Source: Azospirillum lipoferum 4B (GTDB taxonomy: Bacteria; Pseudomonadota; Alphaproteobacteria; Azospirillales; Azospirillaceae). From it: a stretch of 64,000 bases of DNA. Position numbers and translations under genes: made by a program. Every line of letters starts with the position of its first letter. Position 1 is the stretch's first letter. The DNA lies in the NCBI RefSeq assembly GCF_000283655.1, contig NC_016622.1:942501-1006500 (forward strand), read 5' to 3'. Positions 1 through 64,000 of the stretch are shown here, piece by piece. Below the pieces are notes generated by a model that was given only the letters and a program-made list of their open reading frames with translations, had not been told where the DNA came from and ran no database searches.

Positions 1-759
1 GTCGAGAGCCGCCGTCAGGACGTTGCGGATATTGCCGGCCGGCGGCGCATCGTAGCCGGCCTTGTCGTAGAGGATTTTGCCCAGCGCCTCGAACTCGTCG
101 ATGGCGCCCTGGATATCCTCCAGCAGCGTCTTGAATTCGGAGGCCGGCGTCTCGCGGACGCTCTGCTCGAACTGTTCCCAGGTCACGGCGCCGTTGTCGA
201 TGCGCGCCTGACGGCGCGCCTCGTCGGTGATCTTCGCCAGTTCGATGGCCTGCTCGTACTGCCAGAGCGAATAGGGAATGTCGCCCATGGTCAGCGGCAC
301 CTTGCGGACCGGCTGGATCAGCGTGCCGTCGGCCGATTCGCCGTTCAGGCCGGTCAGCGGGCCGACGCGGGTGGCGATGCCGTCCTCGTCCGGGGCCGGG
401 TAGAGGTTGTCCCAGAACCGCTCCACCAGCCCGCGGGCCAGCGCGAAGCCGTCGCGCAGGCCGGCATAGCCCTCCGCCCGCAGCAGCGCCTCGATGAACC
501 AGGCGGTGACTTCGAGGTCCTTGGCCTGGGTGCGCAGGATCCGCGGGCTGACTTCCAGAATGGTGCGCCATTCCGGCAGAAGGCCGCCGGCGTCGTCCTC
601 CACATCCATGGATCGTTCGGCGGCGCGGGCGGCGCTGCGGGCATCCTTAACGGTGTAGTAGTCGGCCGAGGCATTCTCGCGAAGGTCGATTCCGCATTCG
701 GAGTCTCCTTCGATCGGCTGCAAAAGCTCTTCGATGTCGAAAATCTGCGGTGTGGGCAT
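1..759 (-). CDS. tssA: TssA-type T6SS protein (ImpA N-terminal domain), truncated by window edge
   Basis: The frame reads leftwards from the ATG at 759 and stays open for 253 codons to the window edge, so the C-terminus is missing. It begins MPTPQIFDIEELLQPIEGD, then CGIDLREN. That is the ImpA_N signature: a block on a first-half 'll.pi..d.pcG.dLR' theme, followed by 'LEVTAWFIEALLRAEGYAGL' and 'LYPAPDEDG'. In T6SS, TssA proteins help recruit and cap the baseplate and sheath during assembly in the cytoplasm. Which TssA subclass this is depends on the missing C-terminus. It is divergent from the PAAR/clpV/hcp/vgrG set, so 760-982 should carry promoters for both directions. Family assignment is confident. 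Confidence 0.85.
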   Translation of the reverse strand, partial: MPTPQIFDIEELLQPIEGDSECGIDLRENASADYYTVKDARSAARAAERSMDVEDDAGGLLPEWRTILEVSPRILRTQAKDLEVTAWFIEALLRAEGYAGLRDGFALARGLVERFWDNLYPAPDEDGIATRVGPLTGLNGESADGTLIQPVRKVPLTMGDIPYSLWQYEQAIELAKITDEARRQARIDNGAVTWEQFEQSVRETPASEFKTLLEDIQGAIDEFEALGKILYDKAGYDAPPAGNIRNVLTAALD

Positions 760-982
760 GAAGGAAAGCACCCTTTCCACATTCGTATGAAGAAGGTCAG
801 AGCCGCAGGGCGCGGAGCCCGCCGAATTGGGGTAAGCGTTCGTGCCGGGAAATTGATAGCGTTACTTCCGACGCTTCGACAAGGCTATTCGTCATTTCGA
901 GGGCTGCCGAATAGAATATTGCAGTTGCGTAACAAATAAGCGCCGGGGCTACCCCTATGAGCTTGACGAAACGCAATTGCGG

Positions 983-1336
983 ATGAATGCTGTTCGTCTG
1001 ACGTCGGAACGAACCCTTCCCGGGATCCCATCTGCAATGACTCCTGACGCCATTCCAGCTGCAACCTCCGGCTTTGCTGCCGCTTCGGCGGAAAGTTCCG
1101 GAATTGTTTCTCCCGTCGTGATTGATAAACGCGATCCTGCCGGCCGTCTGCTCGCACGGGTCGGCATCGCCGACGGGATGCTGGAGGGGCCCTGCCTCTT
1201 CTTCGCGGAAGACGGGGAGACGGTGGTTGCGCGGACGCTGTTCCGTGCCGGCCGCCCGGTTCCGCCGCCGGCCGGGTACGATCCCGCGCCTTTCCTGCCC
1301 GGCGCCCCGGTGGCATCGGGCGAGTCGTTGTTCTGA
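983..1336 (+). CDS. Small protein with MORN/YwqK-like motif
   Basis: This is a 117-residue protein if the ATG at 983 is used. A TTG at 977 and an ATG at 1037 are alternatives, and no start has a strong ribosome site. The second half carries RDPAGRLLARVGIADGMLEG followed by a 'flffaEDGetv' stretch. That resembles the single MORN_2 (YwqK-type) repeat 'dG.l.g....y..G'. The N-terminal 40 residues are Ala/Ser-rich with lower GC than the surroundings. It lies 17 bp before the PAAR gene and reads the same way, which suggests a role in loading, or immunity to, a T6SS tip cargo. That role is inference from position only. Confidence 0.45.
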   Translation: MNAVRLTSERTLPGIPSAMTPDAIPAATSGFAAASAESSGIVSPVVIDKRDPAGRLLARVGIADGMLEGPCLFFAEDGETVVARTLFRAGRPVPPPAGYDPAPFLPGAPVASGESLF

Positions 1337-1353
1337 CCGGCCGGAGACACCGG

Positions 1354-1737
1354 ATGCCGCCCGCCGCCCGCCTCGGCGACCTGATCAAGCAGGACACGCC
1401 GCACTGCCACGCACCGATCCACCCGCCGGCCCTGGTGCCGGCGCCGGCGCCGCATCCCGGCCTGCCGTTGGCAATCGTGCTGGGCAGCCCGACGGTGCTG
1501 ATTGGGAAAATGCCGGCCGCGCGGCTGACCGACATTTCCGCCCCCTGCATGCTGCCGGGCTGCATTCCGGCCGGGCCGGGCATGATCTCCCAGGGGTCGG
1601 CGACGGTGCTGATCAACAGCCTGCCGGCGGCGCGCATCAACGACATGACCGCCCATGTCAGCTGCGTCGCGCCGATCCCCGCCCCGGTGGGCAAGGTGAT
1701 GCCGCCCGGCTGTCCGACCGTCATCATCGGCGGCTGA
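1354..1737 (+). CDS. PAAR-domain T6SS spike-tip protein
   Basis: A 127-residue protein made almost wholly of a PAAR domain. It starts MPPAARLGDLIKQDTPHCH and has repeated 'PTVLIGKMPAARLTD' and 'ATVLINSLPAARINDMT' blocks, ending in CPTVIIGG. PAAR proteins form the sharpened, zinc-bound tip that sits on the VgrG trimer and pierces the target envelope. Conserved His/Cys residues suited to zinc binding are present (HCH near residue 20, and Cys residues in the middle and end). There is no C-terminal toxin extension, so any effector would be carried non-covalently. The stop at 1737 is 4 bp before the next gene, indicating co-translation with the methyltransferase. Confidence 0.9.
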   Translation: MPPAARLGDLIKQDTPHCHAPIHPPALVPAPAPHPGLPLAIVLGSPTVLIGKMPAARLTDISAPCMLPGCIPAGPGMISQGSATVLINSLPAARINDMTAHVSCVAPIPAPVGKVMPPGCPTVIIGG

Positions 1738-1741
1738 CCGC

Positions 1742-2809
1742 ATGCGCCTTTCCCATTTCGAACGTCTGCGCCCGGTCTGCCCGCGCTGCCTCGCCACCCG
1801 CGGCGTGGCGGTGCCGCTGGCACTCGGCATCGTGGAGGCGGCGGACACCGGCGAGGTTCATTGGGGAACGCTGGTCTGCGGCGACGGGGCCTGCGCGATG
1901 GAATATCCCATCGTCGACGGCGCTCCGATCCTGGTGCCGGACCTGCGCGGCTGGATGGCGGCGAACGGGCATCTGCTGACCGCGCGCGCCGACATCCCGG
2001 CGGCGATGGAAGGGGTGCTCGGCGACGGGTTCGGGCCGGACAGCGCGTTCAACGCCACCCGGCAGCATCTGTCCAGCTATGGCTGGGATCATTACGGCGA
2101 CCTCGATCCCGCCACGCCGGACGGGCAGGCCGGGTCGGTCGTCCGCTGCCTCGCCGCCGGGCTGGACCGGCTGGGTCCGCTGCCGGCGGGGCCGGTGCTG
2201 GATCTCGGCTGCGGCGCCGGGCGGACCAGTTTCGAGCTGGCGGCGCGCGGAGACGATCTGGTGCTCGGCCTCGATCTGCACTGGCCGCTGCTGACGCTGG
2301 CGCGGCGGGTGATGGCGCGGGGAGAGGCGGTCTTTCCGCTGCGCCGGTCGGGGATCGCCTATGACCGGCAGCGGATCGAGGCGCGGTTCGCCGCGGCGGA
2401 GCGGGTGGATTTCTGGATCGGCGACGCGCTGTTCCCGCCCTTCGCCCCGCAATCCTTCGCGCTGGTCGCGGCGATGAACGTCCTGGACTGCGTCGCCTCG
2501 CCGCCCGCCCTGCTGCGCGCCATCGACGGCATGGTGGCGGACGGCGGCGGCGCGCTGCTGGCGACGCCCTTCGACTGGTCGACACAGGCGACGCCGGTCG
2601 AGGCCTGGCTGGGCGGCCATTCGCAGCGCGGCGACGATGCCGGCCGCTGCGAGGCCGTGCTGGCGCGGCTGCTGACGCCGGGCGCTCACCCGCAATCGGT
2701 CGAGCGTCTGCATCCATTGGGAGAGCCGGTCGATGTTCCCTGGACGGTACGGATGCATGATCGCGCCTTCATGCAATATAGAACGCATTTGGTGATGTTA
2801 CGGGCATGA
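1742..2809 (+). CDS. SAM-dependent methyltransferase with Trm112-like N-terminus, T6SS-linked
   Basis: This 355-residue protein has two parts. Residues 1-70 are a Trm112-like zinc ribbon, with Cys pairs at C13/C16 and C46/C51 followed by the typical YPIVDGAPILV tail. From about residue 150 there is a class I methyltransferase core with motif I VLDLGCGAGRTSFEL (D154, G156, G158, G160), an acidic end of strand 2 (LGLDLH) and a later 'NVLDCVASPPALLRAI' block. The substrate cannot be read from the sequence. Its location between the PAAR gene (4 bp gap) and clpV suggests it modifies a T6SS component or cargo, or is itself delivered. Both ideas are inference. The architecture is clear. Confidence 0.75.
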   Translation: MRLSHFERLRPVCPRCLATRGVAVPLALGIVEAADTGEVHWGTLVCGDGACAMEYPIVDGAPILVPDLRGWMAANGHLLTARADIPAAMEGVLGDGFGPDSAFNATRQHLSSYGWDHYGDLDPATPDGQAGSVVRCLAAGLDRLGPLPAGPVLDLGCGAGRTSFELAARGDDLVLGLDLHWPLLTLARRVMARGEAVFPLRRSGIAYDRQRIEARFAAAERVDFWIGDALFPPFAPQSFALVAAMNVLDCVASPPALLRAIDGMVADGGGALLATPFDWSTQATPVEAWLGGHSQRGDDAGRCEAVLARLLTPGAHPQSVERLHPLGEPVDVPWTVRMHDRAFMQYRTHLVMLRA

Positions 2810-2998
2810 ATCGGGAATGAAACGAAGAAGTTTCAGTCTAATCGCGAAGCATAGCAGTGGATTTTTCAAAATGGCTTGGTCAGAGTCCGCGGCACAGCCA
2901 CAGGACGAACCGGCCGGCCGGTTGAGTTGGCGCGGACGCCGCAGGCGCTCTGCCCGCATGGGTTGAAGTCACGCAAGTCACACGAAGGGGGTGGAGCC

Positions 2999-5689
2999 AT
3001 GGTGGCGGTCGATCTGCAGAGCATGATTTCGCGGCTGAATCCTCTGTGCCGGCGGGCGTTGGAGGCTGCGGCCGGACAGACCCTGTCGCGCACGCATTAC
3101 AATTGCGAGATCGAGCACTGGCTTCTCCAGCTGATCGGCGCCGCCGACGGCGACATCTCCGCCATTCTGCGCGTCTACGAGATCGATGCCGGCCGCCTGT
3201 CCGCCGACCTGACGCGGGTGCTGGACAAGCTGAAGACCGGCAACAGCCGGGCGCCGGCCCTGTCGCCCAATCTGGTGCAGCTGATGCGCGAGGCGTGGGT
3301 GCTGGCCTCGCTGCAATATGGCGAGGGGGCGGTGCGCTCCGGCCATCTGCTGGCGGCTCTGCTGTCCGACGAATCGCTGTCGGCCCAGGCGCGCGACATG
3401 TCCGGCCAGTTCGCGAAGATCACCGCGGACGTGCTGCGGCGTGACCTTCCCAAGATCGTCGCCGATACGGCGGAGGCGCGCACCAGCGCACCGGTCGCCG
3501 CGGCGGGCGGAGCAGCCGGCGGGGTCGCCGCGGGCGGCGCGCCGAAGGCCGGCGGGGCGACCCCCAACCTCGACCAGTACACCATCGACCTGACCGACCG
3601 CGCCAAGAACGGCAAGATCGATCCGGTGCTGGGCCGCGACGCCGAGATCCGCCAGATCATCGACGTGCTGACCCGCCGCCGCCAGAACAACCCGATCCTG
3701 ACCGGCGAAGCCGGTGTCGGCAAGACGGCGGTGGTCGAAGGCTTCGCGCTGCGCATCGCCGCCGGCGACGTGCCGCCGGACCTGCGCAACGTCCGCCTGC
3801 TGTCGCTCGACCTCGGCCTGCTGCAGGCCGGCGCCGGCATGAAGGGCGAGTTCGAGAACCGGCTGAAGGGCGTGATCGACGAGGTGAAGGGCTCCAGCCA
3901 GCCCATCGTCATGTTCATCGACGAGGCGCACACCCTGATCGGCGCTGGCGGGCAGGCCGGCCAGAACGACGCCGCCAACCTGCTGAAGCCGGCGCTGGCG
4001 CGCGGCGAGATGCGCACCGTCGCCGCCACCACCTGGGCCGAATACAAGAAGTATTTCGAGAAGGACCCGGCGCTGACCCGCCGCTTCCAGGTGGTGAAGG
4101 TGGAGGAGCCGGCGGAGCCGGTCGCCGTCGACATGATGCGCGGCCTGACCGCCACGCTGGAGAAGCACCACAAGGTCCGCATCGTGACGGAGGGGTTGAT
4201 CGAATCGGTCCGCCTGTCCAGCCGCTACATCCCGGCGCGCCAGCTTCCCGACAAGGCGGTCAGCCTGCTGGACACCGCCTGCGCCCGCGTGGCGATGAGC
4301 CAGACCGCGACGCCGCCGGCCATCGAGGATCGCCGCCGCACCATCCAGCTGACCGAGACCGAGGTCGCGATCCTGGAGCGCGAGGAGGCCATCGGCATCG
4401 ACCATGCCGAACTGCTCGCCGCGCTGAAGGACAAGATCGCCGCCACCCAGGCCGACCTTGAGGCGCTGGAGGCGCGCTGGACCAAGGAACTGGAGCTGGT
4501 CAAGGCGATCAACGAGACGCGCGACCAGCTGGTCGCCGCGCATGAGCAGTCCAAGGCCCCGGCTGCGGAGGGGGCTCCTGCCGCCGAGCCGCTCGACGCG
4601 GATGCGCTGAACGCCAAGCTGTCGGCGCTGACCGCCGAGCTGACCGCTCTGCAGGGCGAGGATCCGCTGGTCAAGGTCGCGGTGGACGGGCAGGCGGTGG
4701 CCGAAGTGGTCGCCAACTGGACCGGCGTTCCGGTCGGCCGCATGGTCTCCAACGAGATCAAGACCATCCTGTCGCTCGCCGACCGCATGAAGGAGCGGAT
4801 CATCGGCCAGGACCACGCGCTGGACGCCATCGCCCAGGCGATGTGGACCAGCCGGGCCAAGCTGACCGACCCGCGCAAGCCGATCGGCGTCTTCCTGATG
4901 GTCGGCACGTCGGGCGTCGGCAAGACCGAGACGGCGCTGACGCTCGCCGACCTGATCTATGGCGGTGAGCAGAACGTCACCACCATCAACATGACCGAGT
5001 ACAAGGAGGAGCATAAGGTCTCCCTGCTGCTCGGATCTCCTCCCGGCTATGTCGGCTTCGGCGAGGGCGGCGTCCTGACCGAGGCGGTGCGCCGCCGGCC
5101 CTACAGCGTCGTCCTGCTGGACGAGCTGGAGAAGGCCCATCCCGGCGTGCAGGACATCTTCTTCCAGGTGTTCGACAAGGGCACGATCAAGGACGGCGAA
5201 GGCCGTGACATCGACTTCAAGAACACCGTCATCATCATGACGTCGAATGCCGGCACGGACCTGATCCACAAGCTGTGCGCCGACCCGGAGACGGCGCCCG
5301 ACGCCGATGGCCTGCTGGAGGCCCTGCATCCCGAACTGCAGAAGAGCTTCAAGCCGGCCTTCCTCGGCCGCTGCACGGTCATCCCCTACTTCCAGTTGTC
5401 GGACGAGAATCTGGCGAAGATCGTTGTCCTGCAGTTGAACCGCATCGCCAAGCGGGTGGTGCAGAACTACAAGGCCGCCTTCTCCTACTCCGACGATCTG
5501 GTCCAGAGCATCGTCAACCGGTGCCAGGAGGTGTCGAGCGGCGCCCGCAACATCGAGACGATCCTGAGCCGCACGCTTCTGCCGGAGATCTCGTCCCGCA
5601 TCCTCGCCCGCATGGGCGACGGCGAGCCGATCACCCGCATCCACGTCTCGGTCGATGGCGAAGACCGCTTCGTCTACGACATCGCCTGA
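2999..5689 (+). CDS. clpV: T6SS AAA+ ATPase ClpV
   Basis: An 896-residue ClpB/Hsp100-family unfoldase that recycles contracted TssB/TssC sheath. The N-domain (about 1-150) is followed by an Ala/Gly linker. AAA module 1 has Walker A GEAGVGKT (K242) and Walker B 'IVMFIDEAHTLIG'. A middle coiled coil comes next, then AAA module 2 with Walker A GTSGVGKT (K642) and the pore-loop region 'GSPPGYVGFGEGG'. The ATG at 2999 is chosen because GAAGGGGGTGGAG lies just upstream. The frame is open for 41 more codons on the 5' side, but those codons look non-coding. The absence of a ClpB-type metabolic context and the hcp/vgrG neighbours favour ClpV over ClpB. Confidence 0.93.
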   Translation: MVAVDLQSMISRLNPLCRRALEAAAGQTLSRTHYNCEIEHWLLQLIGAADGDISAILRVYEIDAGRLSADLTRVLDKLKTGNSRAPALSPNLVQLMREAWVLASLQYGEGAVRSGHLLAALLSDESLSAQARDMSGQFAKITADVLRRDLPKIVADTAEARTSAPVAAAGGAAGGVAAGGAPKAGGATPNLDQYTIDLTDRAKNGKIDPVLGRDAEIRQIIDVLTRRRQNNPILTGEAGVGKTAVVEGFALRIAAGDVPPDLRNVRLLSLDLGLLQAGAGMKGEFENRLKGVIDEVKGSSQPIVMFIDEAHTLIGAGGQAGQNDAANLLKPALARGEMRTVAATTWAEYKKYFEKDPALTRRFQVVKVEEPAEPVAVDMMRGLTATLEKHHKVRIVTEGLIESVRLSSRYIPARQLPDKAVSLLDTACARVAMSQTATPPAIEDRRRTIQLTETEVAILEREEAIGIDHAELLAALKDKIAATQADLEALEARWTKELELVKAINETRDQLVAAHEQSKAPAAEGAPAAEPLDADALNAKLSALTAELTALQGEDPLVKVAVDGQAVAEVVANWTGVPVGRMVSNEIKTILSLADRMKERIIGQDHALDAIAQAMWTSRAKLTDPRKPIGVFLMVGTSGVGKTETALTLADLIYGGEQNVTTINMTEYKEEHKVSLLLGSPPGYVGFGEGGVLTEAVRRRPYSVVLLDELEKAHPGVQDIFFQVFDKGTIKDGEGRDIDFKNTVIIMTSNAGTDLIHKLCADPETAPDADGLLEALHPELQKSFKPAFLGRCTVIPYFQLSDENLAKIVVLQLNRIAKRVVQNYKAAFSYSDDLVQSIVNRCQEVSSGARNIETILSRTLLPEISSRILARMGDGEPITRIHVSVDGEDRFVYDIA

Positions 5690-5841
5690 GGCCCCAGGGA
5701 GCGGGAGGACCGGGGCGGGGGCGCAGAAGCCAGACGGGTCGTGATGCCCGTCACAGCACCCGCCTCAATTCTTTCGTAACCATACAGCACAGATCAAGCT
5801 TCCCCCGTTAAGACCGACTTCCAGAGAGCGAGGAGACAACC

Positions 5842-6318
5842 ATGGCGATCTATGTTAAGTACGACGGCATCGACGGCGAGGCCACGCACGAGACCCACAA
5901 GAAGTGGCTGGACGTCAGTTCGCTGCAGTGGGGCGTCGGCCGTGCCATCAGCACCCCGTCGGGTTCGACCGCCAACCGCGAAGCGTCGGAGCCGTCGGTG
6001 TCGGAAGTGACCATCACCAAGCAGATGGACAGCTCCTCGCCGAAGTTCTTCGTCGAATCCTGCACCGGCGCCATCGGCAAGAAGGTGCAGATCCATCTCG
6101 TCACCACCGGCAGCCCGGGCAACACCTATGCCGAGTACACCCTGACCAACGCCCTGGTCTCGGCCTACTCGATGTCGTCGGGCGGTGACCGTCCGTCGGA
6201 ATCGATCTCCATCAGCTTCACCAAGATGGAGTACAAGTTCATTCCGTACGACGACAAGAACAAGGCCGGCACGCCGATCTCGGTCTCCTACGACCTGTCG
6301 ACGACCAAGAGCGCCTAA
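5842..6318 (+). CDS. hcp: T6SS inner-tube protein Hcp
   Basis: A 158-residue Hcp-family protein that forms the stacked hexameric rings of the T6SS tube and is exported with each firing. It has the family start MAIYVKYDGIDGEATHETHK, a central 'EVTITKQMDSSSPKFF' strand pair, and the C-terminal 'ISISFTKMEYKFIPYD' element. Length is normal. The ribosome site GCGAGGAG sits at the expected distance. The 152 bp before it, after the clpV stop, are long enough to hold its own promoter, as is common for highly expressed hcp. An inverted repeat follows it, which would separate it from vgrG. Confidence 0.95.
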   Translation: MAIYVKYDGIDGEATHETHKKWLDVSSLQWGVGRAISTPSGSTANREASEPSVSEVTITKQMDSSSPKFFVESCTGAIGKKVQIHLVTTGSPGNTYAEYTLTNALVSAYSMSSGGDRPSESISISFTKMEYKFIPYDDKNKAGTPISVSYDLSTTKSA

Positions 6319-6330
6319 GTTCGGCTCCAC

Positions 6331-6417
6331 TTGCCCCCACCCTAACCCTCCCCCGCTGGGCGGGGGAGGGGATCTCTCCCTCCCCTGCGAAGCGGGGGAG
6401 GGTAGGGGTGGGGGCAA
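6331..6417. repeat. Palindromic intergenic repeat, copy A
   Basis: The element lies between hcp and vgrG. Its left arm TTGCCCCCACCCTAACCCTC and right arm (reverse complement TTTGCCCCCACCCCTACCCTC) are near-perfect inverted copies running to the C5GC core. Inner GC-rich hairpins (CCCGCTGGGCGGG and CTGCGAAGCGGGG) lie between them. Related elements lie at 40125-40276 and 47859-47975. The RNA would fold into a long cruciform that could insulate or stabilise the hcp message. Confidence 0.75.
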
Positions 6418-6463
6418 AGCCTCTCCAGATCATTATCTTCCCAACACATAGGACCAAGCCCGC

Positions 6464-8584
6464 ATGTCGGATGCGCCCACCATCTCGCAGACCGGCCGGC
6501 TTCTGTCGCTGACCTCGCCGCTCGGCGCGGACGTGCTGATCCCGGTTGCCGTCGAGGGAGAGGAAGGGCTGTCGCGCCTGTTCCGCTACACCATCACCAT
6601 GATCTCGCCGCGGATGACCGTCGCGCCGGCCGACATCCTTGGAAAGTCGCTGACGCTGTCCGTCGCGCGCCAGGGTGGCAGCCCCCGCATTATCAACGGC
6701 ATCGTGAAGAGTTTTTCCGCCGGGCCGCTGGCTCTGCGCGGCTACCGCCGCTATACGGCGGAGATCGTGCCGTCCCTGTGGCTGGCGACCCTGCGCTCCG
6801 ACTGCCAGGTGTTCCAGGACAAGAGCGTCGTGCAGATCGTCGACACCATGCTGTCCGACTGCGGCGTGACCGAGGTGAAGAAGCAGGGGCTGTCCGGCAC
6901 CCACAACGCCCGCCCTGTCTGTGTGCAGTACCGCGAAACCCATTTCGACTTCATCGCCCGCCTGCTGCAGGACGAGGGCATCTATTTCTATTTCCAGCAC
7001 GAGGCCGGCAAGCACACGCTGGTGCTGAGCGACAGCGCGTCGGGCTACACCGACTGCCTGGACAAGAACGTCATCCACGCCGCCGCGTCGCAGGGCAACA
7101 CGCTCGTCATCGACGGCTGGTCGCATTCCCAGTCCTACGTGTCCGGCAAATGGACGCTGCAGGACTATAATTTCGAGACGCCCAGCACCGACCTCGCCGC
7201 CAGCACCACCACGGTCCTCGGTGTTTCCGCCTTCAAGTCGCACGAGATGTTCGACTATCCCGGCGGCCATATGGTGAAGGCCGACGGCACCACCCTGTCC
7301 CGCCTGCGCATGGAGGAGACGGAGACCGGCTATGAGCGGGTGGAGGGTACGGCGACCTACCGCGGCCTGTCCGCCGGCGGCAAGATCTCCATGGCTGGCC
7401 ATGCGGTGACGGCGGAGGTCGGCAAGGGCTATGTCATCACCGATCTGGCACTGAGCGCCCAGGACGAGACCCATCTCGGCAATGGTGGCATGCCCCCGCA
7501 ATTCTCCTGCCGCTTCGCCGCGATCCCGGAGGCCACGGTGTTCCGTCCGCCGCCGGTGCCGCGCCCTCGCACCCATGGTCCCGACACCGCGACCGTCGTC
7601 GGTCCCAGCGGCGAGGAGATCTATTGCGACAAGTACGGCCGCGTCCGGGTGCAGTTCCATTGGGACCGCAAGGGCACCGACGACGAGAAGAGCTTTGTCT
7701 GGCTGCGCGTGGCCCAGACCATGGCCGGCAAGAACTGGGGCACCATCTTCACCCCGCGCGTCGGCATGGAGGTGCTGGTCGACTATATCGGCGGCGACCC
7801 CGACCGGCCGCTGATCGTCGGCTGCGTCTACAACGCCGAGAACATGCCGCCCTACACGCTGCCCGACAACAAGACGCAGAGCGGCATCAAGACCCGTTCC
7901 AGCAAGGGCGGCGACACCGCGACCTTCAACGAACTGCGCTTCGAGGACAAGAAGGACGCGGAAGAGATCTATTTCCACGCCCAGAAGGACTTCAAGCGGG
8001 TGGTGGAGAACGACGACACGCTGCAGGTCGACCACGACCAGACCATCACCATCAAGAACGACCGCACCGAAACGGTGTCGGAAGGCAACGAAACGGTCAC
8101 CATCGCCAAGGGCAACCGCAGCGTCACTGTGTCGGAAGGCAACGACACCCATGACGTGACGAAGGGCAACCGGACCCTGACCGTCGGCGAAGGCAACCGC
8201 ACCGTCACCGTCAGCAAGGGCAACGATACCCACACGGTCAGCCAGGGCAACCGGACGGTGGACGTCGGGCAGGGCAACGACAGCCTCACCGTCGGCCAGG
8301 GCAACATGGCGATCGACGTGAAGCAGGGCGACTACGCGCTGAAGCTCGGGCTGGGCGACGTGTCGGTGAAGGCCAGCACCGGCAAGATCACCATGGAGGC
8401 GACGACCTCCATCGAGCTGAAGGTCGGCGGCAACAGCGTCAAGATCGACCAGACCGGCATCACCGTCAAAGGCCTGATGGTCAAGGTCACCGGCGACAGC
8501 CAGGTGCAGATCAAGGGTGCGATGACCCAGGTGAACGGTGATGCGATGGTCCAGGTCAAGGGCGGCGTAGTAACCATCAATTGA
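6464..8584 (+). CDS. vgrG: T6SS spike protein VgrG
   Basis: A 706-residue VgrG/TssI. The N-terminal part is the phage gp27-like base (LTSPLGADVLIPVAVEGEEG, 'VQYRETHFDFIARLLQDEGIYFYF'). It is followed by the gp5-like OB fold with the hallmark 'DKYGRVRVQFHWDR' and 'FVWLRVAQTMAGKNWG'. The C-terminal third is a beta-helix of about a dozen nine-residue repeats of form xGNxTVxVx (roughly 8070-8400). There is no extra toxin domain after it, so this is a structural rather than an 'evolved' VgrG. It forms the trimeric spike under the PAAR tip. The DUF6931 gene follows after 46 bp. Confidence 0.95.
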   Translation: MSDAPTISQTGRLLSLTSPLGADVLIPVAVEGEEGLSRLFRYTITMISPRMTVAPADILGKSLTLSVARQGGSPRIINGIVKSFSAGPLALRGYRRYTAEIVPSLWLATLRSDCQVFQDKSVVQIVDTMLSDCGVTEVKKQGLSGTHNARPVCVQYRETHFDFIARLLQDEGIYFYFQHEAGKHTLVLSDSASGYTDCLDKNVIHAAASQGNTLVIDGWSHSQSYVSGKWTLQDYNFETPSTDLAASTTTVLGVSAFKSHEMFDYPGGHMVKADGTTLSRLRMEETETGYERVEGTATYRGLSAGGKISMAGHAVTAEVGKGYVITDLALSAQDETHLGNGGMPPQFSCRFAAIPEATVFRPPPVPRPRTHGPDTATVVGPSGEEIYCDKYGRVRVQFHWDRKGTDDEKSFVWLRVAQTMAGKNWGTIFTPRVGMEVLVDYIGGDPDRPLIVGCVYNAENMPPYTLPDNKTQSGIKTRSSKGGDTATFNELRFEDKKDAEEIYFHAQKDFKRVVENDDTLQVDHDQTITIKNDRTETVSEGNETVTIAKGNRSVTVSEGNDTHDVTKGNRTLTVGEGNRTVTVSKGNDTHTVSQGNRTVDVGQGNDSLTVGQGNMAIDVKQGDYALKLGLGDVSVKASTGKITMEATTSIELKVGGNSVKIDQTGITVKGLMVKVTGDSQVQIKGAMTQVNGDAMVQVKGGVVTIN

Positions 8585-8630
8585 CGAACGCCGTCCACAG
8601 TGGGGCGGTCATCACAGCGGGGTTGGGACG

Positions 8631-9218
8631 GTGGACATCGGGCTTTTGCCGAAGTTGCGCTTCGCCCGCGCGGCCGAAGCGGTCGCGGGGCTGGACCTGT
8701 CGCCGGAGGCGAAGGCGCTGTTCGCGCCGAACGCTCCGACGGCGGTTTTCCTGAAGGCGCTGATCGACGGCGAATTGTATGCGGACGCCATCCGGCTGCT
8801 GGCCATTGCCCTGCCGCGGCGCGAGGCCGTGTGGTGGGGCTGCCTGTCCGCCCGCGGCGCGCTGCAGGCCGAGCCGGCGCCGGCCGACGTCGCGGCGCTG
8901 GAGGCGGCGGAGGCCTGGGTCTACCGCCCGACGGAGGAGAACCGCCGCGCCTGCTTCGCCCCGGCCGAGGCGATGAATTTCGAGACCGCTTGCGCCTATG
9001 CCGCCATGGCCGCCTTCTGGTCCGGCGGCAGCCTCGCCCCGCCCGACGCGGCGGTGGTGGTGCCGCCGGGCGACGGGCTGACCGGGACGGCCGCCGCCGC
9101 CGCCGTGCTGCTCGCCACCGCGGCGGTGCCCAAGGAGATCAAGGCACGCCACAGGGCGGCGCTGGCCCAGGCGCTGGACATCGCCAACGGCGGCAGCGGC
9201 AAGGTGGGGGCGGCGTGA
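8631..9218 (+). CDS. DUF6931-like protein of T6SS locus
   Basis: A 195-residue, Ala-rich, soluble helical protein starting at a GTG (MDIGLLPKLRFARAAEAVAG). Recognisable blocks are 'FLKALIDGELYADAIRLLAIALPRREAVWWGCLSAR' and 'NFETACAYAAMAAFWSGGSLAPP'. I recall this pattern from DUF6931 proteins that recur next to T6SS FHA genes, but the family name is from memory. No catalytic motif or signal peptide is seen. It ends 4 bp before the FHA gene, so the two are probably translated together and may work together in assembly or post-translational control of the apparatus. Confidence 0.7.
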   Translation: MDIGLLPKLRFARAAEAVAGLDLSPEAKALFAPNAPTAVFLKALIDGELYADAIRLLAIALPRREAVWWGCLSARGALQAEPAPADVAALEAAEAWVYRPTEENRRACFAPAEAMNFETACAYAAMAAFWSGGSLAPPDAAVVVPPGDGLTGTAAAAAVLLATAAVPKEIKARHRAALAQALDIANGGSGKVGAA

Positions 9219-9222
9219 TCCG

Positions 9223-10479
9223 ATGAAGCTGCGCCTGACCCTGATCCAATGCCCGCCCGCGCAGGGTGGCGACATCGCCCGCGATCTCGGCACCGGCCGG
9301 CTGGTGATCGGCCGCGGTCCCGATTGCGACTGGGTGCTGAACGATCCGGAGCGGATGCTGTCCAAGATCCACTGCATGGTGGAGTTCAAGGGTGGCGTCT
9401 ACATCGTCATCGACAGTTCCACCAACGGCGTCTTCCTGAACGACGCGCCGACCCCCATCGGCCGCGGCAACTCCGCCGTGGTGGGCGAGGGCGACCGGCT
9501 GCGGATGGGCGGCTTCGTCATGCGCGCCGGCTTCGCCGCGGAGGAGGCGCCGCCCGCCAACGACCCCTTCCTGGCGGTGCTGCGCGGCTCCGACGAACCG
9601 GCGCAGTCACCGGCGGCCTCGCCCGAGGACGATCCCTTCGCCCTGCCGGCCTTCGGCCGCGGACCGATGTCGGTGATGCCGATTCCGGAGGATGACGACC
9701 TGTTCGGCGACCTGCCGCAGCCGGACACGCGCTGGGGCGGCAATTCGGCTGGCGGCTGGCAGCCGACCGCGGCCGGAAACGCCTCCGGCGGCGATCCCGA
9801 CTGGCCGGGCTCCACCCAGACCGACTTCTCGCCGGACAGCCTCGGCACCATCCGGGTGTCGACCGGGCAGGCGGGATTCGGCGCCGCCAAGTTCGATGCC
9901 GGCTTCGATGCCGGCTTCCACAAGGGCAATGGCGGTTCGTCGATCCCCGACGACTGGCTGGACGATCCCGTCGACCTTCCGCCGGCCACCCAGCCGTCGA
10001 ACCCGCCTGCAAACCCGCCCGCCATTCCGCCTGACGATTGGGCCGACGAGCCGCTGGTCCCGCCGGCCTTCGGCGCGCGTCCGTCGCCCTTCGCTGCGCC
10101 ATCCGTCAACCCGGTTCCCGCCGATCCGGCCGCCGACGCGCTCAGCCGCGCGCTGGTCGATGTCGTGCTGTCGCTGGTGCGGCGGCAGGCGGCGCTGGAG
10201 GCCATGCTCGGCCTCGACCCGGACGACACGATGGCGCAGGGAGACTCGATCCTGCGCCGCGCCGTGGATGCCGACGACGCGCTCGCCCGCCTGCGTGCCC
10301 TGCCGCTCGCCGAGGCGGAGGCGCTGTTGCAGGCGGCGGTGTCCGACGGTGCGGCCCACCAGTCGGCCCTGCTGGCGGCGGTGCGCGAACTGACGGGGGA
10401 AACCGCCGACGGCGGCACCCGGCTGGCCGCCCTGTACCGCCGGCTCCTGCCGATCCACCGCCACGCGCTGGGCGGCTGA
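9223..10479 (+). CDS. FHA-domain T6SS protein (TagH/Fha-like)
   Basis: A 418-residue protein. Residues about 1-105 are an FHA phosphothreonine-binding domain with the key blocks IGRGPDCDWVLND, LSKIHC and STNGVFLND. A long Pro/Ala/Asp-rich disordered linker follows (about 110-300), and then a helical C-terminal region (about 300-418) of the kind found in T6SS Fha proteins. In other systems Fha is phosphorylated by PpkA and dephosphorylated by PppA to switch firing. No Ser/Thr kinase gene is visible here, but a PP2C-type phosphatase is encoded 9 kb downstream. The gene lies between the DUF6931 gene and tssK. Confidence 0.85.
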   Translation: MKLRLTLIQCPPAQGGDIARDLGTGRLVIGRGPDCDWVLNDPERMLSKIHCMVEFKGGVYIVIDSSTNGVFLNDAPTPIGRGNSAVVGEGDRLRMGGFVMRAGFAAEEAPPANDPFLAVLRGSDEPAQSPAASPEDDPFALPAFGRGPMSVMPIPEDDDLFGDLPQPDTRWGGNSAGGWQPTAAGNASGGDPDWPGSTQTDFSPDSLGTIRVSTGQAGFGAAKFDAGFDAGFHKGNGGSSIPDDWLDDPVDLPPATQPSNPPANPPAIPPDDWADEPLVPPAFGARPSPFAAPSVNPVPADPAADALSRALVDVVLSLVRRQAALEAMLGLDPDDTMAQGDSILRRAVDADDALARLRALPLAEAEALLQAAVSDGAAHQSALLAAVRELTGETADGGTRLAALYRRLLPIHRHALGG

Positions 10480-10534
10480 CCGGCGGGACGGAACCCATGG
10501 CAACGACCATCAGCCTGCGAGAGGGAAAGCGCCC

Positions 10535-11869
10535 ATGAGTTGGGACGACAAGGTCATCTGGTCCGAAGGCATGTTCCTGCGGGCGCAGCATTTCCAGCAG
10601 CAGGACCGCTATGTCGAGCGGCTGGTGCGCGGCCGTGTCGGCGGCATCCGCCCCTTCGCCTGGGGCATCAGCGAACTGACGATCAACCGCGAGCTTCTGG
10701 CCGTCGGCAAGTTCGCCGTCCTGCGCTGCAAGGGCATCCTGGAGGACGGGACGCCGATCAACATCCCCGACGACGACGATCCGCCGCCGCCGCTCGACCT
10801 GCCGGAAACGCTGGCCAACAGCATCGTCTATCTGGCCCTGCCCATCCGCCAGCGCGGCGGCGTGGAATTCGAGGTGGGCGAGAGCGCCGACGCGGCCACC
10901 CGCTATGTCGGTGAGGAGACGGAGACGGTCGACGCCATCGCCGGGTCGGCCAGCGTGTCGCGCATCCGCACCGGACGGCTGCGCCTGCGCTACCGGCTGG
11001 AGCGGCAGGAGCGCGCCGGCTACCACTGCCTGGGCCTCGCCCGCATCCAGGAGGTGCGGTCGGACCGCCAGGCCACGCTGGACGAGCGCTATATCCCGCC
11101 GGCCCTGAACGTCCAGGCGCTGGCCCCGCTGGCCGGCTTCGTCACCGAGATCCAGGGGTTGCTGAACAGCCGGTCGGAAGCGCTGGCCGCGCGTGTCGGC
11201 GGGTCCAACGGGCGCGGCGCCGGCGAGATGGCCGACTTCCTGATGCTGCAGGTCGCCAACCGCTCGGAACCGCTGTTCGCCAACATCGCCCGCATGCCCG
11301 ACATCCATCCGGAACGGCTGCACGGCATGATGCTGGGGCTGGCCGGCGAACTGGCGACCTTCACCGCCGTCAACAAGCGGCCGCCCAGCTTCCCGCCCTA
11401 CCGCCACGAGGATCTGCAGGGCACGCTCGAACCGGTGATGGCGGAGATCCGCCGCTCGCTGAGCGCGGTGCTGGAACAGACCGCCATTCCCATCGACCTG
11501 CAGGAGCGCAAATACGGCATCCGCGTCGGCACCATCGCCGACCGTTCGCTGATCACTACGGCGACCTTCGTGCTGGCGGTGCGGGCGGACATGCCGGGCG
11601 AGGCGTTGCGCCGCAACTTCCCCGCGCTGGTCAAGATCGGCCCGGTGGAGCAAATTCGCGAACTGGTCAATGTACAGTTGCCCGGAATCCGAGTAAGGCC
11701 GCTGCCTGTCGCTCTGCGCCAGCTGCCCTACCATGCAGGTGCCGTGTATTTCGAGCTCGAACGGGGTAGCCCGATTTGGAAACAGCTTGCAACTTCGGGC
11801 GGAATCGCGGTTCATCTAGCGGGTGATTTCCCCCAGGTGGCGATGGAGCTTTGGGCGATCCGTGGCTGA
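10535..11869 (+). CDS. tssK: T6SS baseplate protein TssK
   Basis: A 444-residue TssK with the family start MSWDDKVIWSEGMFLRAQHF. It also has the internal 'VQALAPLAGFVTEIQGLLNSR' and C-terminal 'VYFELERGSPIWKQL' / 'HLAGDFPQVAMELWAIR' blocks. TssK trimers link the baseplate to the membrane complex on the cytoplasmic face. Length is normal. The ATG overlaps the stop of a 13-codon reading frame (MATTISLREGKRP, from 10497) whose 3' end contains AGAGGG, the ribosome site for tssK. Genes for its usual partners TssL and TssM do not follow. The next gene begins the sensory operon 30 bp later. Confidence 0.95.
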   Translation: MSWDDKVIWSEGMFLRAQHFQQQDRYVERLVRGRVGGIRPFAWGISELTINRELLAVGKFAVLRCKGILEDGTPINIPDDDDPPPPLDLPETLANSIVYLALPIRQRGGVEFEVGESADAATRYVGEETETVDAIAGSASVSRIRTGRLRLRYRLERQERAGYHCLGLARIQEVRSDRQATLDERYIPPALNVQALAPLAGFVTEIQGLLNSRSEALAARVGGSNGRGAGEMADFLMLQVANRSEPLFANIARMPDIHPERLHGMMLGLAGELATFTAVNKRPPSFPPYRHEDLQGTLEPVMAEIRRSLSAVLEQTAIPIDLQERKYGIRVGTIADRSLITTATFVLAVRADMPGEALRRNFPALVKIGPVEQIRELVNVQLPGIRVRPLPVALRQLPYHAGAVYFELERGSPIWKQLATSGGIAVHLAGDFPQVAMELWAIRG

Positions 11870-11899
11870 AGCATCACCTTTTCCTGTTGTAGGGACACC

Positions 11900-12658
11900 A
11901 TGAGGCTGGGCGGGGTGCTGGCCCTGCGCACCGGTGCCGTCATAGCGGCGACGGTCGCGACCGCCGTGCTGTTGTCGGTTGCGTTGTCGGGACTGAAATT
12001 CGAGCAAAAGTTGCGCGAGGTCGCCGGATCCCGCCTGACGGTGGTGGCGGACGAGATGCGGCGCCGGGTCGAATACGGCCTGACGCTGGGCCTCGACCTG
12101 TCCGAGCTGGTCGATCTGCAGGCCCAGGCCGAGCGTGCCGCGTCCGGCGAGGAAATCCTCGGCGTCGAGGTGGTCGATGACCGCGGCATCGTTCTGTTCG
12201 CCGCCGACCGCAATGCCGTAGGGCAGCCTACGCCGGTCCGCTGGAAAGAGGACGCTTCAACCGGAACTCTGCGCCGGCAGATCGAGGGCGATGTCCTCAT
12301 CCTCGGCTCGGACGTGCGCAACAGCTTCGGGCAGACGGTGGGGCAGGTGATCCTGCGCTCCTCCCTGACCGGGCTGAAGTCGCGGGTTGCGGCGGTCGAG
12401 GAGGGGTTGCGCGGCAGCATCCTGGCGCTGGTGGGGGTCGCCGCGCTGGTGACGCTGGCCGCCGTCTTCGTCGTGGTGCGGCAGCGCGGCGGACGCGGTG
12501 GATTGGCCGACGGCACTGCTCCGCTGGGCGTGGTGCGCGACCGCCTGAACCACGGCATCGCCGAGGCCGATCACGCCATGGAAGACCTGGAACGCGAATT
12601 GGACGCCATGGCGCCGAATGCCCCCGGACCACACCCAGCGAAGGGCGCGGTGACATGA
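11900..12658 (+). CDS. Membrane sensor-like protein without output domain (first gene of sensory operon)
   Basis: A 252-residue protein with a transmembrane helix at about 12-30, an extracytoplasmic domain of about 140 residues, a second helix at about 172-193, and a short acidic cytoplasmic tail of about 55 residues. The periplasmic part has an amphipathic 'RRRVEYGLTLGLDLSELVDL' helix, then a strand-turn-strand 'VEVVDDRGIVLFAADRNAVG'. That layout matches the sensors at 12655, 16772 and 17569 and looks like a single Cache fold. There is no HAMP, kinase, methyl-accepting or cyclase module. It may be a co-receptor or an inhibitor of the other sensors (inference). Its stop overlaps the next start (ATGA). 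Confidence 0.7.
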   Translation: MRLGGVLALRTGAVIAATVATAVLLSVALSGLKFEQKLREVAGSRLTVVADEMRRRVEYGLTLGLDLSELVDLQAQAERAASGEEILGVEVVDDRGIVLFAADRNAVGQPTPVRWKEDASTGTLRRQIEGDVLILGSDVRNSFGQTVGQVILRSSLTGLKSRVAAVEEGLRGSILALVGVAALVTLAAVFVVVRQRGGRGGLADGTAPLGVVRDRLNHGIAEADHAMEDLERELDAMAPNAPGPHPAKGAVT

Positions 12659-14823
12659 GCGACCCGGCCCGCAACGCCCCTGCCAAATCCGCCGCCAAAT
12701 CCGCCGCCAGGCCGACCAAGCGGCGCGATCCGATCAGCGCACTGGTGCTGCGGCTGACCATCGTCACGGTGGCGGTCCTGCTCCTGGCGGCCGGCGCGGC
12801 CTCCTGGCTGTCGCTGCGCAGCTTCGACCCGCTGTTCCAGCCGGAACTGGCGCGCAAGGCGCAGACGGTCGGCGACCTGATGGGGGCGCAGATCGACCGC
12901 GGGCTTGGCGTGCGCATTCCGCTGGAGCGCATGGCCGGCCTCGATGCCCTGCTGGCGGCGGAGGTCGAGCGCCACGACGACATCGCCTACATCGCGGTGA
13001 CCGACCCGGCCGGACGCATCGTCGCCGCGGCGGGCGGACCGCTGGCCGGCATCACGGCGCTGTCGGCTGACCGGCTGACCGGCCCGGCCGACGGCCGGCT
13101 TGCCCGCGGCTTCGTCGATGTCCTGCGCCCGCTGGGCGACAGCGCCAGTCCGGCCGGCGGGCTGCATGTCGGCGTCGACAGCGCCTTCCTGGCCAAGGCC
13201 TCGACCGATCTGGCACTGGACGTGCTGTCGGTGGTCATCGTCTCCGTCCTGTTGATCTTCGAAGTGCTGCAGCTGGTGGTGAATCTCGCCATGCGGCGGG
13301 TGCTGACCCTTCGGCTGCTGGCCGACCGGGCGGAGGAGGGCGATTTCCGCGCCACCCTGCCGGAGATACCGGGGCCGCTCGCGGCGACGGAGGACCGGGC
13401 GCTGGAAGGCGGCGTGCGCGCCGCTCTGGACAGCGTGAACGCCCGCTATGCCGGGCTTGCCGCGCGGGTGGCGGAGCTTCGCGGCCGGCTGGGCGGCGAC
13501 GACCCGCGGGTCGGCCGGGCCGAGGCCGGGCTGTCGGCGCTCGCCCGCCGCTTCCGCTTCCGCGATCCGGACTCCGCGCGCCCGCCGCCGACGCCGCTGA
13601 ACCTCGTCTTCCTGCGACTGCCGGTCTTCCTGTTCTGCCTGTCGGAGGAGCTGTCGCGCCCCTTCCTGCCGGCCTATGCCAAGTCCTTCGCCGGCGAGGT
13701 GCCGTGGCTGACGCCGGACATGGTGGTCAGCCTGCCGATCACGCTGTTCATGCTGATCTGGGCGCTGTCGCAGCCGGGCGGCGCCCGCTTCTCCGAACGC
13801 TGGGGCCGGTCGCGCGCCTTCACCATCGGCGCGCTGCTGGGCTCCGTCAGCCTGGCGCTGACCGCCTTTGCCGGGTCGCTGGCAGAGCTGATGCTGTGGC
13901 GCTGCCTGACCGCGCTCGGCTATGGGCTTGTGCTGATCACCGCGCAGGGAATCGTCGTCGACCACACCACCCCGCGCAACCGCGCCGCCGGCATGGCCAT
14001 GTTCATCGGCGCCCTGCTGGCCGCCGGCGTTTGCGGTCCGGTCAGCGGCGGCATCATCGCCGACCAGATCGGCTTCCGCGCCACCTTCCTGCTGGGTGCG
14101 CTTCTGGCGCTCGGGTCCGGCCTGTCGGTCAGCCTGCTTCTGCTGCGCGGACGCGGTGCGGCGCAATCTCCTGCCGCTGCCGGTGCGGCGTCCCGGCCGG
14201 CGATGGGCAGCGCCTTGCCGCTGTTCCGCGACTTCCGCTTCTCCGCCCTGATGGTGCTGAGCGCCATCCCGACGAAGATCGCATCCACCGCCTTCCTCTT
14301 CTGCCTCGTGCCGCTGCTGCTGACCGCCGACGGCGCGTCGAAGGCGGAGATCGGGCGGGTGCAGATGATGTATTTCGTCGCCTTCATCCTGGTGTCGCCG
14401 CTGGCCGCCAGCCTGTCCGACCGATGGCAGGCGCGGCGCGGTTTCATCGCCCTCGGCGGCATCGGCACGCTGGCGAGCTGCCTGCCGATCGTCGCCACCC
14501 AGGCGATGTGGGGGCCGCCGCTGGCCATCGCCCTGTTCGGCCTGTCGCAGGCGCTGGTCGGTGCGCCGCAGCTGACGCTGGTTTCGCAGATCGCCCGCGA
14601 CGGCGGCCTGCCGGAAACCGCGGCCATCGGCTGGTACCGGCTGATCGAACGGCTGGGCGGCGCGCTCGGCCCCGTCACCGCAATGGCGGTGGCGGTCGCC
14701 ACCTCCTACCGCGAGGCGATGCTGAGCATCGGCCTGCTGTGCGGGGTGAGCGCGCTTCTGTTCTGGATCCTTTTCCGCACCGGGCGTCCGGCAACTCCCG
14801 CCGCCCGGCCACAGGAGGCATGA
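12655..14823 (+). CDS. Sensor-MFS transporter fusion
   Basis: A 722-residue fusion. A helix at about 27-50, a Cache-like periplasmic domain with 'IDRGLGVRIPLERMAGLDAL' and 'IAYIAVTDPAGRIV', and a helix at about 189-211 make a sensor unit. A linker of about 100 residues leads to a complete MFS-type 12-helix domain from about 315 to 715. Its N-half carries 'GARFSERWGRSRAFTIGALLG', the MFS loop 2-3 motif, and its C-half the matching 'ASLSDRWQARRGFIALGG'. An MFS permease with its own N-terminal extracytoplasmic sensor is unusual. It could be a gated transporter, or a receptor that uses the MFS core as transducer. The start and stop overlap the neighbours by 4 bp. Confidence 0.8.
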   Translation: MSDPARNAPAKSAAKSAARPTKRRDPISALVLRLTIVTVAVLLLAAGAASWLSLRSFDPLFQPELARKAQTVGDLMGAQIDRGLGVRIPLERMAGLDALLAAEVERHDDIAYIAVTDPAGRIVAAAGGPLAGITALSADRLTGPADGRLARGFVDVLRPLGDSASPAGGLHVGVDSAFLAKASTDLALDVLSVVIVSVLLIFEVLQLVVNLAMRRVLTLRLLADRAEEGDFRATLPEIPGPLAATEDRALEGGVRAALDSVNARYAGLAARVAELRGRLGGDDPRVGRAEAGLSALARRFRFRDPDSARPPPTPLNLVFLRLPVFLFCLSEELSRPFLPAYAKSFAGEVPWLTPDMVVSLPITLFMLIWALSQPGGARFSERWGRSRAFTIGALLGSVSLALTAFAGSLAELMLWRCLTALGYGLVLITAQGIVVDHTTPRNRAAGMAMFIGALLAAGVCGPVSGGIIADQIGFRATFLLGALLALGSGLSVSLLLLRGRGAAQSPAAAGAASRPAMGSALPLFRDFRFSALMVLSAIPTKIASTAFLFCLVPLLLTADGASKAEIGRVQMMYFVAFILVSPLAASLSDRWQARRGFIALGGIGTLASCLPIVATQAMWGPPLAIALFGLSQALVGAPQLTLVSQIARDGGLPETAAIGWYRLIERLGGALGPVTAMAVAVATSYREAMLSIGLLCGVSALLFWILFRTGRPATPAARPQEA

Positions 14824-15902
14824 CCGCGATGAGAGTCGACGAAAGCGATCTCCTCCGCATCCGCCGCCGCTCGCTGCTGCGCCTCGCCGCTGCCGGCGGG
14901 CTGGCCCTGCCCGGACTGCCGCTGGCCGGCAACTCGCTGATCGGGACGGCGCTGGCCGCGACGGTGCCCGACAAGACCTTCCGCATCACCATGGTGCTGG
15001 GCCGCGGCGAAAGCGACAACGAGTTCGGCTTCAAGGATTATCTGGCCCGGCGCGGCCTGAAGGTGGACTACACCATCCGCAACACCGGCGGCGACACCGC
15101 CAAGCTCCCGGGTATCATCCAGGAGATCAAGGACACTCGGCCCGACCTCGTCTACAGCTGGGGGACGCCACAGACCAGGGCTCTGGTCGGCCCCTATGAC
15201 GCGGCGGACCCGCAAAAGCACATCACCGACATTCCGGTGGTCTTCACCTTCGTCGCCGCTCCGGTTGACGCGAAGATCGTGCCCGACCTCGCAGGGTCGG
15301 GACGCAACGTCACCGGCACCATCCACATCGCGCCCATCGCGGTGCAGCTGAACACCATCCAGGCCTACCGCCCGATCAAGCGGCTAGGCGTGGTCTTCAA
15401 CCCGCAGGAACGCAACTCCGTTCTCACGGTGGAAGGGCTGCGGGCCGAGACGGCGCTGCGCGGGCTGGAGCTGATCGAGGAGCCGGTCCCCCTGAACGAC
15501 CGCGGCGAGCCGATCTCCGCCGCGGTGCCCGACGCGCTGGCCCGGGTGGCGAAGCGCGGGGGCGAGGTCCTCTATATCGGTCCCGACACCTTCATCGCCT
15601 TCCACAACCGCACCGTGGTGGCGGCGGAGGCGTTGCGCCTGGGCCTGCCGACCTTCTCGGTGACAGAGCTGATCGTGCGCACCGACAAGGCGATGCTGGC
15701 GCTGGCGAGCAGCGCCTACGGCATCGGCCGCTTCACCGCCTTCAAGGCGGCGCAGATCCTGGTGGACGGCGTCAGTCCGGCCGAAATTCCCGTGGAAACG
15801 CTGAAGCGCTTTTCCGTCATCATCAACATGGCCACCGTTCGGGCGCTGGAGTACTACCCGCCCATCGGCCTCCTGAATTTCGCGGAAATCATCGAATCAT
15901 GA
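14820..15902 (+). CDS. Orphan ABC-type substrate-binding protein (TrpX-like family), Tat signal
   Basis: A 360-residue periplasmic binding protein of the 'ABC transporter substrate binding' (PF04392-like) family. The N-terminus has RRRSLLRLAAAGGLALPG, a twin-arginine-type signal followed by a hydrophobic stretch and an 'ALA' cleavage region. The mature part has the family blocks 'RPDLVYSWGTPQTRALVGPY', 'IPVVFTFVAAPVDAKIV' and 'KRLGVVFNPQERNS'. No permease or ATPase gene accompanies it. It lies inside the sensory operon, overlapping both neighbours by ATGA, so it may present a ligand to one of the membrane sensors rather than feed a transporter (inference). ATG 14829 is an alternative start. 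Confidence 0.8.
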   Translation: MTAMRVDESDLLRIRRRSLLRLAAAGGLALPGLPLAGNSLIGTALAATVPDKTFRITMVLGRGESDNEFGFKDYLARRGLKVDYTIRNTGGDTAKLPGIIQEIKDTRPDLVYSWGTPQTRALVGPYDAADPQKHITDIPVVFTFVAAPVDAKIVPDLAGSGRNVTGTIHIAPIAVQLNTIQAYRPIKRLGVVFNPQERNSVLTVEGLRAETALRGLELIEEPVPLNDRGEPISAAVPDALARVAKRGGEVLYIGPDTFIAFHNRTVVAAEALRLGLPTFSVTELIVRTDKAMLALASSAYGIGRFTAFKAAQILVDGVSPAEIPVETLKRFSVIINMATVRALEYYPPIGLLNFAEIIES

Positions 15903-16723
15903 GCGCCCGCATCCCCATGACCCTGCCGTTCGGCGGAGCCCCCCTGTGTGGCGAGGCCGCCCGCGCGGTGGCCGCCGTCCGCCTGCAGGCGCTGGCCGCC
16001 GACCTGCCGGACGGGCTGACCGCCCGCATGATGGACCTGGACGATTCCAACCTGCTGGCCGACTTCCGCGTCCGCGTGGTGGCGACGCTGGAGGATCCCG
16101 ACCATTACCGCATGGCGGGCGAGGTCGGGAACTTCGTCGCCGACCATCTGGGCGAGAAGGGGCTGACCGCCGGCATCTTCCGTCACGAGGGGCGCAGCGG
16201 CGATGGTTCCGGCGGCCGTCTGGTCGCCTACGGCGCGCTGGGCCTGCCGTCGGGCAAGGACCCCAACCGTGGCCGCGACCTCGATCTTCCGGAAGCGGAA
16301 CTGCCCTGGGTCGCGCACATGTCGTCGGCGATGGTCGATCCGTCGGAGCGCGGGCGCGGCCTGCATCACCGGCTGATCGACTGGCGGATCGAGGTGGCGG
16401 AGGCGCTGGGCCGCCGGCACCTGATCACCACGGTCAGCACCCGCAACCACCGCAGCTGGGGCCATCTGGCCGGCCACGGCATCTATCCCAAGCGGCTGGT
16501 CCGCGTCGGCGGCGATCTGGTGCGCCTGCTGGTCCACCGCGATTTCACCGCCGATCCGATCTTCGACACCGCCAGCGCCGAACTGGTGGCGGTGGAGGAG
16601 CTGGCTGGACGCTGGGACGTGTTCGAGCGCGGCCATGTCTGGGGCCGCGTCGCCGTGGGCGACGGTGCCGCGCTGCGCTGGTACGCGCTGTGCGGCCGGG
16701 AAAAGGGCTCCGCTGGAGCATGA
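15899..16723 (+). CDS. GNAT-family N-acetyltransferase
   Basis: A 274-residue protein with a GNAT core. The acetyl-CoA binding motif A is readable as 'SSAMVDPSERGRGLHHRLIDWRI', with the RGRGLHHRL turn, preceded by a strand/turn 'ELPWVAHM'. A later block 'TTVSTRNHRSWGHLAGHGIYPKR' matches motif B of GNAT enzymes. The substrate is unknown. It has no signal peptide and should be cytoplasmic. It overlaps the upstream binding-protein gene by 4 bp and precedes the next sensor by 48 bp, so it belongs to the same operon. It might modify one of the operon's regulators or a small molecule handled by it. That is inference. Confidence 0.75.
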   Translation: MSARIPMTLPFGGAPLCGEAARAVAAVRLQALAADLPDGLTARMMDLDDSNLLADFRVRVVATLEDPDHYRMAGEVGNFVADHLGEKGLTAGIFRHEGRSGDGSGGRLVAYGALGLPSGKDPNRGRDLDLPEAELPWVAHMSSAMVDPSERGRGLHHRLIDWRIEVAEALGRRHLITTVSTRNHRSWGHLAGHGIYPKRLVRVGGDLVRLLVHRDFTADPIFDTASAELVAVEELAGRWDVFERGHVWGRVAVGDGAALRWYALCGREKGSAGA

Positions 16724-16771
16724 TGGCACGGGGCCGGGCGGGCGCTGAGGCGCTCGGCCGGCTGGAGGGGG

Positions 16772-17572
16772 ATGGCCGGGATGGGATCGGGCAGTTTCGG
16801 GGCGCGGCTGGCGGCGTTCATGGCGGTGGCGGTCTTCGTCTCCGCCCTGTCCGCCGTCGTGATGTGGACGCGCGAACAGGCACGCCGCCTGGACGAGGCC
16901 GTGACCTCCCAGGTCGGTTTCGTGCTGAGCGAGGCCAAGGCATCGCTCGAGACCCAGCTGAATCTCGGCCTTGCGCTGGGCGACCTGCCGCAGGTCGACG
17001 GGCTGCTGGCCCGCGCCCGCGTCGCCCTTCCCGGCATCCAGTCGGTCACCGTTCTGGACGAGACCGGCACCGTCCTGTTTTCGACCAACGCGGTGGAGGT
17101 GGGCGAGCATCTGCCCGTTCGGACCTCGGTCGAGCCTAATGGCGGCGTCAGCGGCTTCTGGTCGGAGGAGCGCGGGGACGAACGGGTCTATGGCGTCGGA
17201 CTCGCCACCAGTTTCGACACGGTGGCAGGCAGCCTGCTGGTTCGCATGCCGGCCGGCGCGATGGACGAGCCGATGCGCCATTATGCCCTGACCCTTTCCA
17301 TCGGCGCGGTGCTGATCGTGCTTCCGCTGGCCCTGCTGGGCTGGCTGGCTGGCCTGCGGCTTGCTGCCGGACCGCGCCGCTCGCTGTCCGACCTTGCGGC
17401 TACCCTCGAAGGGCTGGGGGAGGTCGGGCGCATCCGCGCCGAACTGCCGGCGCAGTTGGCGCACCAGACGTTAGGGCTGCCGGCCGCCGCCTTCACCGAT
17501 GCGGTGCGGCGGCGCCTGACCATCCTGGACGAGGCGGAGCGCGAAGTCGCACGCCTGGATGAACTCGCATGA
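16772..17572 (+). CDS. Second membrane sensor-like protein without output domain
   Basis: A 266-residue protein laid out like the product at 11900. It has a helix at about 12-30, a periplasmic Cache-like domain with 'LETQLNLGLALGDLPQVDGL' and 'IQSVTVLDETGTVLFSTNAVEVG', a helix at about 171-196, and a short cytoplasmic helical tail ending 'DEAEREVARLDELA'. The similarity of the amphipathic helix and of the 'VxVxDxxGxVLF' hairpin to the other sensors in the operon points to duplication and divergence. No output domain is present. The start of the next gene overlaps its stop (ATGA). Confidence 0.7.
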   Translation: MAGMGSGSFGARLAAFMAVAVFVSALSAVVMWTREQARRLDEAVTSQVGFVLSEAKASLETQLNLGLALGDLPQVDGLLARARVALPGIQSVTVLDETGTVLFSTNAVEVGEHLPVRTSVEPNGGVSGFWSEERGDERVYGVGLATSFDTVAGSLLVRMPAGAMDEPMRHYALTLSIGAVLIVLPLALLGWLAGLRLAAGPRRSLSDLAATLEGLGEVGRIRAELPAQLAHQTLGLPAAAFTDAVRRRLTILDEAEREVARLDELA

Positions 17573-19017
17573 CGACCCGCAACACCGTTCGCGGCGCATT
17601 CCGCGGCCATCGCCTGTTCATGGCCGGCATTCCCGCCGTCATCCTGCTGGTGGCCGCCCTGGTGATGGCCGGGGTCGGGTTGCTCGGCACCTGGCTGGCG
17701 CAGGACCAGCTGGGCGAGGCGCGCGCCGCCAAGGCCGCCGCGGTGGCGGAGGCGGTTCAGCATGATCTGGAACGCGCCATCGGCTACGGCATTCCCCTGC
17801 CGCGCATCGAAGGGGTGGCGGCCTTCCTTCAGGGCATCGCCAACCGCAACCCCGATCTGGGGTTCCTGGCGCTGACCGGCGGCGACGGTGTGCTGCTGCA
17901 GGGGGCGGTCAATGCCGGCGGCGGCATCGACGCTGCCGGGTTGCAGGCGCTGACCGCCGGCCTGCGCGGCCTGCCGACGCCGGAAACCCGTGCCGCGACC
18001 CTCCAGCCGATCGAGCGCGACGGCCTGCTGATCCTGCGGGTGCCGGTGCGGGTCGGCCGCCTGTCGTCGGAAGGCGGCGGCGGCGGAGTGGGCCAGCCGC
18101 CGGCCGGCCATGTGCTGGTGGGCGTCCAGCCGATGCAGGTGCGTGGTCAGATCGCCGGGGAGCTGGCGACGGTGGCGCTGGGAGGACTGGCGGTTCTGCT
18201 GCTGCTGGCCGAGCTGGCCGGCGTTCTGGCCCGTGCCAGCTTCCGTGCGCCGTTGCGCCGCCTTGCCCTTGCGATGGCGGATGCGGCGGACGGGCATTTC
18301 GCCACCCTGCTGGGCCGCCGTCCGCGCGATCAGGTCGGTCGGCTGCTGTTCGCCTTCAACGCCGTGGTCTTCGGCCTTCACGAGCGCCGCCAGCGCTTCG
18401 CCGCCCATGCCGACGAAGTGCGCGCCGCCGTCTTCGATCCGGAGGTGGCCTCTGCGGTCGAGAACACGCGACTGTCGGCTCTGACCGCCCTCGGTCCGGG
18501 CCTGGAGGCGGCGCCGCGCCGCGAGATCGATTCCCGATCCGACGATGTCCTCGCCTTCGCCCTGCTGTCGGCCGCGGCGGCGGCGATGCTGGTTCTCGCC
18601 GGCAGCCTTTCCCTGGCCGGTCCGGCGCTGGCCCTGGTGGTGGCCGCTGCATTGGTCGGTGCCATTGCCGGCTATGTCGTCCCGCCCGGCTGGCGCCGTG
18701 TCGCGGCGGTGCTGAATGCGCTGGCGCTGTTGTCGACGGCGGCGGTGCTGCTGCTCGGCGGTGCATCGCTGCCTGCCGGATTGGCCGGCGGAGTGTGCGG
18801 CGGTTTCGCCGCCGGGCTGGCGCTGTCCTATGTGCGCCGTCAGGCGGCCGATGGCGGGCAGCTTTCGCTGTTGCGGACGCTGGCCTCCGGGATTGTCGCG
18901 GCCCTCTTGTGGGCGGCGGCGGTCGGCTGGGACGGCGGGATGCTCGCGGCATCGTCGCTGTTGCCGGCGGCCTTGGCTGCGCTGCTGGCCCGCCCCATCG
19001 TCGTTTCGCGGAGCTGA
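17569..19017 (+). CDS. Sensor with HAMP-like linker and polytopic membrane C-terminus
   Basis: A 482-residue membrane protein. A helix at about 18-42, a Cache-like periplasmic domain ('IGYGIPLPRIEGVAAFLQGI' and 'LGFLALTGGDGVLLQG') and a helix at about 199-222 are followed by a HAMP-like stretch ('APLRRLALAMADAADGHFAT', then 'RDQVGRLLFAFNAVVFGL'). From about residue 325 to the end there are about six or seven hydrophobic helices with short loops and no recognised motif. The protein thus repeats the plan of the sensor-MFS fusion but with a smaller, unknown membrane module. It overlaps the upstream gene by 4 bp and is 9 bp before the phosphatase gene. Confidence 0.7.
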   Translation: MTTRNTVRGAFRGHRLFMAGIPAVILLVAALVMAGVGLLGTWLAQDQLGEARAAKAAAVAEAVQHDLERAIGYGIPLPRIEGVAAFLQGIANRNPDLGFLALTGGDGVLLQGAVNAGGGIDAAGLQALTAGLRGLPTPETRAATLQPIERDGLLILRVPVRVGRLSSEGGGGGVGQPPAGHVLVGVQPMQVRGQIAGELATVALGGLAVLLLLAELAGVLARASFRAPLRRLALAMADAADGHFATLLGRRPRDQVGRLLFAFNAVVFGLHERRQRFAAHADEVRAAVFDPEVASAVENTRLSALTALGPGLEAAPRREIDSRSDDVLAFALLSAAAAAMLVLAGSLSLAGPALALVVAAALVGAIAGYVVPPGWRRVAAVLNALALLSTAAVLLLGGASLPAGLAGGVCGGFAAGLALSYVRRQAADGGQLSLLRTLASGIVAALLWAAAVGWDGGMLAASSLLPAALAALLARPIVVSRS

Positions 19018-19026
19018 GAGGCCCCC

Positions 19027-21180
19027 ATGCTGCTTCAGACCCGCATCATCCTGTTCGTTCTCGCCACCGTCACCGTGGTGGCCGGTCTTCTTCTCGGTTT
19101 TGCCGCGCTGCGCGAGGATGCCCTCGACCGCCGTGCGCGCGAGCTTGAGCTGGCCCGGCTGGAAACCTCGTGGCAGCTGGCCGTGTCGGGCGCGGTCGGA
19201 CGCATCGACCAGGGTCTCGGCCGGATGGCGGGCGACGCCGAGATCGCCCGCACGGTGGAGGCGGAGGACCGCGGCGCCCTCGACCGCCGTGTCGCGGCGC
19301 TCGGCATCGTCGCCGCCCCCGCCACCGGCGGGATCACCGACGTCAACCTGCTGTCGAAGTCGGGGGAGCTGCTCTACAGCACCGACCCGGCGCTGGAACC
19401 GCAACCGCTGCTGAACCGCGGCGCGCTGGACGCCATCCTGTCCGGTCAGAAGCTGGCGCGCGGCGTCCGTCTGGTCGACGGCGAGCGGCTGGTCGTGGTG
19501 GCCGGCGTGCCGATCTATGCCGGGACCGGGGCCGGCGGCGGGGCGGGCAGCGGGGCCGGCGTCACCGGTGCCGCCGTCGCCGGGCTGGATTTCGTCGCCG
19601 CGCTGGACGTGCTGCGGCGGACCACCGGCGGGCGCGTCTTCGCCGTGACCCGCAACGGCACGGTTTTCGACGGGCAAAGCGATCCGCTGTGGCCGGCGGT
19701 CAAGCCGCTGGTCCGCCCGGCGGAACGCAGCATCGCCACCATCGCCGGTGGCGGGCGCCGCTATGCGCTTGCCAGCCTGCCGGTCGCCGACCTTGCCGGC
19801 GGGCGTGTCGCCACCGTGCTGATCGCCACCGACGTCACCCAGGCGGTGGAGGAACAGGCTCTGTGGTCGGTCGCCTATGTCGCGGCGGTCGGGCTGGTGC
19901 TGCTGGGCGCGCTCGGCCTGCTCTACGGCTTCCTGCGGCGGAACTTCTCCACCCTCGACGGGGCGGTGAAGGCGTTGCAGGACCTCTCCCGCGGGCGCGC
20001 CATGGGCTATGTCGAACTGCCGGCCGGCAATGACGAGATCGGCCGGATCGCCGGTGCGGTGGAGGTCTTCCGCGGCGTGATGCGCGAGATCGAGCGCAGC
20101 GCCGGCCAGCGCGAACGGCGCCTGCGCCGCCAGCAGCGCTTCATCCGCCGCCAGATGGAGGCGCTGGCGGTGACGCTGGAGGAGGACGCCCGCCAGAACC
20201 TGCTGGAGGAGCTGCGCCAGATCGAGGCCGAGACCCACGACGCCCAGTCCGCCCAGTCCAAGGGCGTCGGCGATGAACTGGGGCTGCTGGCGCTGGGCTT
20301 CTCCAGGCTGGCGACGCGGGTCAGCACCCAGCAGGTGCAGCTGACCCAGATGGTGCGCGACCTGCGCGAGGCTCTCGCCGACAAGCGGCGGCTGATCAGC
20401 CTGCAGCAGGAGCTGGAGATCGCCCGCACCATGCAGCTGACCATCCTGCCGCAGGTCTTTCCCGACTTGGCCGAGCTGGACATCGCCGCGCGGATGATCC
20501 CGGCCAAGGAGGTCGGCGGCGACTTCTACGATTTCTTCCCGATTTCCGAGCACAAGGTGGCGCTGGTCATCGCCGACGTGTCGGGCAAGGGCATCCCGGC
20601 CGCCTTCTTCATGCTGATCACCCGCACCATGCTGCGCGCCATCGCCGAATCCGGCGTCGGCCCGGCGGAGACCATGCGCCGGGTCAACAACCTGCTTGCC
20701 GCGGAAAACGAACAGATGATGTTCGTCACCGTCTTCTACGGCGAGCTGGACCTGCGCACCGGCGTGCTCGCCTTTTCCAACGGCGGCCACAACCCGCCGC
20801 TGCGCATGACCGCGTCCGGCGCGGTGAAGGAGTTGGAGCGCACCCCCGGCATCGCGCTGGCCGCCATGCCCGACATGCCCTTCGGCGAGAAGAGCGTGAC
20901 GCTGGACACCGGCGATATGGTGTTCCTGTTCACCGATGGCGTGACCGAGGCCTTCAATGGTGAAGAGGTGATGTATGGCGACCCGCGGCTTGTTGCCGCA
21001 GTCGGCGGGCAGGCCAATGCCTCCGCCCGCGACGGGCTGGACGGAGTGCTTGCCGACGTCGCCCGTTTCACCGCCGGTGCGCCGCAGTCCGACGACATCA
21101 CCTGTCTGGTCCTGCGCTGGCGCGGGGCGGCGGAGGCGCCGACCGCCGCCGTGGCGCAGCTGGCCGATCCCGTCGCCTGA
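19027..21180 (+). CDS. Membrane sensor - HAMP - PP2C/SpoIIE-type serine phosphatase
   Basis: A 717-residue protein. Helix 1 (about 5-27) and helix 2 (about 279-302) flank a large periplasmic sensor. HAMP ('GNDEIGRIAGAVEVFRG') and a long coiled coil (about 355-480) lead to an RsbU/SpoIIE-like PP2C domain. Metal-ligand and catalytic aspartates are intact: GGDFYD (D499), ADVSGKG (D517), FTDGVTEAF (D637) and SDDITCLV (D689, D690). Such enzymes dephosphorylate STAS anti-anti-sigma proteins, and a STAS gene lies just downstream. It may also act on T6SS phosphoproteins such as the FHA protein. It is the last gene of the tightly spaced sensory operon. Confidence 0.9.
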   Translation: MLLQTRIILFVLATVTVVAGLLLGFAALREDALDRRARELELARLETSWQLAVSGAVGRIDQGLGRMAGDAEIARTVEAEDRGALDRRVAALGIVAAPATGGITDVNLLSKSGELLYSTDPALEPQPLLNRGALDAILSGQKLARGVRLVDGERLVVVAGVPIYAGTGAGGGAGSGAGVTGAAVAGLDFVAALDVLRRTTGGRVFAVTRNGTVFDGQSDPLWPAVKPLVRPAERSIATIAGGGRRYALASLPVADLAGGRVATVLIATDVTQAVEEQALWSVAYVAAVGLVLLGALGLLYGFLRRNFSTLDGAVKALQDLSRGRAMGYVELPAGNDEIGRIAGAVEVFRGVMREIERSAGQRERRLRRQQRFIRRQMEALAVTLEEDARQNLLEELRQIEAETHDAQSAQSKGVGDELGLLALGFSRLATRVSTQQVQLTQMVRDLREALADKRRLISLQQELEIARTMQLTILPQVFPDLAELDIAARMIPAKEVGGDFYDFFPISEHKVALVIADVSGKGIPAAFFMLITRTMLRAIAESGVGPAETMRRVNNLLAAENEQMMFVTVFYGELDLRTGVLAFSNGGHNPPLRMTASGAVKELERTPGIALAAMPDMPFGEKSVTLDTGDMVFLFTDGVTEAFNGEEVMYGDPRLVAAVGGQANASARDGLDGVLADVARFTAGAPQSDDITCLVLRWRGAAEAPTAAVAQLADPVA

Positions 21181-21311
21181 TGCCGATAAATCGATGATGG
21201 CAGGCGCCCGTCCTGCCCTCGAATGCATCGTCGGACTTGCGAGGGCGTGGTATAAGCACGGGATAGGAAAGATCCTGGTAACATCCAGCTAAGACAAGGC
21301 GAGGGCAGGGG

Positions 21312-21650
21312 ATGAATATTACCGAACAGTCGGTCAACGGCGTCACGGTGCTGCGCGCGGAAGGCCGTATCGACAGCGGCAACGCCGCCCAGTTCGAGGC
21401 GGCGCTGCTGTCGGCCATCGGGGCCGAGGGCACGCGGCTCGTTGTCGACATGGAGCAGCTTTCCTACATCAGTTCTGCCGGGCTTCGCTGTCTGCTGGTC
21501 GCCGCCAAGGCGGCCCGTGCGAAGCGCGGAGCCATCGCCCTGTCGGCCATGGCGTCGCACATCCGCGAGGTGTTCGATGTCAGCGGCTTCTCGTCTCTGT
21601 TCGAGATCCATGCCGATGCGGCTGCCGCCGTCGCGGCGCTGGGTGGATGA
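21312..21650 (+). CDS. STAS-domain anti-anti-sigma factor-like protein
   Basis: A 112-residue single STAS domain. The loop that carries the regulatory phosphoserine reads YISSAGLR, with S55 in the position of the SpoIIAA/RsbV phosphosite. The N-terminal strand 'VTVLRAEGRIDSGNAAQFE' is also typical. In partner-switch systems the unphosphorylated form sequesters an anti-sigma kinase. No HATPase kinase gene is visible in the window, so the partner is elsewhere or different. It lies 131 bp after the phosphatase gene. The gap contains GTGGTATAAGC, a possible -10 region, so it may have its own promoter as well as read-through. Confidence 0.9.
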   Translation: MNITEQSVNGVTVLRAEGRIDSGNAAQFEAALLSAIGAEGTRLVVDMEQLSYISSAGLRCLLVAAKAARAKRGAIALSAMASHIREVFDVSGFSSLFEIHADAAAAVAALGG

Positions 21651-21739
21651 CAGCGGGGATCGGGCGTCGGGGGTGCGTTTTCCGCCGGCTGCGGCCGGCC
21701 TTGCGATAAGGCGGTTCCCGAAAGGGGGCCGGGTGTGTG

Positions 21740-22138
21740 ATGGGAAGTGCCATTCGGCCAAACATCCTGGTTGTTGAAGACTCGCCGGCCGTGCGGCTGT
21801 CGGTGGCCGGCTATCTCGAAGGCCGCGGTTTCGACGTGACCGAGGCGGAGAATGGCCGCGCCGCCATCCGCGCGCTGGACCGCCGCAGCTTCGACCTCAT
21901 CGTCACCGACGTGCTAATGCCGGAGGTGGACGGGATCGAGCTGATCAAGGCGGCGCGCACCGCACAACCCGACGTGAAGATCCTCGCCATGTCCGGCGGC
22001 GCGCCCAACATGCCGGCGGGCTATCTCCTGAAGATGACGCGCATGTTCAATGCGGATGAGATCATCTACAAACCCTTCCTCAACGAGGAGTTGGGGGCTG
22101 CGGTTGCCCGCCTGCTCGACCAGTCGCATGCAAATTAA
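21740..22138 (+). CDS. Stand-alone response-regulator receiver
   Basis: A 132-residue CheY-like receiver. The acidic pair is in 'LVVEDSPAVR', the phospho-acceptor Asp57 in 'VTDVLMPEVDG', the switch Ser/Thr in 'AMSGG', and the conserved Lys in 'YKPF'. There is no output domain. I chose the ATG at 21740. The adjoining GTG at 21737 would add one residue, and GGGGG lies at 21724-21728. It follows the STAS gene by 89 bp on the same strand. It may deliver a phospho-signal to the partner-switch or sensory proteins upstream, but no cognate histidine kinase is encoded here. Confidence 0.88.
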   Translation: MGSAIRPNILVVEDSPAVRLSVAGYLEGRGFDVTEAENGRAAIRALDRRSFDLIVTDVLMPEVDGIELIKAARTAQPDVKILAMSGGAPNMPAGYLLKMTRMFNADEIIYKPFLNEELGAAVARLLDQSHAN

Positions 22139-22171
22139 GCAGTTTGAAGTCTCTGCCCAATAATAGGGCGC

Positions 22172-22210
22172 AAAAGAAAGCGGCTTCGGTGCATGAAGCG
22201 CCGAAGCCGC
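22172..22210 (-). terminator. Strong intrinsic terminator on minus strand with no annotated gene upstream
   Basis: A 10-bp perfect stem GCGGCTTCGG / CCGAAGCCGC (22180-22189 and 22201-22210) with an 11-nt loop is followed, on the minus strand, by TTTCTTTTG. On the plus strand there is no T run. No protein gene reads leftwards into it, which suggests a small minus-strand RNA ends here. Confidence 0.6.
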
Positions 22211-22228
22211 AAGTGATGCGTGGAACCA
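22172..22228 (-). ncRNA. Possible short minus-strand sRNA (about 55 nt)
   Basis: A minus-strand -10-like box TATAAG lies at about 22232-22237, some 25 bp before the perfect terminator hairpin, giving a transcript of about 55 nt made mostly of the hairpin. The -35 region (TTCTGG at 17 bp) is poor. The call rests chiefly on the orphan terminator and is tentative. The remainder of the 280-bp gap holds the EcfG-type promoter for the BON gene. Confidence 0.25.
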
Positions 22229-22297
22229 ACCGCTTATAGCCACGCAAAGTCCGTGCCAGAACTCTCCAGCTGGACCGTCGGCGGCCGGGAAAAATCC

Positions 22298-22322
22298 GGA
22301 ACGCCATTTGGTCCCCCCTGTT
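22298..22322 (+). promoter_or_regulatory. EcfG-type general-stress promoter for BON gene
   Basis: GGAAC (22298-22302), 16-nt spacer, TGTT (22319-22322). This matches the alphaproteobacterial EcfG consensus GGAAC-N16/17-CGTT with one change in the -10 element. The BON gene starts about 97 bp downstream. A similar but perfect site is at 43555. Confidence 0.5.
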
Positions 22323-22418
22323 GTTCGGGAAACGCGGGCGCACAGGCGCCGGTGGCCGATGCCAATCGCGCCGGGCCGACCGCAGTTCCAAGAATCCAGC
22401 AAGAGGGAGCCGACCACG

Positions 22419-24041
22419 ATGGCGCAGCACGAGAATCGGTGGCGCGGTGAGGGCCGCGACTGGCGCAATGACGACCGCGAACCGAACCGGCACCGGGATT
22501 GGGGCGAGGCCCGCCATGCCGGCGTCTACGATCCGGACGATTACCGGTCCGGCGACCGCGAGAGCATGTATCACCCGCAGGCGCACCTTCACCAGGACGA
22601 GCGCGGCCGGCTTTCCCGCGATCCCAGTTACAAAGGGCGCGTCGGCAACGAATCCGGCGGCTTCGGCCGCGATTCCCATAGGGACAGCGGCGACAACCGC
22701 CGCGACAACGCCCGCGAGATGGAGCGGGTCTATGACCGCAGCTTCGGCGGCGGGCGCGACATGAGCCGCGGCGGCTATGGCGCCGGCTATGGCGGGCGCT
22801 CCGGGTCGAGCGAGTATGGCGGCTATGCCGGCGCCGGCAATGCCGGGACCGAAGGCAACTATACCAGCCGCGACGTCGGCAGCAGCGAGTATCGCGACCG
22901 CGATTACAGCGTGCGCCCCTATGGCGAGGGCGAGCAGGTCGTCCGCGGCCGCGGCTCCCTCGGCTATGGCGGCCGGGAATATGGCGAGCGCGAGTCCGGC
23001 GACCGCAACTATGCCAGCCGCGACGACCGCAACCGCGATTACGGCTCGCAGGGTGGTTATGGGGGCGGCGATGGCGGCGGTTACGAGTCCGGCCGGGACC
23101 GTGGCGAGTGGGAACGCGGCGGTTCGAGCCGGCGCGACTTCGGCAGCAGTTCATCGACCAGCTACGGCGGCAGCTATCGGCGCGACGAGGACCGCGACCG
23201 CTCCTGGGGCGAGGACCGCGGCGGGATGTACCGCGCGCAGGAGGCTCGGGGTGGCTACGGCGGTGGCCGGGGCGAGCGCCGGGGCGACGACCGTGGCCGC
23301 TCGCAGCAGCGCGGCTTCTGGGAACAGGCCGGCGACGAGATCGCCTCCTGGTTCGGCGACGACGATGCCGAACGCCGCCGGCACGACGACGAGCACCGTG
23401 CTTCCCAGCATCGTGGCCGCGGGCCGCGCGGCTACAGCCGCTCCGACGAGCGGGTGCGCGAGGATGTCAGCGACCGCCTGACCGATGACGCCTACATCGA
23501 CGCGTCCGACATCGAGGTGACGGTCAGCAGCGGCGAGGTGACGCTGACCGGCATGGTCCCCGACCGTCACACCAAGCGCCGCGCCGAGGATGTCGCCGAG
23601 GCGGTGTCCGGCGTGACCCATGTGCAGAACAACCTGCGCGTCCGCAGCCAGACCGGCAATCGGGGCGGGTCCGGCTGGGGCAGCTCCACCGGGGCCGGCG
23701 CGTCGGCGATGGCGAATGCGGGGAGCGGTTCCGGGACCGGTCCGACCTCCGGTGCCTCCACCGGCACCACGTCCGGCACCACCGCCTCCGCCATGAGCGG
23801 CACGACGGGCGGCCTGCAGGGGGGCGACACCACGGTCGGCACCAACGCCGGCATCGGCGCGGCCACCGGCAGCGGCACCGGGTCCGCATCGCCGTCCTCA
23901 ACCAGTTCCGGGGGCGGCACCGGGGCCGGCACCAGCGGCGGCCCTGCCGGCGCCTCCGCCGGGACCGGATCGATGAGCGGCTCCACCACCGGCGTCACCG
24001 GTTCGGTCGGCACCGGCCGATCCTCCACCACGCGGAGCTGA
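22419..24041 (+). CDS. BON-domain protein with long Arg/Gly/Tyr-rich disordered region
   Basis: A 540-residue protein started at the ATG at 22419 behind AAGAGGGA. Residues 1-310 are highly charged and repetitive, rich in Arg, Gly, Tyr, Asp and Ser ('GGYGAGYGGRSGSSEYGGY', 'RDYGSQGGYGGGDGGGY'). A short conserved block follows ('GFWEQAGDEIASWFGDDDAE'), then one BON domain at about 347-408 ('DASDIEVTVSSGEVTLTGMV', ending 'VTHVQNNLRV'). The last 130 residues are a Ser/Gly/Thr low-complexity tail. BON domains bind membranes or periplasmic partners, but no signal peptide is present here. Related stress-linked proteins in rhizobia share the SWFGDDDAE-BON core. The EcfG-type promoter upstream supports a stress role. 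Confidence 0.8.
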   Translation: MAQHENRWRGEGRDWRNDDREPNRHRDWGEARHAGVYDPDDYRSGDRESMYHPQAHLHQDERGRLSRDPSYKGRVGNESGGFGRDSHRDSGDNRRDNAREMERVYDRSFGGGRDMSRGGYGAGYGGRSGSSEYGGYAGAGNAGTEGNYTSRDVGSSEYRDRDYSVRPYGEGEQVVRGRGSLGYGGREYGERESGDRNYASRDDRNRDYGSQGGYGGGDGGGYESGRDRGEWERGGSSRRDFGSSSSTSYGGSYRRDEDRDRSWGEDRGGMYRAQEARGGYGGGRGERRGDDRGRSQQRGFWEQAGDEIASWFGDDDAERRRHDDEHRASQHRGRGPRGYSRSDERVREDVSDRLTDDAYIDASDIEVTVSSGEVTLTGMVPDRHTKRRAEDVAEAVSGVTHVQNNLRVRSQTGNRGGSGWGSSTGAGASAMANAGSGSGTGPTSGASTGTTSGTTASAMSGTTGGLQGGDTTVGTNAGIGAATGSGTGSASPSSTSSGGGTGAGTSGGPAGASAGTGSMSGSTTGVTGSVGTGRSSTTRS

Positions 24042-24270
24042 CCTGCCACGCCCGCAAGGGTGCGTATTCGATGACGGCAAGTCCTCTCCATGGGCGCGGG
24101 TCCCGGTTTCCCAGGCAATATCGCCCTGGGACTCCGGGGCTCGCGCCCTTCCCGTTCTAATGATCCCGCCTCGCCACCGGCACAGCGTATGATGGTCGTG
24201 GTCCGGAGCGGTCAATCCCTTGCCCGCGATGGGCTTTTCAGCATGACGCCGATTTCATTTTCACTGGAGA

Positions 24271-24306
24271 GTGGTTCCTTGACACTCTAGGGAACTCCAC
24301 TATCGT
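24271..24306 (+). promoter_or_regulatory. Promoter with overlapping inverted repeat, candidate TetR operator
   Basis: TTGACA (24279-24284), 16-bp spacer, TATCGT (24301-24306) forms a good housekeeping-type promoter ending about 28 bp before the tetR ATG. Half-sites GTGGTTCC (24271-24278) and GGAACTCCAC (24291-24300) are imperfect inverted copies flanking the -35 and spacer, as expected for an autoregulatory TetR operator. The rest of the 293-bp gap (24042-24270) shows nothing convincing. Confidence 0.45.
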
Positions 24307-24334
24307 CATTTTTCGAAACCCGTGGGTTCCATTC

Positions 24335-24943
24335 ATGCCTCTCGATGCGGAAGAGATACCTGACTGGCGGGCTCGGCGGCGCGAGGTGATCCTCAACGCC
24401 GCGGTGGAACTGTTCGCCGGCCGCGATTATGCCTCCGTCCAGGTCGAGGAGGTGGCGAAGCGGGCCGGCGTCGGCAAGGCCACGCTGTACCGCTACTTCC
24501 CCTCAAAGGAAGAGCTTTATCTGGAATCGCTGGAACGGGCGCTCGGCGGGCTGGAGCAGAAGCTGAACGCCGAAATCGCGCCGCAGCAGGTTCCGGCCTC
24601 CGTCCGGCTGTCGGCGATGGTCTCCGCCCTGGTCGGCACGCTGAGCGAGCAGTTGCAGACGCTGAAGCGGCTGGGCGGCGAGCAGTCGGACCTTGCCGAC
24701 CGCACGCGCCGGATCATCGGCCGGCGCAGCGAGCGCACCGCGACCGCCCTGCAGCAGGTCATGGCCGACGGCATGGCGTCGGGCGAGTTCCGCAAGATCG
24801 ATCTGGAAATCGTGCCGCTTCTGGTGATCGGCATGGTGCGCGGCGGCATCATGCAGATGGACGAACGCCCGCGCGAGGCGCTGGAGCGTTCCGTCATCGA
24901 CTTCCTGATGTCCGGCCTGACCAATCTGCCTCCTTTCATATAA
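24335..24943 (+). CDS. TetR/AcrR-family repressor of efflux operon
   Basis: A 202-residue regulator. The N-terminal helix-turn-helix is clear ('AAVELFAGRDYASVQVEEVA' then 'RAGVGKATLYRYFPSKEELY', about residues 20-60), followed by an all-helical ligand-binding C-domain. It is the first gene of a same-strand set with an adaptor and an RND pump (36 bp to the adaptor start). It therefore probably represses its own promoter and the pump genes until a toxic ligand binds. The inducer cannot be inferred from the sequence. Confidence 0.9.
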   Translation: MPLDAEEIPDWRARRREVILNAAVELFAGRDYASVQVEEVAKRAGVGKATLYRYFPSKEELYLESLERALGGLEQKLNAEIAPQQVPASVRLSAMVSALVGTLSEQLQTLKRLGGEQSDLADRTRRIIGRRSERTATALQQVMADGMASGEFRKIDLEIVPLLVIGMVRGGIMQMDERPREALERSVIDFLMSGLTNLPPFI

Positions 24944-24979
24944 GCGCAAGCCGGCCCCCGGCGTTTGGAGTCCCAACGG

Positions 24980-26239
24980 ATGAGACGGCTTTTCCTGGCC
25001 CTGCTGCTTGCGGCACTGCTCGGCGGCGGCGGGTACTACTGGTATGAGACCCGGCATGCCGGGGGCCAGTCCCAGACCGCCAAGGCCGAGGCGACGCCGG
25101 CGGGAACTCGTGCGGTTCCGGTGGTGACCCGGAAGGTGGCGGTCCAGGCCGTGCCGGAGCAGATCGTCACCATCGGCAGCGTCCAGCCCATCGCCGCCAT
25201 CGCCATCAAGGCCCGCGTCGACAGCGTGGTCGAGACGGTGAACTTCGCCGAGGGGCAGGAGGTGAAGGCGGGAGACACGCTGTTCACCCTCGACAGCCGG
25301 GCGCTGGAGGCCCAACTGCGACAGGCTCAGGCCAATCTGGAGCGCGACCGCGCCAATCTGGAAAAGGCCAAGGGGGATGTCAGGCGCTATGCGGAGCTGG
25401 TGCGCACCAGCGCCATCTCCCGCACCACCTATGACGCTGCCGTCGCCACCGCCGACGCGCTGGAAGGCACGGTGAAGGCCGATCTCGCGGCGATCGAGGC
25501 GGCGAAGGTATCGCTCAGCTTCACCCGCATCGCCGCGCCGATGGATGGGCGTACCGGTACGGTGAATGCCAAGGTCGGCACCATGGTCCGCGCCGCCGAC
25601 ACCAACCCCCTGGTCACCCTGACCCAGCTGCGGCCGATCAACGTCTCCTTCAACGTCCCGGAAAGGCATCTGCCGGCGATCCGCGCCGCGATGGAGGCGG
25701 GAACCCTGCCGGTCACCGCCTCCATCGCCGGCAGCCGCGGCGAGACGGCGGAGGGCAGGCTGTCCTTCGTCGACAGCCAGGTCGACCAGCAGACCGGTAC
25801 CATCCTGGTGAAGGGCGAATTCCCGAACGCCGACACCCGGCTGTGGCCGGGCCAGTTCGTCGACACCGTGCTGACCCTGCGGGTGGAGCACGACGCCCTG
25901 ACCATCCCCGATCTTGCGGTGCAGACCGGCCAGAGAGGCCGCTTCGTCTATGTCGTCAAGGCCGACGAGACGGTGGAGGTCCGCCCGGTCACGGTCGAGC
26001 GCACCCATGGCGGCCTCAGCATCATCGCCTCAGGCCTGCAGGCCGGCGAGCGGGTGGTGGTCGATGGCCAGTCGCGCCTGTCCCCCGGCGCGAAGGTGAC
26101 CGAGCGGCCCGGCGGCAAGCCCGCCGGAACCTCGTCCGGCGAAACCGCCGAGGGCGACCGCCGGCAGGGTTCCGCCGCACAGGACGCGGCCGGCCGCAGC
26201 GTCCTGACCCAGGACAAGACAGGCGGGGGTGCGACATGA
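24980..26239 (+). CDS. RND efflux periplasmic adaptor (membrane fusion protein)
   Basis: A 419-residue HlyD/AcrA-family adaptor. An N-terminal uncleaved or signal helix (LFLALLLAALLGGGGYYW) precedes the lipoyl half 'IAIKARVDSVVETVNFAEGQ'. A helical hairpin ('LRQAQANLERDRANLEKAKG') follows, then 'YDAAVATADALEGTVKADLA', the second lipoyl half 'RIAAPMDGRTGTVNAKVG', and beta-barrel and membrane-proximal domains. It bridges the inner-membrane RND pump and an outer-membrane channel. No channel gene is present. The ATG at 24980 is chosen over a TTG at 24965. Its stop overlaps the pump start (ATGA). Confidence 0.92.
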   Translation: MRRLFLALLLAALLGGGGYYWYETRHAGGQSQTAKAEATPAGTRAVPVVTRKVAVQAVPEQIVTIGSVQPIAAIAIKARVDSVVETVNFAEGQEVKAGDTLFTLDSRALEAQLRQAQANLERDRANLEKAKGDVRRYAELVRTSAISRTTYDAAVATADALEGTVKADLAAIEAAKVSLSFTRIAAPMDGRTGTVNAKVGTMVRAADTNPLVTLTQLRPINVSFNVPERHLPAIRAAMEAGTLPVTASIAGSRGETAEGRLSFVDSQVDQQTGTILVKGEFPNADTRLWPGQFVDTVLTLRVEHDALTIPDLAVQTGQRGRFVYVVKADETVEVRPVTVERTHGGLSIIASGLQAGERVVVDGQSRLSPGAKVTERPGGKPAGTSSGETAEGDRRQGSAAQDAAGRSVLTQDKTGGGAT

Positions 26240-29200
26240 ACCTCTCCGAACTCTGCATCCGCCGTCCGGTGATGACCATTCTCCTGACGGCGGCGCTGGT
26301 GCTGAGCGGTCTCGCCGCCTATCGCCAGCTGCCCACCGCGGCGCTGCCGCGGGTGGATTTTCCGGTGGTCAGTGTCACCGCCACGCTGCCCGGCGCCTCG
26401 CCGGAGACGATGGCGGCATCGGTCGCCAGTCCGCTGGAGCGGGAATTCTCCACCATCGCCGGCATCGATACGCTGACCTCCAACAGCACGCTCGGCAACA
26501 CCAGCATCACCATCCAGTTCGTGCTGGAGCGCGACATCGACGCGGCGGCGGCCGACGTGCAGGCGGCCATCGCCCGCACCCAGCGCCGGCTGCCGGCCGA
26601 CATGACCACGCCGCCCAGCTATCGGAAGGTGAACCCGGCGGACCAGCCGATCCTGTTCCTGTCGCTGAACTCGCCGACCCTGCCGCTGGCGCGGCTGAAC
26701 GACATCGCCGAAACGCTGATCCAGCCGAAGGTCGCGACCCTGCCGGGCGTGGCGCAGGTCCAGATCTACGGCTCGCAGAAATATGCGGTGCGGGTGCAGG
26801 TGAACCCCAACGCGCTGTCGCTGCGCGGCATCGGCATCGACGAGCTGCAGAAGGCGCTGGCCGCCGCCAACGCCAACACCCCGGTCGGCACCCTGACCGG
26901 CCAGCAGCAGCAGCTGGTGATTGCGGCCAACCCGCAGCTTCCCGATGCCGCCGCCTTCCGCGAGCTGATCGTCGCCTACCGCAACAACGCACCGGTGCGG
27001 CTGGGCGACGTGGCGCAGGTGCTGGACAGCGTGGAGAACAACCGCACCGCCAGCTGGCTGAACGGCACGCGCAGCATCATGCTGGCGGTCCAGCGCCAGC
27101 CCGACGCCAACACCGTCGACGTGGTGGACCGGGTGCGCGCGCTGGTGCCGGTGTTCCAGGCCCAGCTTCCGGCCTCCGCCGCCATCCAGATCGTCAACGA
27201 CCGCTCGCAATCGATCCGTCAGGCGGTGGAGGACGTGCAGTTCACCCTGGCCCTGACCATCGTGCTGGTCGTGCTGGTGATCTTCCTGTTCCTGCGTCGT
27301 CTCTCCGCCACCCTGATCCCGGCGCTGGCCGTGCCGATTTCGCTGATCGCGACGGCGGGCGGCATGCACCTGATGGGGTTTTCGGTCGACAACATCTCGC
27401 TGATGGCCCTGACCCTGGCCGTCGGCCTCGTGGTGGACGACGCCATCGTGATGATGGAGAACATCGTCCGCTACGTCGAAGAAGGGATGAAGCCGTTCGA
27501 GGCCGCCATCAAGGGCTCGCGCGAGATCGGTTTCACCATTCTGTCGATCACCCTGTCGCTGGTCGCGGTGTTCATCCCGATCCTGCTGATGGGCGGCGTG
27601 GTCGGGCGGCTGTTCCATGAATTCGCGCTGGTCGTGACCATGGCGATTGCCGCGTCGGCCTTCGTGTCGCTGACGCTGACGCCGATGATGTGCTCCCGCT
27701 TCCTGGTCCACCATGCCCATGGCGAGAAGGAGGGCTGGTTCGGCCGTGTGCTGGAAGGCGGTTTCTCGGCGCTGCTCAACGGCTATGCCCGCACGCTGCG
27801 CTGGACGCTGCGCCACCGGCCGCTGATGGGGCTGGTGATGATCGCCACCGTGATCGGCACCGCGGTGCTCTATCAGGCGATCCCCAAGGGCTTCTTCCCG
27901 ACCGAGGACATCGGCCAGATCCAGGTGACGACGGAGGCACGGGCAGACATCGCCTTCCCGTCCATGGCCGAGCGCCAGCAGCAGGTCGCCGCCATCATGA
28001 AGGCAAATCCGGCGGTGGTCGACGTGATCTCCTCGGTCGGTGTCGGCGGCAGCACCGGCAACCAGGGCCGCATGTTCGTCACGCTGAAGCCGCGCGCGGA
28101 GCGTCCTGCGATCGGCGACGTGATCCAGCAACTGCGTCGTCAGGTCAACGGCATTCCCGGCATGGCCGTCTATATGCAGCCGGTGCAGAACCTGCGCATC
28201 GGCGGCCGGACCTCCAAGAGCCTGTACCAGTACACCATCCAGGGGCTCGACCTGGACGAGCTCTATCAATGGTCGGGCCGGCTGGAGCAGACCCTGCACG
28301 GCATCCCCATCCTGCAGGACGTCACCAGCGACCTTCAGCTGAACAATCCGCAGGCCTATGTCCACATCGACCGCGAGAAGGCGGCGACTCTGGGCATCGG
28401 CGTCGATCAGGTGCGCTCGACCCTCTACAGCGCCTTCGGTCAGCGGCAGGTGTCGACCATCTACACCCCCAGCAACGACTATCAGGTGTTGATCGAGCTG
28501 GAGCCGAAATACCAGGGCGACGACAGTTCGCTGTCGCGCATTTATGTCCGCTCCACCACGTCGGGCAAGCTGGTACCTCTCGACGCCTTCGCGCGGGTGG
28601 AGCGGACGGCCGGGCCGCTGGCGGTGGCGCACCAGGGCCAGCTTCCGGCGGTCACCCTGTCCTTCAACCTGGCGCCCGGCGCCTCGCTGGGACAGGCGGT
28701 GGACATGATCCGCGAAGCTGAGCGCGAGATGGGCCTGCCGCCCACCATCACCACCGGCTTCGCCGGCACCGCCCAGGTGTTCCAGGATGCCCAGGCCGGG
28801 CAGGCGCTGCTGCTGTCGGCGGCGGTGCTGGTGATCTACATCGTGCTGGGCGTGCTGTATGAGAGCTTCGTCCACCCGCTGACCATCCTGTCCGGCCTGC
28901 CCTCCGCGGTGATCGGCGCGCTGGGCACGCTGATGCTGTTCGACACCGAACTCAGCATGATCGCCATCATCGGCATCCTGATGCTGATCGGCATCGTGAA
29001 GAAGAACGCGATCATGATGATCGACTTCGCGGTGGAGGCGCGGCGCAACGGCATGTCGGCGCATGACGCCATCGAACAGGCGTGCCTGCTGCGCTTCCGC
29101 CCGATCATGATGACCACCATGGCCGCCATCATGGGGACGCTGCCCATCGCCATCGCCCATGGCGCCGCCGCCGAGCTGCGCCAGCCGCTGGGCCTCGCCG

Positions 29201-29361
29201 TGGTCGGCGGGCTGTGCGTGTCGCAGGTGCTGACGCTCTACATCACGCCGTCGCTCTACCTCTACATGGAGGATTTCGGCCGCTTCGTCGCCAACCTGTT
29301 CCAGCGCGGCGGCAAGGCGGACTTGCCGCACGGCCCGATGCCGGCCGGCGGCGACGACTGA
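26236..29361 (+). CDS. RND-family efflux permease (AcrB/MdtB-like)
   Basis: A 1041-residue RND pump of normal length. It begins MNLSELCIRRPVMTILLTAA with TM1, then the PN1 porter region ('GASPETMAASVASPLEREFS'). The proton-relay Asp pair in TM4 is readable in 'VGLVVDDAIVMMENI'. The second half repeats the pattern ('PKGFFPTEDIGQIQVTTEA', 'IVKKNAIMMIDFAVEA'). The sequence is closest in feel to MdtB/MdtC-type multidrug pumps. It is translationally coupled to the adaptor. A 12-bp-arm hairpin follows at 29429-29458. Confidence 0.93.
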   Translation: MNLSELCIRRPVMTILLTAALVLSGLAAYRQLPTAALPRVDFPVVSVTATLPGASPETMAASVASPLEREFSTIAGIDTLTSNSTLGNTSITIQFVLERDIDAAAADVQAAIARTQRRLPADMTTPPSYRKVNPADQPILFLSLNSPTLPLARLNDIAETLIQPKVATLPGVAQVQIYGSQKYAVRVQVNPNALSLRGIGIDELQKALAAANANTPVGTLTGQQQQLVIAANPQLPDAAAFRELIVAYRNNAPVRLGDVAQVLDSVENNRTASWLNGTRSIMLAVQRQPDANTVDVVDRVRALVPVFQAQLPASAAIQIVNDRSQSIRQAVEDVQFTLALTIVLVVLVIFLFLRRLSATLIPALAVPISLIATAGGMHLMGFSVDNISLMALTLAVGLVVDDAIVMMENIVRYVEEGMKPFEAAIKGSREIGFTILSITLSLVAVFIPILLMGGVVGRLFHEFALVVTMAIAASAFVSLTLTPMMCSRFLVHHAHGEKEGWFGRVLEGGFSALLNGYARTLRWTLRHRPLMGLVMIATVIGTAVLYQAIPKGFFPTEDIGQIQVTTEARADIAFPSMAERQQQVAAIMKANPAVVDVISSVGVGGSTGNQGRMFVTLKPRAERPAIGDVIQQLRRQVNGIPGMAVYMQPVQNLRIGGRTSKSLYQYTIQGLDLDELYQWSGRLEQTLHGIPILQDVTSDLQLNNPQAYVHIDREKAATLGIGVDQVRSTLYSAFGQRQVSTIYTPSNDYQVLIELEPKYQGDDSSLSRIYVRSTTSGKLVPLDAFARVERTAGPLAVAHQGQLPAVTLSFNLAPGASLGQAVDMIREAEREMGLPPTITTGFAGTAQVFQDAQAGQALLLSAAVLVIYIVLGVLYESFVHPLTILSGLPSAVIGALGTLMLFDTELSMIAIIGILMLIGIVKKNAIMMIDFAVEARRNGMSAHDAIEQACLLRFRPIMMTTMAAIMGTLPIAIAHGAAAELRQPLGLAVVGGLCVSQVLTLYITPSLYLYMEDFGRFVANLFQRGGKADLPHGPMPAGGDD

Positions 29362-29428
29362 TCCCGCAATCGCTCCGCGTGCAGAAGCATCTTGCGGGAC
29401 GCGTGAAATGGCTTATCTTTGGGGACAG

Positions 29429-29458
29429 GCGTACCGGGGTGGCTAGACCCCGATACGC
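29429..29458. terminator. Hairpin after RND operon without T tract
   Basis: Arms GCGTACCGGGGT (29429-29440) and ACCCCGATACGC (29447-29458) pair with one mismatch on the plus strand, which becomes a G-U pair on the minus strand. The loop is 6 nt. It sits 68 bp after the pump stop and 9 bp beyond the stop of the minus-strand small peptide. No T run follows on either strand, so it may be a transcript-end stabiliser rather than an intrinsic terminator. Confidence 0.35.
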
Positions 29459-29466
29459 CCATCCGA

Positions 29467-29541
29467 TCAGCGGTTCAGAAGATCAAGGCACGCCTTGATG
29501 ATCTGCAACAGCAGGATCAGGAGTGCGAGGATTTTCTCCAT
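29467..29541 (-). CDS. Possible 24-residue hydrophobic peptide
   Basis: A short frame with ATG at 29541 and stop TGA at 29469-29467 encodes MEKILALLILLLQ, then IIKACLDLLNR: one Leu/Ile-rich membrane helix with charged ends. GGGAGAGAAGAGG lies immediately upstream as a ribosome site. Size and composition resemble type I toxin peptides (Ibs, Ldr, Fst) and small regulatory membrane proteins. It stands alone in the gap between the RND operon and trpE. No antisense RNA can be proved from sequence. It is too short for statistics alone, so this is tentative. Confidence 0.4.
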   Translation of the reverse strand: MEKILALLILLLQIIKACLDLLNR

Positions 29542-29717
29542 CCTCTTCTCTCCCTTGGTGTGCGGCGGTGGCGGCCCATCCGCCACCCCGTCCGCACCCG
29601 GCCACTATAACCACATGGTTGCAGATGTGTGCGCCGGCTTGCGTTTTCGGCGAACAGAATTCTGCGGATAATCGCGTTCCGGGACGAGGGCGTGCCGTGT
29701 GCCGCCACACAGGCATG

Positions 29718-29747
29718 AAAAAGGCCGCTTCGTCAGCGGCCTTTTTT
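29718..29747. terminator. Bidirectional intrinsic terminator after trpE
   Basis: Stem GGCCGCT / AGCGGCC with loop TCGTC is flanked by AAAAA on one side and TTTTTT on the other (29718-29747). It will therefore terminate transcription in either direction. It lies 20 bp beyond the trpE stop on the minus strand. Confidence 0.85.
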
Positions 29748-29767
29748 GATTGTCATGTGAAAAACGA

Positions 29768-31279
29768 CTACCCGCGCGCGGTCGTGCGCAGCGTCTCTTC
29801 CGCGGCGCGGATCAGGGCCATCGACTTGTTGACGGTCTCCTGATACTCGGCCTCGGGATCGCTGTCGGCGACCACGCCGCCGCCGGCCTGGACATACATC
29901 ATGCCGTCCTTCAGCACGGCGGTGCGCAGCGCGATGCAGGTGTCCATGGCACCCGACGCGCCGAAATAGCCGATGCAGCCGGCATAGACGCCGCGGCGCG
30001 CCTTCTCCAACTCGTCGATGATCTCCATGGCGCGGACCTTGGGCGCGCCGGACACCGTGCCGGCGGGGAAGCCGGCGACCAGCGCGTCGAGCGCGTCGAA
30101 TTTCGGGTCCAGTTCGCCCTCGACGTTCGACACGATGTGCATGACGTGGCTGTAGAGTTCCACGATCATCTTGGCGGTCACCTTGACGGTGCCGACCTTC
30201 GCCACCCGGCCGACATCGTTGCGGCCGAGGTCGAGCAGCATCAGATGCTCGGCCAACTCCTTGGGATCGCTCAGCAGATCGGCGGCCAGCGCCTCGTCCT
30301 CCGCCGTGGTGGCGCCGCGCTTGCGCGTGCCGGCGATGGGACGGACGGTGACCTTGCCGTCGCGCACCCGCACCAGGATTTCCGGGCTGGAGCCGACGAT
30401 GGTGAGGTCGCCGAAATCGCAGTGGAACAGGAAGGGCGACGGGTTCAGGCGGCGCAGCGTGCGGTACAGCGACAGCGGCGACGGCTTGAAGGGGAAGCGG
30501 ATGCGCTGCGACGGCACGACCTGGAAGATGTCGCCGGCGCGGATGTACTCCTTCGCCCTCTCCACGATGGCGTGATATTCCTCGCGCGTCGTGTTGGAGG
30601 TCCAGGCCAGCGGCAGGCCGGTCTCGGTCCGCGGCTCGCGCCGGTAGGGCAGGGGGCGTTCGAGGTCGGCCAGCGCATCGGTCAGCCGTTCCCGCGCGTC
30701 GGCATAGGCCGCGGCGGAGTCCTTGCCAGCCTTCGGCCAGACCGGCGTCACCAGCGTGATCGAATCGGTGTGGCTGTCGAAGATGGCGACGATGCTGGGC
30801 CGGGTCAGGATGGCGTCGGGAATGTTCAGCTCGTCCGGATTGTTGTCCGGCAGCCGTTCCATCAGCCGCACCATGTCGTAGGTCATGTAGCCGAACAGCC
30901 CGGCGGCCATCGGCGGCAGTTCCTCCGGCAGTGGAATCCGGCTCTCCTTGATCAACGTGCGCAGTGCCTCGAGCGGTGCGGCGCCTAGCGGCTGGAAGGC
31001 GTCGCGGTCATGCAGGGCGTCGCGGTTGATCTCCGCCCTGTTGCCCCGCGACCGCCACACCACGTCCGGCTTGAAGCCGATCACCGAATAGCGGTCGCGC
31101 CGCGAGCCGGCCCCGCGCTCCGCCGATTCCAGCAGGAAGCCGAAGGGACGCCCGTCCGCCAGCTTCATATAGGCGGAGACCGGCGTCTCCAGGTCGCTGA
31201 CCAGCGTGGTCCACACCACCTGCGGCCGACCGGCGGCGTAAGCGGCGTCGAAGCTGGCGATATCGGGCTGGACCTTCAC
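29768..31279 (-). CDS. trpE: Anthranilate synthase component I
   Basis: A 503-residue TrpE, which with the glutamine amidotransferase TrpG converts chorismate to anthranilate, the first step of tryptophan synthesis. The feedback-inhibition 'GFLLESAE' motif is near residue 50. The chorismate-binding domain has 'FQVVPSQRIRFPF', 'VGSSPEILVRV', 'PIAGTRKRG', 'LDLGRNDVGRV' and 'TVSGAPKVRAMEII'. It starts at a GTG (31279) with AAGAGG upstream. It is a stand-alone TrpE, not the TrpE-TrpG fusion also known in this lineage, and trpG is not in the window. ppiD lies 41 bp upstream on the same strand, and no leader peptide or attenuator is visible between them. Confidence 0.95.
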   Translation of the reverse strand: MKVQPDIASFDAAYAAGRPQVVWTTLVSDLETPVSAYMKLADGRPFGFLLESAERGAGSRRDRYSVIGFKPDVVWRSRGNRAEINRDALHDRDAFQPLGAAPLEALRTLIKESRIPLPEELPPMAAGLFGYMTYDMVRLMERLPDNNPDELNIPDAILTRPSIVAIFDSHTDSITLVTPVWPKAGKDSAAAYADARERLTDALADLERPLPYRREPRTETGLPLAWTSNTTREEYHAIVERAKEYIRAGDIFQVVPSQRIRFPFKPSPLSLYRTLRRLNPSPFLFHCDFGDLTIVGSSPEILVRVRDGKVTVRPIAGTRKRGATTAEDEALAADLLSDPKELAEHLMLLDLGRNDVGRVAKVGTVKVTAKMIVELYSHVMHIVSNVEGELDPKFDALDALVAGFPAGTVSGAPKVRAMEIIDELEKARRGVYAGCIGYFGASGAMDTCIALRTAVLKDGMMYVQAGGGVVADSDPEAEYQETVNKSMALIRAAEETLRTTARG

Positions 31280-31320
31280 GGCACGAGACCTCTTGCTTGG
31301 CTGTCGGCTAAGCCGGAGCC

Positions 31321-33201
31321 TCAGTTGCTGGCGAAGAACTGGTCGATGCGCTGGCGGTAGATCTGCACCGGATACTTGTCGCGCAGCGCGTTGGTGAACT
31401 CGGCCACCAGATCGTTCTCCAGCCCCTGCTCGACGGAGGCGCGGACCGGCGCCAGATCGGCATCGGCGGCCTTCGGATCGGCCGGAATGACCTCTTTCAG
31501 GCGGGCGACGACCTGGGCGTCGGCGGTGGTGCCGCTGACCACCTCGTTCGGCTTGGCGGCGAACAGCTTGGCGACCATGTCGCCCGGCAGGCCCTGGACC
31601 GATTGGGCATCGCGGGTGAAGGGCGCCGTCATGGCGAAGCTGGCGCCGGCCTGGGTGGCGACATCCTGGGCCGCGGCCTCCGCGCCCTGCTTCAGGCGGG
31701 CGGCGATCTCCTCCGCCTTCTTGGCGGCGCGTTCGGCGCGCTGTTCCTGCTGCCAGTCGGCGATGACCTGATCGCGGACGTCGGCCAGCGGACGAACCGC
31801 GGCGGGGATCACGCTGTCGACGCGGACGGCGGTGAAGATGCTGCCCTCGCCTTCGGTCAGGTTGGAGGTGGCGCCGGTCTTCAATTGGAACGCGGTGGGC
31901 AGCATCGCCTTCAGGCCGGGCAGGTCCGGAGCGGCGTCCTTGCCGTCCGGCGCCTTGCCGGTGCTGTCGATGGCGGCGACCTTGGTCAGGGCCAGCCCCT
32001 GGGCCTGCGCCACCTCGTCCAGCGACGCACCGCTGGCGAGCTGGTCCTCGACCCGGTTGGCGATGGAGAAGACGGAATCGAGCGCCTGCTCCTTCTTCAG
32101 GTCGTTCGCCAGCTGGTCGCGCACATCCTCGAAGCTGCGGGTGGTCGCCGGGGTCACGCCGGTGACGGCCATGACGTGCCAGCCGAGCGAGCTCTTGACC
32201 GCATCGGAGGTCTTGTCCTCTTCCAGCGCGAAGGCGGCGTCGCCGATTTCCGGCAGGTCGGTTCGGGCGATGTTGTCGAGCGTCACCGGCTCCTGGCCGG
32301 CATCCTTGGCGGCCTCGGCCAGCCCCTTGGTCTTGGCGGCTTCGGCGACCTGCTTCGCCTTCGCCTCGTCATCGAAAACCAGCATCTGGACGGTGCGCTT
32401 TTCCGGCGCGCCGAATTCGCTCGCCCGTTCCTCGTAGGCCTTGCGCAGCTCGGCATCGTCGATCTTGATGTCCTTGGCCAGCGCATCGGGCGACAGGAGG
32501 GCGACGGTCAGCGACCGGTATTCCGGGGCGGTGAAGCGGACCTGATGGTCTTCATAGGCCTGCTTGATCGCCGCGTCGTCGGGCACCCCGACATCGCCGA
32601 TGGCGCCGTTGGGCAGGGTCACGACCTCCGCCACGCGCTTTTCGCCGCGGAAGCGGTAGAGGTCCTGCACCAGCGGCTGCGGCGGCGTCAGGCCGGCGGC
32701 GACGGCGCCGGCCACCAGCTGCCGCGCCGTGTCGCGCTGGATCATCGCGACATAGGCATCCTCGGTCAGCTGGGCGTTGCGCAGCGCCGAACGGAAGATG
32801 TTCGGATCGAACTGGCCCTGCTGGTTGCGGAAGGCCGGCTCGTCGGCGATGCGCAGCCGGATCACCTCCGGACCGACGGAAATGCCCATGTCGGTCGCGG
32901 CGAGATCGAACAGCGTGCGCTGGATCAGCGATTGCAGCGACTGTTCCAGAAGGCCGAAGCGCTTGGCCTGCTCGGCGGTCAGGGTGCCGCCCAGCATCGG
33001 GCGCAGCCGTTCCATCTGCCGGCGGAATTCCTGGTCCAGCGTCTGCTGCTCGATCTCCACCTTGCCGACTTGGGCGACGGTGGTGGGGGTGGAGGCACGG
33101 AACACGTCGCCGATGCCCCAAACGCCGAAGCTGAGGATCAACAGCACGAACAGGATCTTGACGACCCAGGAGCCGGCGAAATTGCGGATGAACTGGAGCA
33201 T
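31321..33201 (-). CDS. ppiD: Periplasmic peptidyl-prolyl isomerase / chaperone PpiD
   Basis: A 626-residue inner-membrane-anchored periplasmic folding factor. Cytoplasmic start MLQFIRNFAGSW is followed by one helix (about 13-33, 'VVKILFVLLILSFGVWGIG') and a SurA_N-like chaperone domain (about 35-170). A degenerate parvulin module (about 230-370, 'PEIGDAAFALEEDKTSDAVK' and 'GWHVMAVTGV') and a C-terminal helical part come next. It helps newly exported proteins leave SecYEG. The ppiD-trpE order is common in alphaproteobacteria. Confidence 0.92.
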   Translation of the reverse strand: MLQFIRNFAGSWVVKILFVLLILSFGVWGIGDVFRASTPTTVAQVGKVEIEQQTLDQEFRRQMERLRPMLGGTLTAEQAKRFGLLEQSLQSLIQRTLFDLAATDMGISVGPEVIRLRIADEPAFRNQQGQFDPNIFRSALRNAQLTEDAYVAMIQRDTARQLVAGAVAAGLTPPQPLVQDLYRFRGEKRVAEVVTLPNGAIGDVGVPDDAAIKQAYEDHQVRFTAPEYRSLTVALLSPDALAKDIKIDDAELRKAYEERASEFGAPEKRTVQMLVFDDEAKAKQVAEAAKTKGLAEAAKDAGQEPVTLDNIARTDLPEIGDAAFALEEDKTSDAVKSSLGWHVMAVTGVTPATTRSFEDVRDQLANDLKKEQALDSVFSIANRVEDQLASGASLDEVAQAQGLALTKVAAIDSTGKAPDGKDAAPDLPGLKAMLPTAFQLKTGATSNLTEGEGSIFTAVRVDSVIPAAVRPLADVRDQVIADWQQEQRAERAAKKAEEIAARLKQGAEAAAQDVATQAGASFAMTAPFTRDAQSVQGLPGDMVAKLFAAKPNEVVSGTTADAQVVARLKEVIPADPKAADADLAPVRASVEQGLENDLVAEFTNALRDKYPVQIYRQRIDQFFASN

Positions 33202-33340
33202 GGGACCCGAATCTGAGCGCGTCGTTCGGCCATCCGGCCGGGGCGGCGCATCATAGATAGGGGAGGGTGGGGCGGCAACAGCCCTTTTCCGTCAGAGTCA
33301 TTTCCGGAAAGCCGATCTGCGGCGGGCCTTTTCTCACGAC

Positions 33341-33374
33341 AAAGACCCGGCCCCGCTTCCGATGCGGCGCCGGG
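33341..33374 (-). terminator. Probable terminator after csbD-like gene
   Basis: On the minus strand CCCGGCGCCGC, loop ATCGGAA, GCGGGGCCGGG forms an 11-bp stem with one mismatch, followed by TCTTTG. It lies 25 bp beyond the CsbD stop and separates that gene from ppiD. No further gene is seen in 33202-33340. Confidence 0.6.
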
Positions 33375-33399
33375 GCTTTCGGTCGCTGGGGCCAGAGCC

Positions 33400-33579
33400 T
33401 TACTTCAGGGCGTCGCGGGCGGCATCCTTGGCGCTGCCGACCGTGTTCTGAACCTTGCCGGCCGCCTTGTCGCCCTGGCCCTCGGTCTCGGTCTTCTTGT
33501 CGCCGGTCAGCTTGCCGGCGGCTTCCTTGATCGAGCCCTTGGCGGAGCGGGCGGCGCCCTCGATGCGGTCCTTGTCCAT
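33400..33579 (-). CDS. CsbD-family stress protein
   Basis: A 59-residue protein beginning MDKDRIEGAARSAKGSIKEA with the CsbD repeat ('AAGKLTGDKKTETEGQGDKA' then 'AGKVQNTVG'). It is highly charged and Lys/Ala-rich, typical of small general-stress proteins of unknown mechanism. AGGAGG at 33588-33593 (minus) is a strong ribosome site. An EcfG-like promoter motif lies 36-60 bp upstream and fits stress induction. It is followed by a hairpin terminator. Confidence 0.9.
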   Translation of the reverse strand: MDKDRIEGAARSAKGSIKEAAGKLTGDKKTETEGQGDKAAGKVQNTVGSAKDAARDALK

Positions 33580-33614
33580 GGTGGCAACCTCCTGAGTGTT
33601 GGGTATGCCGGGAC

Positions 33615-33639
33615 AACAGACCGGTAGGAGAAAGGCTCC
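33615..33639 (-). promoter_or_regulatory. EcfG-like promoter for csbD gene
   Basis: On the minus strand GGAGC (33639-33635), 16-nt spacer, TGTT (33618-33615). This is one base off the -35 and one off the -10 of the EcfG consensus GGAAC-N16-CGTT, with ideal spacing. The CsbD ATG is 36 bp downstream of the -10. Confidence 0.4.
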
Positions 33640-33683
33640 ATTAAATTTCGTACACGAAAGTCGAGCCTGGAAAGAGCCGGCCG

Positions 33684-34058
33684 TCAGGCCCGGCGCGGGC
33701 CATCGATACCACGGCCGATGCCGCGGCCGGCCGACCGCTCCGATGCCGAGGCTGCGACAGGCGTCGGGCCGGCGCTGCGACGCCGCAGCGTGGCCAACGT
33801 CAATGCGTGATGGCTGATGCGGCTGCGGAACTCGCCGTCCACACGGCTGAAGGCGCTGTAGGCCAGTTGGACGGCCGCCGGTGACCGGGTCCGTCGCGCC
33901 TCCTGCAGGGCGTCGCGCAGGGTGCGCAGCTCCAGGATGCCCGGCACGAAGGCCATTTCCACCGCTTCAGCGAGGATTTCGATCGAGCAGAGCACGGCTT
34001 CGTCGTCGAGCGCGCCTGCGTCGAGCGGGCGCTTTCCGGGCTGGAGGCTCATCTGCAT
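33684..34058 (-). CDS. Hypothetical 124-residue helical protein
   Basis: Not recognised. It begins MQMSLQPGKRPLDAGALDDE (a second ATG at 34052 would drop two residues). A helical middle follows ('LRTLRDALQEARRTRSPAAV', 'LAYSAFSRVDGEFRSR'), and an Arg/Gly-rich tail 'SAGRGIGRGIDGPRRA'. There is no signal peptide or membrane helix. It is 16 bp after the small Cys-rich gene on the same strand, so they are probably co-transcribed. Codon use fits the neighbours. Confidence 0.6.
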   Translation of the reverse strand: MQMSLQPGKRPLDAGALDDEAVLCSIEILAEAVEMAFVPGILELRTLRDALQEARRTRSPAAVQLAYSAFSRVDGEFRSRISHHALTLATLRRRSAGPTPVAASASERSAGRGIGRGIDGPRRA

Positions 34059-34074
34059 GCTTCCGTCACGACGC

Positions 34075-34290
34075 TCAGGACCCGAGCAGGTCGAGAACCG
34101 CGTTCAGGCAACGGCGACGGGTCACGCAATCGTCACAGCAGCCGGTCGCCTGGAGATGCTGCGGGCAGTGCTGGCGGCGCAGCGCCTCCAATCCCTGGCA
34201 CAGCGCATGCTTTTTCGCGTCCGAGATCACATCGGTGGCCCGGATGGTTTCCAAAGCGTCCTGCATGGGATTGGATGCGTCGATGAACAT
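34075..34290 (-). CDS. Small Cys-rich hypothetical protein
   Basis: A 71-residue protein with ribosome site GGAGG before the ATG. The second half carries a cysteine/histidine cluster, 'HCPQHLQATGCCDDCVTRRRC', with an earlier Cys in 'ALCQGLEALRR'. The spacing (C-x8-C-C-x2-C-x5-C) suggests a metal or iron-sulphur site, or a redox switch. The N-terminus is a helical 'MQDALETIRATDVISDAKKH'. I do not recognise the family. It heads a two-gene minus-strand unit with the 124-residue protein. Confidence 0.65.
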   Translation of the reverse strand: MFIDASNPMQDALETIRATDVISDAKKHALCQGLEALRRQHCPQHLQATGCCDDCVTRRRCLNAVLDLLGS

Positions 34291-34507
34291 TTTGCCATGC
34301 CTCCATTCCCGACGAATCTATGCCGCACCCGCGGCCAAGTCCATGAACGGGCTGAAATATTTTCGGTGCAAATTGAAACGAGCTGTGGCGCAATTCGCCG
34401 CAGCGCAACGAATCGGCCTTTCGGAATCGCGATCCCTGCCATTGACGGCGGTCCGGGCGTGCACCAGCATCGCCGCAATCGGGTGACGGTGGCGATGCGG
34501 GGGGTGG

Positions 34508-34849
34508 ATGGAGCGGGCGGTGTGGCCGACGCTGGCCTTGTACGGGGCGGCGGCGCTGGCGGAGATCGCAGGCTGTTTCGCCTTCTGGGGCTGGGCGCGG
34601 CTGGGGCGCAGCCTGTGGTGGACGCTGCCGGGGGTGACCAGCCTCTGCCTGTTCGCCTGGCTGCTGACGCGGGCGGATGTGGATTTTGCCGGCCGGGCCT
34701 ATGCGGCCTACGGCGGCGTCTACATCGCCGCGTCGCTGCTGTGGCTCTGGCTGGTCGAAGGCGCGCGGCCGGACCGCTGGGACGCGGCCGGCGCGCTGCT
34801 CTGTCTGGCCGGGGCGGCGATCATCCTCGCTGGTCCCCGCGCGGGCTGA
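34508..34849 (+). CDS. YnfA-family (UPF0060) inner-membrane protein
   Basis: A 113-residue, four-helix membrane protein matching the YnfA family: '[20 protein letters not shown]' in helix 1, '[16 protein letters not shown]' in helix 3, and '[20 protein letters not shown]' in helix 4. YnfA proteins are SMR-like in size and fold, and some members export toxic cations. The role of this one is not shown. Its 3' end overlaps the convergent small gene at 34821 by 29 bp. Confidence 0.88.
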
Positions 34850-35066
34850 GGGATGGCGGAACCGGCCGGTTGACCGACCACCGCAGGGCAGGGCCGTTCA
34901 CCAGGACCAGACGCCCCCCATCCACCCGCAGATAGGCTCCGACGCGCACACTGCCGCGCAGGATGTCGTCGTTGAGCATGATCTGCGCTTCGGCCAGGGA
35001 CAACGGGGTGCCCTGGTAGTATGCACCGCCGTCGGCATGGCGGATCTGGTTGAATGCGTTGGTCAT
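34821..35066 (-). CDS. Hypothetical 81-residue protein
   Basis: It starts [20 protein letters not shown] behind GGGAG. The frame is open further upstream, but that extension is Ala/Arg-rich and has no good ribosome site. The middle '[20 protein letters not shown]', '[18 protein letters not shown]' is plausible beta-rich protein. No known motif. Its last 29 bp overlap the YnfA-type gene convergently. The next 599 bp (35067-35665) hold no supported gene, only a short CGTTAG-AGTG-CTAACG palindrome near 35452. Confidence 0.5.
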
Positions 35067-35665
35067 GTCACGGTGCTCCCTATCCGTTTCTTGAGCGGCG
35101 GACCGCTGGCGTTCCCGATACCCGACGGCGGCAGCCGCTGCCGCAACCGCTGCCGCAGCCTGTTGCCGAGGCCGGTATCGGATGAACGCCCAGAGAGTCC
35201 GGTTTATTCCTCCATCGAATGCACGCGGGTCGGAAACCACCGGGGCGCGCCTTGCCGGTCCGGACGAAACGCCGTGTTCCGCGAATATCCTGCGGGGAAC
35301 ACTGCCGGGGATCCGGATGCGAAGGCGCGATGCCACCGAAATGTCGCAGATCACACGCGCAAAAGCTGTGGTGGTGCGCCGGGCGGCGGTCGATTATTCC
35401 CGGGAACCGCACCGCGAATTGAACCATGTCAATCGCGCATCCGACTTCAACCGTTAGAGTGCTAACGCATCACGCTCAGACGGTCATGTGAATGATCGCT
35501 ATGCCGCAGCTTGGCCGAACGTTGGAAAAGTTGCCGATAGGGGTCATAATACCTCCCTCGGATGTTCGATTGATAATATGGGTTGCCCAATCCTGTTTCG
35601 GCAGGCCGGCAGGCCGGCAGACCGAGACCAGCAACTGACACCAGCAGAAGAAAACGGATCGCTTC

Positions 35666-37915
35666 GTGAACCTACAAGCAGCGGATCAGATGAACGGCTC
35701 CGAAGTCAGCGGTCCCGGCGGCGATGCTTCCGTCCGGGAAGGCGGCGCCGCCGCCCTGCCGCAAGATCCGGCCTTCCTGGCTTCGCTGGCCTCCAGCCTG
35801 CTGGCCTCCAGTCCACCGGCCCAGAGCCGGCTGACCACCAACCCGCTGACCGCGAGCCCGCTCGACGGTGGCGGGGCGGTCCTGGTCTATGTCGACCGTG
35901 ACCATGTGCTCCGCCATGCCGACCTGCGCTTCGCCGCCGTCCTGGATGCCGAACCGGCGGATCTCGTCGGCCATCCGCTGAGCGACTTCGATCATCCCGC
36001 GATCGCGACGCTGAGGACGGCCATCGAGACGGTCGGTCAATCGCCGTCCCGATGGTCGGTGCCGCTCGATTGCCTGACGGCCGGCCGCGACGGACGCCGC
36101 TCGATTCTCAGCGGCAGCGTGCTGGCCCATCGCGACGCCGATGGGGAGACGGTGGGGTATCTCGGCACCTTCCACCAGACCGGCGACCCCGACCGCATTG
36201 CGGAATTCGTGACCTGTCGCGATACCTTCATCGCGACCCTGCTCGACGCCGCGGTCGACGGCATCATCGTGTCCGACCGCAGCGGCATCATCCGTTCCAT
36301 CAATCGCGCCTGCTGCCAGATGTTCGGCTATGACGAGGGCGAACTGGTCGGGCGGAACATGACCATCCTGATGCCGCCGCCCTTCTCGCGCGACCACAAC
36401 CGCTACATCGACAGCTACGTGAAGACGGACCGGGCCAGGATCATCGGCATCGGCCGCGACACGCTGGGCCAGCGCAAGGACGGCACCGTGTTCCCCATCC
36501 ATCTCAGCGTCGGCCAGGCGCGGCTGGGGGAGGAGATGACCTTCGTCGGCATCATCCGCGACATCTCCGACCGTCTGGCGGCCGAACAGCGCGCAACATA
36601 TCTGGCGCGGCACGACCCGCTGACCGGCGTCCTCACCCGCACCGCCTTCCTCGAGGATTGCGAGGCACTGTTCGCCGAGCACGGCACCGCGGACGGAGAG
36701 GCGGCGGGCGCGGGGCTGTTCGCGCTCTTCTCCCTCGACGTCGACCAGTTCAGCGACGTGAACGAGGCCTTCGGCTTCCATGTCGGCGACGCGGCGCTGA
36801 AGGCCATGGTCAGCCGGGTGATGGAGGTTCTGCCTCCCAACACCATCGTCTGCCGCATCGCCGCCGACGAATTCGCAGCGCTGTCACGGGTGACCGACGG
36901 CGAGCATGCGCGCACGCTGGCCGGGGTCCTGCACGACCGGTTGACCGCTTCCATCTATGCCGACCGCCATTGGGTGCGGCTGCGGCTGTCGGTCGGGGCG
37001 GCTGTGCAGGACGAGTCGGTCAGCACGCTGGAGGATATGAACGCCAAGGCGAAGCTGGCCCTTCAGGCGGTGCAGCACAATGGCGGCAACGCCGTTTGCT
37101 TCTACACCCCGGAAATGGCGGCGGCGGCGACGCGGCGGATGCTGCTGACCATGCATCTCACCCACGCCATCGAACGCAACGAGCTGCATCTGGTCTATCA
37201 GCCCATTGTGGACCGCCACGGTCGCGTCCGGTCGGCAGAGGCGCTGCTGCGCTGGTCCCACCATGCCTTGGGGCCGGTCTCGCCGGGGGAGTTCATCCCG
37301 GTGGCGGAGGAAAGCGGGCTGATCGTCCCCATCACCGACTGGGTGCTGGCCACCGCCGTCGGCCAGATGTCGCAGTGGGAGGATGAGGGGGTTTTGCCCG
37401 ACCGCGTGTTCCTCAACATTTCCGGCCAGCAGTTCCTGCGCGGCAACCTGACGCTGCGGCTGGAGGAGCTGCTGGGCCGGCACCCGTCGCTGCGCAGCCA
37501 TCTGGGGCTGGAGATCACCGAACAGGCGGCGGTGCGCGATCTGAAGGTGGCGGTGCGCACGCTGGGGGAACTGGCCGACCTCGGCATCCAGGCGGCCATC
37601 GACGATTTCGGCTCCGGCTATTCCTCGCTCAGCTACGTGCAGCAGCTGCCGGTGGCGAAGCTGAAGATCGACCGCGCCTTCATCATCGACGTTCCGGACA
37701 ATCCGAAGAACAACGCGCTGGTCCGTGCCGCCGTCGGCATGGCGCACGGCCTGGGCCTGACCACCGTCGCCGAGGGGGTGGAGACGGCGGAGCAGCGCGA
37801 TTTCCTGGTGTCGGTCGGCTGCGACCTGATGCAGGGCTATTTCTTCGGCCGGCCGATGGCGCCGGAAGCGCTGGCCGACCTGCTGCGGGGGCAGGGAGCT
37901 TCCTCCTTGGGGTAA
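35666..37915 (+). CDS. PAS-PAS-GGDEF(degenerate)-EAL c-di-GMP protein
   Basis: A 749-residue cytoplasmic protein (GTG at 35666; ATG at 35690 is an alternative). Two PAS domains (about 65-175 and 185-305, the second with 'DGIIVSDRSGIIRSINRACC') precede a GGDEF domain. Its active-site motif is IAADEF (A399-F403) instead of GGDEF, so cyclase activity is unlikely. The EAL domain looks active: SAEALLRW (E525), NISGQQFL, LEITEQ, IDDFGSGYSSL, KIDRAF, VAEGVET, QGYFFGRP. It therefore probably hydrolyses c-di-GMP under PAS-sensed redox, light or ligand control, with the GGDEF remnant acting as a GTP-binding regulator. Confidence 0.92.
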   Translation: MNLQAADQMNGSEVSGPGGDASVREGGAAALPQDPAFLASLASSLLASSPPAQSRLTTNPLTASPLDGGGAVLVYVDRDHVLRHADLRFAAVLDAEPADLVGHPLSDFDHPAIATLRTAIETVGQSPSRWSVPLDCLTAGRDGRRSILSGSVLAHRDADGETVGYLGTFHQTGDPDRIAEFVTCRDTFIATLLDAAVDGIIVSDRSGIIRSINRACCQMFGYDEGELVGRNMTILMPPPFSRDHNRYIDSYVKTDRARIIGIGRDTLGQRKDGTVFPIHLSVGQARLGEEMTFVGIIRDISDRLAAEQRATYLARHDPLTGVLTRTAFLEDCEALFAEHGTADGEAAGAGLFALFSLDVDQFSDVNEAFGFHVGDAALKAMVSRVMEVLPPNTIVCRIAADEFAALSRVTDGEHARTLAGVLHDRLTASIYADRHWVRLRLSVGAAVQDESVSTLEDMNAKAKLALQAVQHNGGNAVCFYTPEMAAAATRRMLLTMHLTHAIERNELHLVYQPIVDRHGRVRSAEALLRWSHHALGPVSPGEFIPVAEESGLIVPITDWVLATAVGQMSQWEDEGVLPDRVFLNISGQQFLRGNLTLRLEELLGRHPSLRSHLGLEITEQAAVRDLKVAVRTLGELADLGIQAAIDDFGSGYSSLSYVQQLPVAKLKIDRAFIIDVPDNPKNNALVRAAVGMAHGLGLTTVAEGVETAEQRDFLVSVGCDLMQGYFFGRPMAPEALADLLRGQGASSLG

Positions 37916-37938
37916 ATCCTGGCTCGACAGTATATGCT

Positions 37939-37957
37939 GCAACTGATATCCATTCTC
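37939..37957. promoter_or_regulatory. Fur-box-like site before Fe(III) binding-protein gene
   Basis: GCAACTGATATCCATTCTC, read on the minus strand, matches 12 of 19 positions of the classical Fur box GATAATGATAATCATTATC, by my own alignment. It lies 37 bp before the ATG of the iron-binding protein, where repressor binding would block transcription when iron is plentiful. Confidence 0.4.
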
Positions 37958-37994
37958 AGGACCTTGAGAGTCATTCGCAGTCCGGGAGTGTAGA

Positions 37995-39017
37995 ATGTTC
38001 GTCGACAAGTTTGCTGGTATCGCTTTTGCCGTCGGTGCCTTGACCGCTTTCTCCGTCCAGGCGCAGGAAGTGAATGTTTACAACTCGCGACATTATAATA
38101 CCGACCGCGTCATCTATGAGACCTTCACGAAGTCGACCGGCATCAAGGTCAACATCATCGAAGGCAATCACGACGAGCTGATCCAGCGGATGAAGTCGGA
38201 GGGCGCCAGCAGCCCGGCCGATCTGTTCATCACGGTGGACGCCAGCCGTCTGGCCTCCGCGGCGAAGGAAGGGCTGCTGGCTCCGGTCACCTCGCCGACG
38301 CTCGACGCCATCAAGGTCCCGGCACATTTGCGCGACCCGAACGGCGCCTGGTGGGGCCTGTCCAGCCGCGCCCGCATCGTCGTCTATGCCCGCGACCGGG
38401 TGAAGCCGGACCAGATCAGGAATTACGAAGACCTCGCCAAGCCGGAGTGGAAGGGTCGTGTCCTGACCCGCAGCGGCACCCATCCCTACAGCCTGGCCCT
38501 GACCGCCTCGATGATCGAAGCCCAGGGCGAGGAGAAGACCGAGGCGTGGGTGAAGGGGCTGGTGGCCAACCTCGCCCGTCCGCCGCAGGGCGGCGACACC
38601 GACCAGATCCGTGCGGTCGCCGTGGGCGAGGGCGACGTCGCCATCGCCAACACCTATTACGTCGGCAAGCTGATCACCTCGGCCAAGCAGGAGGACCGCG
38701 AGGTCGCCTCCAAGATCGGCGTGATCTTCCCCAACCAGGACAATCGCGGCACCCATGTGAACCTCAGCGGCGCCGGCGTGGTGAAGACCTCCAAGAACCA
38801 GGAGAGCGCCCGCAAGCTGCTGGAATATCTGCTGAGCCCCGAGGCGCAGCGGCTGTTCGCCGACGGCAACATGGAGTATCCGGTGAACCCGGCGGTCCAG
38901 CCGCATCCGGAGCTGGTGAAGCTCGGCACCTTCAAGGCCGCCGACGTCAACGCCGCCGCCTTCGCCGCCTACACCCCGCAGGCGCTGCGCATCATGGACC
39001 GTGCCGGCTGGAAGTAA
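37995..39017 (+). CDS. Fe(III) ABC transporter periplasmic binding protein
   Basis: A 340-residue ferric-binding protein of the FbpA/FutA type. The signal peptide (about 1-23, 'AFAVGALTAFSVQA') is followed by the mature start 'QEVNVYNSRHYNTD', a typical FutA-like N-terminus. Other blocks are 'GASSPADLFITVDASRL', 'WWGLSSRARIVVYARD' and the iron-ligand tyrosine pair 'ANTYYVGKLI', ending 'FKAADVNAAAFAAY'. It captures Fe3+ in the periplasm. The ATPase gene follows after 2 bp, but the permease gene is 6 kb away on the other strand. Confidence 0.9.
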   Translation: MFVDKFAGIAFAVGALTAFSVQAQEVNVYNSRHYNTDRVIYETFTKSTGIKVNIIEGNHDELIQRMKSEGASSPADLFITVDASRLASAAKEGLLAPVTSPTLDAIKVPAHLRDPNGAWWGLSSRARIVVYARDRVKPDQIRNYEDLAKPEWKGRVLTRSGTHPYSLALTASMIEAQGEEKTEAWVKGLVANLARPPQGGDTDQIRAVAVGEGDVAIANTYYVGKLITSAKQEDREVASKIGVIFPNQDNRGTHVNLSGAGVVKTSKNQESARKLLEYLLSPEAQRLFADGNMEYPVNPAVQPHPELVKLGTFKAADVNAAAFAAYTPQALRIMDRAGWK

Positions 39018-39019
39018 CA

Positions 39020-40108
39020 ATGACCGACGCCCCGTTCACCGTGAATTCGTCCGCCCCCTCTCAATCGTCCGTCGTCCTTACGGGCATCACCCACCGCTAC
39101 GGGCCGCTGATCGCCGTCGACGGCGTGTCGCTGTCGGTCGCCCCGCGGGAGGTGGTCTGCATCGTCGGCCCGTCGGGTTGTGGCAAATCGACTTTGCTGC
39201 GGCTGATCAGCGGGTTGGAGACGGTCCAGGCCGGCACGATCACGGTGGACGGGGTGCCGCTCGCCACCGCCGACCGTTCCCTGCCGCCGGAAAAGCGTCC
39301 GGTCGGCATGATGTTCCAGGATTTCGCGCTGTTCCCGCACCTGACGGTGGCGGGCAACATCGCCTTCGGCCAGACCGACCGTCCGCGCGCCGAGCGCAAG
39401 CGCCGGGTGGCCGAACTGCTTGAGACCATGGCGCTGACCCGCTACGCCGACGCCTACCCGCACACTTTGTCGGGCGGGCAGCAGCAGCGGGTGGCGCTGG
39501 CCCGCGCCATGGCGCGCGACCCCAAGGTCCTTCTGCTGGACGAACCCTTCTCCGCTCTCGACGAACAGCTTCGCCGTTCGGTCCGGGAAGAGGTGGTGCG
39601 GATCATCCGTGCCAGCGGCATCGCCACCATCGTCGTCACCCACGACCCGGAAGAGGCGATGGAGATGGGCAACCGCGTGGTGGTGATGGAGGCCGGGCGG
39701 ATCGTCCAGGCCGACACGCCGGTGAATCTCTATCAGCGCCCGGCCAACAGCTTCGTCGCCCGCCTGTTCGGCGAGGTCAACCGCTTTCAGTCGACGGTGC
39801 GCGACGGCCAGATCGTCACGCCGCTCGGCCGCATCCAGGCGCCGCACCTGCCCGGCGGGACCAGGGTGGAGGTCGCCTGTCGCGTGGAGGATCTGGAACT
39901 GGTGCCGCTGGGCGCCCGTCCGGACGCGGTGCCGGTGCGCGTCCGCCATTCCAGCTTCCTGGGCCCGGCGACGCGGGTCTGCCTGGATTTGCCGGGCGGC
40001 GCCTCCGAGGTCCACGCCCGCCTGCCGGGGCATGTGGATGTGCGTGCGGGAGAGGAGTTGTCGGCTGCGATGGCGGCCGAACGGGTGATGGTGTTTCCGG
40101 CGGAGTGA
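39020..40108 (+). CDS. Fe(III) ABC transporter ATPase (FbpC-like)
   Basis: A 362-residue ABC ATPase. It has Walker A GPSGCGKST (K56), Q-loop 'MMFQDFALFPHLTV', signature LSGGQQQR, Walker B 'VLLLDEPFSALD' and switch His in 'IVVTHDPEEAMEMG'. A C-terminal TOBE-like domain (about 245-362) is typical of iron and spermidine/phosphonate importers. It starts 2 bp after the binding-protein stop, so it is co-expressed, and must pair with the permease at 46144. A palindromic repeat follows. Confidence 0.9.
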   Translation: MTDAPFTVNSSAPSQSSVVLTGITHRYGPLIAVDGVSLSVAPREVVCIVGPSGCGKSTLLRLISGLETVQAGTITVDGVPLATADRSLPPEKRPVGMMFQDFALFPHLTVAGNIAFGQTDRPRAERKRRVAELLETMALTRYADAYPHTLSGGQQQRVALARAMARDPKVLLLDEPFSALDEQLRRSVREEVVRIIRASGIATIVVTHDPEEAMEMGNRVVVMEAGRIVQADTPVNLYQRPANSFVARLFGEVNRFQSTVRDGQIVTPLGRIQAPHLPGGTRVEVACRVEDLELVPLGARPDAVPVRVRHSSFLGPATRVCLDLPGGASEVHARLPGHVDVRAGEELSAAMAAERVMVFPAE

Positions 40109-40124
40109 GGGAGTTGTCGGGGCC

Positions 40125-40276
40125 ATTGCCCCCTCCCTAACCCTCTCCCTCCCTCGGCCGGCCGAAGGCCGGTCCGATCGAGGGAGAGGGGACTGCCGCC
40201 TCTCCTTTGCCAAACCTCACCAAGCGTTCTACCCCCTCCACCGCCAAGGGCGGGGGAGGGATGGGGAGGGGGCAAT
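40125..40276. repeat. Palindromic intergenic repeat, copy B
   Basis: Outer arms ATTGCCCCCTCCCTAACCC (left) and the inverted GGGATGGGGAGGGGGCAAT (right) enclose 110 bp with an inner palindrome around GGCCGGCCGAAGGCCGG. It fills the gap between two convergent ABC-transporter genes and belongs to the same family as copies A and C. Confidence 0.7.
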
Positions 40277-40289
40277 CGGTGCAGATCCC

Positions 40290-42077
40290 TCAAGCCCCCG
40301 CCCGAACCTCATCCTCGCCGAACTGCAGCCGGCACAGCCGGGCATAGGCGCCGTCGGCGGCCAGCAGCGCCTCATGCGTGCCCTGTTCGATGATGCGGCC
40401 GCCTTCCATCACCACGATGCGGTCGGCATTGCGCACGGTCGCCAGCCGGTGGGCGATCACCAGCGTCGTGCGGCCCGCCGTCAGCCGTTCCAGCGCCGCC
40501 TGCACCAGACGCTCCGATTCGCTGTCCAGTGCGCTGGTCGCCTCGTCCAGCAGCAGGATCGGCGCGTCCTTCAGGAAGGCGCGGGCCAGCGCCAGCCGCT
40601 GGCGTTCGCCGCCCGACAGCTTCACGCCGCGGTCGCCGATCACCGTGTCGTAGCCCTCCGGCAGCTTCGAGACGAAGTCATGGGCGGCGGCGGCCTTGGC
40701 GGCGGCGACGATCTCGTCCATCCCGGCATCGAGCCGGCCGAAGCCGATGTTCGCCCGCACCGTGTCGTTGAACAGCACGGTGTCCTGGCTGACGATTGAC
40801 ACCGCGCCGCGCAGGCTGCGCAGGGTGGCGCCGCGCACGTCCTGGCCGTCGACCAGCACCTCGCCCCCCGTCACGTCGTAAAGGCGCGGAATCAGGTTGA
40901 AGACGGTCGATTTGCCGGCACCGCTGCGCCCCACCAGCGCCACCGTGCTGCCGGCCGGCACGTCGAGGTCGATGCCCTTCAGCGTGTCGCCCCCCTCCTC
41001 GTAGGAGAACTGGACGCCGCGCAGGGCGACGGCACCGTCGGTCACGGCCAGCGGCTTGGCGTCGGGCCGCTCCAGGATGGTCGGCTGCTGGTCGAGCAGT
41101 TCGAAGATGCGCTGGGCGGCGGCCAGCCCCTCCTGCAGGGCGGCGTTCAGCGTGCCGATGGCGCGCACCGGCTGGGCCGCCATCAGCAGCGCGCCGACGA
41201 AGCCGGAGAAGGCACCGACCGACCCCTCGCCCATCGTCATGCGGTAGCCGGCAAAGGCGATCACCCCCGCCACCGCGACGCCGCCCAGCACCTCCATCAT
41301 CGGATCGATGCGCGAGCGGGCGCGCACCGCCTTCATGGTCAGCCGGTAGTTGTCGTGGAAGGCGCGTCCGGCGCGGGCACGCTCATAGTCTTCGAGATTG
41401 TAGGTCTTGACCATGCGCGCGCCCGACAGGCTTTCGGTCAGCAGCGAGGTCATGTCGCCCATCTGGGCCTGGGTGTCGCGCGACACGCGGCGCAGGCGCT
41501 TGCCGATTTGGACGATGGGCACCGCGGCGATGGGGTAGATGATGAAGACGATCAGCGACAGGAACCAGTCGAGATAGAACATCGACCCGACCAGCGCAAT
41601 CACCGTCAGGATGTCGCGCACCAGCCCGGTCAGCGTGCGCGACAGCGCGTTGCGGATCAGGTCGACGTCGTTGATGAAGCGCGAGGTCAGCGACCCGGTG
41701 GGCGTGGCGTGCAGCTGTGCCATGTCGGCGGTCTGCAGATGCGTGAACATCGACAGGCGGATGTCGGCGATGACGCGCTGGACGATGTCGCTGGTCACCA
41801 CCGTCTGCGAGTAGAGCGATACGCCCTTGATCGCCGTCACCGCGACGATGGCCAGGGGAATCGCCAGCAGCATGCCGCGGTCCTGGGCGGAGAACATGGC
41901 ATAGGACTGGTCGATCAGCAGCGGATAGGCGCCGGTGGTCGCCGCAACCACCGCCATCAGCAGGAAGGACAGCATCAGCTTGCCGCGATAGGGCCGCACC
42001 CACTCGCGCCACATCCGCGCCACCAGCCGTTCGGTCGCCGCATCCAGGCGCAGGGGCTTGCCGCTCTTGTTCGTCAC
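40290..42077 (-). CDS. msbA: MsbA-type lipid A / multidrug ABC exporter
   Basis: A 595-residue half-transporter. Six-helix ABC membrane domain (about 25-320) is followed by the nucleotide-binding domain: Walker A 'VALVGRSGAGKSTVF', signature LSGGERQRLAL, Walker B 'ILLLDEATSALD', switch 'LVIAHRLATVRNAD'. The GTG at 42077 is chosen: it gives MTNKSGKPLRLDAATERLVA and the normal MsbA length, and leaves a 172-bp gap to the divergent patatin gene. The frame is open upstream into that gene. As a homodimer it would flip lipid A core across the inner membrane, though related exporters move drugs. Confidence 0.85.
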   Translation of the reverse strand: MTNKSGKPLRLDAATERLVARMWREWVRPYRGKLMLSFLLMAVVAATTGAYPLLIDQSYAMFSAQDRGMLLAIPLAIVAVTAIKGVSLYSQTVVTSDIVQRVIADIRLSMFTHLQTADMAQLHATPTGSLTSRFINDVDLIRNALSRTLTGLVRDILTVIALVGSMFYLDWFLSLIVFIIYPIAAVPIVQIGKRLRRVSRDTQAQMGDMTSLLTESLSGARMVKTYNLEDYERARAGRAFHDNYRLTMKAVRARSRIDPMMEVLGGVAVAGVIAFAGYRMTMGEGSVGAFSGFVGALLMAAQPVRAIGTLNAALQEGLAAAQRIFELLDQQPTILERPDAKPLAVTDGAVALRGVQFSYEEGGDTLKGIDLDVPAGSTVALVGRSGAGKSTVFNLIPRLYDVTGGEVLVDGQDVRGATLRSLRGAVSIVSQDTVLFNDTVRANIGFGRLDAGMDEIVAAAKAAAAHDFVSKLPEGYDTVIGDRGVKLSGGERQRLALARAFLKDAPILLLDEATSALDSESERLVQAALERLTAGRTTLVIAHRLATVRNADRIVVMEGGRIIEQGTHEALLAADGAYARLCRLQFGEDEVRAGA

Positions 42078-42249
42078 GGTCGCATCCGATCTCTTGTCCG
42101 TTGCCGATGGCTTAGCCCATGGGCTTCGGCTTTGTCCACCGGTCGGCGTGCCGGCCCGGTTCCGGTTACAGCCTTCCTTTACCGCTTTCGTGCAAGACTG
42201 CGGATGATCGGCATGGCGGATGTCCGTGCTGCTGGGGAAGGGGAAGCCC

Positions 42250-43254
42250 ATGGCGAACGGGAATGGCACCAACGGGCATGAGGGCAGCGCGCGGCGTCCG
42301 CGCATCGGCCTTGCGCTGGGCGGCGGGGTGGCGCGCGGCTGGGCGCATATCGGGGTGCTGCGGGCGCTGAAGCGTTATGGCATCGAGGCCGACATCGTCT
42401 GCGGCGCCTCGGTGGGCGCGCTGGTCGGCGGCATCCATCTGGCGGGAAAGCTCGACGCGCTGGAAGAATGGGTGCGCGACCTGACCCGGCTGAAGATCGT
42501 CGGCTATCTCGACCTGCGGCTGCGCCAGGGCGGCGGGCTGATCAGCGGCGACCGTCTGCTGGCGGAGCTTCGCCTGCATCTGGGCGACCAGCGGATCGAG
42601 GAACTGCCCTGTCCCTATGCCGCCATCACCACCGATCTGGTGACCGGGCACGAGGTGTGGCTGCAGCGCGGCGAACTGGTCGACGCCATGCGGGCGTCCT
42701 TCTCGCTGCCGGGGGTGTTTCCGCCGGTGCTGATCGACGGGCGCTGGCTGATCGACGGCGCGCTGGTCAATCCGGTGCCGGTGTCGGCCTGCCGGGCGCT
42801 GGGGGCGCAGATGGTGATCGCGGTCAATCTGGCCGGCGACATCCTGGGCAAGGCGCGCAAGCCCGGGGCCAGCGTGCCGACCGCCGCCGGGTTCGACCTG
42901 CTGCGGCTGGTGGAGGGGGAGGCGCCGGAACACCGCCCGCCGAGCGGGATCGGGGCGCTGACCCGCCGCATCTTCCGCCGCGATTATGAGGGGCCGAGCC
43001 TGTTCGGCGTGATGGTGTCGTCGCTGGGCATCGTCACCGACCGCATCACCCGCTCGCGGCTGGCCGGCGACCCGCCGGACGTCCACATCGTGCCGCGGCT
43101 GGGCCACATCGGCCTGACCGAGTTCGACCGTGCCGAGGACTGCATCCGCGAGGGCGAGGCGTCGGTGGAGCGCGTCCTGCCGGAACTGCATGACGCGCTC
43201 GCCGTCTTCGCCACCGGCCCGCGGGAAACGATGCGCGAGCCGGTGCGCGGATAG
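42250..43254 (+). CDS. Patatin-like phospholipase (RssA-like)
   Basis: A 334-residue protein (ATG at 42250 behind GGGGAAGGGGA). It has the patatin oxyanion turn ALGGGVARGWAHIG (about residues 22-35), the nucleophile elbow GASVG with Ser54, and the catalytic dyad Asp169 in 'LIDGALVNPVPVS'. This is the bacterial RssA/YchK type, a soluble Ser-Asp lipid hydrolase of unknown substrate. A further ATG at 42220 would add ten residues. It is divergent from msbA, a lipid exporter, which hints at a shared role in envelope lipid turnover (inference). Confidence 0.88.
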   Translation: MANGNGTNGHEGSARRPRIGLALGGGVARGWAHIGVLRALKRYGIEADIVCGASVGALVGGIHLAGKLDALEEWVRDLTRLKIVGYLDLRLRQGGGLISGDRLLAELRLHLGDQRIEELPCPYAAITTDLVTGHEVWLQRGELVDAMRASFSLPGVFPPVLIDGRWLIDGALVNPVPVSACRALGAQMVIAVNLAGDILGKARKPGASVPTAAGFDLLRLVEGEAPEHRPPSGIGALTRRIFRRDYEGPSLFGVMVSSLGIVTDRITRSRLAGDPPDVHIVPRLGHIGLTEFDRAEDCIREGEASVERVLPELHDALAVFATGPRETMREPVRG

Positions 43255-43275
43255 CTCCGGGCGGGGAGCGGCGCT

Positions 43276-43458
43276 TTAGCGATCGATGGCCGTGCCGAGC
43301 GCCGCACCGCCCAGGCCGCCGATCACGGCGCCGCGGGTGCCGTCCACCGCGTAACCGCCGGCCGCGCCGGCCGTACCGCCGACCACGCCGCCGGTCGAGC
43401 AGGCGGTGAGAGAAAGAAGCGCGAACACCGCACCGATCAGACGCAAACGGGACATCAT
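43276..43458 (-). CDS. Small glycine-zipper lipoprotein
   Basis: A 60-residue protein. Signal peptide with lipobox LTAC (Cys at about 20) is followed by a Gly/Ala zipper 'GGVVGGTAGAAGGYAVDGTR' and 'GAVIGGLGGAALG'. AGGAGGG precedes the ATGATG start. It should be acylated and placed in the envelope. It is divergent from the 17-kDa-antigen-type lipoprotein, which shares the glycine zipper, so the two may work together. Confidence 0.85.
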   Translation of the reverse strand: MMSRLRLIGAVFALLSLTACSTGGVVGGTAGAAGGYAVDGTRGAVIGGLGGAALGTAIDR

Positions 43459-43554
43459 GCAACCCTCCTCATGTTGACTGTTCGATGTCTAAACACACGA
43501 AAGGGCATTTTGCTTCCATCGCCTGCCGATCTTTCGGTTCTGATTCTTTCGAGG

Positions 43555-43579
43555 GGAACCTCTTAACCCCACCAGCGTT
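43555..43579 (+). promoter_or_regulatory. EcfG-type general-stress promoter, perfect match
   Basis: GGAAC (43555-43559), exactly 16 nt, CGTT (43576-43579). This is an exact fit to the alphaproteobacterial EcfG consensus. The start would be near 43586, giving a 35-nt leader to the lipoprotein ATG at 43622, so the gene is probably part of the general stress response. Confidence 0.65.
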
Positions 43580-43621
43580 GACCGGACTTTGATCGTGCAA
43601 CGTTGATACGGGGGAACGACC

Positions 43622-44122
43622 ATGCGGCGCATCACCAACCGCCTGCGCGCAACCGCCATCGCCGCCACCGCGGCCCTGTCCCTGGCCGCCTGCCAGACCG
43701 GCAACAGCGGTGGCATCGGCGGGATGAACACCTCGGAAACCGTCGGCACGCTGGGCGGCGCCGTCGCCGGTGGCCTGCTCGGCTCGCGTTTCGGCGGCGG
43801 GGCCGGCAAGCTGGCGACCACGGCCATCGGCACGCTGCTCGGCGCCTATGCCGGCCAGCAGCTGGCCCGCCAGTTCACGCCGGCCGACCAGAACCGGGCG
43901 TCGGATGCGGAGGAGCGTGCGGTCGCCAACAACCAGACCATCACCTGGAACAACCCGCAATCCGGCAACAGCGGCACCATCCAGCCGGTACGCACATATC
44001 AGGGCAACAGCGGGCAAACCTGCCGCGACTACAACCACACCGTGGTGATCGACGGCAAGACCGAGGTCGCGCGCGGCACCGCCTGCCGGCAGGCTGACGG
44101 AAGCTGGAAGCTGGTATCGTAA
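43622..44122 (+). CDS. 17-kDa surface antigen-type lipoprotein (glycine zipper)
   Basis: A 166-residue lipoprotein: signal peptide with lipobox LAAC (Cys at about 24), a glycine-zipper pair ('TLGGAVAGGLLGSRFGGGAG' and 'GTLLGAYAGQQLAR'), then the C-terminal surface-antigen domain 'TWNNPQSGNSGTIQPVRTYQ' with a Cys pair in 'GQTCRDYNHTV' and 'GTACRQADGSWKLV'. It belongs to the Rickettsia 17-kDa antigen family and is expected in the outer membrane. A perfect EcfG promoter lies upstream. Confidence 0.9.
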   Translation: MRRITNRLRATAIAATAALSLAACQTGNSGGIGGMNTSETVGTLGGAVAGGLLGSRFGGGAGKLATTAIGTLLGAYAGQQLARQFTPADQNRASDAEERAVANNQTITWNNPQSGNSGTIQPVRTYQGNSGQTCRDYNHTVVIDGKTEVARGTACRQADGSWKLVS

Positions 44123-44241
44123 GCGTACAGCCTTTCCGAATGACCGCCTCCGGCTTCTACGCCTTGCGGATGTGCAGGGTTGCCGTCAAAATCAAAGGGT
44201 TCCGCCAAGGGGCGGCCTGATGCGAACGGCGTGTGGGGCTC

Positions 44242-46137
44242 ATGGAGGCGGTCAGCTATATCATTCTCATCGGGTCCACGCTGCTGATCGTCAGCGTGCT
44301 GACCAGCTACCTCGCCTTGCGCATCGGCGCCCCGCTGCTTTTGATCTTCCTCGGCATCGGCCTGCTGGCGGGGGAGGACGGCATCGGCCGGATCGCCTTC
44401 AACGATGCCGGCTCCGCCTTCCTGATCGGGTCGATGGCGCTGGCGGTGATCCTGTTCGAAAGCGGATTCGACACCAAGCTCGCCAGCTACAAGGCCGCGG
44501 CCTGGCCGGCGATGACGCTGGCGACCGTCGGCGTCGCCGTCACCACCGGTGTCGTCGGCGTGGCCGCCCATTACCTGATGAATTTGGGGTGGTGGGAGGC
44601 GTTGCTGATCGGCGCCGCCTGCAGCTCCACCGACGCGGCGGCGGTCTTCTTCCTGCTGCGGGTGGGCGGCATCACCTTGCGCGACCGGGTCCGCTCGACG
44701 CTGGAGATCGAATCGGGCAGCAACGACCCGGTCGCCATCATGCTGACCATCTTGCTGGTGGAGGCGGCGACCCATGGTCTGGCGTCGCCCGCCGCCATCG
44801 TCGGCGAACTGGCGCTGGCCTTCGCGCTGGGCGGGGTGATGGGTCTGGCCGGCGGCTGGCTGCTGGTGGCCTTCATCAACAAGGCGAATTTCGAGACCGG
44901 GCTGAACCCGGTGGTGACGCTGACCTTCGCCCTGTTCATCTTCGCCGCCACCAACGTGCTGGGCGGCAGCGGCTATCTGGCCGTCTATGCCGCCGGCCTC
45001 TATGCCGGGAACGTCAAGCTGCGCGGCGCGCTGGAACTGCGGCGCTTCCATTCCGGCCTGACCTGGCTCAGCCAGATCGTCATGTTCGTCATGCTGGGCC
45101 TGCTCGCCACCCCGCGGGAGTTCGCGGGCATGCTGCTGCCGGCGCTGGGCGTGGCGCTGGTGCTGATCGTCGTCGCCCGGCCGCTGGCGGTGTGGATGTG
45201 CCTGCTGCCCTTCCGCTTCTCGGTGCGGGAGACCAGCTTCATCGCCTGGGTGGGCTTGCGCGGCGCGGTGTCGTTGCTGCTGGCGCTGGTTCCGGTATTG
45301 GGCGGGCTGGAGAATGGGCAGCTGATCTTCAACACCGCCTTCGTCGTCGTGGTCGTCTCTCTGCTGGTGCAGGGCTGGACCATCGGCAGCATGGCCCGCG
45401 CGCTGGAGCTGATCGTCCCGCCCCGCCGCGGCCCGGTGGAGCGTGTGGAACTGGAGCTTCCCGGAAACGCCGACCAGGAGCTTGTCGCCTACACCGTCCA
45501 TGGCAAGAGCCCGGCGGCGCGCGGCCAGCGCATGCCGCGCTGGGCCAAGCCGTCGCTGGTCATCCGCGCCGGCGCGGTGGTGCCGCTGCACAAGGCCAAG
45601 CCGCTGCAGCCCGGCGACCATGTCTATCTGTTCACGCCGCAGCACCGGCTGCCGCTGATCGACAAGCTCTATGGTGGCAGCCGGGCGCTCGACCAGTCCG
45701 ACCGCGAGTTCTACGGCGATCTGGTGCTGAGCCCCGATGCGACGGTGGAGCAGATCGCCGAGATGTACGGCCTGCCGCTGTCGCTGTCCAACGCCCGGCT
45801 GACGCTGAGCGACCTGCTGCGCAACGAGTTCGGCGGCTCCTGCGAGTTGGGCGACCGGGTGCGCATGGGCGGTGTCGAACTGATCGTGCGCGACATGGAC
45901 GAGGACACCATCACCTCGGTCGGTCTGGCGCTGGAGCCCGTCCGCGTCACCAGCCGGCGTCGGCCGCTCTACCAGCGCGTCACCGTCATAGGCGGGCGGC
46001 TGCGCGGCTGGTGGAACGAGCATGCCTTCCGCCGCTGGAAGGAGCGCGAGAAACTGCGGGCCCGGCAGCTCGCCGCCCCCCCACCTGTGGCGGAGCCGCC
46101 CCGTGAGGAGAGGGTGGAAAGCCGCAACGAGGCGTGA
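44242..46137 (+). CDS. K+/H+ antiporter of NhaP2 (CvrA) type
   Basis: A 631-residue CPA1 antiporter. Twelve or so membrane helices fill residues 1-390, with the ion-binding region 'AACSSTDAAAVFFLLR' and 'LEIESGSNDPVAIMLTI' (Asp residues of the transport site). The cytoplasmic part has a TrkA_C/RCK_C-like domain (about 400-480) and a CorC/HlyC-like end (about 490-575). This makes it the NhaP2/CvrA potassium/proton antiporter class, which protects against high K+ and osmotic change. The ATG at 44242 is preferred to the GTG at 44233. Confidence 0.88.
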   Translation: MEAVSYIILIGSTLLIVSVLTSYLALRIGAPLLLIFLGIGLLAGEDGIGRIAFNDAGSAFLIGSMALAVILFESGFDTKLASYKAAAWPAMTLATVGVAVTTGVVGVAAHYLMNLGWWEALLIGAACSSTDAAAVFFLLRVGGITLRDRVRSTLEIESGSNDPVAIMLTILLVEAATHGLASPAAIVGELALAFALGGVMGLAGGWLLVAFINKANFETGLNPVVTLTFALFIFAATNVLGGSGYLAVYAAGLYAGNVKLRGALELRRFHSGLTWLSQIVMFVMLGLLATPREFAGMLLPALGVALVLIVVARPLAVWMCLLPFRFSVRETSFIAWVGLRGAVSLLLALVPVLGGLENGQLIFNTAFVVVVVSLLVQGWTIGSMARALELIVPPRRGPVERVELELPGNADQELVAYTVHGKSPAARGQRMPRWAKPSLVIRAGAVVPLHKAKPLQPGDHVYLFTPQHRLPLIDKLYGGSRALDQSDREFYGDLVLSPDATVEQIAEMYGLPLSLSNARLTLSDLLRNEFGGSCELGDRVRMGGVELIVRDMDEDTITSVGLALEPVRVTSRRRPLYQRVTVIGGRLRGWWNEHAFRRWKEREKLRARQLAAPPPVAEPPREERVESRNEA

Positions 46138-46143
46138 AGGCGG

Positions 46144-47817
46144 CTAGCCCCGGTGGCCGGGACGCGACGAGGCGATGGTGCGGCTCAGATAGATGACGGG
46201 GGCGAGGCCGACCAGAACGATCACCAGGGCGGGCAGGGCGGCGTCGTCCAGCCGCTCGGTGGAGGCCATGCGGAAGGCCTCGATCGCCAGCGTGTCGAAG
46301 TTGAAGGGCCGCAGGATCATCGTCGCCGGCAGCTCCTTGGTGATGTCGACGAACACCAGCATGGCGGCGCTCAGCAGGCTGGGGCGCAGCAGCGGCAGAT
46401 GGACCCGGCGCAGCACCTGCAGCGGCGTATGGCCGAGCGAGCGGGCCGCCCCTTCCAGATTCGGGCCGATCTTGGCGAAACCGGATTCGAGCGGCCCATA
46501 GGCCACCACGAAGAAACGGATCAGATAGCCGTAGAGGATGCCGGCGATGGTCGCGCCGAGGATGGCGCCGACCGGCCAGCCGGTCCAGTCGCGGGTCAAT
46601 CCAACCGTGATCAGGATGCCCACCGCGATCACCGTGCCCGGCGTGGCATAGCCGAGCGAGGCGAGGCGCGCGGCGCCGGTGGCAAGCCCGCTGCGGTCGT
46701 GGCGCACGCCATGGATCACCAGCAGCGCCACGACGACGACCAGCGCGGCACCGCTGGCGCCGAGGATGAAGGTGTTGACCGTCAGGTCGGTGAAGCGGGC
46801 GAGCGTCAACTCCGTGCCGCCGCGCAGGATCATGCGGATCAGCACCGCGCCCGGCAGCAGGAAGCCGAACAGCACCGGGGTCAGGCAGACGATCCAGGCC
46901 ACCACCGTGCCGCGGGCCGACAGGCGCGGGGCGGGCAGGGCGCGGTAACGGCCGGTGGTCTGGTGGAAGCGCATCTTCCCGCGCGACAGCCGCTCCAGAC
47001 CGACCAGGACCAGCACCACCAGCAGCAGCACGGCCGCCAGCTGCGCGGCCGCGGCCGGGTCGCCGAGCGCGAACCAGGTGCGGTAGATGCCGACGGTGAA
47101 GGTGTCGATGCCGAAATAGCGCACGGCGCCGAAATCGGCCAGCGTCTCCATCAGCGCATAGCCGACGCCGGCCACCAGCGCCGGGCGGGCCAGCGGCAGG
47201 GCCACGCGGCGGAAAGCGCCGAACTGGGTGCAGCCCAGCGTGCGGCTGGCCTCCAGCACGCAGACAGACTGCTCGAGGAAGGCGGCGCGGGTCAGCACAT
47301 AGACGTAGGGGTACAGCACCGACGACAGCACCAGCCCGGCGCCCCAGGCGGTGTGGATGTCCGGAAACCAGTAGTCGCCGCGGCGCCAGCCGAAGGTGGC
47401 GCGCAGGAAGGACTGCAGCGGTCCGGCGAATTGCAGGAAATCGGTGTAGGTGTAGGCCAGCACATAGGCCGGCATGGCCAGCGGCAGCAGCAGCAGCCAT
47501 TGCAGCACCCCACGCCCGCGGAAGTCGTGCATGGTGACGGTCCAGGCGCAGGCGACGCCGGTCACCAGCGTGACCACGCCGACGATTCCCAGCAGGATCA
47601 GGGTGTTGAGGATGTAGCCGGGAAGCACCGTCCGCGCCATGTGCCCCCACAGGTCGGTGGAGACGCCGGCGGCCTGGACGAAGACGGCGAGGATCGGCAA
47701 AGCGATCAGCAGTGCAAGGACCAGGGCGAACAGCCCGGTCGGACCGACCCGCGACCACAGCCGGCGAGGAGAGAGGGACGGGGAGCCGGAAGACTTCGCG
47801 TCGGTCGCCATCGCCAT
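46144..47817 (-). CDS. Fe(III) ABC transporter permease (FbpB-like, two-domain)
   Basis: A 557-residue inner-membrane permease with two BPD_transp_1 halves and about 12 helices. EAA-type loops are readable as 'EASRTLGCTQFGAFRRVALP' in the first half and 'GAARSLGHTPLQVLRRVHLP' in the second, where the ATPase docks. The fused two-domain layout and the long insert between halves are typical of FbpB iron permeases. It converges with the antiporter gene (6 bp between stops) and is 6 kb from its likely partners at 37995-40108, on the opposite strand. Confidence 0.88.
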   Translation of the reverse strand: MAMATDAKSSGSPSLSPRRLWSRVGPTGLFALVLALLIALPILAVFVQAAGVSTDLWGHMARTVLPGYILNTLILLGIVGVVTLVTGVACAWTVTMHDFRGRGVLQWLLLLPLAMPAYVLAYTYTDFLQFAGPLQSFLRATFGWRRGDYWFPDIHTAWGAGLVLSSVLYPYVYVLTRAAFLEQSVCVLEASRTLGCTQFGAFRRVALPLARPALVAGVGYALMETLADFGAVRYFGIDTFTVGIYRTWFALGDPAAAAQLAAVLLLVVLVLVGLERLSRGKMRFHQTTGRYRALPAPRLSARGTVVAWIVCLTPVLFGFLLPGAVLIRMILRGGTELTLARFTDLTVNTFILGASGAALVVVVALLVIHGVRHDRSGLATGAARLASLGYATPGTVIAVGILITVGLTRDWTGWPVGAILGATIAGILYGYLIRFFVVAYGPLESGFAKIGPNLEGAARSLGHTPLQVLRRVHLPLLRPSLLSAAMLVFVDITKELPATMILRPFNFDTLAIEAFRMASTERLDDAALPALVIVLVGLAPVIYLSRTIASSRPGHRG

Positions 47818-47858
47818 GCGGGGGTGTCCTCGCTGTCGGAAAAATGGTCGGTGCGGGG

Positions 47859-47975
47859 TGCCCCCTCCCTCCCGCTTCGCGGGTCCCTCCCTCCCCCGCT
47901 TCGCGGGAGAGGGTGGATTTGCTATGCGGCGGGTCCCCTCTCCCGCGTGAGCGGGGGAGGGTTAGGGAGGGGGCA
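47859..47975. repeat. Palindromic intergenic repeat, copy C
   Basis: Outer arms TGCCCCCTCCCTCCCGC (left) and inverted GGGTTAGGGAGGGGGCA (right), with inner hairpins CCCGCTTCGCGGG and CCCGCGTGAGCGGG. It lies between typA and the iron permease and shares the CCCCTCCCTAACCCTC-type core of copies A and B. Confidence 0.72.
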
Positions 47976-48012
47976 TCAACGCCAGTACTCTACTCTAAAA
48001 CGCCAGCCCTTA

Positions 48013-49839
<1,827 letters not shown>

Positions 49840-50054
49840 GGAGCCTTCGGTCTCGCAAGGGCACCCCCGACACGCAGCAGCGTCATGCCACAAACAACAA
49901 AAAGGCCCAACGAACATTAATCCGTGGGCGCTGTCGGGGAAACTGTTGCGGCGCAATATATGGATCCGAAGGAAAAACGCAAGTGCCGTGCCCTTTGGTC
50001 TAACGCGAATTTCCGGGATGGAGCCATGCGTGGTCGCAGCCTACATTGTGGGCG

Positions 50055-52046
50055 ATGATCCGCTTCGCTTCCGCTTCCCGCCGCAGGATGGCCGCCGCAA
50101 CCCAGGTTGCAGCCGCGCCCTTCAAGGCTCCCATCGCCGCTCCCCTGGTCGCCGCCCTGCTGCTGCTGGGGCCGTCCGGCGCCGGCCGCGCCCAGGATTC
50201 GCCGGCCGACGGCTTCCAGCCCGCCCCAGCGCTGGACGCCCCCGCCGAGGAAGAGGTGCGGCCGGCCGGCATCCGCTACGAGGTCGAGATCACCGGCGTC
50301 GAGGATGACGGGCTGCGTGGCACGCTCAACGACGCCTCGACCCTGGTGGAGTTGAAGGGGGAGACGCCGCCCTCGCTGATCGGGCTGGAACGCCGGGCCG
50401 ACAGCGACCGCGACCGATTGCAGACGGCGCTGCGCTCCGCCGGCTACTACGACGCGCGGCTGGACATCCGCATCGAGGATCCGGCAGCGACCGGCACCCT
50501 GCCCGCGGGCGGGGAGGCGCCGCCGGTCAAGGTGACGGTCGCGGTGACGCCGGGTCCGCTCTACCACTTCAAGACGGTGACGGTGCGAGGCGCCAACGGG
50601 GCGACCCTGCCGGGGGAGGTCGCGACCGACGACCTCGGCCTTGCCGCCGGGGCGCCGGCGGTGGCGCAACGGGTGCTGGATGCCGAATCGGAACTGGTCG
50701 GCCGTCTCGCCAGGCGCGGCTACGCCTTCGCCAAGGCGTCCGACCGCGAGGTGGTGGTCGATCATTCCGACCGGACGATGGACGTCGCCTACACCGTCGA
50801 TCCCGGCCCGCTGACCCGCTATGGCGCCACCCGAATCGAAGGGCTGGAGAAGGTCGACGAGGATCTCGTGCGCGGGCGGCTGGCCTGGAAGGAAGGGCAG
50901 GTCTACGACCCCGGCGCCACCGACCGGGCGCGGCAGGACATCGCAGTATTGCAGGTCTTCGACACCGTCCGCGTGCGGATGGCGGACGAGCCGGGGCCGG
51001 ACGGCGTGACGCCGGTGATCGTCACGGTGGGCGAGCGCAAGCGCCGCTTCATCGGCGGCGGCATCACCTTCTCGACCGAGGACGGGCTGGGCACCAACGC
51101 CTATTGGGGCCACCGCAACCTGTTCGGCGGGGCGGAGCAGCTGCGCCTCGGCGTCGATGTCGGCCGAGTCGCCGGCTCCAGCGGCGGCAGCTCCAACACC
51201 GGCAACGACCTGCCCGACCTGCGTTTCAGCGTCAATTTCCGCAAGCCCGACTTCCTGGCGGTGAAGCAGTCGCTGGTGGTCAATTTCGCCGTGGTCAACG
51301 ACCAGCCGCCGGCTTACAGCCGCGTCGCCTCGGAACTGACGGTCAAGCTCGAACGGCCGCTGACCGACCAGCTGACGATCAGCTACGGCGTGACCGGCGA
51401 GCGCGGCCGGGTGAAGACGGAGGACACCACCTATCAGACCGCTTTCATCGGCGTGCCGCTGGGTTCGGCCTGGAACGGCACCGACAATCTGCTGAACCCC
51501 ACCTCCGGCCAGCGGGCATCGCTGCAGGTGACGCCGTGGTTCCCGGTCGGCGGCGACACCGAATCGCCCTTCACCTCGGTGCTGCTCAACGGCTCCACCT
51601 ATTACGACCTCGGCAACGACGGGCGCTATGTCGCCGCGGCGCGGATCGGGGTCGGCAGCATCCTCGGCACCTCGCTGACCGACATCCCGCCCGACCACCG
51701 CTTCTATGCCGGCGGCGGTGGGTCGGTGCGCGGCTACGGCTTCCAGAAGGCGGGGCCGCGCGACCGCTACGACGATCCCGTCGGCGGCCGGTCGCTGTTC
51801 GAGATCGGGGCGGAGCTGCGCATCAAGGTGACGGAGAGCATCGGCGTCGTTCCCTTCGTCGATGCCGGCACGGTCTATGATTCGGCCTATCCCGACTTCA
51901 GCGAGCCGCTGCGCGTCGGCGCCGGCCTCGGCCTGCGCTATTATACCGACTTCGGTCCGCTGCGGGTCGATGTCGGCATTCCCCTCAACCCGGCGAGCGG
52001 CGACGCGCGCTGGCAGCTGTATCTCAGCCTGGGGCAGGCGTTCTGA
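50055..52046 (+). CDS. tamA: Outer-membrane translocation module subunit TamA
   Basis: A 663-residue Omp85-family protein. Signal region ('[20 protein letters not shown]') is followed by three POTRA domains (about 60-310, with '[20 protein letters not shown]' and '[18 protein letters not shown]') and a 16-strand barrel, including the lid-lock motif '[16 protein letters not shown]'. With TamB it inserts or transports envelope lipids and autotransporter-like proteins. The ATG at 50055 is preferred to a TTG at 50046. tamB starts about 100 bp downstream, after a short 8-bp hairpin (52056-52079). Confidence 0.93.
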
Positions 52047-52146
52047 TGGCGCAAAATCGTCCCAATCCTTCGGGACGATGACCGTCTATTGCGGTTGAGA
52101 CAAGGTTGGCCCGGTCGGGGTGGTCGTGCTGGTGAAAGGGCGTGGT

Positions 52147-55100
52147 GTGACGGTTCGCATATTCCTGGTCGGTCTGATCCTTCTGGCCGGCCTGTTCGTT
52201 GGGCCGCAGCCGGCCCGCGCCCTGTCGCTGTTCGGCGATTCCACCCGCGAGTGGCTGACGGAGAAGATCGAGGGCGCCGTCGAATCGCCGGACATGCAGT
52301 TGAAGCTCGGCGCCATCGAGGGCGGCTTTCCCACCGATTTCACCATCGCCACCGTCACGCTGTCCGACAGTCAGGGCGTCTGGCTGACCATCGACCGGCT
52401 GCATGTGGTACTGTCGCCGTCCGCCCTGTTCCTGCGCAGCGCCAAGATCGATTCGCTGGAGGCGGCCAGCATCGTCGTCACCCGCGCCCCCGTCAGCACC
52501 CAGCCCGCCGCGCCATCCGATCCCGACGCCCCGCTGCTGCCCAGCCTGCCGGTCGACATCGACCTGGACAGGCTGGTGGTGGAGCGGCTGGAGTTGGGGC
52601 CGGCCCTGCTCGGCGAGCCGGCGGTCCTGCGGATAACCGGGGCGGCCGAACTGGCGCATGGCGGCGGGGCGCTGGACACCACCCTGTCGGTGGCGCGCAT
52701 CTACGACAAGCCCGGCAAGGCCGATATCGCCGCCGCCTACAAGCCGGACGAGAACACGCTGACCCTCTCGGTCGACGCGTCGGAACCCGCGGGCGGCGTC
52801 ATGGCGCGCGCCCTGTCCATCCCCGGCCTGCCGCCGGTGCAGGTGACGCTGAAGGGCGACGGCACGCTGGACGACTGGGCCGGCAAGCTCACCGCCATGG
52901 CGGGCGAGGCCGCAGCCCCCACCGGAACCCTGAACGCCGACGCCACCATCAGGAAGGTGCCGGAGGGGCATGCCCTGACGCTGGCGGCCGGCGGCAATTT
53001 CGCCCCGCTGATCGCCGGGCTGGCGGGGGAGACGGTGACGCCGCTGATCGGACCCGCCCCGACGCTGAACGCCAGCGTGCTGCGGGCGCCGACCGGCGCC
53101 ATCACCGTCCGGCCGCTGGCCCTGACCGTCGCCGCCGCGACCGCCACGGTGAACGGCGACATCGCCGCCGACTACAACAGCCTGAACCTGCGCTGGACCC
53201 TGCAAGCCGGCCCGGACTCCACCCTGCATCCGCTGGTGCCGCTGTCCTGGCGCGAGGGCGTGGTGGAGGGTTCTGCCGAAGGCGCGCTGAACGCCCTGAA
53301 CGTCGCGGTCGACGCCACGCTGCGCGATCTCGCCGCCGACGACCCGGCTCTGTCCCAGCTGACCGGGCCGGAGACGGTGCTGGCCGCCCGCGCCCGGATC
53401 GACGTCGGCAGCGGACAGGTCGGCCTGGAAACGCTGGCGCTGACCGCCGCCGCAGCGCGGGCGGAGGCGAAGGGGACCATCGGCGGCTGGGGCCAGACCG
53501 CCGATTTGACCCTGTCGGCCAGCGCCGACGACCTCGCCCCGCTGTCGGACCTCGCCGGCCGGCCTCTGGCGGGGGCTGTGGCGCTCTCCGGCCCGGTGCG
53601 GCGCGGTGCCGACGGCGTGCTGACCACGGAGTTGACCGGCAGCCTCGACCGTCTCGCCACCGGCACCCCGGCCGACGCGGTGCTGGGTGACAAGGCGACG
53701 CTGGCGCTGGCGGCGCGGATGGAGCCGGACGGCGCCATGCGGCTGACCGACCTGACGGTGGACGGCCGCAACGGCAAGCTGACCGGCACCGCGGCGCTGA
53801 CGGACAGCCAAGTCGACGCCCGCACCACCCTGACGGTGGCGAAGCTGGAGCTGCTGGGCGGCGCGCTCGGCACCCCGATGGAGGGGTCGGCGACGCTGGA
53901 GGCCACCGCCCGCGGCCCGCTCGACGCCATCGAGGCGCAGGCGAAGCTGAATGCCCGCGACCTCGTGGTCCAGGGCCGCCGCCTGGGCGCCACGGAGGTG
54001 CAGGCCACGGCATCCGGCTTGCCGGAGACGCCGAACGGCACGGTGTCGGCCCGCACCAACCTGGACAAGACGCCGCTGTCGCTCGACGGACGCTATGCGC
54101 TGCGCGAGCAGACGCTGCGGCTGGATGGGCTGACCATCGCCAACGGGTCGAACCGCATCACCGGTCAGGCCCAGGTGGCGCTCGATACCCTGCTCGCCAC
54201 CGGACGGCTGGAGGGCGCGCTGCCCAACCTGAACGGGCTGTCGGAACTGGCCGGCATGCCGCTCGGCGGCGGGGCGACCTTCGCGCTGGCGCTCGACGGC
54301 AAGGGCGGCAAGCAGGCGGCCAACCTCACCGCCGACGCCACCAACCTGCGGGTGGACGGGGAAGGCGGTCCCCTGCTGACCGCTCGCCGCCTGATGGCGC
54401 GGGCCGATGTCGTCGACGCGCTCGGCACCCCCAGCGGCAAGGCGCGGGTGGAGATGACCGGCGGCAACGCTGCCGGCAACGACCTGCGCAGCGTCACCGC
54501 CTCGGTCGACGGCTCGCTGGCCAAGGCCTCCTTCCAGGCTAATGCTACTGGGGCCAATGCTACCGGGGCCAATGCCGCAGGTTCAGGCGCCCAGCCGGTC
54601 GCCCTCGATCTCGCCGGCACTCTGACGCAGGAGGGGGAGGCGACGCGCATCCGGCTCGACCGCTTGCAGGCGCGCTATGCCGGCGAGGATCTGCGGATGA
54701 CCGCTCCCGCCACCATCCTGCTGGCCGAGCGCCGCTACGAGGTGAGGGAACTGCGGCTGTCGTCGGGCAATGCCCGGCTGGCCGCCGACCTCGGCCTGAA
54801 CGGCGAGCGGCTGAGCGGCGAGTTGACCATCGACCGGCTGCCGCTCGCGCTCGCCAAGCTCGCCAGCCCGACCCTGCGGCTGGACGGCGTCGCCAACGCG
54901 CGCGCCTCGCTGGGCGGGACTCTGCGCAACCCGCGCGCCGACGCCACCCTGCGGGTCAGAGGGCTGAAGGCGCAGCAGACGACGCAGGCCGGCCTGCCGG
55001 GCATCGACGCCAATGTGGACGCGCAGTGGCGCGACCGCCGCCTGTCGATGACCAGCCGCATCGCCATGCCGAAGAATGCAGGCACCCTGACCGCCAACGC

Positions 55101-56490
55101 CGCCGTGCCGCTGGTGATGGACCCTGACAGCTATGCCGTCAGCCTGCCGCCCAGGGGCGCGCTGGAGGCAGCGGTCAACGGCACGCTCGACCTGTCGCTG
55201 GCGAACGACATTCTGGCGTCGTCGGGCGACCGGGCGCGCGGGTCGCTGCAACTCGACGTGCGGGCCGGCGGCACGGTGGAGAAGCCGTCGCTCGGCGGTT
55301 CCGTCGTGCTGGCGAACGGGCGTTACGAGAACCGGGCGTCGGGCGCCGTCATCACCAACATCCAGGCCCGTCTGGCCGGCGACGGCGACGTCTTCACCAT
55401 CCAGAGCTTCCAGGGCCGGACCCGCAACGGCGGCGCCATCAGCGCCAGCGGCGTCATCCGCCCGGCAGCCCCGGCCGACCGGCAGCTCGACATCGCAGTG
55501 AAGGCCGACAATGCCCGGCTGGTGGAACTCGACCTCGCGACGGCGGAGATCGGGGCGAACCTGACGCTGACCGGCGGATTCGCCAATGCGCGGCTGGCCG
55601 GGCCGGTCGACATCCGCCGTGCCGAAATCCAGATCCCCGACCGCATGCCGGCCAGCGTCGTCGACCTGAAGGTGACGGAGGTCGGTAGGGGCCATGGCCG
55701 CGGCACAACCCAGATCTCGACATCCGGCGGCACCCGCCGCATCCCGCAGCCGGAGGAGGCGCCGCCCGCCGCAGCGCCCTTCGTGCTGGCGCTCGACATG
55801 ACGGTGAATGCGCCCAACCAGATCTTCGTGCGCGGCCGTGGATTGGACGCGGAGCTTGGCGGCAACCTGCGCGTCGGCGGCATCGCCGCAGCGCCCGAGC
55901 TGACCGGCCGCTTCACCATCCTGAAGGGCAGCCTGAACCTGCTGGCCCGCAACTTCGAGTTCAAGCGCGGCATCTTCGACTTCGACGGCGGCCTCGATCC
56001 CCGGCTCGACCTGCTGGCGGAGGCGACGGCCAACGGCGTCACCGCCAACGTGGTGGTCGGCGGCACCGCCCGCCAGCCGAAGATCGAGCTGACCTCGCCC
56101 CAGGGACTGCCGCAGGACGAGGTGCTGGCCGGCGTGCTGTTCGGCAAGTCGGTTGGCGACCTGAGTGCGGCGGAAGCGGTGCAGCTTGCCCAGTCGGCGG
56201 CGGCGCTGGCCGGCTTCGGCGGCGGGGGCGGCGGCATCCTCGACCGCGTGCGTCGCAGCATCGGCGTGGACCGGCTGGACTTCACCCAGGGCGCGAACGG
56301 CAAGGGCGGCGCGGTGCAGGCCGGCCGCTATGTCAGCGACCGTGTCTATGTCGGCGTCGAACAGGGCATCGGCGCCAACCAGAGCCGCGCGAAGGTCGAG
56401 ATCGACATCACCAACAACCTGAAGGGCACCGCCGCGGTCGGCGGCAATTCCGACACGGAGTTCGGACTGGTCTACGAGAAGGATTACTGA
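52147..56490 (+). CDS. tamB: Translocation/assembly module protein TamB
   Basis: A 1447-residue AsmA/TamB-like bridge protein. The GTG at 52147 with AAAGGG upstream gives MTVRIFLVGLILLAGLFVGP, a membrane-anchor/signal sequence; earlier GTGs at 52120 and 52126 are possible. The body is a long repetitive beta-taco groove (Ala/Gly/Leu/Thr-rich). The C-terminal DUF490 domain is clear ('RNFEFKRGIFDFDGGLDPRL' and 'LPQDEVLAGVLFGKSVGDLS', ending 'GNSDTEFGLVYEKDY'). It spans the periplasm and likely shuttles phospholipids to the outer membrane with TamA. Length is normal for the family. Confidence 0.93.
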   Translation: MTVRIFLVGLILLAGLFVGPQPARALSLFGDSTREWLTEKIEGAVESPDMQLKLGAIEGGFPTDFTIATVTLSDSQGVWLTIDRLHVVLSPSALFLRSAKIDSLEAASIVVTRAPVSTQPAAPSDPDAPLLPSLPVDIDLDRLVVERLELGPALLGEPAVLRITGAAELAHGGGALDTTLSVARIYDKPGKADIAAAYKPDENTLTLSVDASEPAGGVMARALSIPGLPPVQVTLKGDGTLDDWAGKLTAMAGEAAAPTGTLNADATIRKVPEGHALTLAAGGNFAPLIAGLAGETVTPLIGPAPTLNASVLRAPTGAITVRPLALTVAAATATVNGDIAADYNSLNLRWTLQAGPDSTLHPLVPLSWREGVVEGSAEGALNALNVAVDATLRDLAADDPALSQLTGPETVLAARARIDVGSGQVGLETLALTAAAARAEAKGTIGGWGQTADLTLSASADDLAPLSDLAGRPLAGAVALSGPVRRGADGVLTTELTGSLDRLATGTPADAVLGDKATLALAARMEPDGAMRLTDLTVDGRNGKLTGTAALTDSQVDARTTLTVAKLELLGGALGTPMEGSATLEATARGPLDAIEAQAKLNARDLVVQGRRLGATEVQATASGLPETPNGTVSARTNLDKTPLSLDGRYALREQTLRLDGLTIANGSNRITGQAQVALDTLLATGRLEGALPNLNGLSELAGMPLGGGATFALALDGKGGKQAANLTADATNLRVDGEGGPLLTARRLMARADVVDALGTPSGKARVEMTGGNAAGNDLRSVTASVDGSLAKASFQANATGANATGANAAGSGAQPVALDLAGTLTQEGEATRIRLDRLQARYAGEDLRMTAPATILLAERRYEVRELRLSSGNARLAADLGLNGERLSGELTIDRLPLALAKLASPTLRLDGVANARASLGGTLRNPRADATLRVRGLKAQQTTQAGLPGIDANVDAQWRDRRLSMTSRIAMPKNAGTLTANAAVPLVMDPDSYAVSLPPRGALEAAVNGTLDLSLANDILASSGDRARGSLQLDVRAGGTVEKPSLGGSVVLANGRYENRASGAVITNIQARLAGDGDVFTIQSFQGRTRNGGAISASGVIRPAAPADRQLDIAVKADNARLVELDLATAEIGANLTLTGGFANARLAGPVDIRRAEIQIPDRMPASVVDLKVTEVGRGHGRGTTQISTSGGTRRIPQPEEAPPAAAPFVLALDMTVNAPNQIFVRGRGLDAELGGNLRVGGIAAAPELTGRFTILKGSLNLLARNFEFKRGIFDFDGGLDPRLDLLAEATANGVTANVVVGGTARQPKIELTSPQGLPQDEVLAGVLFGKSVGDLSAAEAVQLAQSAAALAGFGGGGGGILDRVRRSIGVDRLDFTQGANGKGGAVQAGRYVSDRVYVGVEQGIGANQSRAKVEIDITNNLKGTAAVGGNSDTEFGLVYEKDY

Positions 56491-56571
56491 GGGGAGCGGG
56501 GTGGGTAGGGGACGCGCATGTCCGAGGGGCGTCCAGCATGCCGGTCATGAGAGACTCTATCGGCCGTCATT

Positions 56572-56830
56572 CCCGCGAAGGCGCTACGGGACGCACATAT
56601 TTCACATTTGCGAAAGAACAGCAGCTTTTGGTAGCGAGTGGCCCTTCTCCCCTTGCGGGAGAAGGGTTGGGATGAGGGGTGCGACCAGCTGAAAGCCCGA
56701 GGCAATCACATCTGCGCCCCTCACCCCAACCCCTCTCCCGCAAGGGGAGAGGGGCTTTCCTCAATGCCAAGCTGCACGTCTTTTCGCAAGTGCGAGATCT
56801 GTGCATCCCGTAGCGCCTTCGCGGAGATGG
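56572..56830. repeat. 260-bp nested palindromic element (copy D)
   Basis: Outer arms 56572-56615 (from CCGCGAAGGCGCTACGGGAC) and 56781-56830 (ending GTCCCGTAGCGCC-like, CATCCCGTAGCGCCTTCGCGG) are inverted copies of about 45 bp at high identity. Inside are arms 56641-56682 and 56714-56755, each itself a hairpin (CTCCCCTTGCGGGAG). It occupies most of the 395-bp gap between tamB and the ModE-type gene. The remaining bases show nothing else. Confidence 0.75.
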
Positions 56831-56885
56831 CAGAAAGTTCTTTTATTTCAGCACATTAAGGGTGAAGGGTGTGCGAAGAGTCCGG

Positions 56886-57302
56886 TCACTCCGGCCCGCA
56901 TCCAGGCTTCAGCCCCGGATCGTTGGCGAAGCTGCCGTCGTCGGCCTGCTTGTCGGCGCCATAGTCCGGGTCGATCCCGGCCGCCAGCGCCGCCAGCCGG
57001 TGGGCGGTCGCCACATGGGCTTCGCGTTCGACGGCGCGGTAATGGTCGATGACCTGCTCGCCGAAGGCGGTCAGCACCGTGCCGCCGCCCTGCTTGCCGC
57101 CCACCGCCGCGTTGACCACCGGTTCGCGGAAGATGCGGTTGAGGTCGTCCACCAGCAGCCACGCGCGGCGATAGGACATGCCCAGCGCCCGCCCGGCGGC
57201 GGAGATGGAGCCGGTCTCGCGGATCCGTTCCAGCAGCGCGATCTTGCCGGGACCGATGGAGCCGCCGCTGTCGAAGTCGATGCGGATCCGCATGCGCGTC
57301 AT
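56886..57302 (-). CDS. ModE-type (N-terminal HTH) regulator
   Basis: A 138-residue DNA-binding protein matching the N-terminal winged helix of ModE: 'GKIALLERIRETGSISAAGR', 'ALGMSYRRAWLLVDDLNRIF', 'VGGKQGGGTVLTAFGEQVID'. The C-terminal molybdate-binding (TOBE) domain is missing. Instead there are about 30 residues ending 'FANDPGLKPGCGPE'. Such short ModE-like proteins may sense other cues or bind constitutively. It lies 16 bp after the PLP-enzyme gene and is likely co-transcribed with it. Confidence 0.85.
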   Translation of the reverse strand: MTRMRIRIDFDSGGSIGPGKIALLERIRETGSISAAGRALGMSYRRAWLLVDDLNRIFREPVVNAAVGGKQGGGTVLTAFGEQVIDHYRAVEREAHVATAHRLAALAAGIDPDYGADKQADDGSFANDPGLKPGCGPE

Positions 57303-57318
57303 TGCCGCGATTCTCCCG

Positions 57319-58446
57319 TCACCGTTCGGCGGTCTCGATGCCGTCGCCGCTCCAGGCGCCGGTGCGGAAGAAGCCGTCGATCCGCTCGCACCACGGGCCG
57401 ATGTCCAGCCCGGCCGAGGTCAGCCAGTCGCGGTTGAAATAGGTCCCCATATAGCGGTCGCCGGGATCGCAGATCAGGGTGGCGACGCTGCCCTGCCGGC
57501 CGTCCCGCATCATCCCGGCGATCAGCTCGATGGACCCGACCAGATTGGTGCCGGTGGAGCCGCCGCAGGCGCGGCCCAGCCGGTCGCGCAGCACCCACAC
57601 CGCGGCGATGCTGGCGGCGTCGGGCACGCGGATCATGCGGTCGATCACCGTCGGCTGGAAGGAGGGCTCGACCGTCGGCCGCCCGATGCCTTCGATGCCG
57701 GACCCGCGGCCGACGTCGGCCTTCGGGTTGTTGTCACGAAAGCCCTCGAAGAAGGCCGAATGTTCGGGATCGGCGACGCAGATGCGGGTCGGCAGCCGGC
57801 GGTAGCGGACATAGCGCCCGAAGGTGGCGGAGGTGCCGCCGGTGCCGGCGCCGCAGACGATCCAGTCCGGCACCGGATGCGGTTCCTGCGCCAGCTGTTC
57901 GAAGATCGACTGGGCGATGTTGTTGTTGCCGCGCCAGTCGGTCGCCCGCTCGGCATAGGTGAACTGGTCCATGAAATGGCCGTTGCAGGCCTGGGCCAGC
58001 CGCTGCGCCTCGGCACAGACCTCCGACGCACGCTCCACCATATGGCAGCAGCCGCCATAGAACTCGATCTGCGCGATCTTGGCCGGGGAGGTGTTGCGCG
58101 GCACCACCGCGACGAAAGGCAGGTCGAGCAGCTGGGCGAAATAGGCCTCCGAAACCGCGGTGGAGCCCGACGACGCCTCGATCACCGTGGTGCCCTCGCG
58201 CACCCATCCGTTGCAGATCGCATAGAGGAACAGCGACCGCGCCAGCCGGTGCTTCAGGCTGCCCGTCGGGTGGGTCGATTCGTCCTTCAGGTACAGCGTG
58301 ATCCCCGGCGCCGACGGGATTGGCAGGCGCAGCAGATGGGTGTCGGCGGACCGGTTCACGTCCGCCTCGATGCGCCGCAGCGCCTCGTCGAGCCATCCGC
58401 GCCGGGCGGCGGTGGTGGGGGCGGCGGCGGGGGTGGGGGAGGTCAT
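57319..58446 (-). CDS. PLP-dependent cysteine synthase-like enzyme
   Basis: A 375-residue fold-type II PLP enzyme. The Schiff-base Lys65 is in '[16 protein letters not shown]', the substrate loop is '[16 protein letters not shown]', and the phosphate-binding loop is '[16 protein letters not shown]'. The C-terminal '[16 protein letters not shown]' is typical of the subgroup related to mycobacterial Cds1 and cysteine/cystathionine-type lyases, rather than CysK/CysM. It may cleave or make L-cysteine. The ATG at 58446 ([10 protein letters not shown]) is chosen, though the frame is open to 58509 and an earlier start is possible. Confidence 0.85.
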
Positions 58447-58562
58447 GAGGTCCCGTGTGACAGCGATTCGCAGGACACAATCCATAGCGCGGATTGTCGC
58501 GGATTGCACCCGGCGCGCGCCTCCCCCAACGCGCGCCCCCCGAACGCGCGCCGTCCGGTCGT

Positions 58563-60251
58563 TCAGCCCTGGCGGATGCGGGCGACGAAGGCCGAGACCT
58601 CGTTCAGCATGCGGTCGGCGCGCTCGCCCACCGCACGGGCCGCCGCAGCCACCTCGGTGGAGGCCTGACCGGTGGCGGTGGCGTGGCTGCAGACGAGGTT
58701 CAGGCTGTCCGACACCGAGCTGACGCCCTGCGCCGCCTCGTTGACATTCTGGCTGATGTCGCGGGTGGCGGCACCCTGCTCCTCGATGGCGGCGGAGATG
58801 CTGGAGGCGACGTTGTTCACCGTCTCGATGGCGCCGCCGACCCCGCGCATGGCCTCCACCACCGACGAGGTGGCGTCGGTCATCGCGGCGATCTGCGCCT
58901 GCACGTCGTCGGTGGCCTTGGCCGTCTGGTTGGCAAGGTTCTTCACTTCGCTGGCGACGACGGCGAAGCCCTTGCCGGCCTCACCGGCGCGTGCGGCCTC
59001 GATGGTCGCGTTCAGCGCCAGCAGGTTGGTCTGCTCGGCGATGGAGCGGATCAGGTCGACCACCTCCACCGTGCGTCGGGCGACGCCGTCCAGCTGTTCG
59101 ATCAGGGCGTAGGTGCGGCGGACGTCCTCCACCGCGCGGGCGGAGCCGGTCGTCGATTCGGCGATCTGCTGGGCGATCTCGCGGATCGACGCCGCCAGTT
59201 CCTCGGTCGCGCCGGCCACCGCCTGGACATTGCCCGACGTGGTTTCCGCCGAGCGGGCGGCGCCGTCCATCAGCCGGGTCGTCTGTTCCGCCCCGCTGCT
59301 CATCGCGCCGGAAGTGTGGGTCAGCTGTCCCGCCGATTCGGCGACCGAACGGACCAGCCCGCCGACCGTGCTTTCGAACTCGTCGGCAAGGCGGGCCAGG
59401 GTTGCACGGCGGGCCTGCTCCGCCTCATGCTTCAGGGCGGCATGGCGGCGGCGCAGGTCCTCAGCCTCGATGGCGCTGAGCCTCAGCGTCTCGACCGAGC
59501 GGGCAAGGGCGCCCACCTCGTCACGCCGTTCCGTCCCGCCGACCTGGGTGGCGAGATCGCCCGTGGCGATGCGGCCGGTGGCGGTGCCGATGCCGTCTAG
59601 CCCCTTGGAGATGCGCGACACCAGACGGAAGCCGAACAGGCCGAGCAGGACCGACGCGACCAGCGTGACCAGCAGCGTTTCCAGCAGCGTGCGGCGGAAG
59701 GCGGCATCGACGTCGTCGATATAGACGCCGGTGCCGATCATCCAGCCCCAGGGCTCGTAGATCGCGGCGAGAGCCAGCTTCGGCACCGGATCGCCGCCGC
59801 CGGCCTTGGGGAAGTTGTAGATCAGGAAGCCGTCACCGGACTTTGCCGAGTCGATCAGCCCGCGGATCACCAGGACGCCGTTGCTGTCCTTGAAATCGGC
59901 CAGCTTGCGGGTGCCTTCCAGGTCGGCGCGCACACCATGGAAGACGTTCGTCCCGTCGAACTCGTAACCGAACATGTATTCGCTGCCGAAGAAGCGAAGC
60001 GCCCGCAGGGCGGCCTTGGCCCGCGCCTGCGCTTCTTCCCGGCTGAACTCGCCCTTTGCCGCGCGGGCGTCGTAGGACTTGATGATCGACAGCGAGGTCT
60101 GCACCACCGCCTGGATCGAGTTGCGGTATCCCTCCACCATGGTCTCGCGCTTGGACGTCGCGGACCAGATGCCGGCGCCCAGGATGGTGAAGAGGAACAG
60201 CCCCAGAAGGATCAGGAGCTTCGCCTTGATGCTGTGCAGTTTGTCGATCAT
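58563..60251 (-). CDS. Methyl-accepting chemotaxis protein with single Cache domain
   Basis: A 562-residue chemoreceptor. TM1 (about 8-28) and TM2 (about 190-212) flank an sCache_2-like periplasmic sensor ('[20 protein letters not shown]' and '[19 protein letters not shown]'). HAMP follows ('[18 protein letters not shown]'), then a signalling hairpin whose tip reads '[20 protein letters not shown]' and '[17 protein letters not shown]'. sCache_2 receptors often bind small carboxylates. There is no C-terminal CheR/CheB pentapeptide. AAAAGGG precedes the ATG at 60251. Nothing nearby points to its ligand. Confidence 0.93.
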
Positions 60252-60479
60252 CGCCCTTTTCCCCCCGAACGCGCGACTCCGCCGCCGGAACGCACCGGTG
60301 CGTCGCAATCTGATTAAATGAGCAGCTCCTAATGGAATGAGCCATTCATACTGGAGTATAACGCGTTGATGCAATCCCTAACGGTGGGGTAGGGATAATC
60401 CGGATCGACACGTAACCGGTTGTGATCTTTGTAATCCGGCGGATTGCGCCGGCCGGGAAATCTGGCAGGATACGGCACC

Positions 60480-61211
60480 ATGACACTGATCGCCTATCCG
60501 CTGTCGGGGGCCATGCCCGACATCCGCCCGGCGCGCCCGACGCGCGACTGGATCGATGCCCTGCCGGAGCAGTACGGCTACCGCTGTCTGCCGCTGAACA
60601 TCGCCAGCATGCATGGTTGGGAGGTCTGCTGCCCGGTGCGGGTGACGGCGGTGTGGGATGGCGGCGTCGGGATCGATGCCATTGCGGTCACGGCCGACGA
60701 GCCACACCCGCTGCTGCCGGCCAGCCATTTCGGCAGCGGCGTGCTGACCTTCCATGTCGCGGCTCTGTTCCGGACGCCGCCGGGTGTGAACCTGATGGTC
60801 ACCGGACCGCTGAACCACCCGAAGCACGGGATTCTCGGCCTGTCCGGCATCATCGAGACCGATTGGTCGCCCTATCCCTTCACCATGAACTGGAAATTCA
60901 CCGCGCCCGGCGTGCCGGTGACCTGGGAGAAGGGCGAACCCTTCGCCCATCTGATGCCGATCCAGCGCGGGCTGGTGGAAGGTCTGGAGCCGGAGATCCG
61001 CGATCTCGACAGCGATCCGGAAACGGCGGCGCAGTATCGTGCCTGGGCGGCCTCGCGCAGCCAGTTCAACGCCGACCTGCAGACCCCCGGCAGCGCGGCG
61101 GCGCAGGAGCGCTGGCAGAAGGGCTATTACCGCGGCAGGAGGCCGGACGGCAGCGACGGCCCGCCCGACCATGAGATCAAGGTTCGGGCGAAGCCGTTTC
61201 CCATCGGATAA
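60480..61211 (+). CDS. DUF6065-like conserved protein
   Basis: A 243-residue soluble protein (ATG at 60480). It has conserved-looking blocks 'GYRCLPLNIASMHGWEVCCP', 'VTGPLNHPKHGILGLSGIIE' and 'VTWEKGEPFAHLMPIQRG', and a charged C-terminus 'WQKGYYRGRRPDG'. I recall these as DUF6065, whose members sit in varied contexts including sugar-modification and secretion loci. The family name is from memory and no function is known. Its stop abuts the end of gmk (convergent, no gap). Confidence 0.7.
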   Translation: MTLIAYPLSGAMPDIRPARPTRDWIDALPEQYGYRCLPLNIASMHGWEVCCPVRVTAVWDGGVGIDAIAVTADEPHPLLPASHFGSGVLTFHVAALFRTPPGVNLMVTGPLNHPKHGILGLSGIIETDWSPYPFTMNWKFTAPGVPVTWEKGEPFAHLMPIQRGLVEGLEPEIRDLDSDPETAAQYRAWAASRSQFNADLQTPGSAAAQERWQKGYYRGRRPDGSDGPPDHEIKVRAKPFPIG

Positions 61212-61859
61212 CTACAGCGTGTTCTGGATGCTGCGCACGAATTCCGGCAGGCCGACCTGACGGCGGCGGCGCAGCCGCTCGGCGCGCAGGATCGACTCCA
61301 CCGCGGTGATGCTCTCTTCCACGTCATGATTGACGATGACGTAGTCGTATTCCGGCCAATGGCTGATCTCGTTGGATGCCTTGGCCATACGGTTGGCGAT
61401 GACCTCTTCGGAATCCTGGCCGCGGCCGCGCAGCCGGCGCTCCAACTCGCTCACCGACGGCGGCAGGACGAAGACGCTGACCAGATCGTCGCGGGCGTTC
61501 TGCGCCAACTGTTGCGCGCCCTGCCAGTCGATGGCGAACAGCACGTCGCGGCCGGCGCCCAGCGCATCCTCCACCGCCACGCGCGGCGTGCCATAGCAGT
61601 TGCCGAAGACGCGGGCATGTTCCAGCAGGTCGCCGGTCTCGGCCATGCGGTCGAAGCGCTGCTGGTCGATGAAGTAATAGTCCAGCCCTTCGACCTCGCC
61701 GGGACGCATCGCCCGCGTGGTCACCGACACCGACATGGTGATGCCGGAATCGCGGTCCAGCAGGCCGCGGGCGATGGTGGTCTTGCCGGCGCCCGAGGGG
61801 GAGGACAGCACCAGCATCAGGCCGCGCCGGTGGATCAGGGGGGTGTTGGTCGCAGCCAT
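61212..61859 (-). CDS. gmk: Guanylate kinase
   Basis: A 215-residue Gmk that phosphorylates GMP to GDP with ATP. P-loop 'SSPSGAGKTT' (K26), GMP-binding 'SVTTRAMRPGEVEGLDYYFI', 'GNCYGTPRVAVEDAL', and 'FVLPPSVSELERRLRGRGQD' are all present. The ATG at 61859 is preferred to the GTG at 61868. It is 39 bp downstream of yicC on the same strand, the usual yicC-gmk pairing, so the two probably form an operon. Confidence 0.95.
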   Translation of the reverse strand: MAATNTPLIHRRGLMLVLSSPSGAGKTTIARGLLDRDSGITMSVSVTTRAMRPGEVEGLDYYFIDQQRFDRMAETGDLLEHARVFGNCYGTPRVAVEDALGAGRDVLFAIDWQGAQQLAQNARDDLVSVFVLPPSVSELERRLRGRGQDSEEVIANRMAKASNEISHWPEYDYVIVNHDVEESITAVESILRAERLRRRRQVGLPEFVRSIQNTL

Positions 61860-61898
61860 GGCGCTCACTCGGTGTTGATGGTTACTCGATGTTGGCGA

Positions 61899-62765
61899 TC
61901 ATTCGATGTTCTGGACCTGCTCGCGAAGCTGCTCGATCGAGGCCTTCAGCGACAGGCCGATGCGGGTCAGTTCGACATCCGCCGACTTGGAACACAGCGT
62001 GTTGGCTTCGCGGTTGAACTCCTGGCACAGGAAGTCGTACCGGCGGCCGATGGCGCCGCCTTCCGCCATCAGGTCGCGCGCCGCCTGGATGTGGGCGCGC
62101 AGGCGATCCAGCTCCTCCCGCACGTCGGCCTTGCCGATCAGGATGGCGGCCTCCTGGGCCAGCCGGTCCTCCGACAGGGCGGGGAAGGAGCCGAGGATGG
62201 TGGCGACCTGGGCGCGCAGCTTCTCGCGCAGCGCCTCCGGCTGGGTGGAGGCGCAGGCCGACGCGGCATCGACCAGCCGGGCGATCTCGTCCAGATGGCC
62301 GTTCAGCACCTCGGCGATGCGGGCACCCTCGGCAAGGCGGTTGACCACCAGCTGGTCGATCAGCTTGGCGAGGTCGGCCTTCAGCGCCGATTCGACGCGC
62401 TCGCGCGATTCGGTCTCATCCTCCTCGACCGGCTCGATGATGCCGCGGACGGCCAGCAGCGAATCCAGCCGCGGCGGCGCGGCGCCGGCCCCCTCGATCT
62501 CGCGGGCGAGTTCCAGCACCTGGGCCAGAAGCTCCCGGTTGATGCGCAGCTGCGACACCGCCTGGGCGCGGTTGACGGTCAGCGTCAGGTTGACGTTGCC
62601 GCGGGCAAGCCGCTTCGGCAGCTCGGCACGGGCCACCGCCTCGACGCTGTCGAAGCCCGACGGCAGGCGGCATCGCAGGTCCAGGCTGCGGCCATTGACG
62701 CTCTTGGCCTCGAAGGTCCAGGAATAGCCGTCGCCGTGCCCGTCGACGCGTGCGAAACCGGTCAT
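61899..62765 (-). CDS. yicC: YicC-family endoribonuclease-like protein
   Basis: A 288-residue YicC. It has the family start MTGFARVDGHGDGYSWTFEA, 'SVNGRSLDLRCRLP' and the C-terminal DUF1732 part 'LDRLRAHIQAARDLMAEGG', 'GRRYDFLCQEFNREANTLCS', ending 'KASIEQLREQVQNIE'. Members of this family have been linked to RNA decay. It precedes gmk. The ATG at 62765 matches the family start, and an open stretch upstream to 62978 is rejected because it overlaps the divergent promoter region. Confidence 0.93.
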   Translation of the reverse strand: MTGFARVDGHGDGYSWTFEAKSVNGRSLDLRCRLPSGFDSVEAVARAELPKRLARGNVNLTLTVNRAQAVSQLRINRELLAQVLELAREIEGAGAAPPRLDSLLAVRGIIEPVEEDETESRERVESALKADLAKLIDQLVVNRLAEGARIAEVLNGHLDEIARLVDAASACASTQPEALREKLRAQVATILGSFPALSEDRLAQEAAILIGKADVREELDRLRAHIQAARDLMAEGGAIGRRYDFLCQEFNREANTLCSKSADVELTRIGLSLKASIEQLREQVQNIE

Positions 62766-62907
62766 GCTGGCAATGACGGGGCGATGGGCGGGCAAAGGCG
62801 GCCTCACTTGAAAAGCGGTGTCGGTTGGTGTCGTGCTTATAAACGCGACATCACCCCACAACAAGCTCCGGCGCCAGACCTGGAGCGACGAGCAGGGCGG
62901 AGATTTC

Positions 62908-63693
62908 ATGAAGCAGCCGCAATCCACCCCCCGTGCCACCCCTCGCTCCATCGTCATCACCGGCGCGTCGAGCGGCATCGGAGAGGCCCTGGCGATCCTC
63001 TATGCCGCGCCCGGCGTGGCGCTGGCCCTGACCGGCCGCGACTCCACCAGGCTTGAATCGGTGGCGCAGCGCTGCCGCACGGCCGGCGCCCGCGTGGACA
63101 CGGCGGTGATCGACGTGGCGGACCGGGCGGCGATGGCGGAGTGGCTGGCGCGGGTCGATGCCGCCGAGCCGGTCGATCTGCTGATCGCCAATGCCGGGAT
63201 GTCGGCCGGCACCGGCGGCGGCGGCGAGACGGAGGAGCAGGCCCGGCGCATCCTGGCGGTCAACATCGACGGCGTTCTGAACAGCATCCATCCGCTGCTT
63301 CCGGCGATGCGGGCGCGGCGGCGCGGGCAGATCGCCCTTATGGCGTCGCTGGCGGGTTTCCGCGGCCTTCCCGGCGCGCCTGCCTATTGCGCCAGCAAGG
63401 CGATGGTGCGGGTCTATGGCGAGGCGCTGCGCGGCGATCTGGCGGGGGAGGGGATCGGCGTCTCGGTCATCTGCCCCGGCTTCGTCAAGAGCCGCATGAC
63501 CGCGGTGAACCGTTTCCCGATGCCCTTCCTGATGGAGACGGAGGCCGCCGCCCGCGTCATCCGCCGAGGGTTGGAGCGCAACGCGGTCCGCATCGCCTTC
63601 CCCTGGCCGATGATGGCCGCGGTGTGGCTGCTGGCTCTGCTGCCGCCGTCCTGGACCGACGGTCTGTTGCGGCAGGCCCCGCGCAAGCCGTGA
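62908..63693 (+). CDS. SDR-family oxidoreductase
   Basis: A 261-residue classical short-chain dehydrogenase. The cofactor motif TGASSGIG is at 18-25, NAG is in 'LLIANAGMS', the catalytic Ser is in 'LMASLAGF', and Tyr160/Lys164 are in 'PAYCASKAMVRV'. The 'VICPGFVKSRMT' region is also typical. A hydrophobic stretch near the end ('WPMMAAVWLLALLPPSW') suggests membrane association. Substrate unknown. It is divergent from yicC, with the 142-bp gap serving both. Confidence 0.9.
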   Translation: MKQPQSTPRATPRSIVITGASSGIGEALAILYAAPGVALALTGRDSTRLESVAQRCRTAGARVDTAVIDVADRAAMAEWLARVDAAEPVDLLIANAGMSAGTGGGGETEEQARRILAVNIDGVLNSIHPLLPAMRARRRGQIALMASLAGFRGLPGAPAYCASKAMVRVYGEALRGDLAGEGIGVSVICPGFVKSRMTAVNRFPMPFLMETEAAARVIRRGLERNAVRIAFPWPMMAAVWLLALLPPSWTDGLLRQAPRKP

Positions 63694-63702
63694 GAGCTGT
63701 CC

Positions 63703-64000
63703 TCAATCCACCTTGGCGTGGGCGATGGCCTCGCGGACGCTGACGCCCTTGCGCATGATGTTGTCGACCGCCCGGCCCTGGACCAGATTGATGCCCATCT
63801 TGTGGGCATAGACCAAGCTCGACACGCTGTCGCAGCGGGCCAGGATGAACTTGCAACGGTCCTGTTCGGCGATGCGATCGCGGAAGAACTTCTCGAACGA
63901 CGGATCCATCTCCAGCATGTCGTTCGACCAGAAGATCTTGGCGTAGTCGGCGTTCAGGTATTCGAGATCGAAATTCGTCACCCAGAACGGGTTCAGCCCG
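63703..64000 (-). CDS. C-terminal part of unknown protein, possibly degenerate EAL type (truncated)
   Basis: The frame is open from the window edge to the stop at 63703, about 99 residues. It contains 'NFDLEYLNADYAKIFWSNDM', 'RIAEQDRCKFILARCDSVSS' and 'HKMGINLVQGRAVDNIM', ending 'VSVREAIAHAKVD'. The 'GINLVQGRAVD' stretch recalls the end of EAL-like domains in this lineage ('GI.LFQGR.ID'), but this is weak. The real start lies beyond the window; a GTG at 63981 is a less likely start. Confidence 0.5.
   Translation of the reverse strand, partial: GLNPFWVTNFDLEYLNADYAKIFWSNDMLEMDPSFEKFFRDRIAEQDRCKFILARCDSVSSLVYAHKMGINLVQGRAVDNIMRKGVSVREAIAHAKVD

What the first reader, a model, noticed from the sequence alone, without database searches (positions are those of the whole stretch)
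11900..22138. Candidate multi-sensor / partner-switch system attached to a T6SS locus
Seen: seven genes from 11900 to 21180, with four ATGA overlaps, follow tssK by 30 bp. They encode two output-less sensors, a sensor-MFS fusion, an orphan binding protein, a GNAT enzyme, a sensor-polytopic protein and a sensor-PP2C phosphatase; STAS and receiver genes follow. Known: PP2C/STAS pairs work in partner switches, and T6SS can be controlled by Thr phosphorylation through FHA proteins. Inferred: these genes form one signalling machine that reads an envelope or extracellular cue and gates T6SS or a sigma factor. I know of no described system with this set.
Basis: partly seen in the sequence, partly recalled or inferred. 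Interest (0 to 1): 0.78.

Follow-up and report, generated by a model that had tools for sequence, protein, structure and literature searches.

The report
Plug-in sensing cassette beside T6SS
Next to a bacterial toxin-injection machine sits a set of genes that looks like a movable chemical-sensing cassette (paired sensors, a sensor-fused exporter, a binding protein, a small-molecule enzyme and a protein-phosphate switch); relatives occur in many bacteria, mostly without that machine, but have joined it again and again.

Summary
In detail: nine genes at 11900-22138, four ATGA overlaps, 30 bp behind tssK. The DNA is Azospirillum. The reading holds in part. The block has one order in 15 window-type loci, but 6 of 15 have no T6SS beside it, so it is not T6SS-specific. 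The missing partner-switch kinase was found in relatives: an RsbW-like ATPase, beside the block in five T6SS-less loci and, in four T6SS strains, at the far end of the T6SS cluster (about 19 kb before this window starts, judged on the nearest strain). T6SS thus sits inside a PP2C/STAS/RsbW locus. The core (Cache-like sensor, sensor-fused DHA1-like MFS, orphan binding protein) recurs widely: 75 of 79 MFS copies have the binding protein nearby. In 40 of 64 other copies a small-molecule enzyme of one of several unrelated families was seen close by (GNAT, three amide-ligase kinds, PanB-like, hydrolase, formyltransferase). Where a non-Azospirillum genome has module and T6SS, 7 of 12 lie within 35 kb (0.2 expected); the T6SS label changes 11 times on the tree. 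Best reading: a transplantable sensing cassette, probably for a self-made amino-acid-like compound, with partner-switch output here. Ten literature searches found no description.

The parts
11900..12658 (+). S1: Cache-like periplasmic sensor between two predicted membrane segments, short cytoplasmic tail, no output domain
   Evidence: homologous to S2 (hhalign 99%), to the sensor on the MFS (94%) and to the N-terminal extension of other sensor-MFS proteins (96%); membrane topology read by eye
12655..14823 (+). sensor-MFS (SMFS): N-terminal single-Cache-like sensor, helical linker, MFS domain nearest to DHA1 exporters
   Evidence: NorA, EmrB, VMAT best; model of low confidence, mean pLDDT 58; residues 71-180 between 52 and 83 per block
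14820..15902 (+). orphan ABC_sub_bind (PF04392) periplasmic binding protein, start at the ATGA
   Evidence: PDB 3lkv, 6hni, 3lft; no ABC permease or ATPase among the nine proteins of the block
15899..16723 (+). GNAT-fold acyltransferase: the small-molecule enzyme slot
16772..17572 (+). S2: paralogue of S1
   Evidence: S1/S2 29-32% identical
17569..19017 (+). S3: similar sensor plus HAMP-like stretch and a polytopic C-terminal part of unknown role
   Evidence: HAMP 9.6e-5, below cut-off
19027..21180 (+). PP2C: periplasmic sensor (weak dCache) and SpoIIE phosphatase
   Evidence: metal-site motifs GGDFYD, DVSGKG, TDGVTEA, SDDITC read in the translation (their role is recalled)
21312..21650 (+). 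STAS anti-sigma-antagonist-type protein with serines in ISSAGL
   Evidence: TIGR00377 75.7 bits, cut-off 53.45
21737..22138 (+). single-domain receiver; accessory, not found in L006, L008, L010-L014 and L108
10535..11869 (+). TssK, the T6SS gene directly upstream (context)
   Evidence: 2.2e-157
9223..10479 (+). T6SS FHA protein (context)
2876..8584 (+). T6SS ClpV, Hcp, VgrG (context)

Best explanation
The block is a self-contained, transplantable sensing cassette. Shown by sequence: Cache-like sensors (S1, S2, S3 and the one on the MFS), a DHA1-like MFS, an orphan binding protein of an amino-acid-binding family and a small-molecule enzyme form the unit; a PP2C and a STAS protein, with an RsbW-like kinase found in relatives, form its output. 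Inferred: the enzyme (here a GNAT) makes or finishes a small amino-acid-like compound; the MFS moves it outwards; the binding protein reads its outside level and docks on the sensor domains; the sensor-PP2C then dephosphorylates STAS, which releases a target from the RsbW-like kinase. In T6SS strains the T6SS genes lie between the kinase and the rest, with the block directly behind tssK, so T6SS production or firing is the likely output there; other outputs must exist where T6SS is absent.
For: Block order conserved in 15 of 15 window-type loci. RsbW-like kinase orthologues (55-70% identical to the one in L073) lie 1.2-1.4 kb from S1 in L009-L012 and directly after STAS on the same strand in L108; in L073, L075, L076 and L077 they end the TssM-PpkA-RsbW operon. 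PP2C, STAS and RsbW occur together within 13 kb of the sensor-MFS in 8 of 64 other copies. The binding protein was found near 75 of 79 sensor-MFS copies, 64 within 500 bp; 3 of the 4 misses lie on short contigs or at a contig end. A sensor of S1 type is fused in front of the sensor-MFS in another clade: hhalign 96%, E 2e-9, two MFS-part controls 0.1%. The enzyme close by changes between unrelated families: GNAT, DdaF-like and Ddl-like ATP-grasp ligases, GCS2, PanB-like, alanine racemase, hydrolase, formyltransferase. MFS nearest to NorA, EmrB and VMAT. T6SS proximity: 7 of 12 T6SS-bearing genomes within 35 kb, 0.21 expected; 11 changes of the T6SS label on the tree.
Against: No compound, transport direction or binding partner is shown. 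In 24 of 64 other copies no enzyme was recognised (not every gap was scanned). Three Azospirillum loci (L003, L007, L016) keep the binding protein, STAS and receiver without the MFS (L003 is a 3.4-kb contig). Three loci with an MFS matched only over its MFS part (L021, L072, L111) have no binding protein, so not every relative belongs to a cassette. L006 has only a PP2C fragment and no STAS; in L008 and L013 no STAS was found. No RsbW was found near L013, and in G013 and G014 the best kinase hit lies elsewhere. PP2C was found in only 18 of 64 other copies, so the partner switch is one of several outputs; L018 and L050 have histidine kinase and HD-GYP genes nearby instead. The fused sensor also resembles the MFS's own sensor (83%), so its one-to-one match with S1 rests on best score and position.
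Confidence: 0.55

Rival explanations
1. Environmental sensing only: the binding protein and sensors read a host or competitor compound; the enzyme and MFS alter and expel it (protection), and the switch turns on T6SS or other responses (competition sensing).
For: The MFS resembles drug exporters; the GNAT fold resembles detoxifying as well as protein N-acetyltransferases; T6SS is a weapon and the module joins it repeatedly.
Against: Ligases of three kinds, a PanB-like enzyme and alanine racemase are mostly building rather than detoxifying enzymes, though spare copies of Ddl or Alr can protect against D-cycloserine (recalled).
Confidence: 0.25
2. PP2C acts on the T6SS threonine pathway: it takes the place of PppA and removes phosphate from the FHA protein or PpkA, so the block gates T6SS after translation.
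For: PpkA and FHA are in the cluster, and in 5 of 5 genomes no PppA-type PP2C_2 match lies on the contig of the cluster. The RsbW-like kinase follows PpkA directly.
Against: The block keeps PP2C in 6 of 6 loci without the adjoining T6SS and the PP2C travels with RsbW and STAS in unrelated genomes. SpoIIE-type PP2Cs normally act on STAS (recalled).
Confidence: 0.12
3. Chance neighbours: T6SS and the block merely share a place in the genome and are not connected in function.
For: The block survives without T6SS in 6 of 15 loci, and 29 of 41 sampled genomes outside the family with a sensor-MFS have no TssK.
Against: Same 30-bp junction with tssK in 7 of 9 loci; T6SS links in about eight separate groups of the tree; 7 of 12 within 35 kb against 0.21 expected.
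Confidence: 0.08

Closest known systems
RsbU/RsbV/RsbW-type partner switch (SpoIIE phosphatase, STAS, HATPase_c_2 kinase)
   Same: all three protein types, conserved together at the locus in relatives
   Different: input is a multi-sensor, transporter and binding-protein set; target unknown; in T6SS strains split around a T6SS cluster
SiaABCD of Pseudomonas (sensor-HAMP-PP2C switch)
   Same: membrane sensor fused to PP2C; same general logic (recalled)
   Different: PP2C scores 59 bits against a cut-off of 700 for SiaA; no diguanylate cyclase among the block's nine proteins
T6SS PpkA/PppA/Fha threonine phosphorylation pathway
   Same: PpkA and FHA present in the neighbouring cluster
   Different: no PppA-type phosphatase on that contig in 5 of 5 genomes; the phosphatase here is SpoIIE-type with STAS
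TrpX / CD0873-type amino acid binding proteins (PF04392)
   Same: same family (PDB 6hni, 3lft, 3lkv); that these bind aromatic amino acids is recalled
   Different: no ABC permease or ATPase in the block; paired with a sensor-MFS instead
Dapdiamide-type small dipeptide clusters (DdaF ligase)
   Same: the sister cassette of A. brasilense has a DdaF-like ATP-grasp ligase (207 bits, below the DdaF cut-off of 840) beside GNAT and MFS
   Different: the cassette also carries sensors, a binding protein and signalling outputs; the window has only the GNAT

Membership tests
RsbU/V/W partner switch | SpoIIE/PP2C phosphatase with its catalytic motifs | tested here: met
   (9.9e-53, positions 2-192 of 192); motifs read
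RsbU/V/W partner switch | STAS antagonist with phosphorylatable serine | tested here: met
   the role of the serine is recalled
RsbU/V/W partner switch | cognate HATPase_c_2 kinase | tested here: met
   found in relatives, not in this window:
RsbU/V/W partner switch | a sigma factor or other target held by the kinase | not tested
   no sigma factor among the genes scanned near the block; no genome was searched for one
T6SS PpkA/PppA/Fha pathway | PppA-type PP2C in the T6SS cluster | tested here: not met
   PF13672 matches in 5 of 5 genomes, none on the contig of the cluster
T6SS PpkA/PppA/Fha pathway | PpkA-type kinase and FHA protein in the cluster | tested here: met
ABC amino acid importer (TrpXYZ type) | permease and ATPase encoded with the binding protein | tested here: not met
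   none in the window block; none listed in L019, L020, L022, L023, whose gene tables may be incomplete; the wider scan was cut short
DHA1 MFS exporter | MFS_1 domain nearest to DHA1 drug/H+ antiporters | tested here: met
   direction of transport not testable here
SiaABCD | SiaA equivalog score and a SiaD diguanylate cyclase | tested here: not met
   (block proteins only)
acyl-homoserine-lactone quorum sensing | LuxI-family synthase and LuxR-family receptor | tested here: not met
   neither among the block's nine proteins

The most novel reading that the evidence does not exclude
The window shows one member of an undescribed, widespread family of chemical-signalling cassettes. Each pairs a fixed core (sensor, sensor-fused exporter, orphan binding protein) with a freely swapped small-molecule enzyme, so each makes, exports and reads its own amino-acid-like compound, and it plugs into different outputs: a PP2C/STAS/RsbW switch, histidine kinases, and repeatedly T6SS.
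Probability: 0.33. Interest if true: 0.9.

Novelty: new variant of a known kind. Interest (0 to 1): 0.7.

Why it matters
How many T6SSs decide when to be made or fired is poorly known. A cassette that sits with T6SS in about eight separate groups of its tree, and that carries its own sensors, exporter-like MFS, enzyme and phosphate switch, gives a concrete, testable trigger. If the swapped enzymes make signals, this is a large untapped set of bacterial signal molecules that could be found by genome context alone. Even the modest reading (a partner switch split around a T6SS) changes the list of likely regulators of these clusters.

Tried and rejected
Whole-block DNA search of plasmids: no match. 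The window's own genome is not held, so the kinase was found in close relatives (window to L074: 93-94% DNA identity), not in this strain. The structure of the full sensor-MFS came out poor, so no fold search was run on it. GNAT fold searches place it among many GNATs and do not name a substrate. Promoter and terminator scan: one weak promoter-like match (0.4 in shuffles) and 8 terminator-like sites (4.7 in shuffles); none in the tssK-S1 or PP2C-STAS gap. The receiver gene was dropped from the core because 8 of 15 window-type loci lack it. L108:1292-2437 was tested because of a weak PpkA hit and has no family. The permease scan was cut short by the listing limit and is not used as proof; among the rows listed I saw none within 20 kb of a module. 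The RNA-family tools were not used.

Limits of the statistics: the 35-kb limit was set after seeing the data, relatives such as G113 and G267 are not independent, and contig breaks hide links. 'Close by' for partner genes means within 13 kb of the middle of the sensor-MFS. The enzyme count (40 of 64) adds 32 found by tblastn and 8 found by Pfam next to MFS or SBP (L044, L047, L048, L050, L056, L098, L100, L105); only selected ORFs were scanned, and ORFs tested in L045, L054, L087, L088, L089, L099, L101, L102, L104 and L106 gave no added enzyme or an unrelated gene. The surveys overlap: G001, G010, G019, G262 and G113 recur. The tree used 79 rows; 9 long or short rows (L019, L036, L038, L052, L061, L062, L089, L091, L104) were dropped for the careful tree of 70. 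22 loci that repeat another row or hold an MFS matched only over its MFS part were left out before both. Of the Azospirillaceae hits only part was fetched for the tree. The 42 genomes include G633, which belongs to the family and has only a plain MFS; it is left out of '41'.

Literature: ten searches. Listings with starts of abstracts were seen, and two passages of PMC4618731, which do not mention this block. Nothing listed describes it by title or abstract. The library lacks most subscription papers.
Full report
What is there. Pfam gives MFS_1, ABC_sub_bind, GNAT, SpoIIE, STAS and receiver domains; the sensor parts reach only weak Cache or HAMP scores. The window is Azospirillum: the binding protein is 96% identical to that of Azospirillum sp. 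B21 and the DNA 92-96%. Window base 1 falls inside tssA of that strain.

Conservation. A search of genome contigs with the binding protein gave 16 Azospirillum loci. With one further locus (L108) and the window, 15 are of the window type, and in 15 of 15 the order S1-SMFS-SBP-GNAT-S2-S3 holds; PP2C follows in 14 (a fragment in L006; L014 ends at a contig end). STAS follows in 11 of 15. The other three loci, L003, L007 and L016, keep only SBP, STAS and receiver (L003 also GNAT, on a 3.4-kb contig).

T6SS is optional. Nine of the 15 have tssK 30-72 bp upstream of S1. L009-L013 and L108 do not: G013 has no TssK, and the other five genomes have only a weaker-scoring TssK on another contig or, in G010, 1.7 Mb away. 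T6SS-bearing and T6SS-free loci are interleaved on the tree and the junction is nearly the same each time, so repeated loss of an old T6SS neighbour is the simplest account, though gain is not excluded. The block outlives T6SS, so it has a use of its own (inference).

The missing kinase. HATPase_c_2 was sought in 10 Azospirillum genomes. The best hit lies beside the block in G009, G010 and G011, in the reduced locus of G015, and about 32 kb upstream of the sensor-MFS in G001, G002 and G005; in G008 the second best lies 30.5 kb upstream. In G013 and G014 the best hit lies elsewhere. In L073 (G001) it is a 152-aa protein that ends the TssM-PpkA-RsbW operon on the opposite strand; L075-L077 show the same. 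Orthologues lie 1.2-1.4 kb from S1 in L009-L012 and directly after STAS on the same strand in L108, which thus holds S1-SMFS-SBP-GNAT-S2-S3-PP2C-STAS-RsbW in one run. None is in the window; by synteny it should lie about 19 kb before its start. PppA-type phosphatases were found in 5 of 5 genomes but none on the contig of the cluster.

A wider family. Relatives of the sensor-MFS were sought with a nine-row profile: matches at E 1e-60 in 9 of 299 genomes of the phylum, 33 of 385 of the class of Azospirillum, 6 of 369 of a second class, and 57 of 82 of its family, of which I count 51 whose match begins in the sensor part; the samples overlap by a few genomes. Of 79 copies taken on, 75 have an ABC_sub_bind protein nearby, 64 within 500 bp. 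Three loci matched only over the MFS part (L021, L072, L111) have none. An S1-like gene was found just upstream in 15 of 15 window-type and 34 of 64 other copies. In the Vibrio-type clade a sensor of this kind is instead fused in front of the sensor-MFS (hhalign 96% with S1, 83% with the MFS's own sensor, 0.1% for two controls). Fusion in one lineage and neighbours in another suggests that the two sensors work together.

The enzyme slot. Close to MFS and SBP lie: GNAT (window-type 15 of 15, others 15 of 64 by tblastn); a DdaF-like ATP-grasp ligase (10 of 64, A. brasilense type, with GNAT); D-Ala-D-Ala-ligase-like ATP-grasp (12 of 64; weaker pair in L056); GCS2-type ligase (5 of 64); PanB-like enzyme (L047, L048); alanine racemase with GNAT (L053, L103); alpha/beta hydrolase (L098, L100); formyltransferase (L105); further GNATs (L044, L050). 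In all, 40 of 64 other copies have such an enzyme. The PanB-like, racemase, hydrolase and formyltransferase genes abut MFS, SBP, GNAT or PP2C on the same strand. Unrelated enzymes in one slot, next to a DHA1-like MFS and an orphan binding protein of the TrpX/CD0873 kind, suggest that each cassette handles its own small molecule. That it is self-made is inference.

Outputs. PP2C, STAS and RsbW were found together in 5 of 15 window-type loci as fetched (in four T6SS strains RsbW lies outside the locus) and in 8 of 64 others. L018 and L050 have histidine kinase and HD-GYP response regulator genes nearby.

T6SS association elsewhere. In Vibrio gigantis and V. tubiashii plasmids the cassette sits between tssH and FHA-tssJ-tssK; in Vibrio sp. 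THAF190c before VgrG-PAAR-TssA-TssB; in G113 and G267 inside the cluster; in G173, G564, G327 and G781 beside T6SS genes; in G348 29 kb from TssK. Of 41 sampled genomes outside the family with a sensor-MFS, 12 have TssK; in 7 of these 12 the module is within 35 kb, against 0.21 expected. On the tree the T6SS label needs 11 changes (10-11 in bootstrap trees), in about eight separate groups. Twenty-nine of the 41 have no TssK.

Verdict. The interpretation needs three changes: a kinase that completes a partner switch exists in relatives; the cassette is general, not T6SS-specific; and the enzyme next to the binding protein is probably the heart of the matter. The mechanism beyond the parts list is inferred. 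I found no description of this set in ten searches of an open-access library (listings only, plus two passages of one paper).

Noticed in passing
L007, L016 (Azospirillum 412522 and TSH64), around 8200-12030: Reduced loci: RsbW-like kinase, binding protein, STAS and receiver remain, while T6SS, S1, MFS, GNAT, S2, S3 and PP2C are not found in the stretch. Why the binding protein stays is unexplained.
   Followed up: partly
L006 14232 onward: In Azospirillum sp. TSO35-2 the PP2C match stops after 81 residues and STAS, receiver and TetR are not found downstream: a disturbed locus.
   Followed up: no
L092-L097, L109: A second, sister cassette (sensor, sensor-MFS, SBP, GNAT, DdaF-like ATP-grasp ligase) lies 11-34 kb from a second, different TssK in seven Azospirillaceae genomes (places).
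   Followed up: partly
L019, L036, L054: Some cassettes have type III secretion-like neighbours: a CesT-type chaperone (Nitratidesulfovibrio plasmid), an FlhB/YscU-family protein and a secretin. The link to secretion may be wider than T6SS.
   Followed up: no
L074 719-3770: Two different VipB/TssC sheath genes side by side in the Azospirillum T6SS cluster; also seen in L075, L076 and L085.
   Followed up: no
L073 14675-16216; window 1742-2809: Two methyltransferase genes within the T6SS cluster, role unknown.
   Followed up: no
window 22420-24943: A low-complexity Arg/Gly/Asp-rich open frame (read from the DNA) behind the receiver gene, then a TetR gene; the TetR gene stays at the locus in L010-L012, L007 and L016, where T6SS is absent.
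   Followed up: partly
L056 11803-12840 and 13916-14944: Two Ddl-like ATP-grasp genes on opposite strands flank the binding protein, the second just under the Pfam cut-off: perhaps a two-ligase variant.
   Followed up: no
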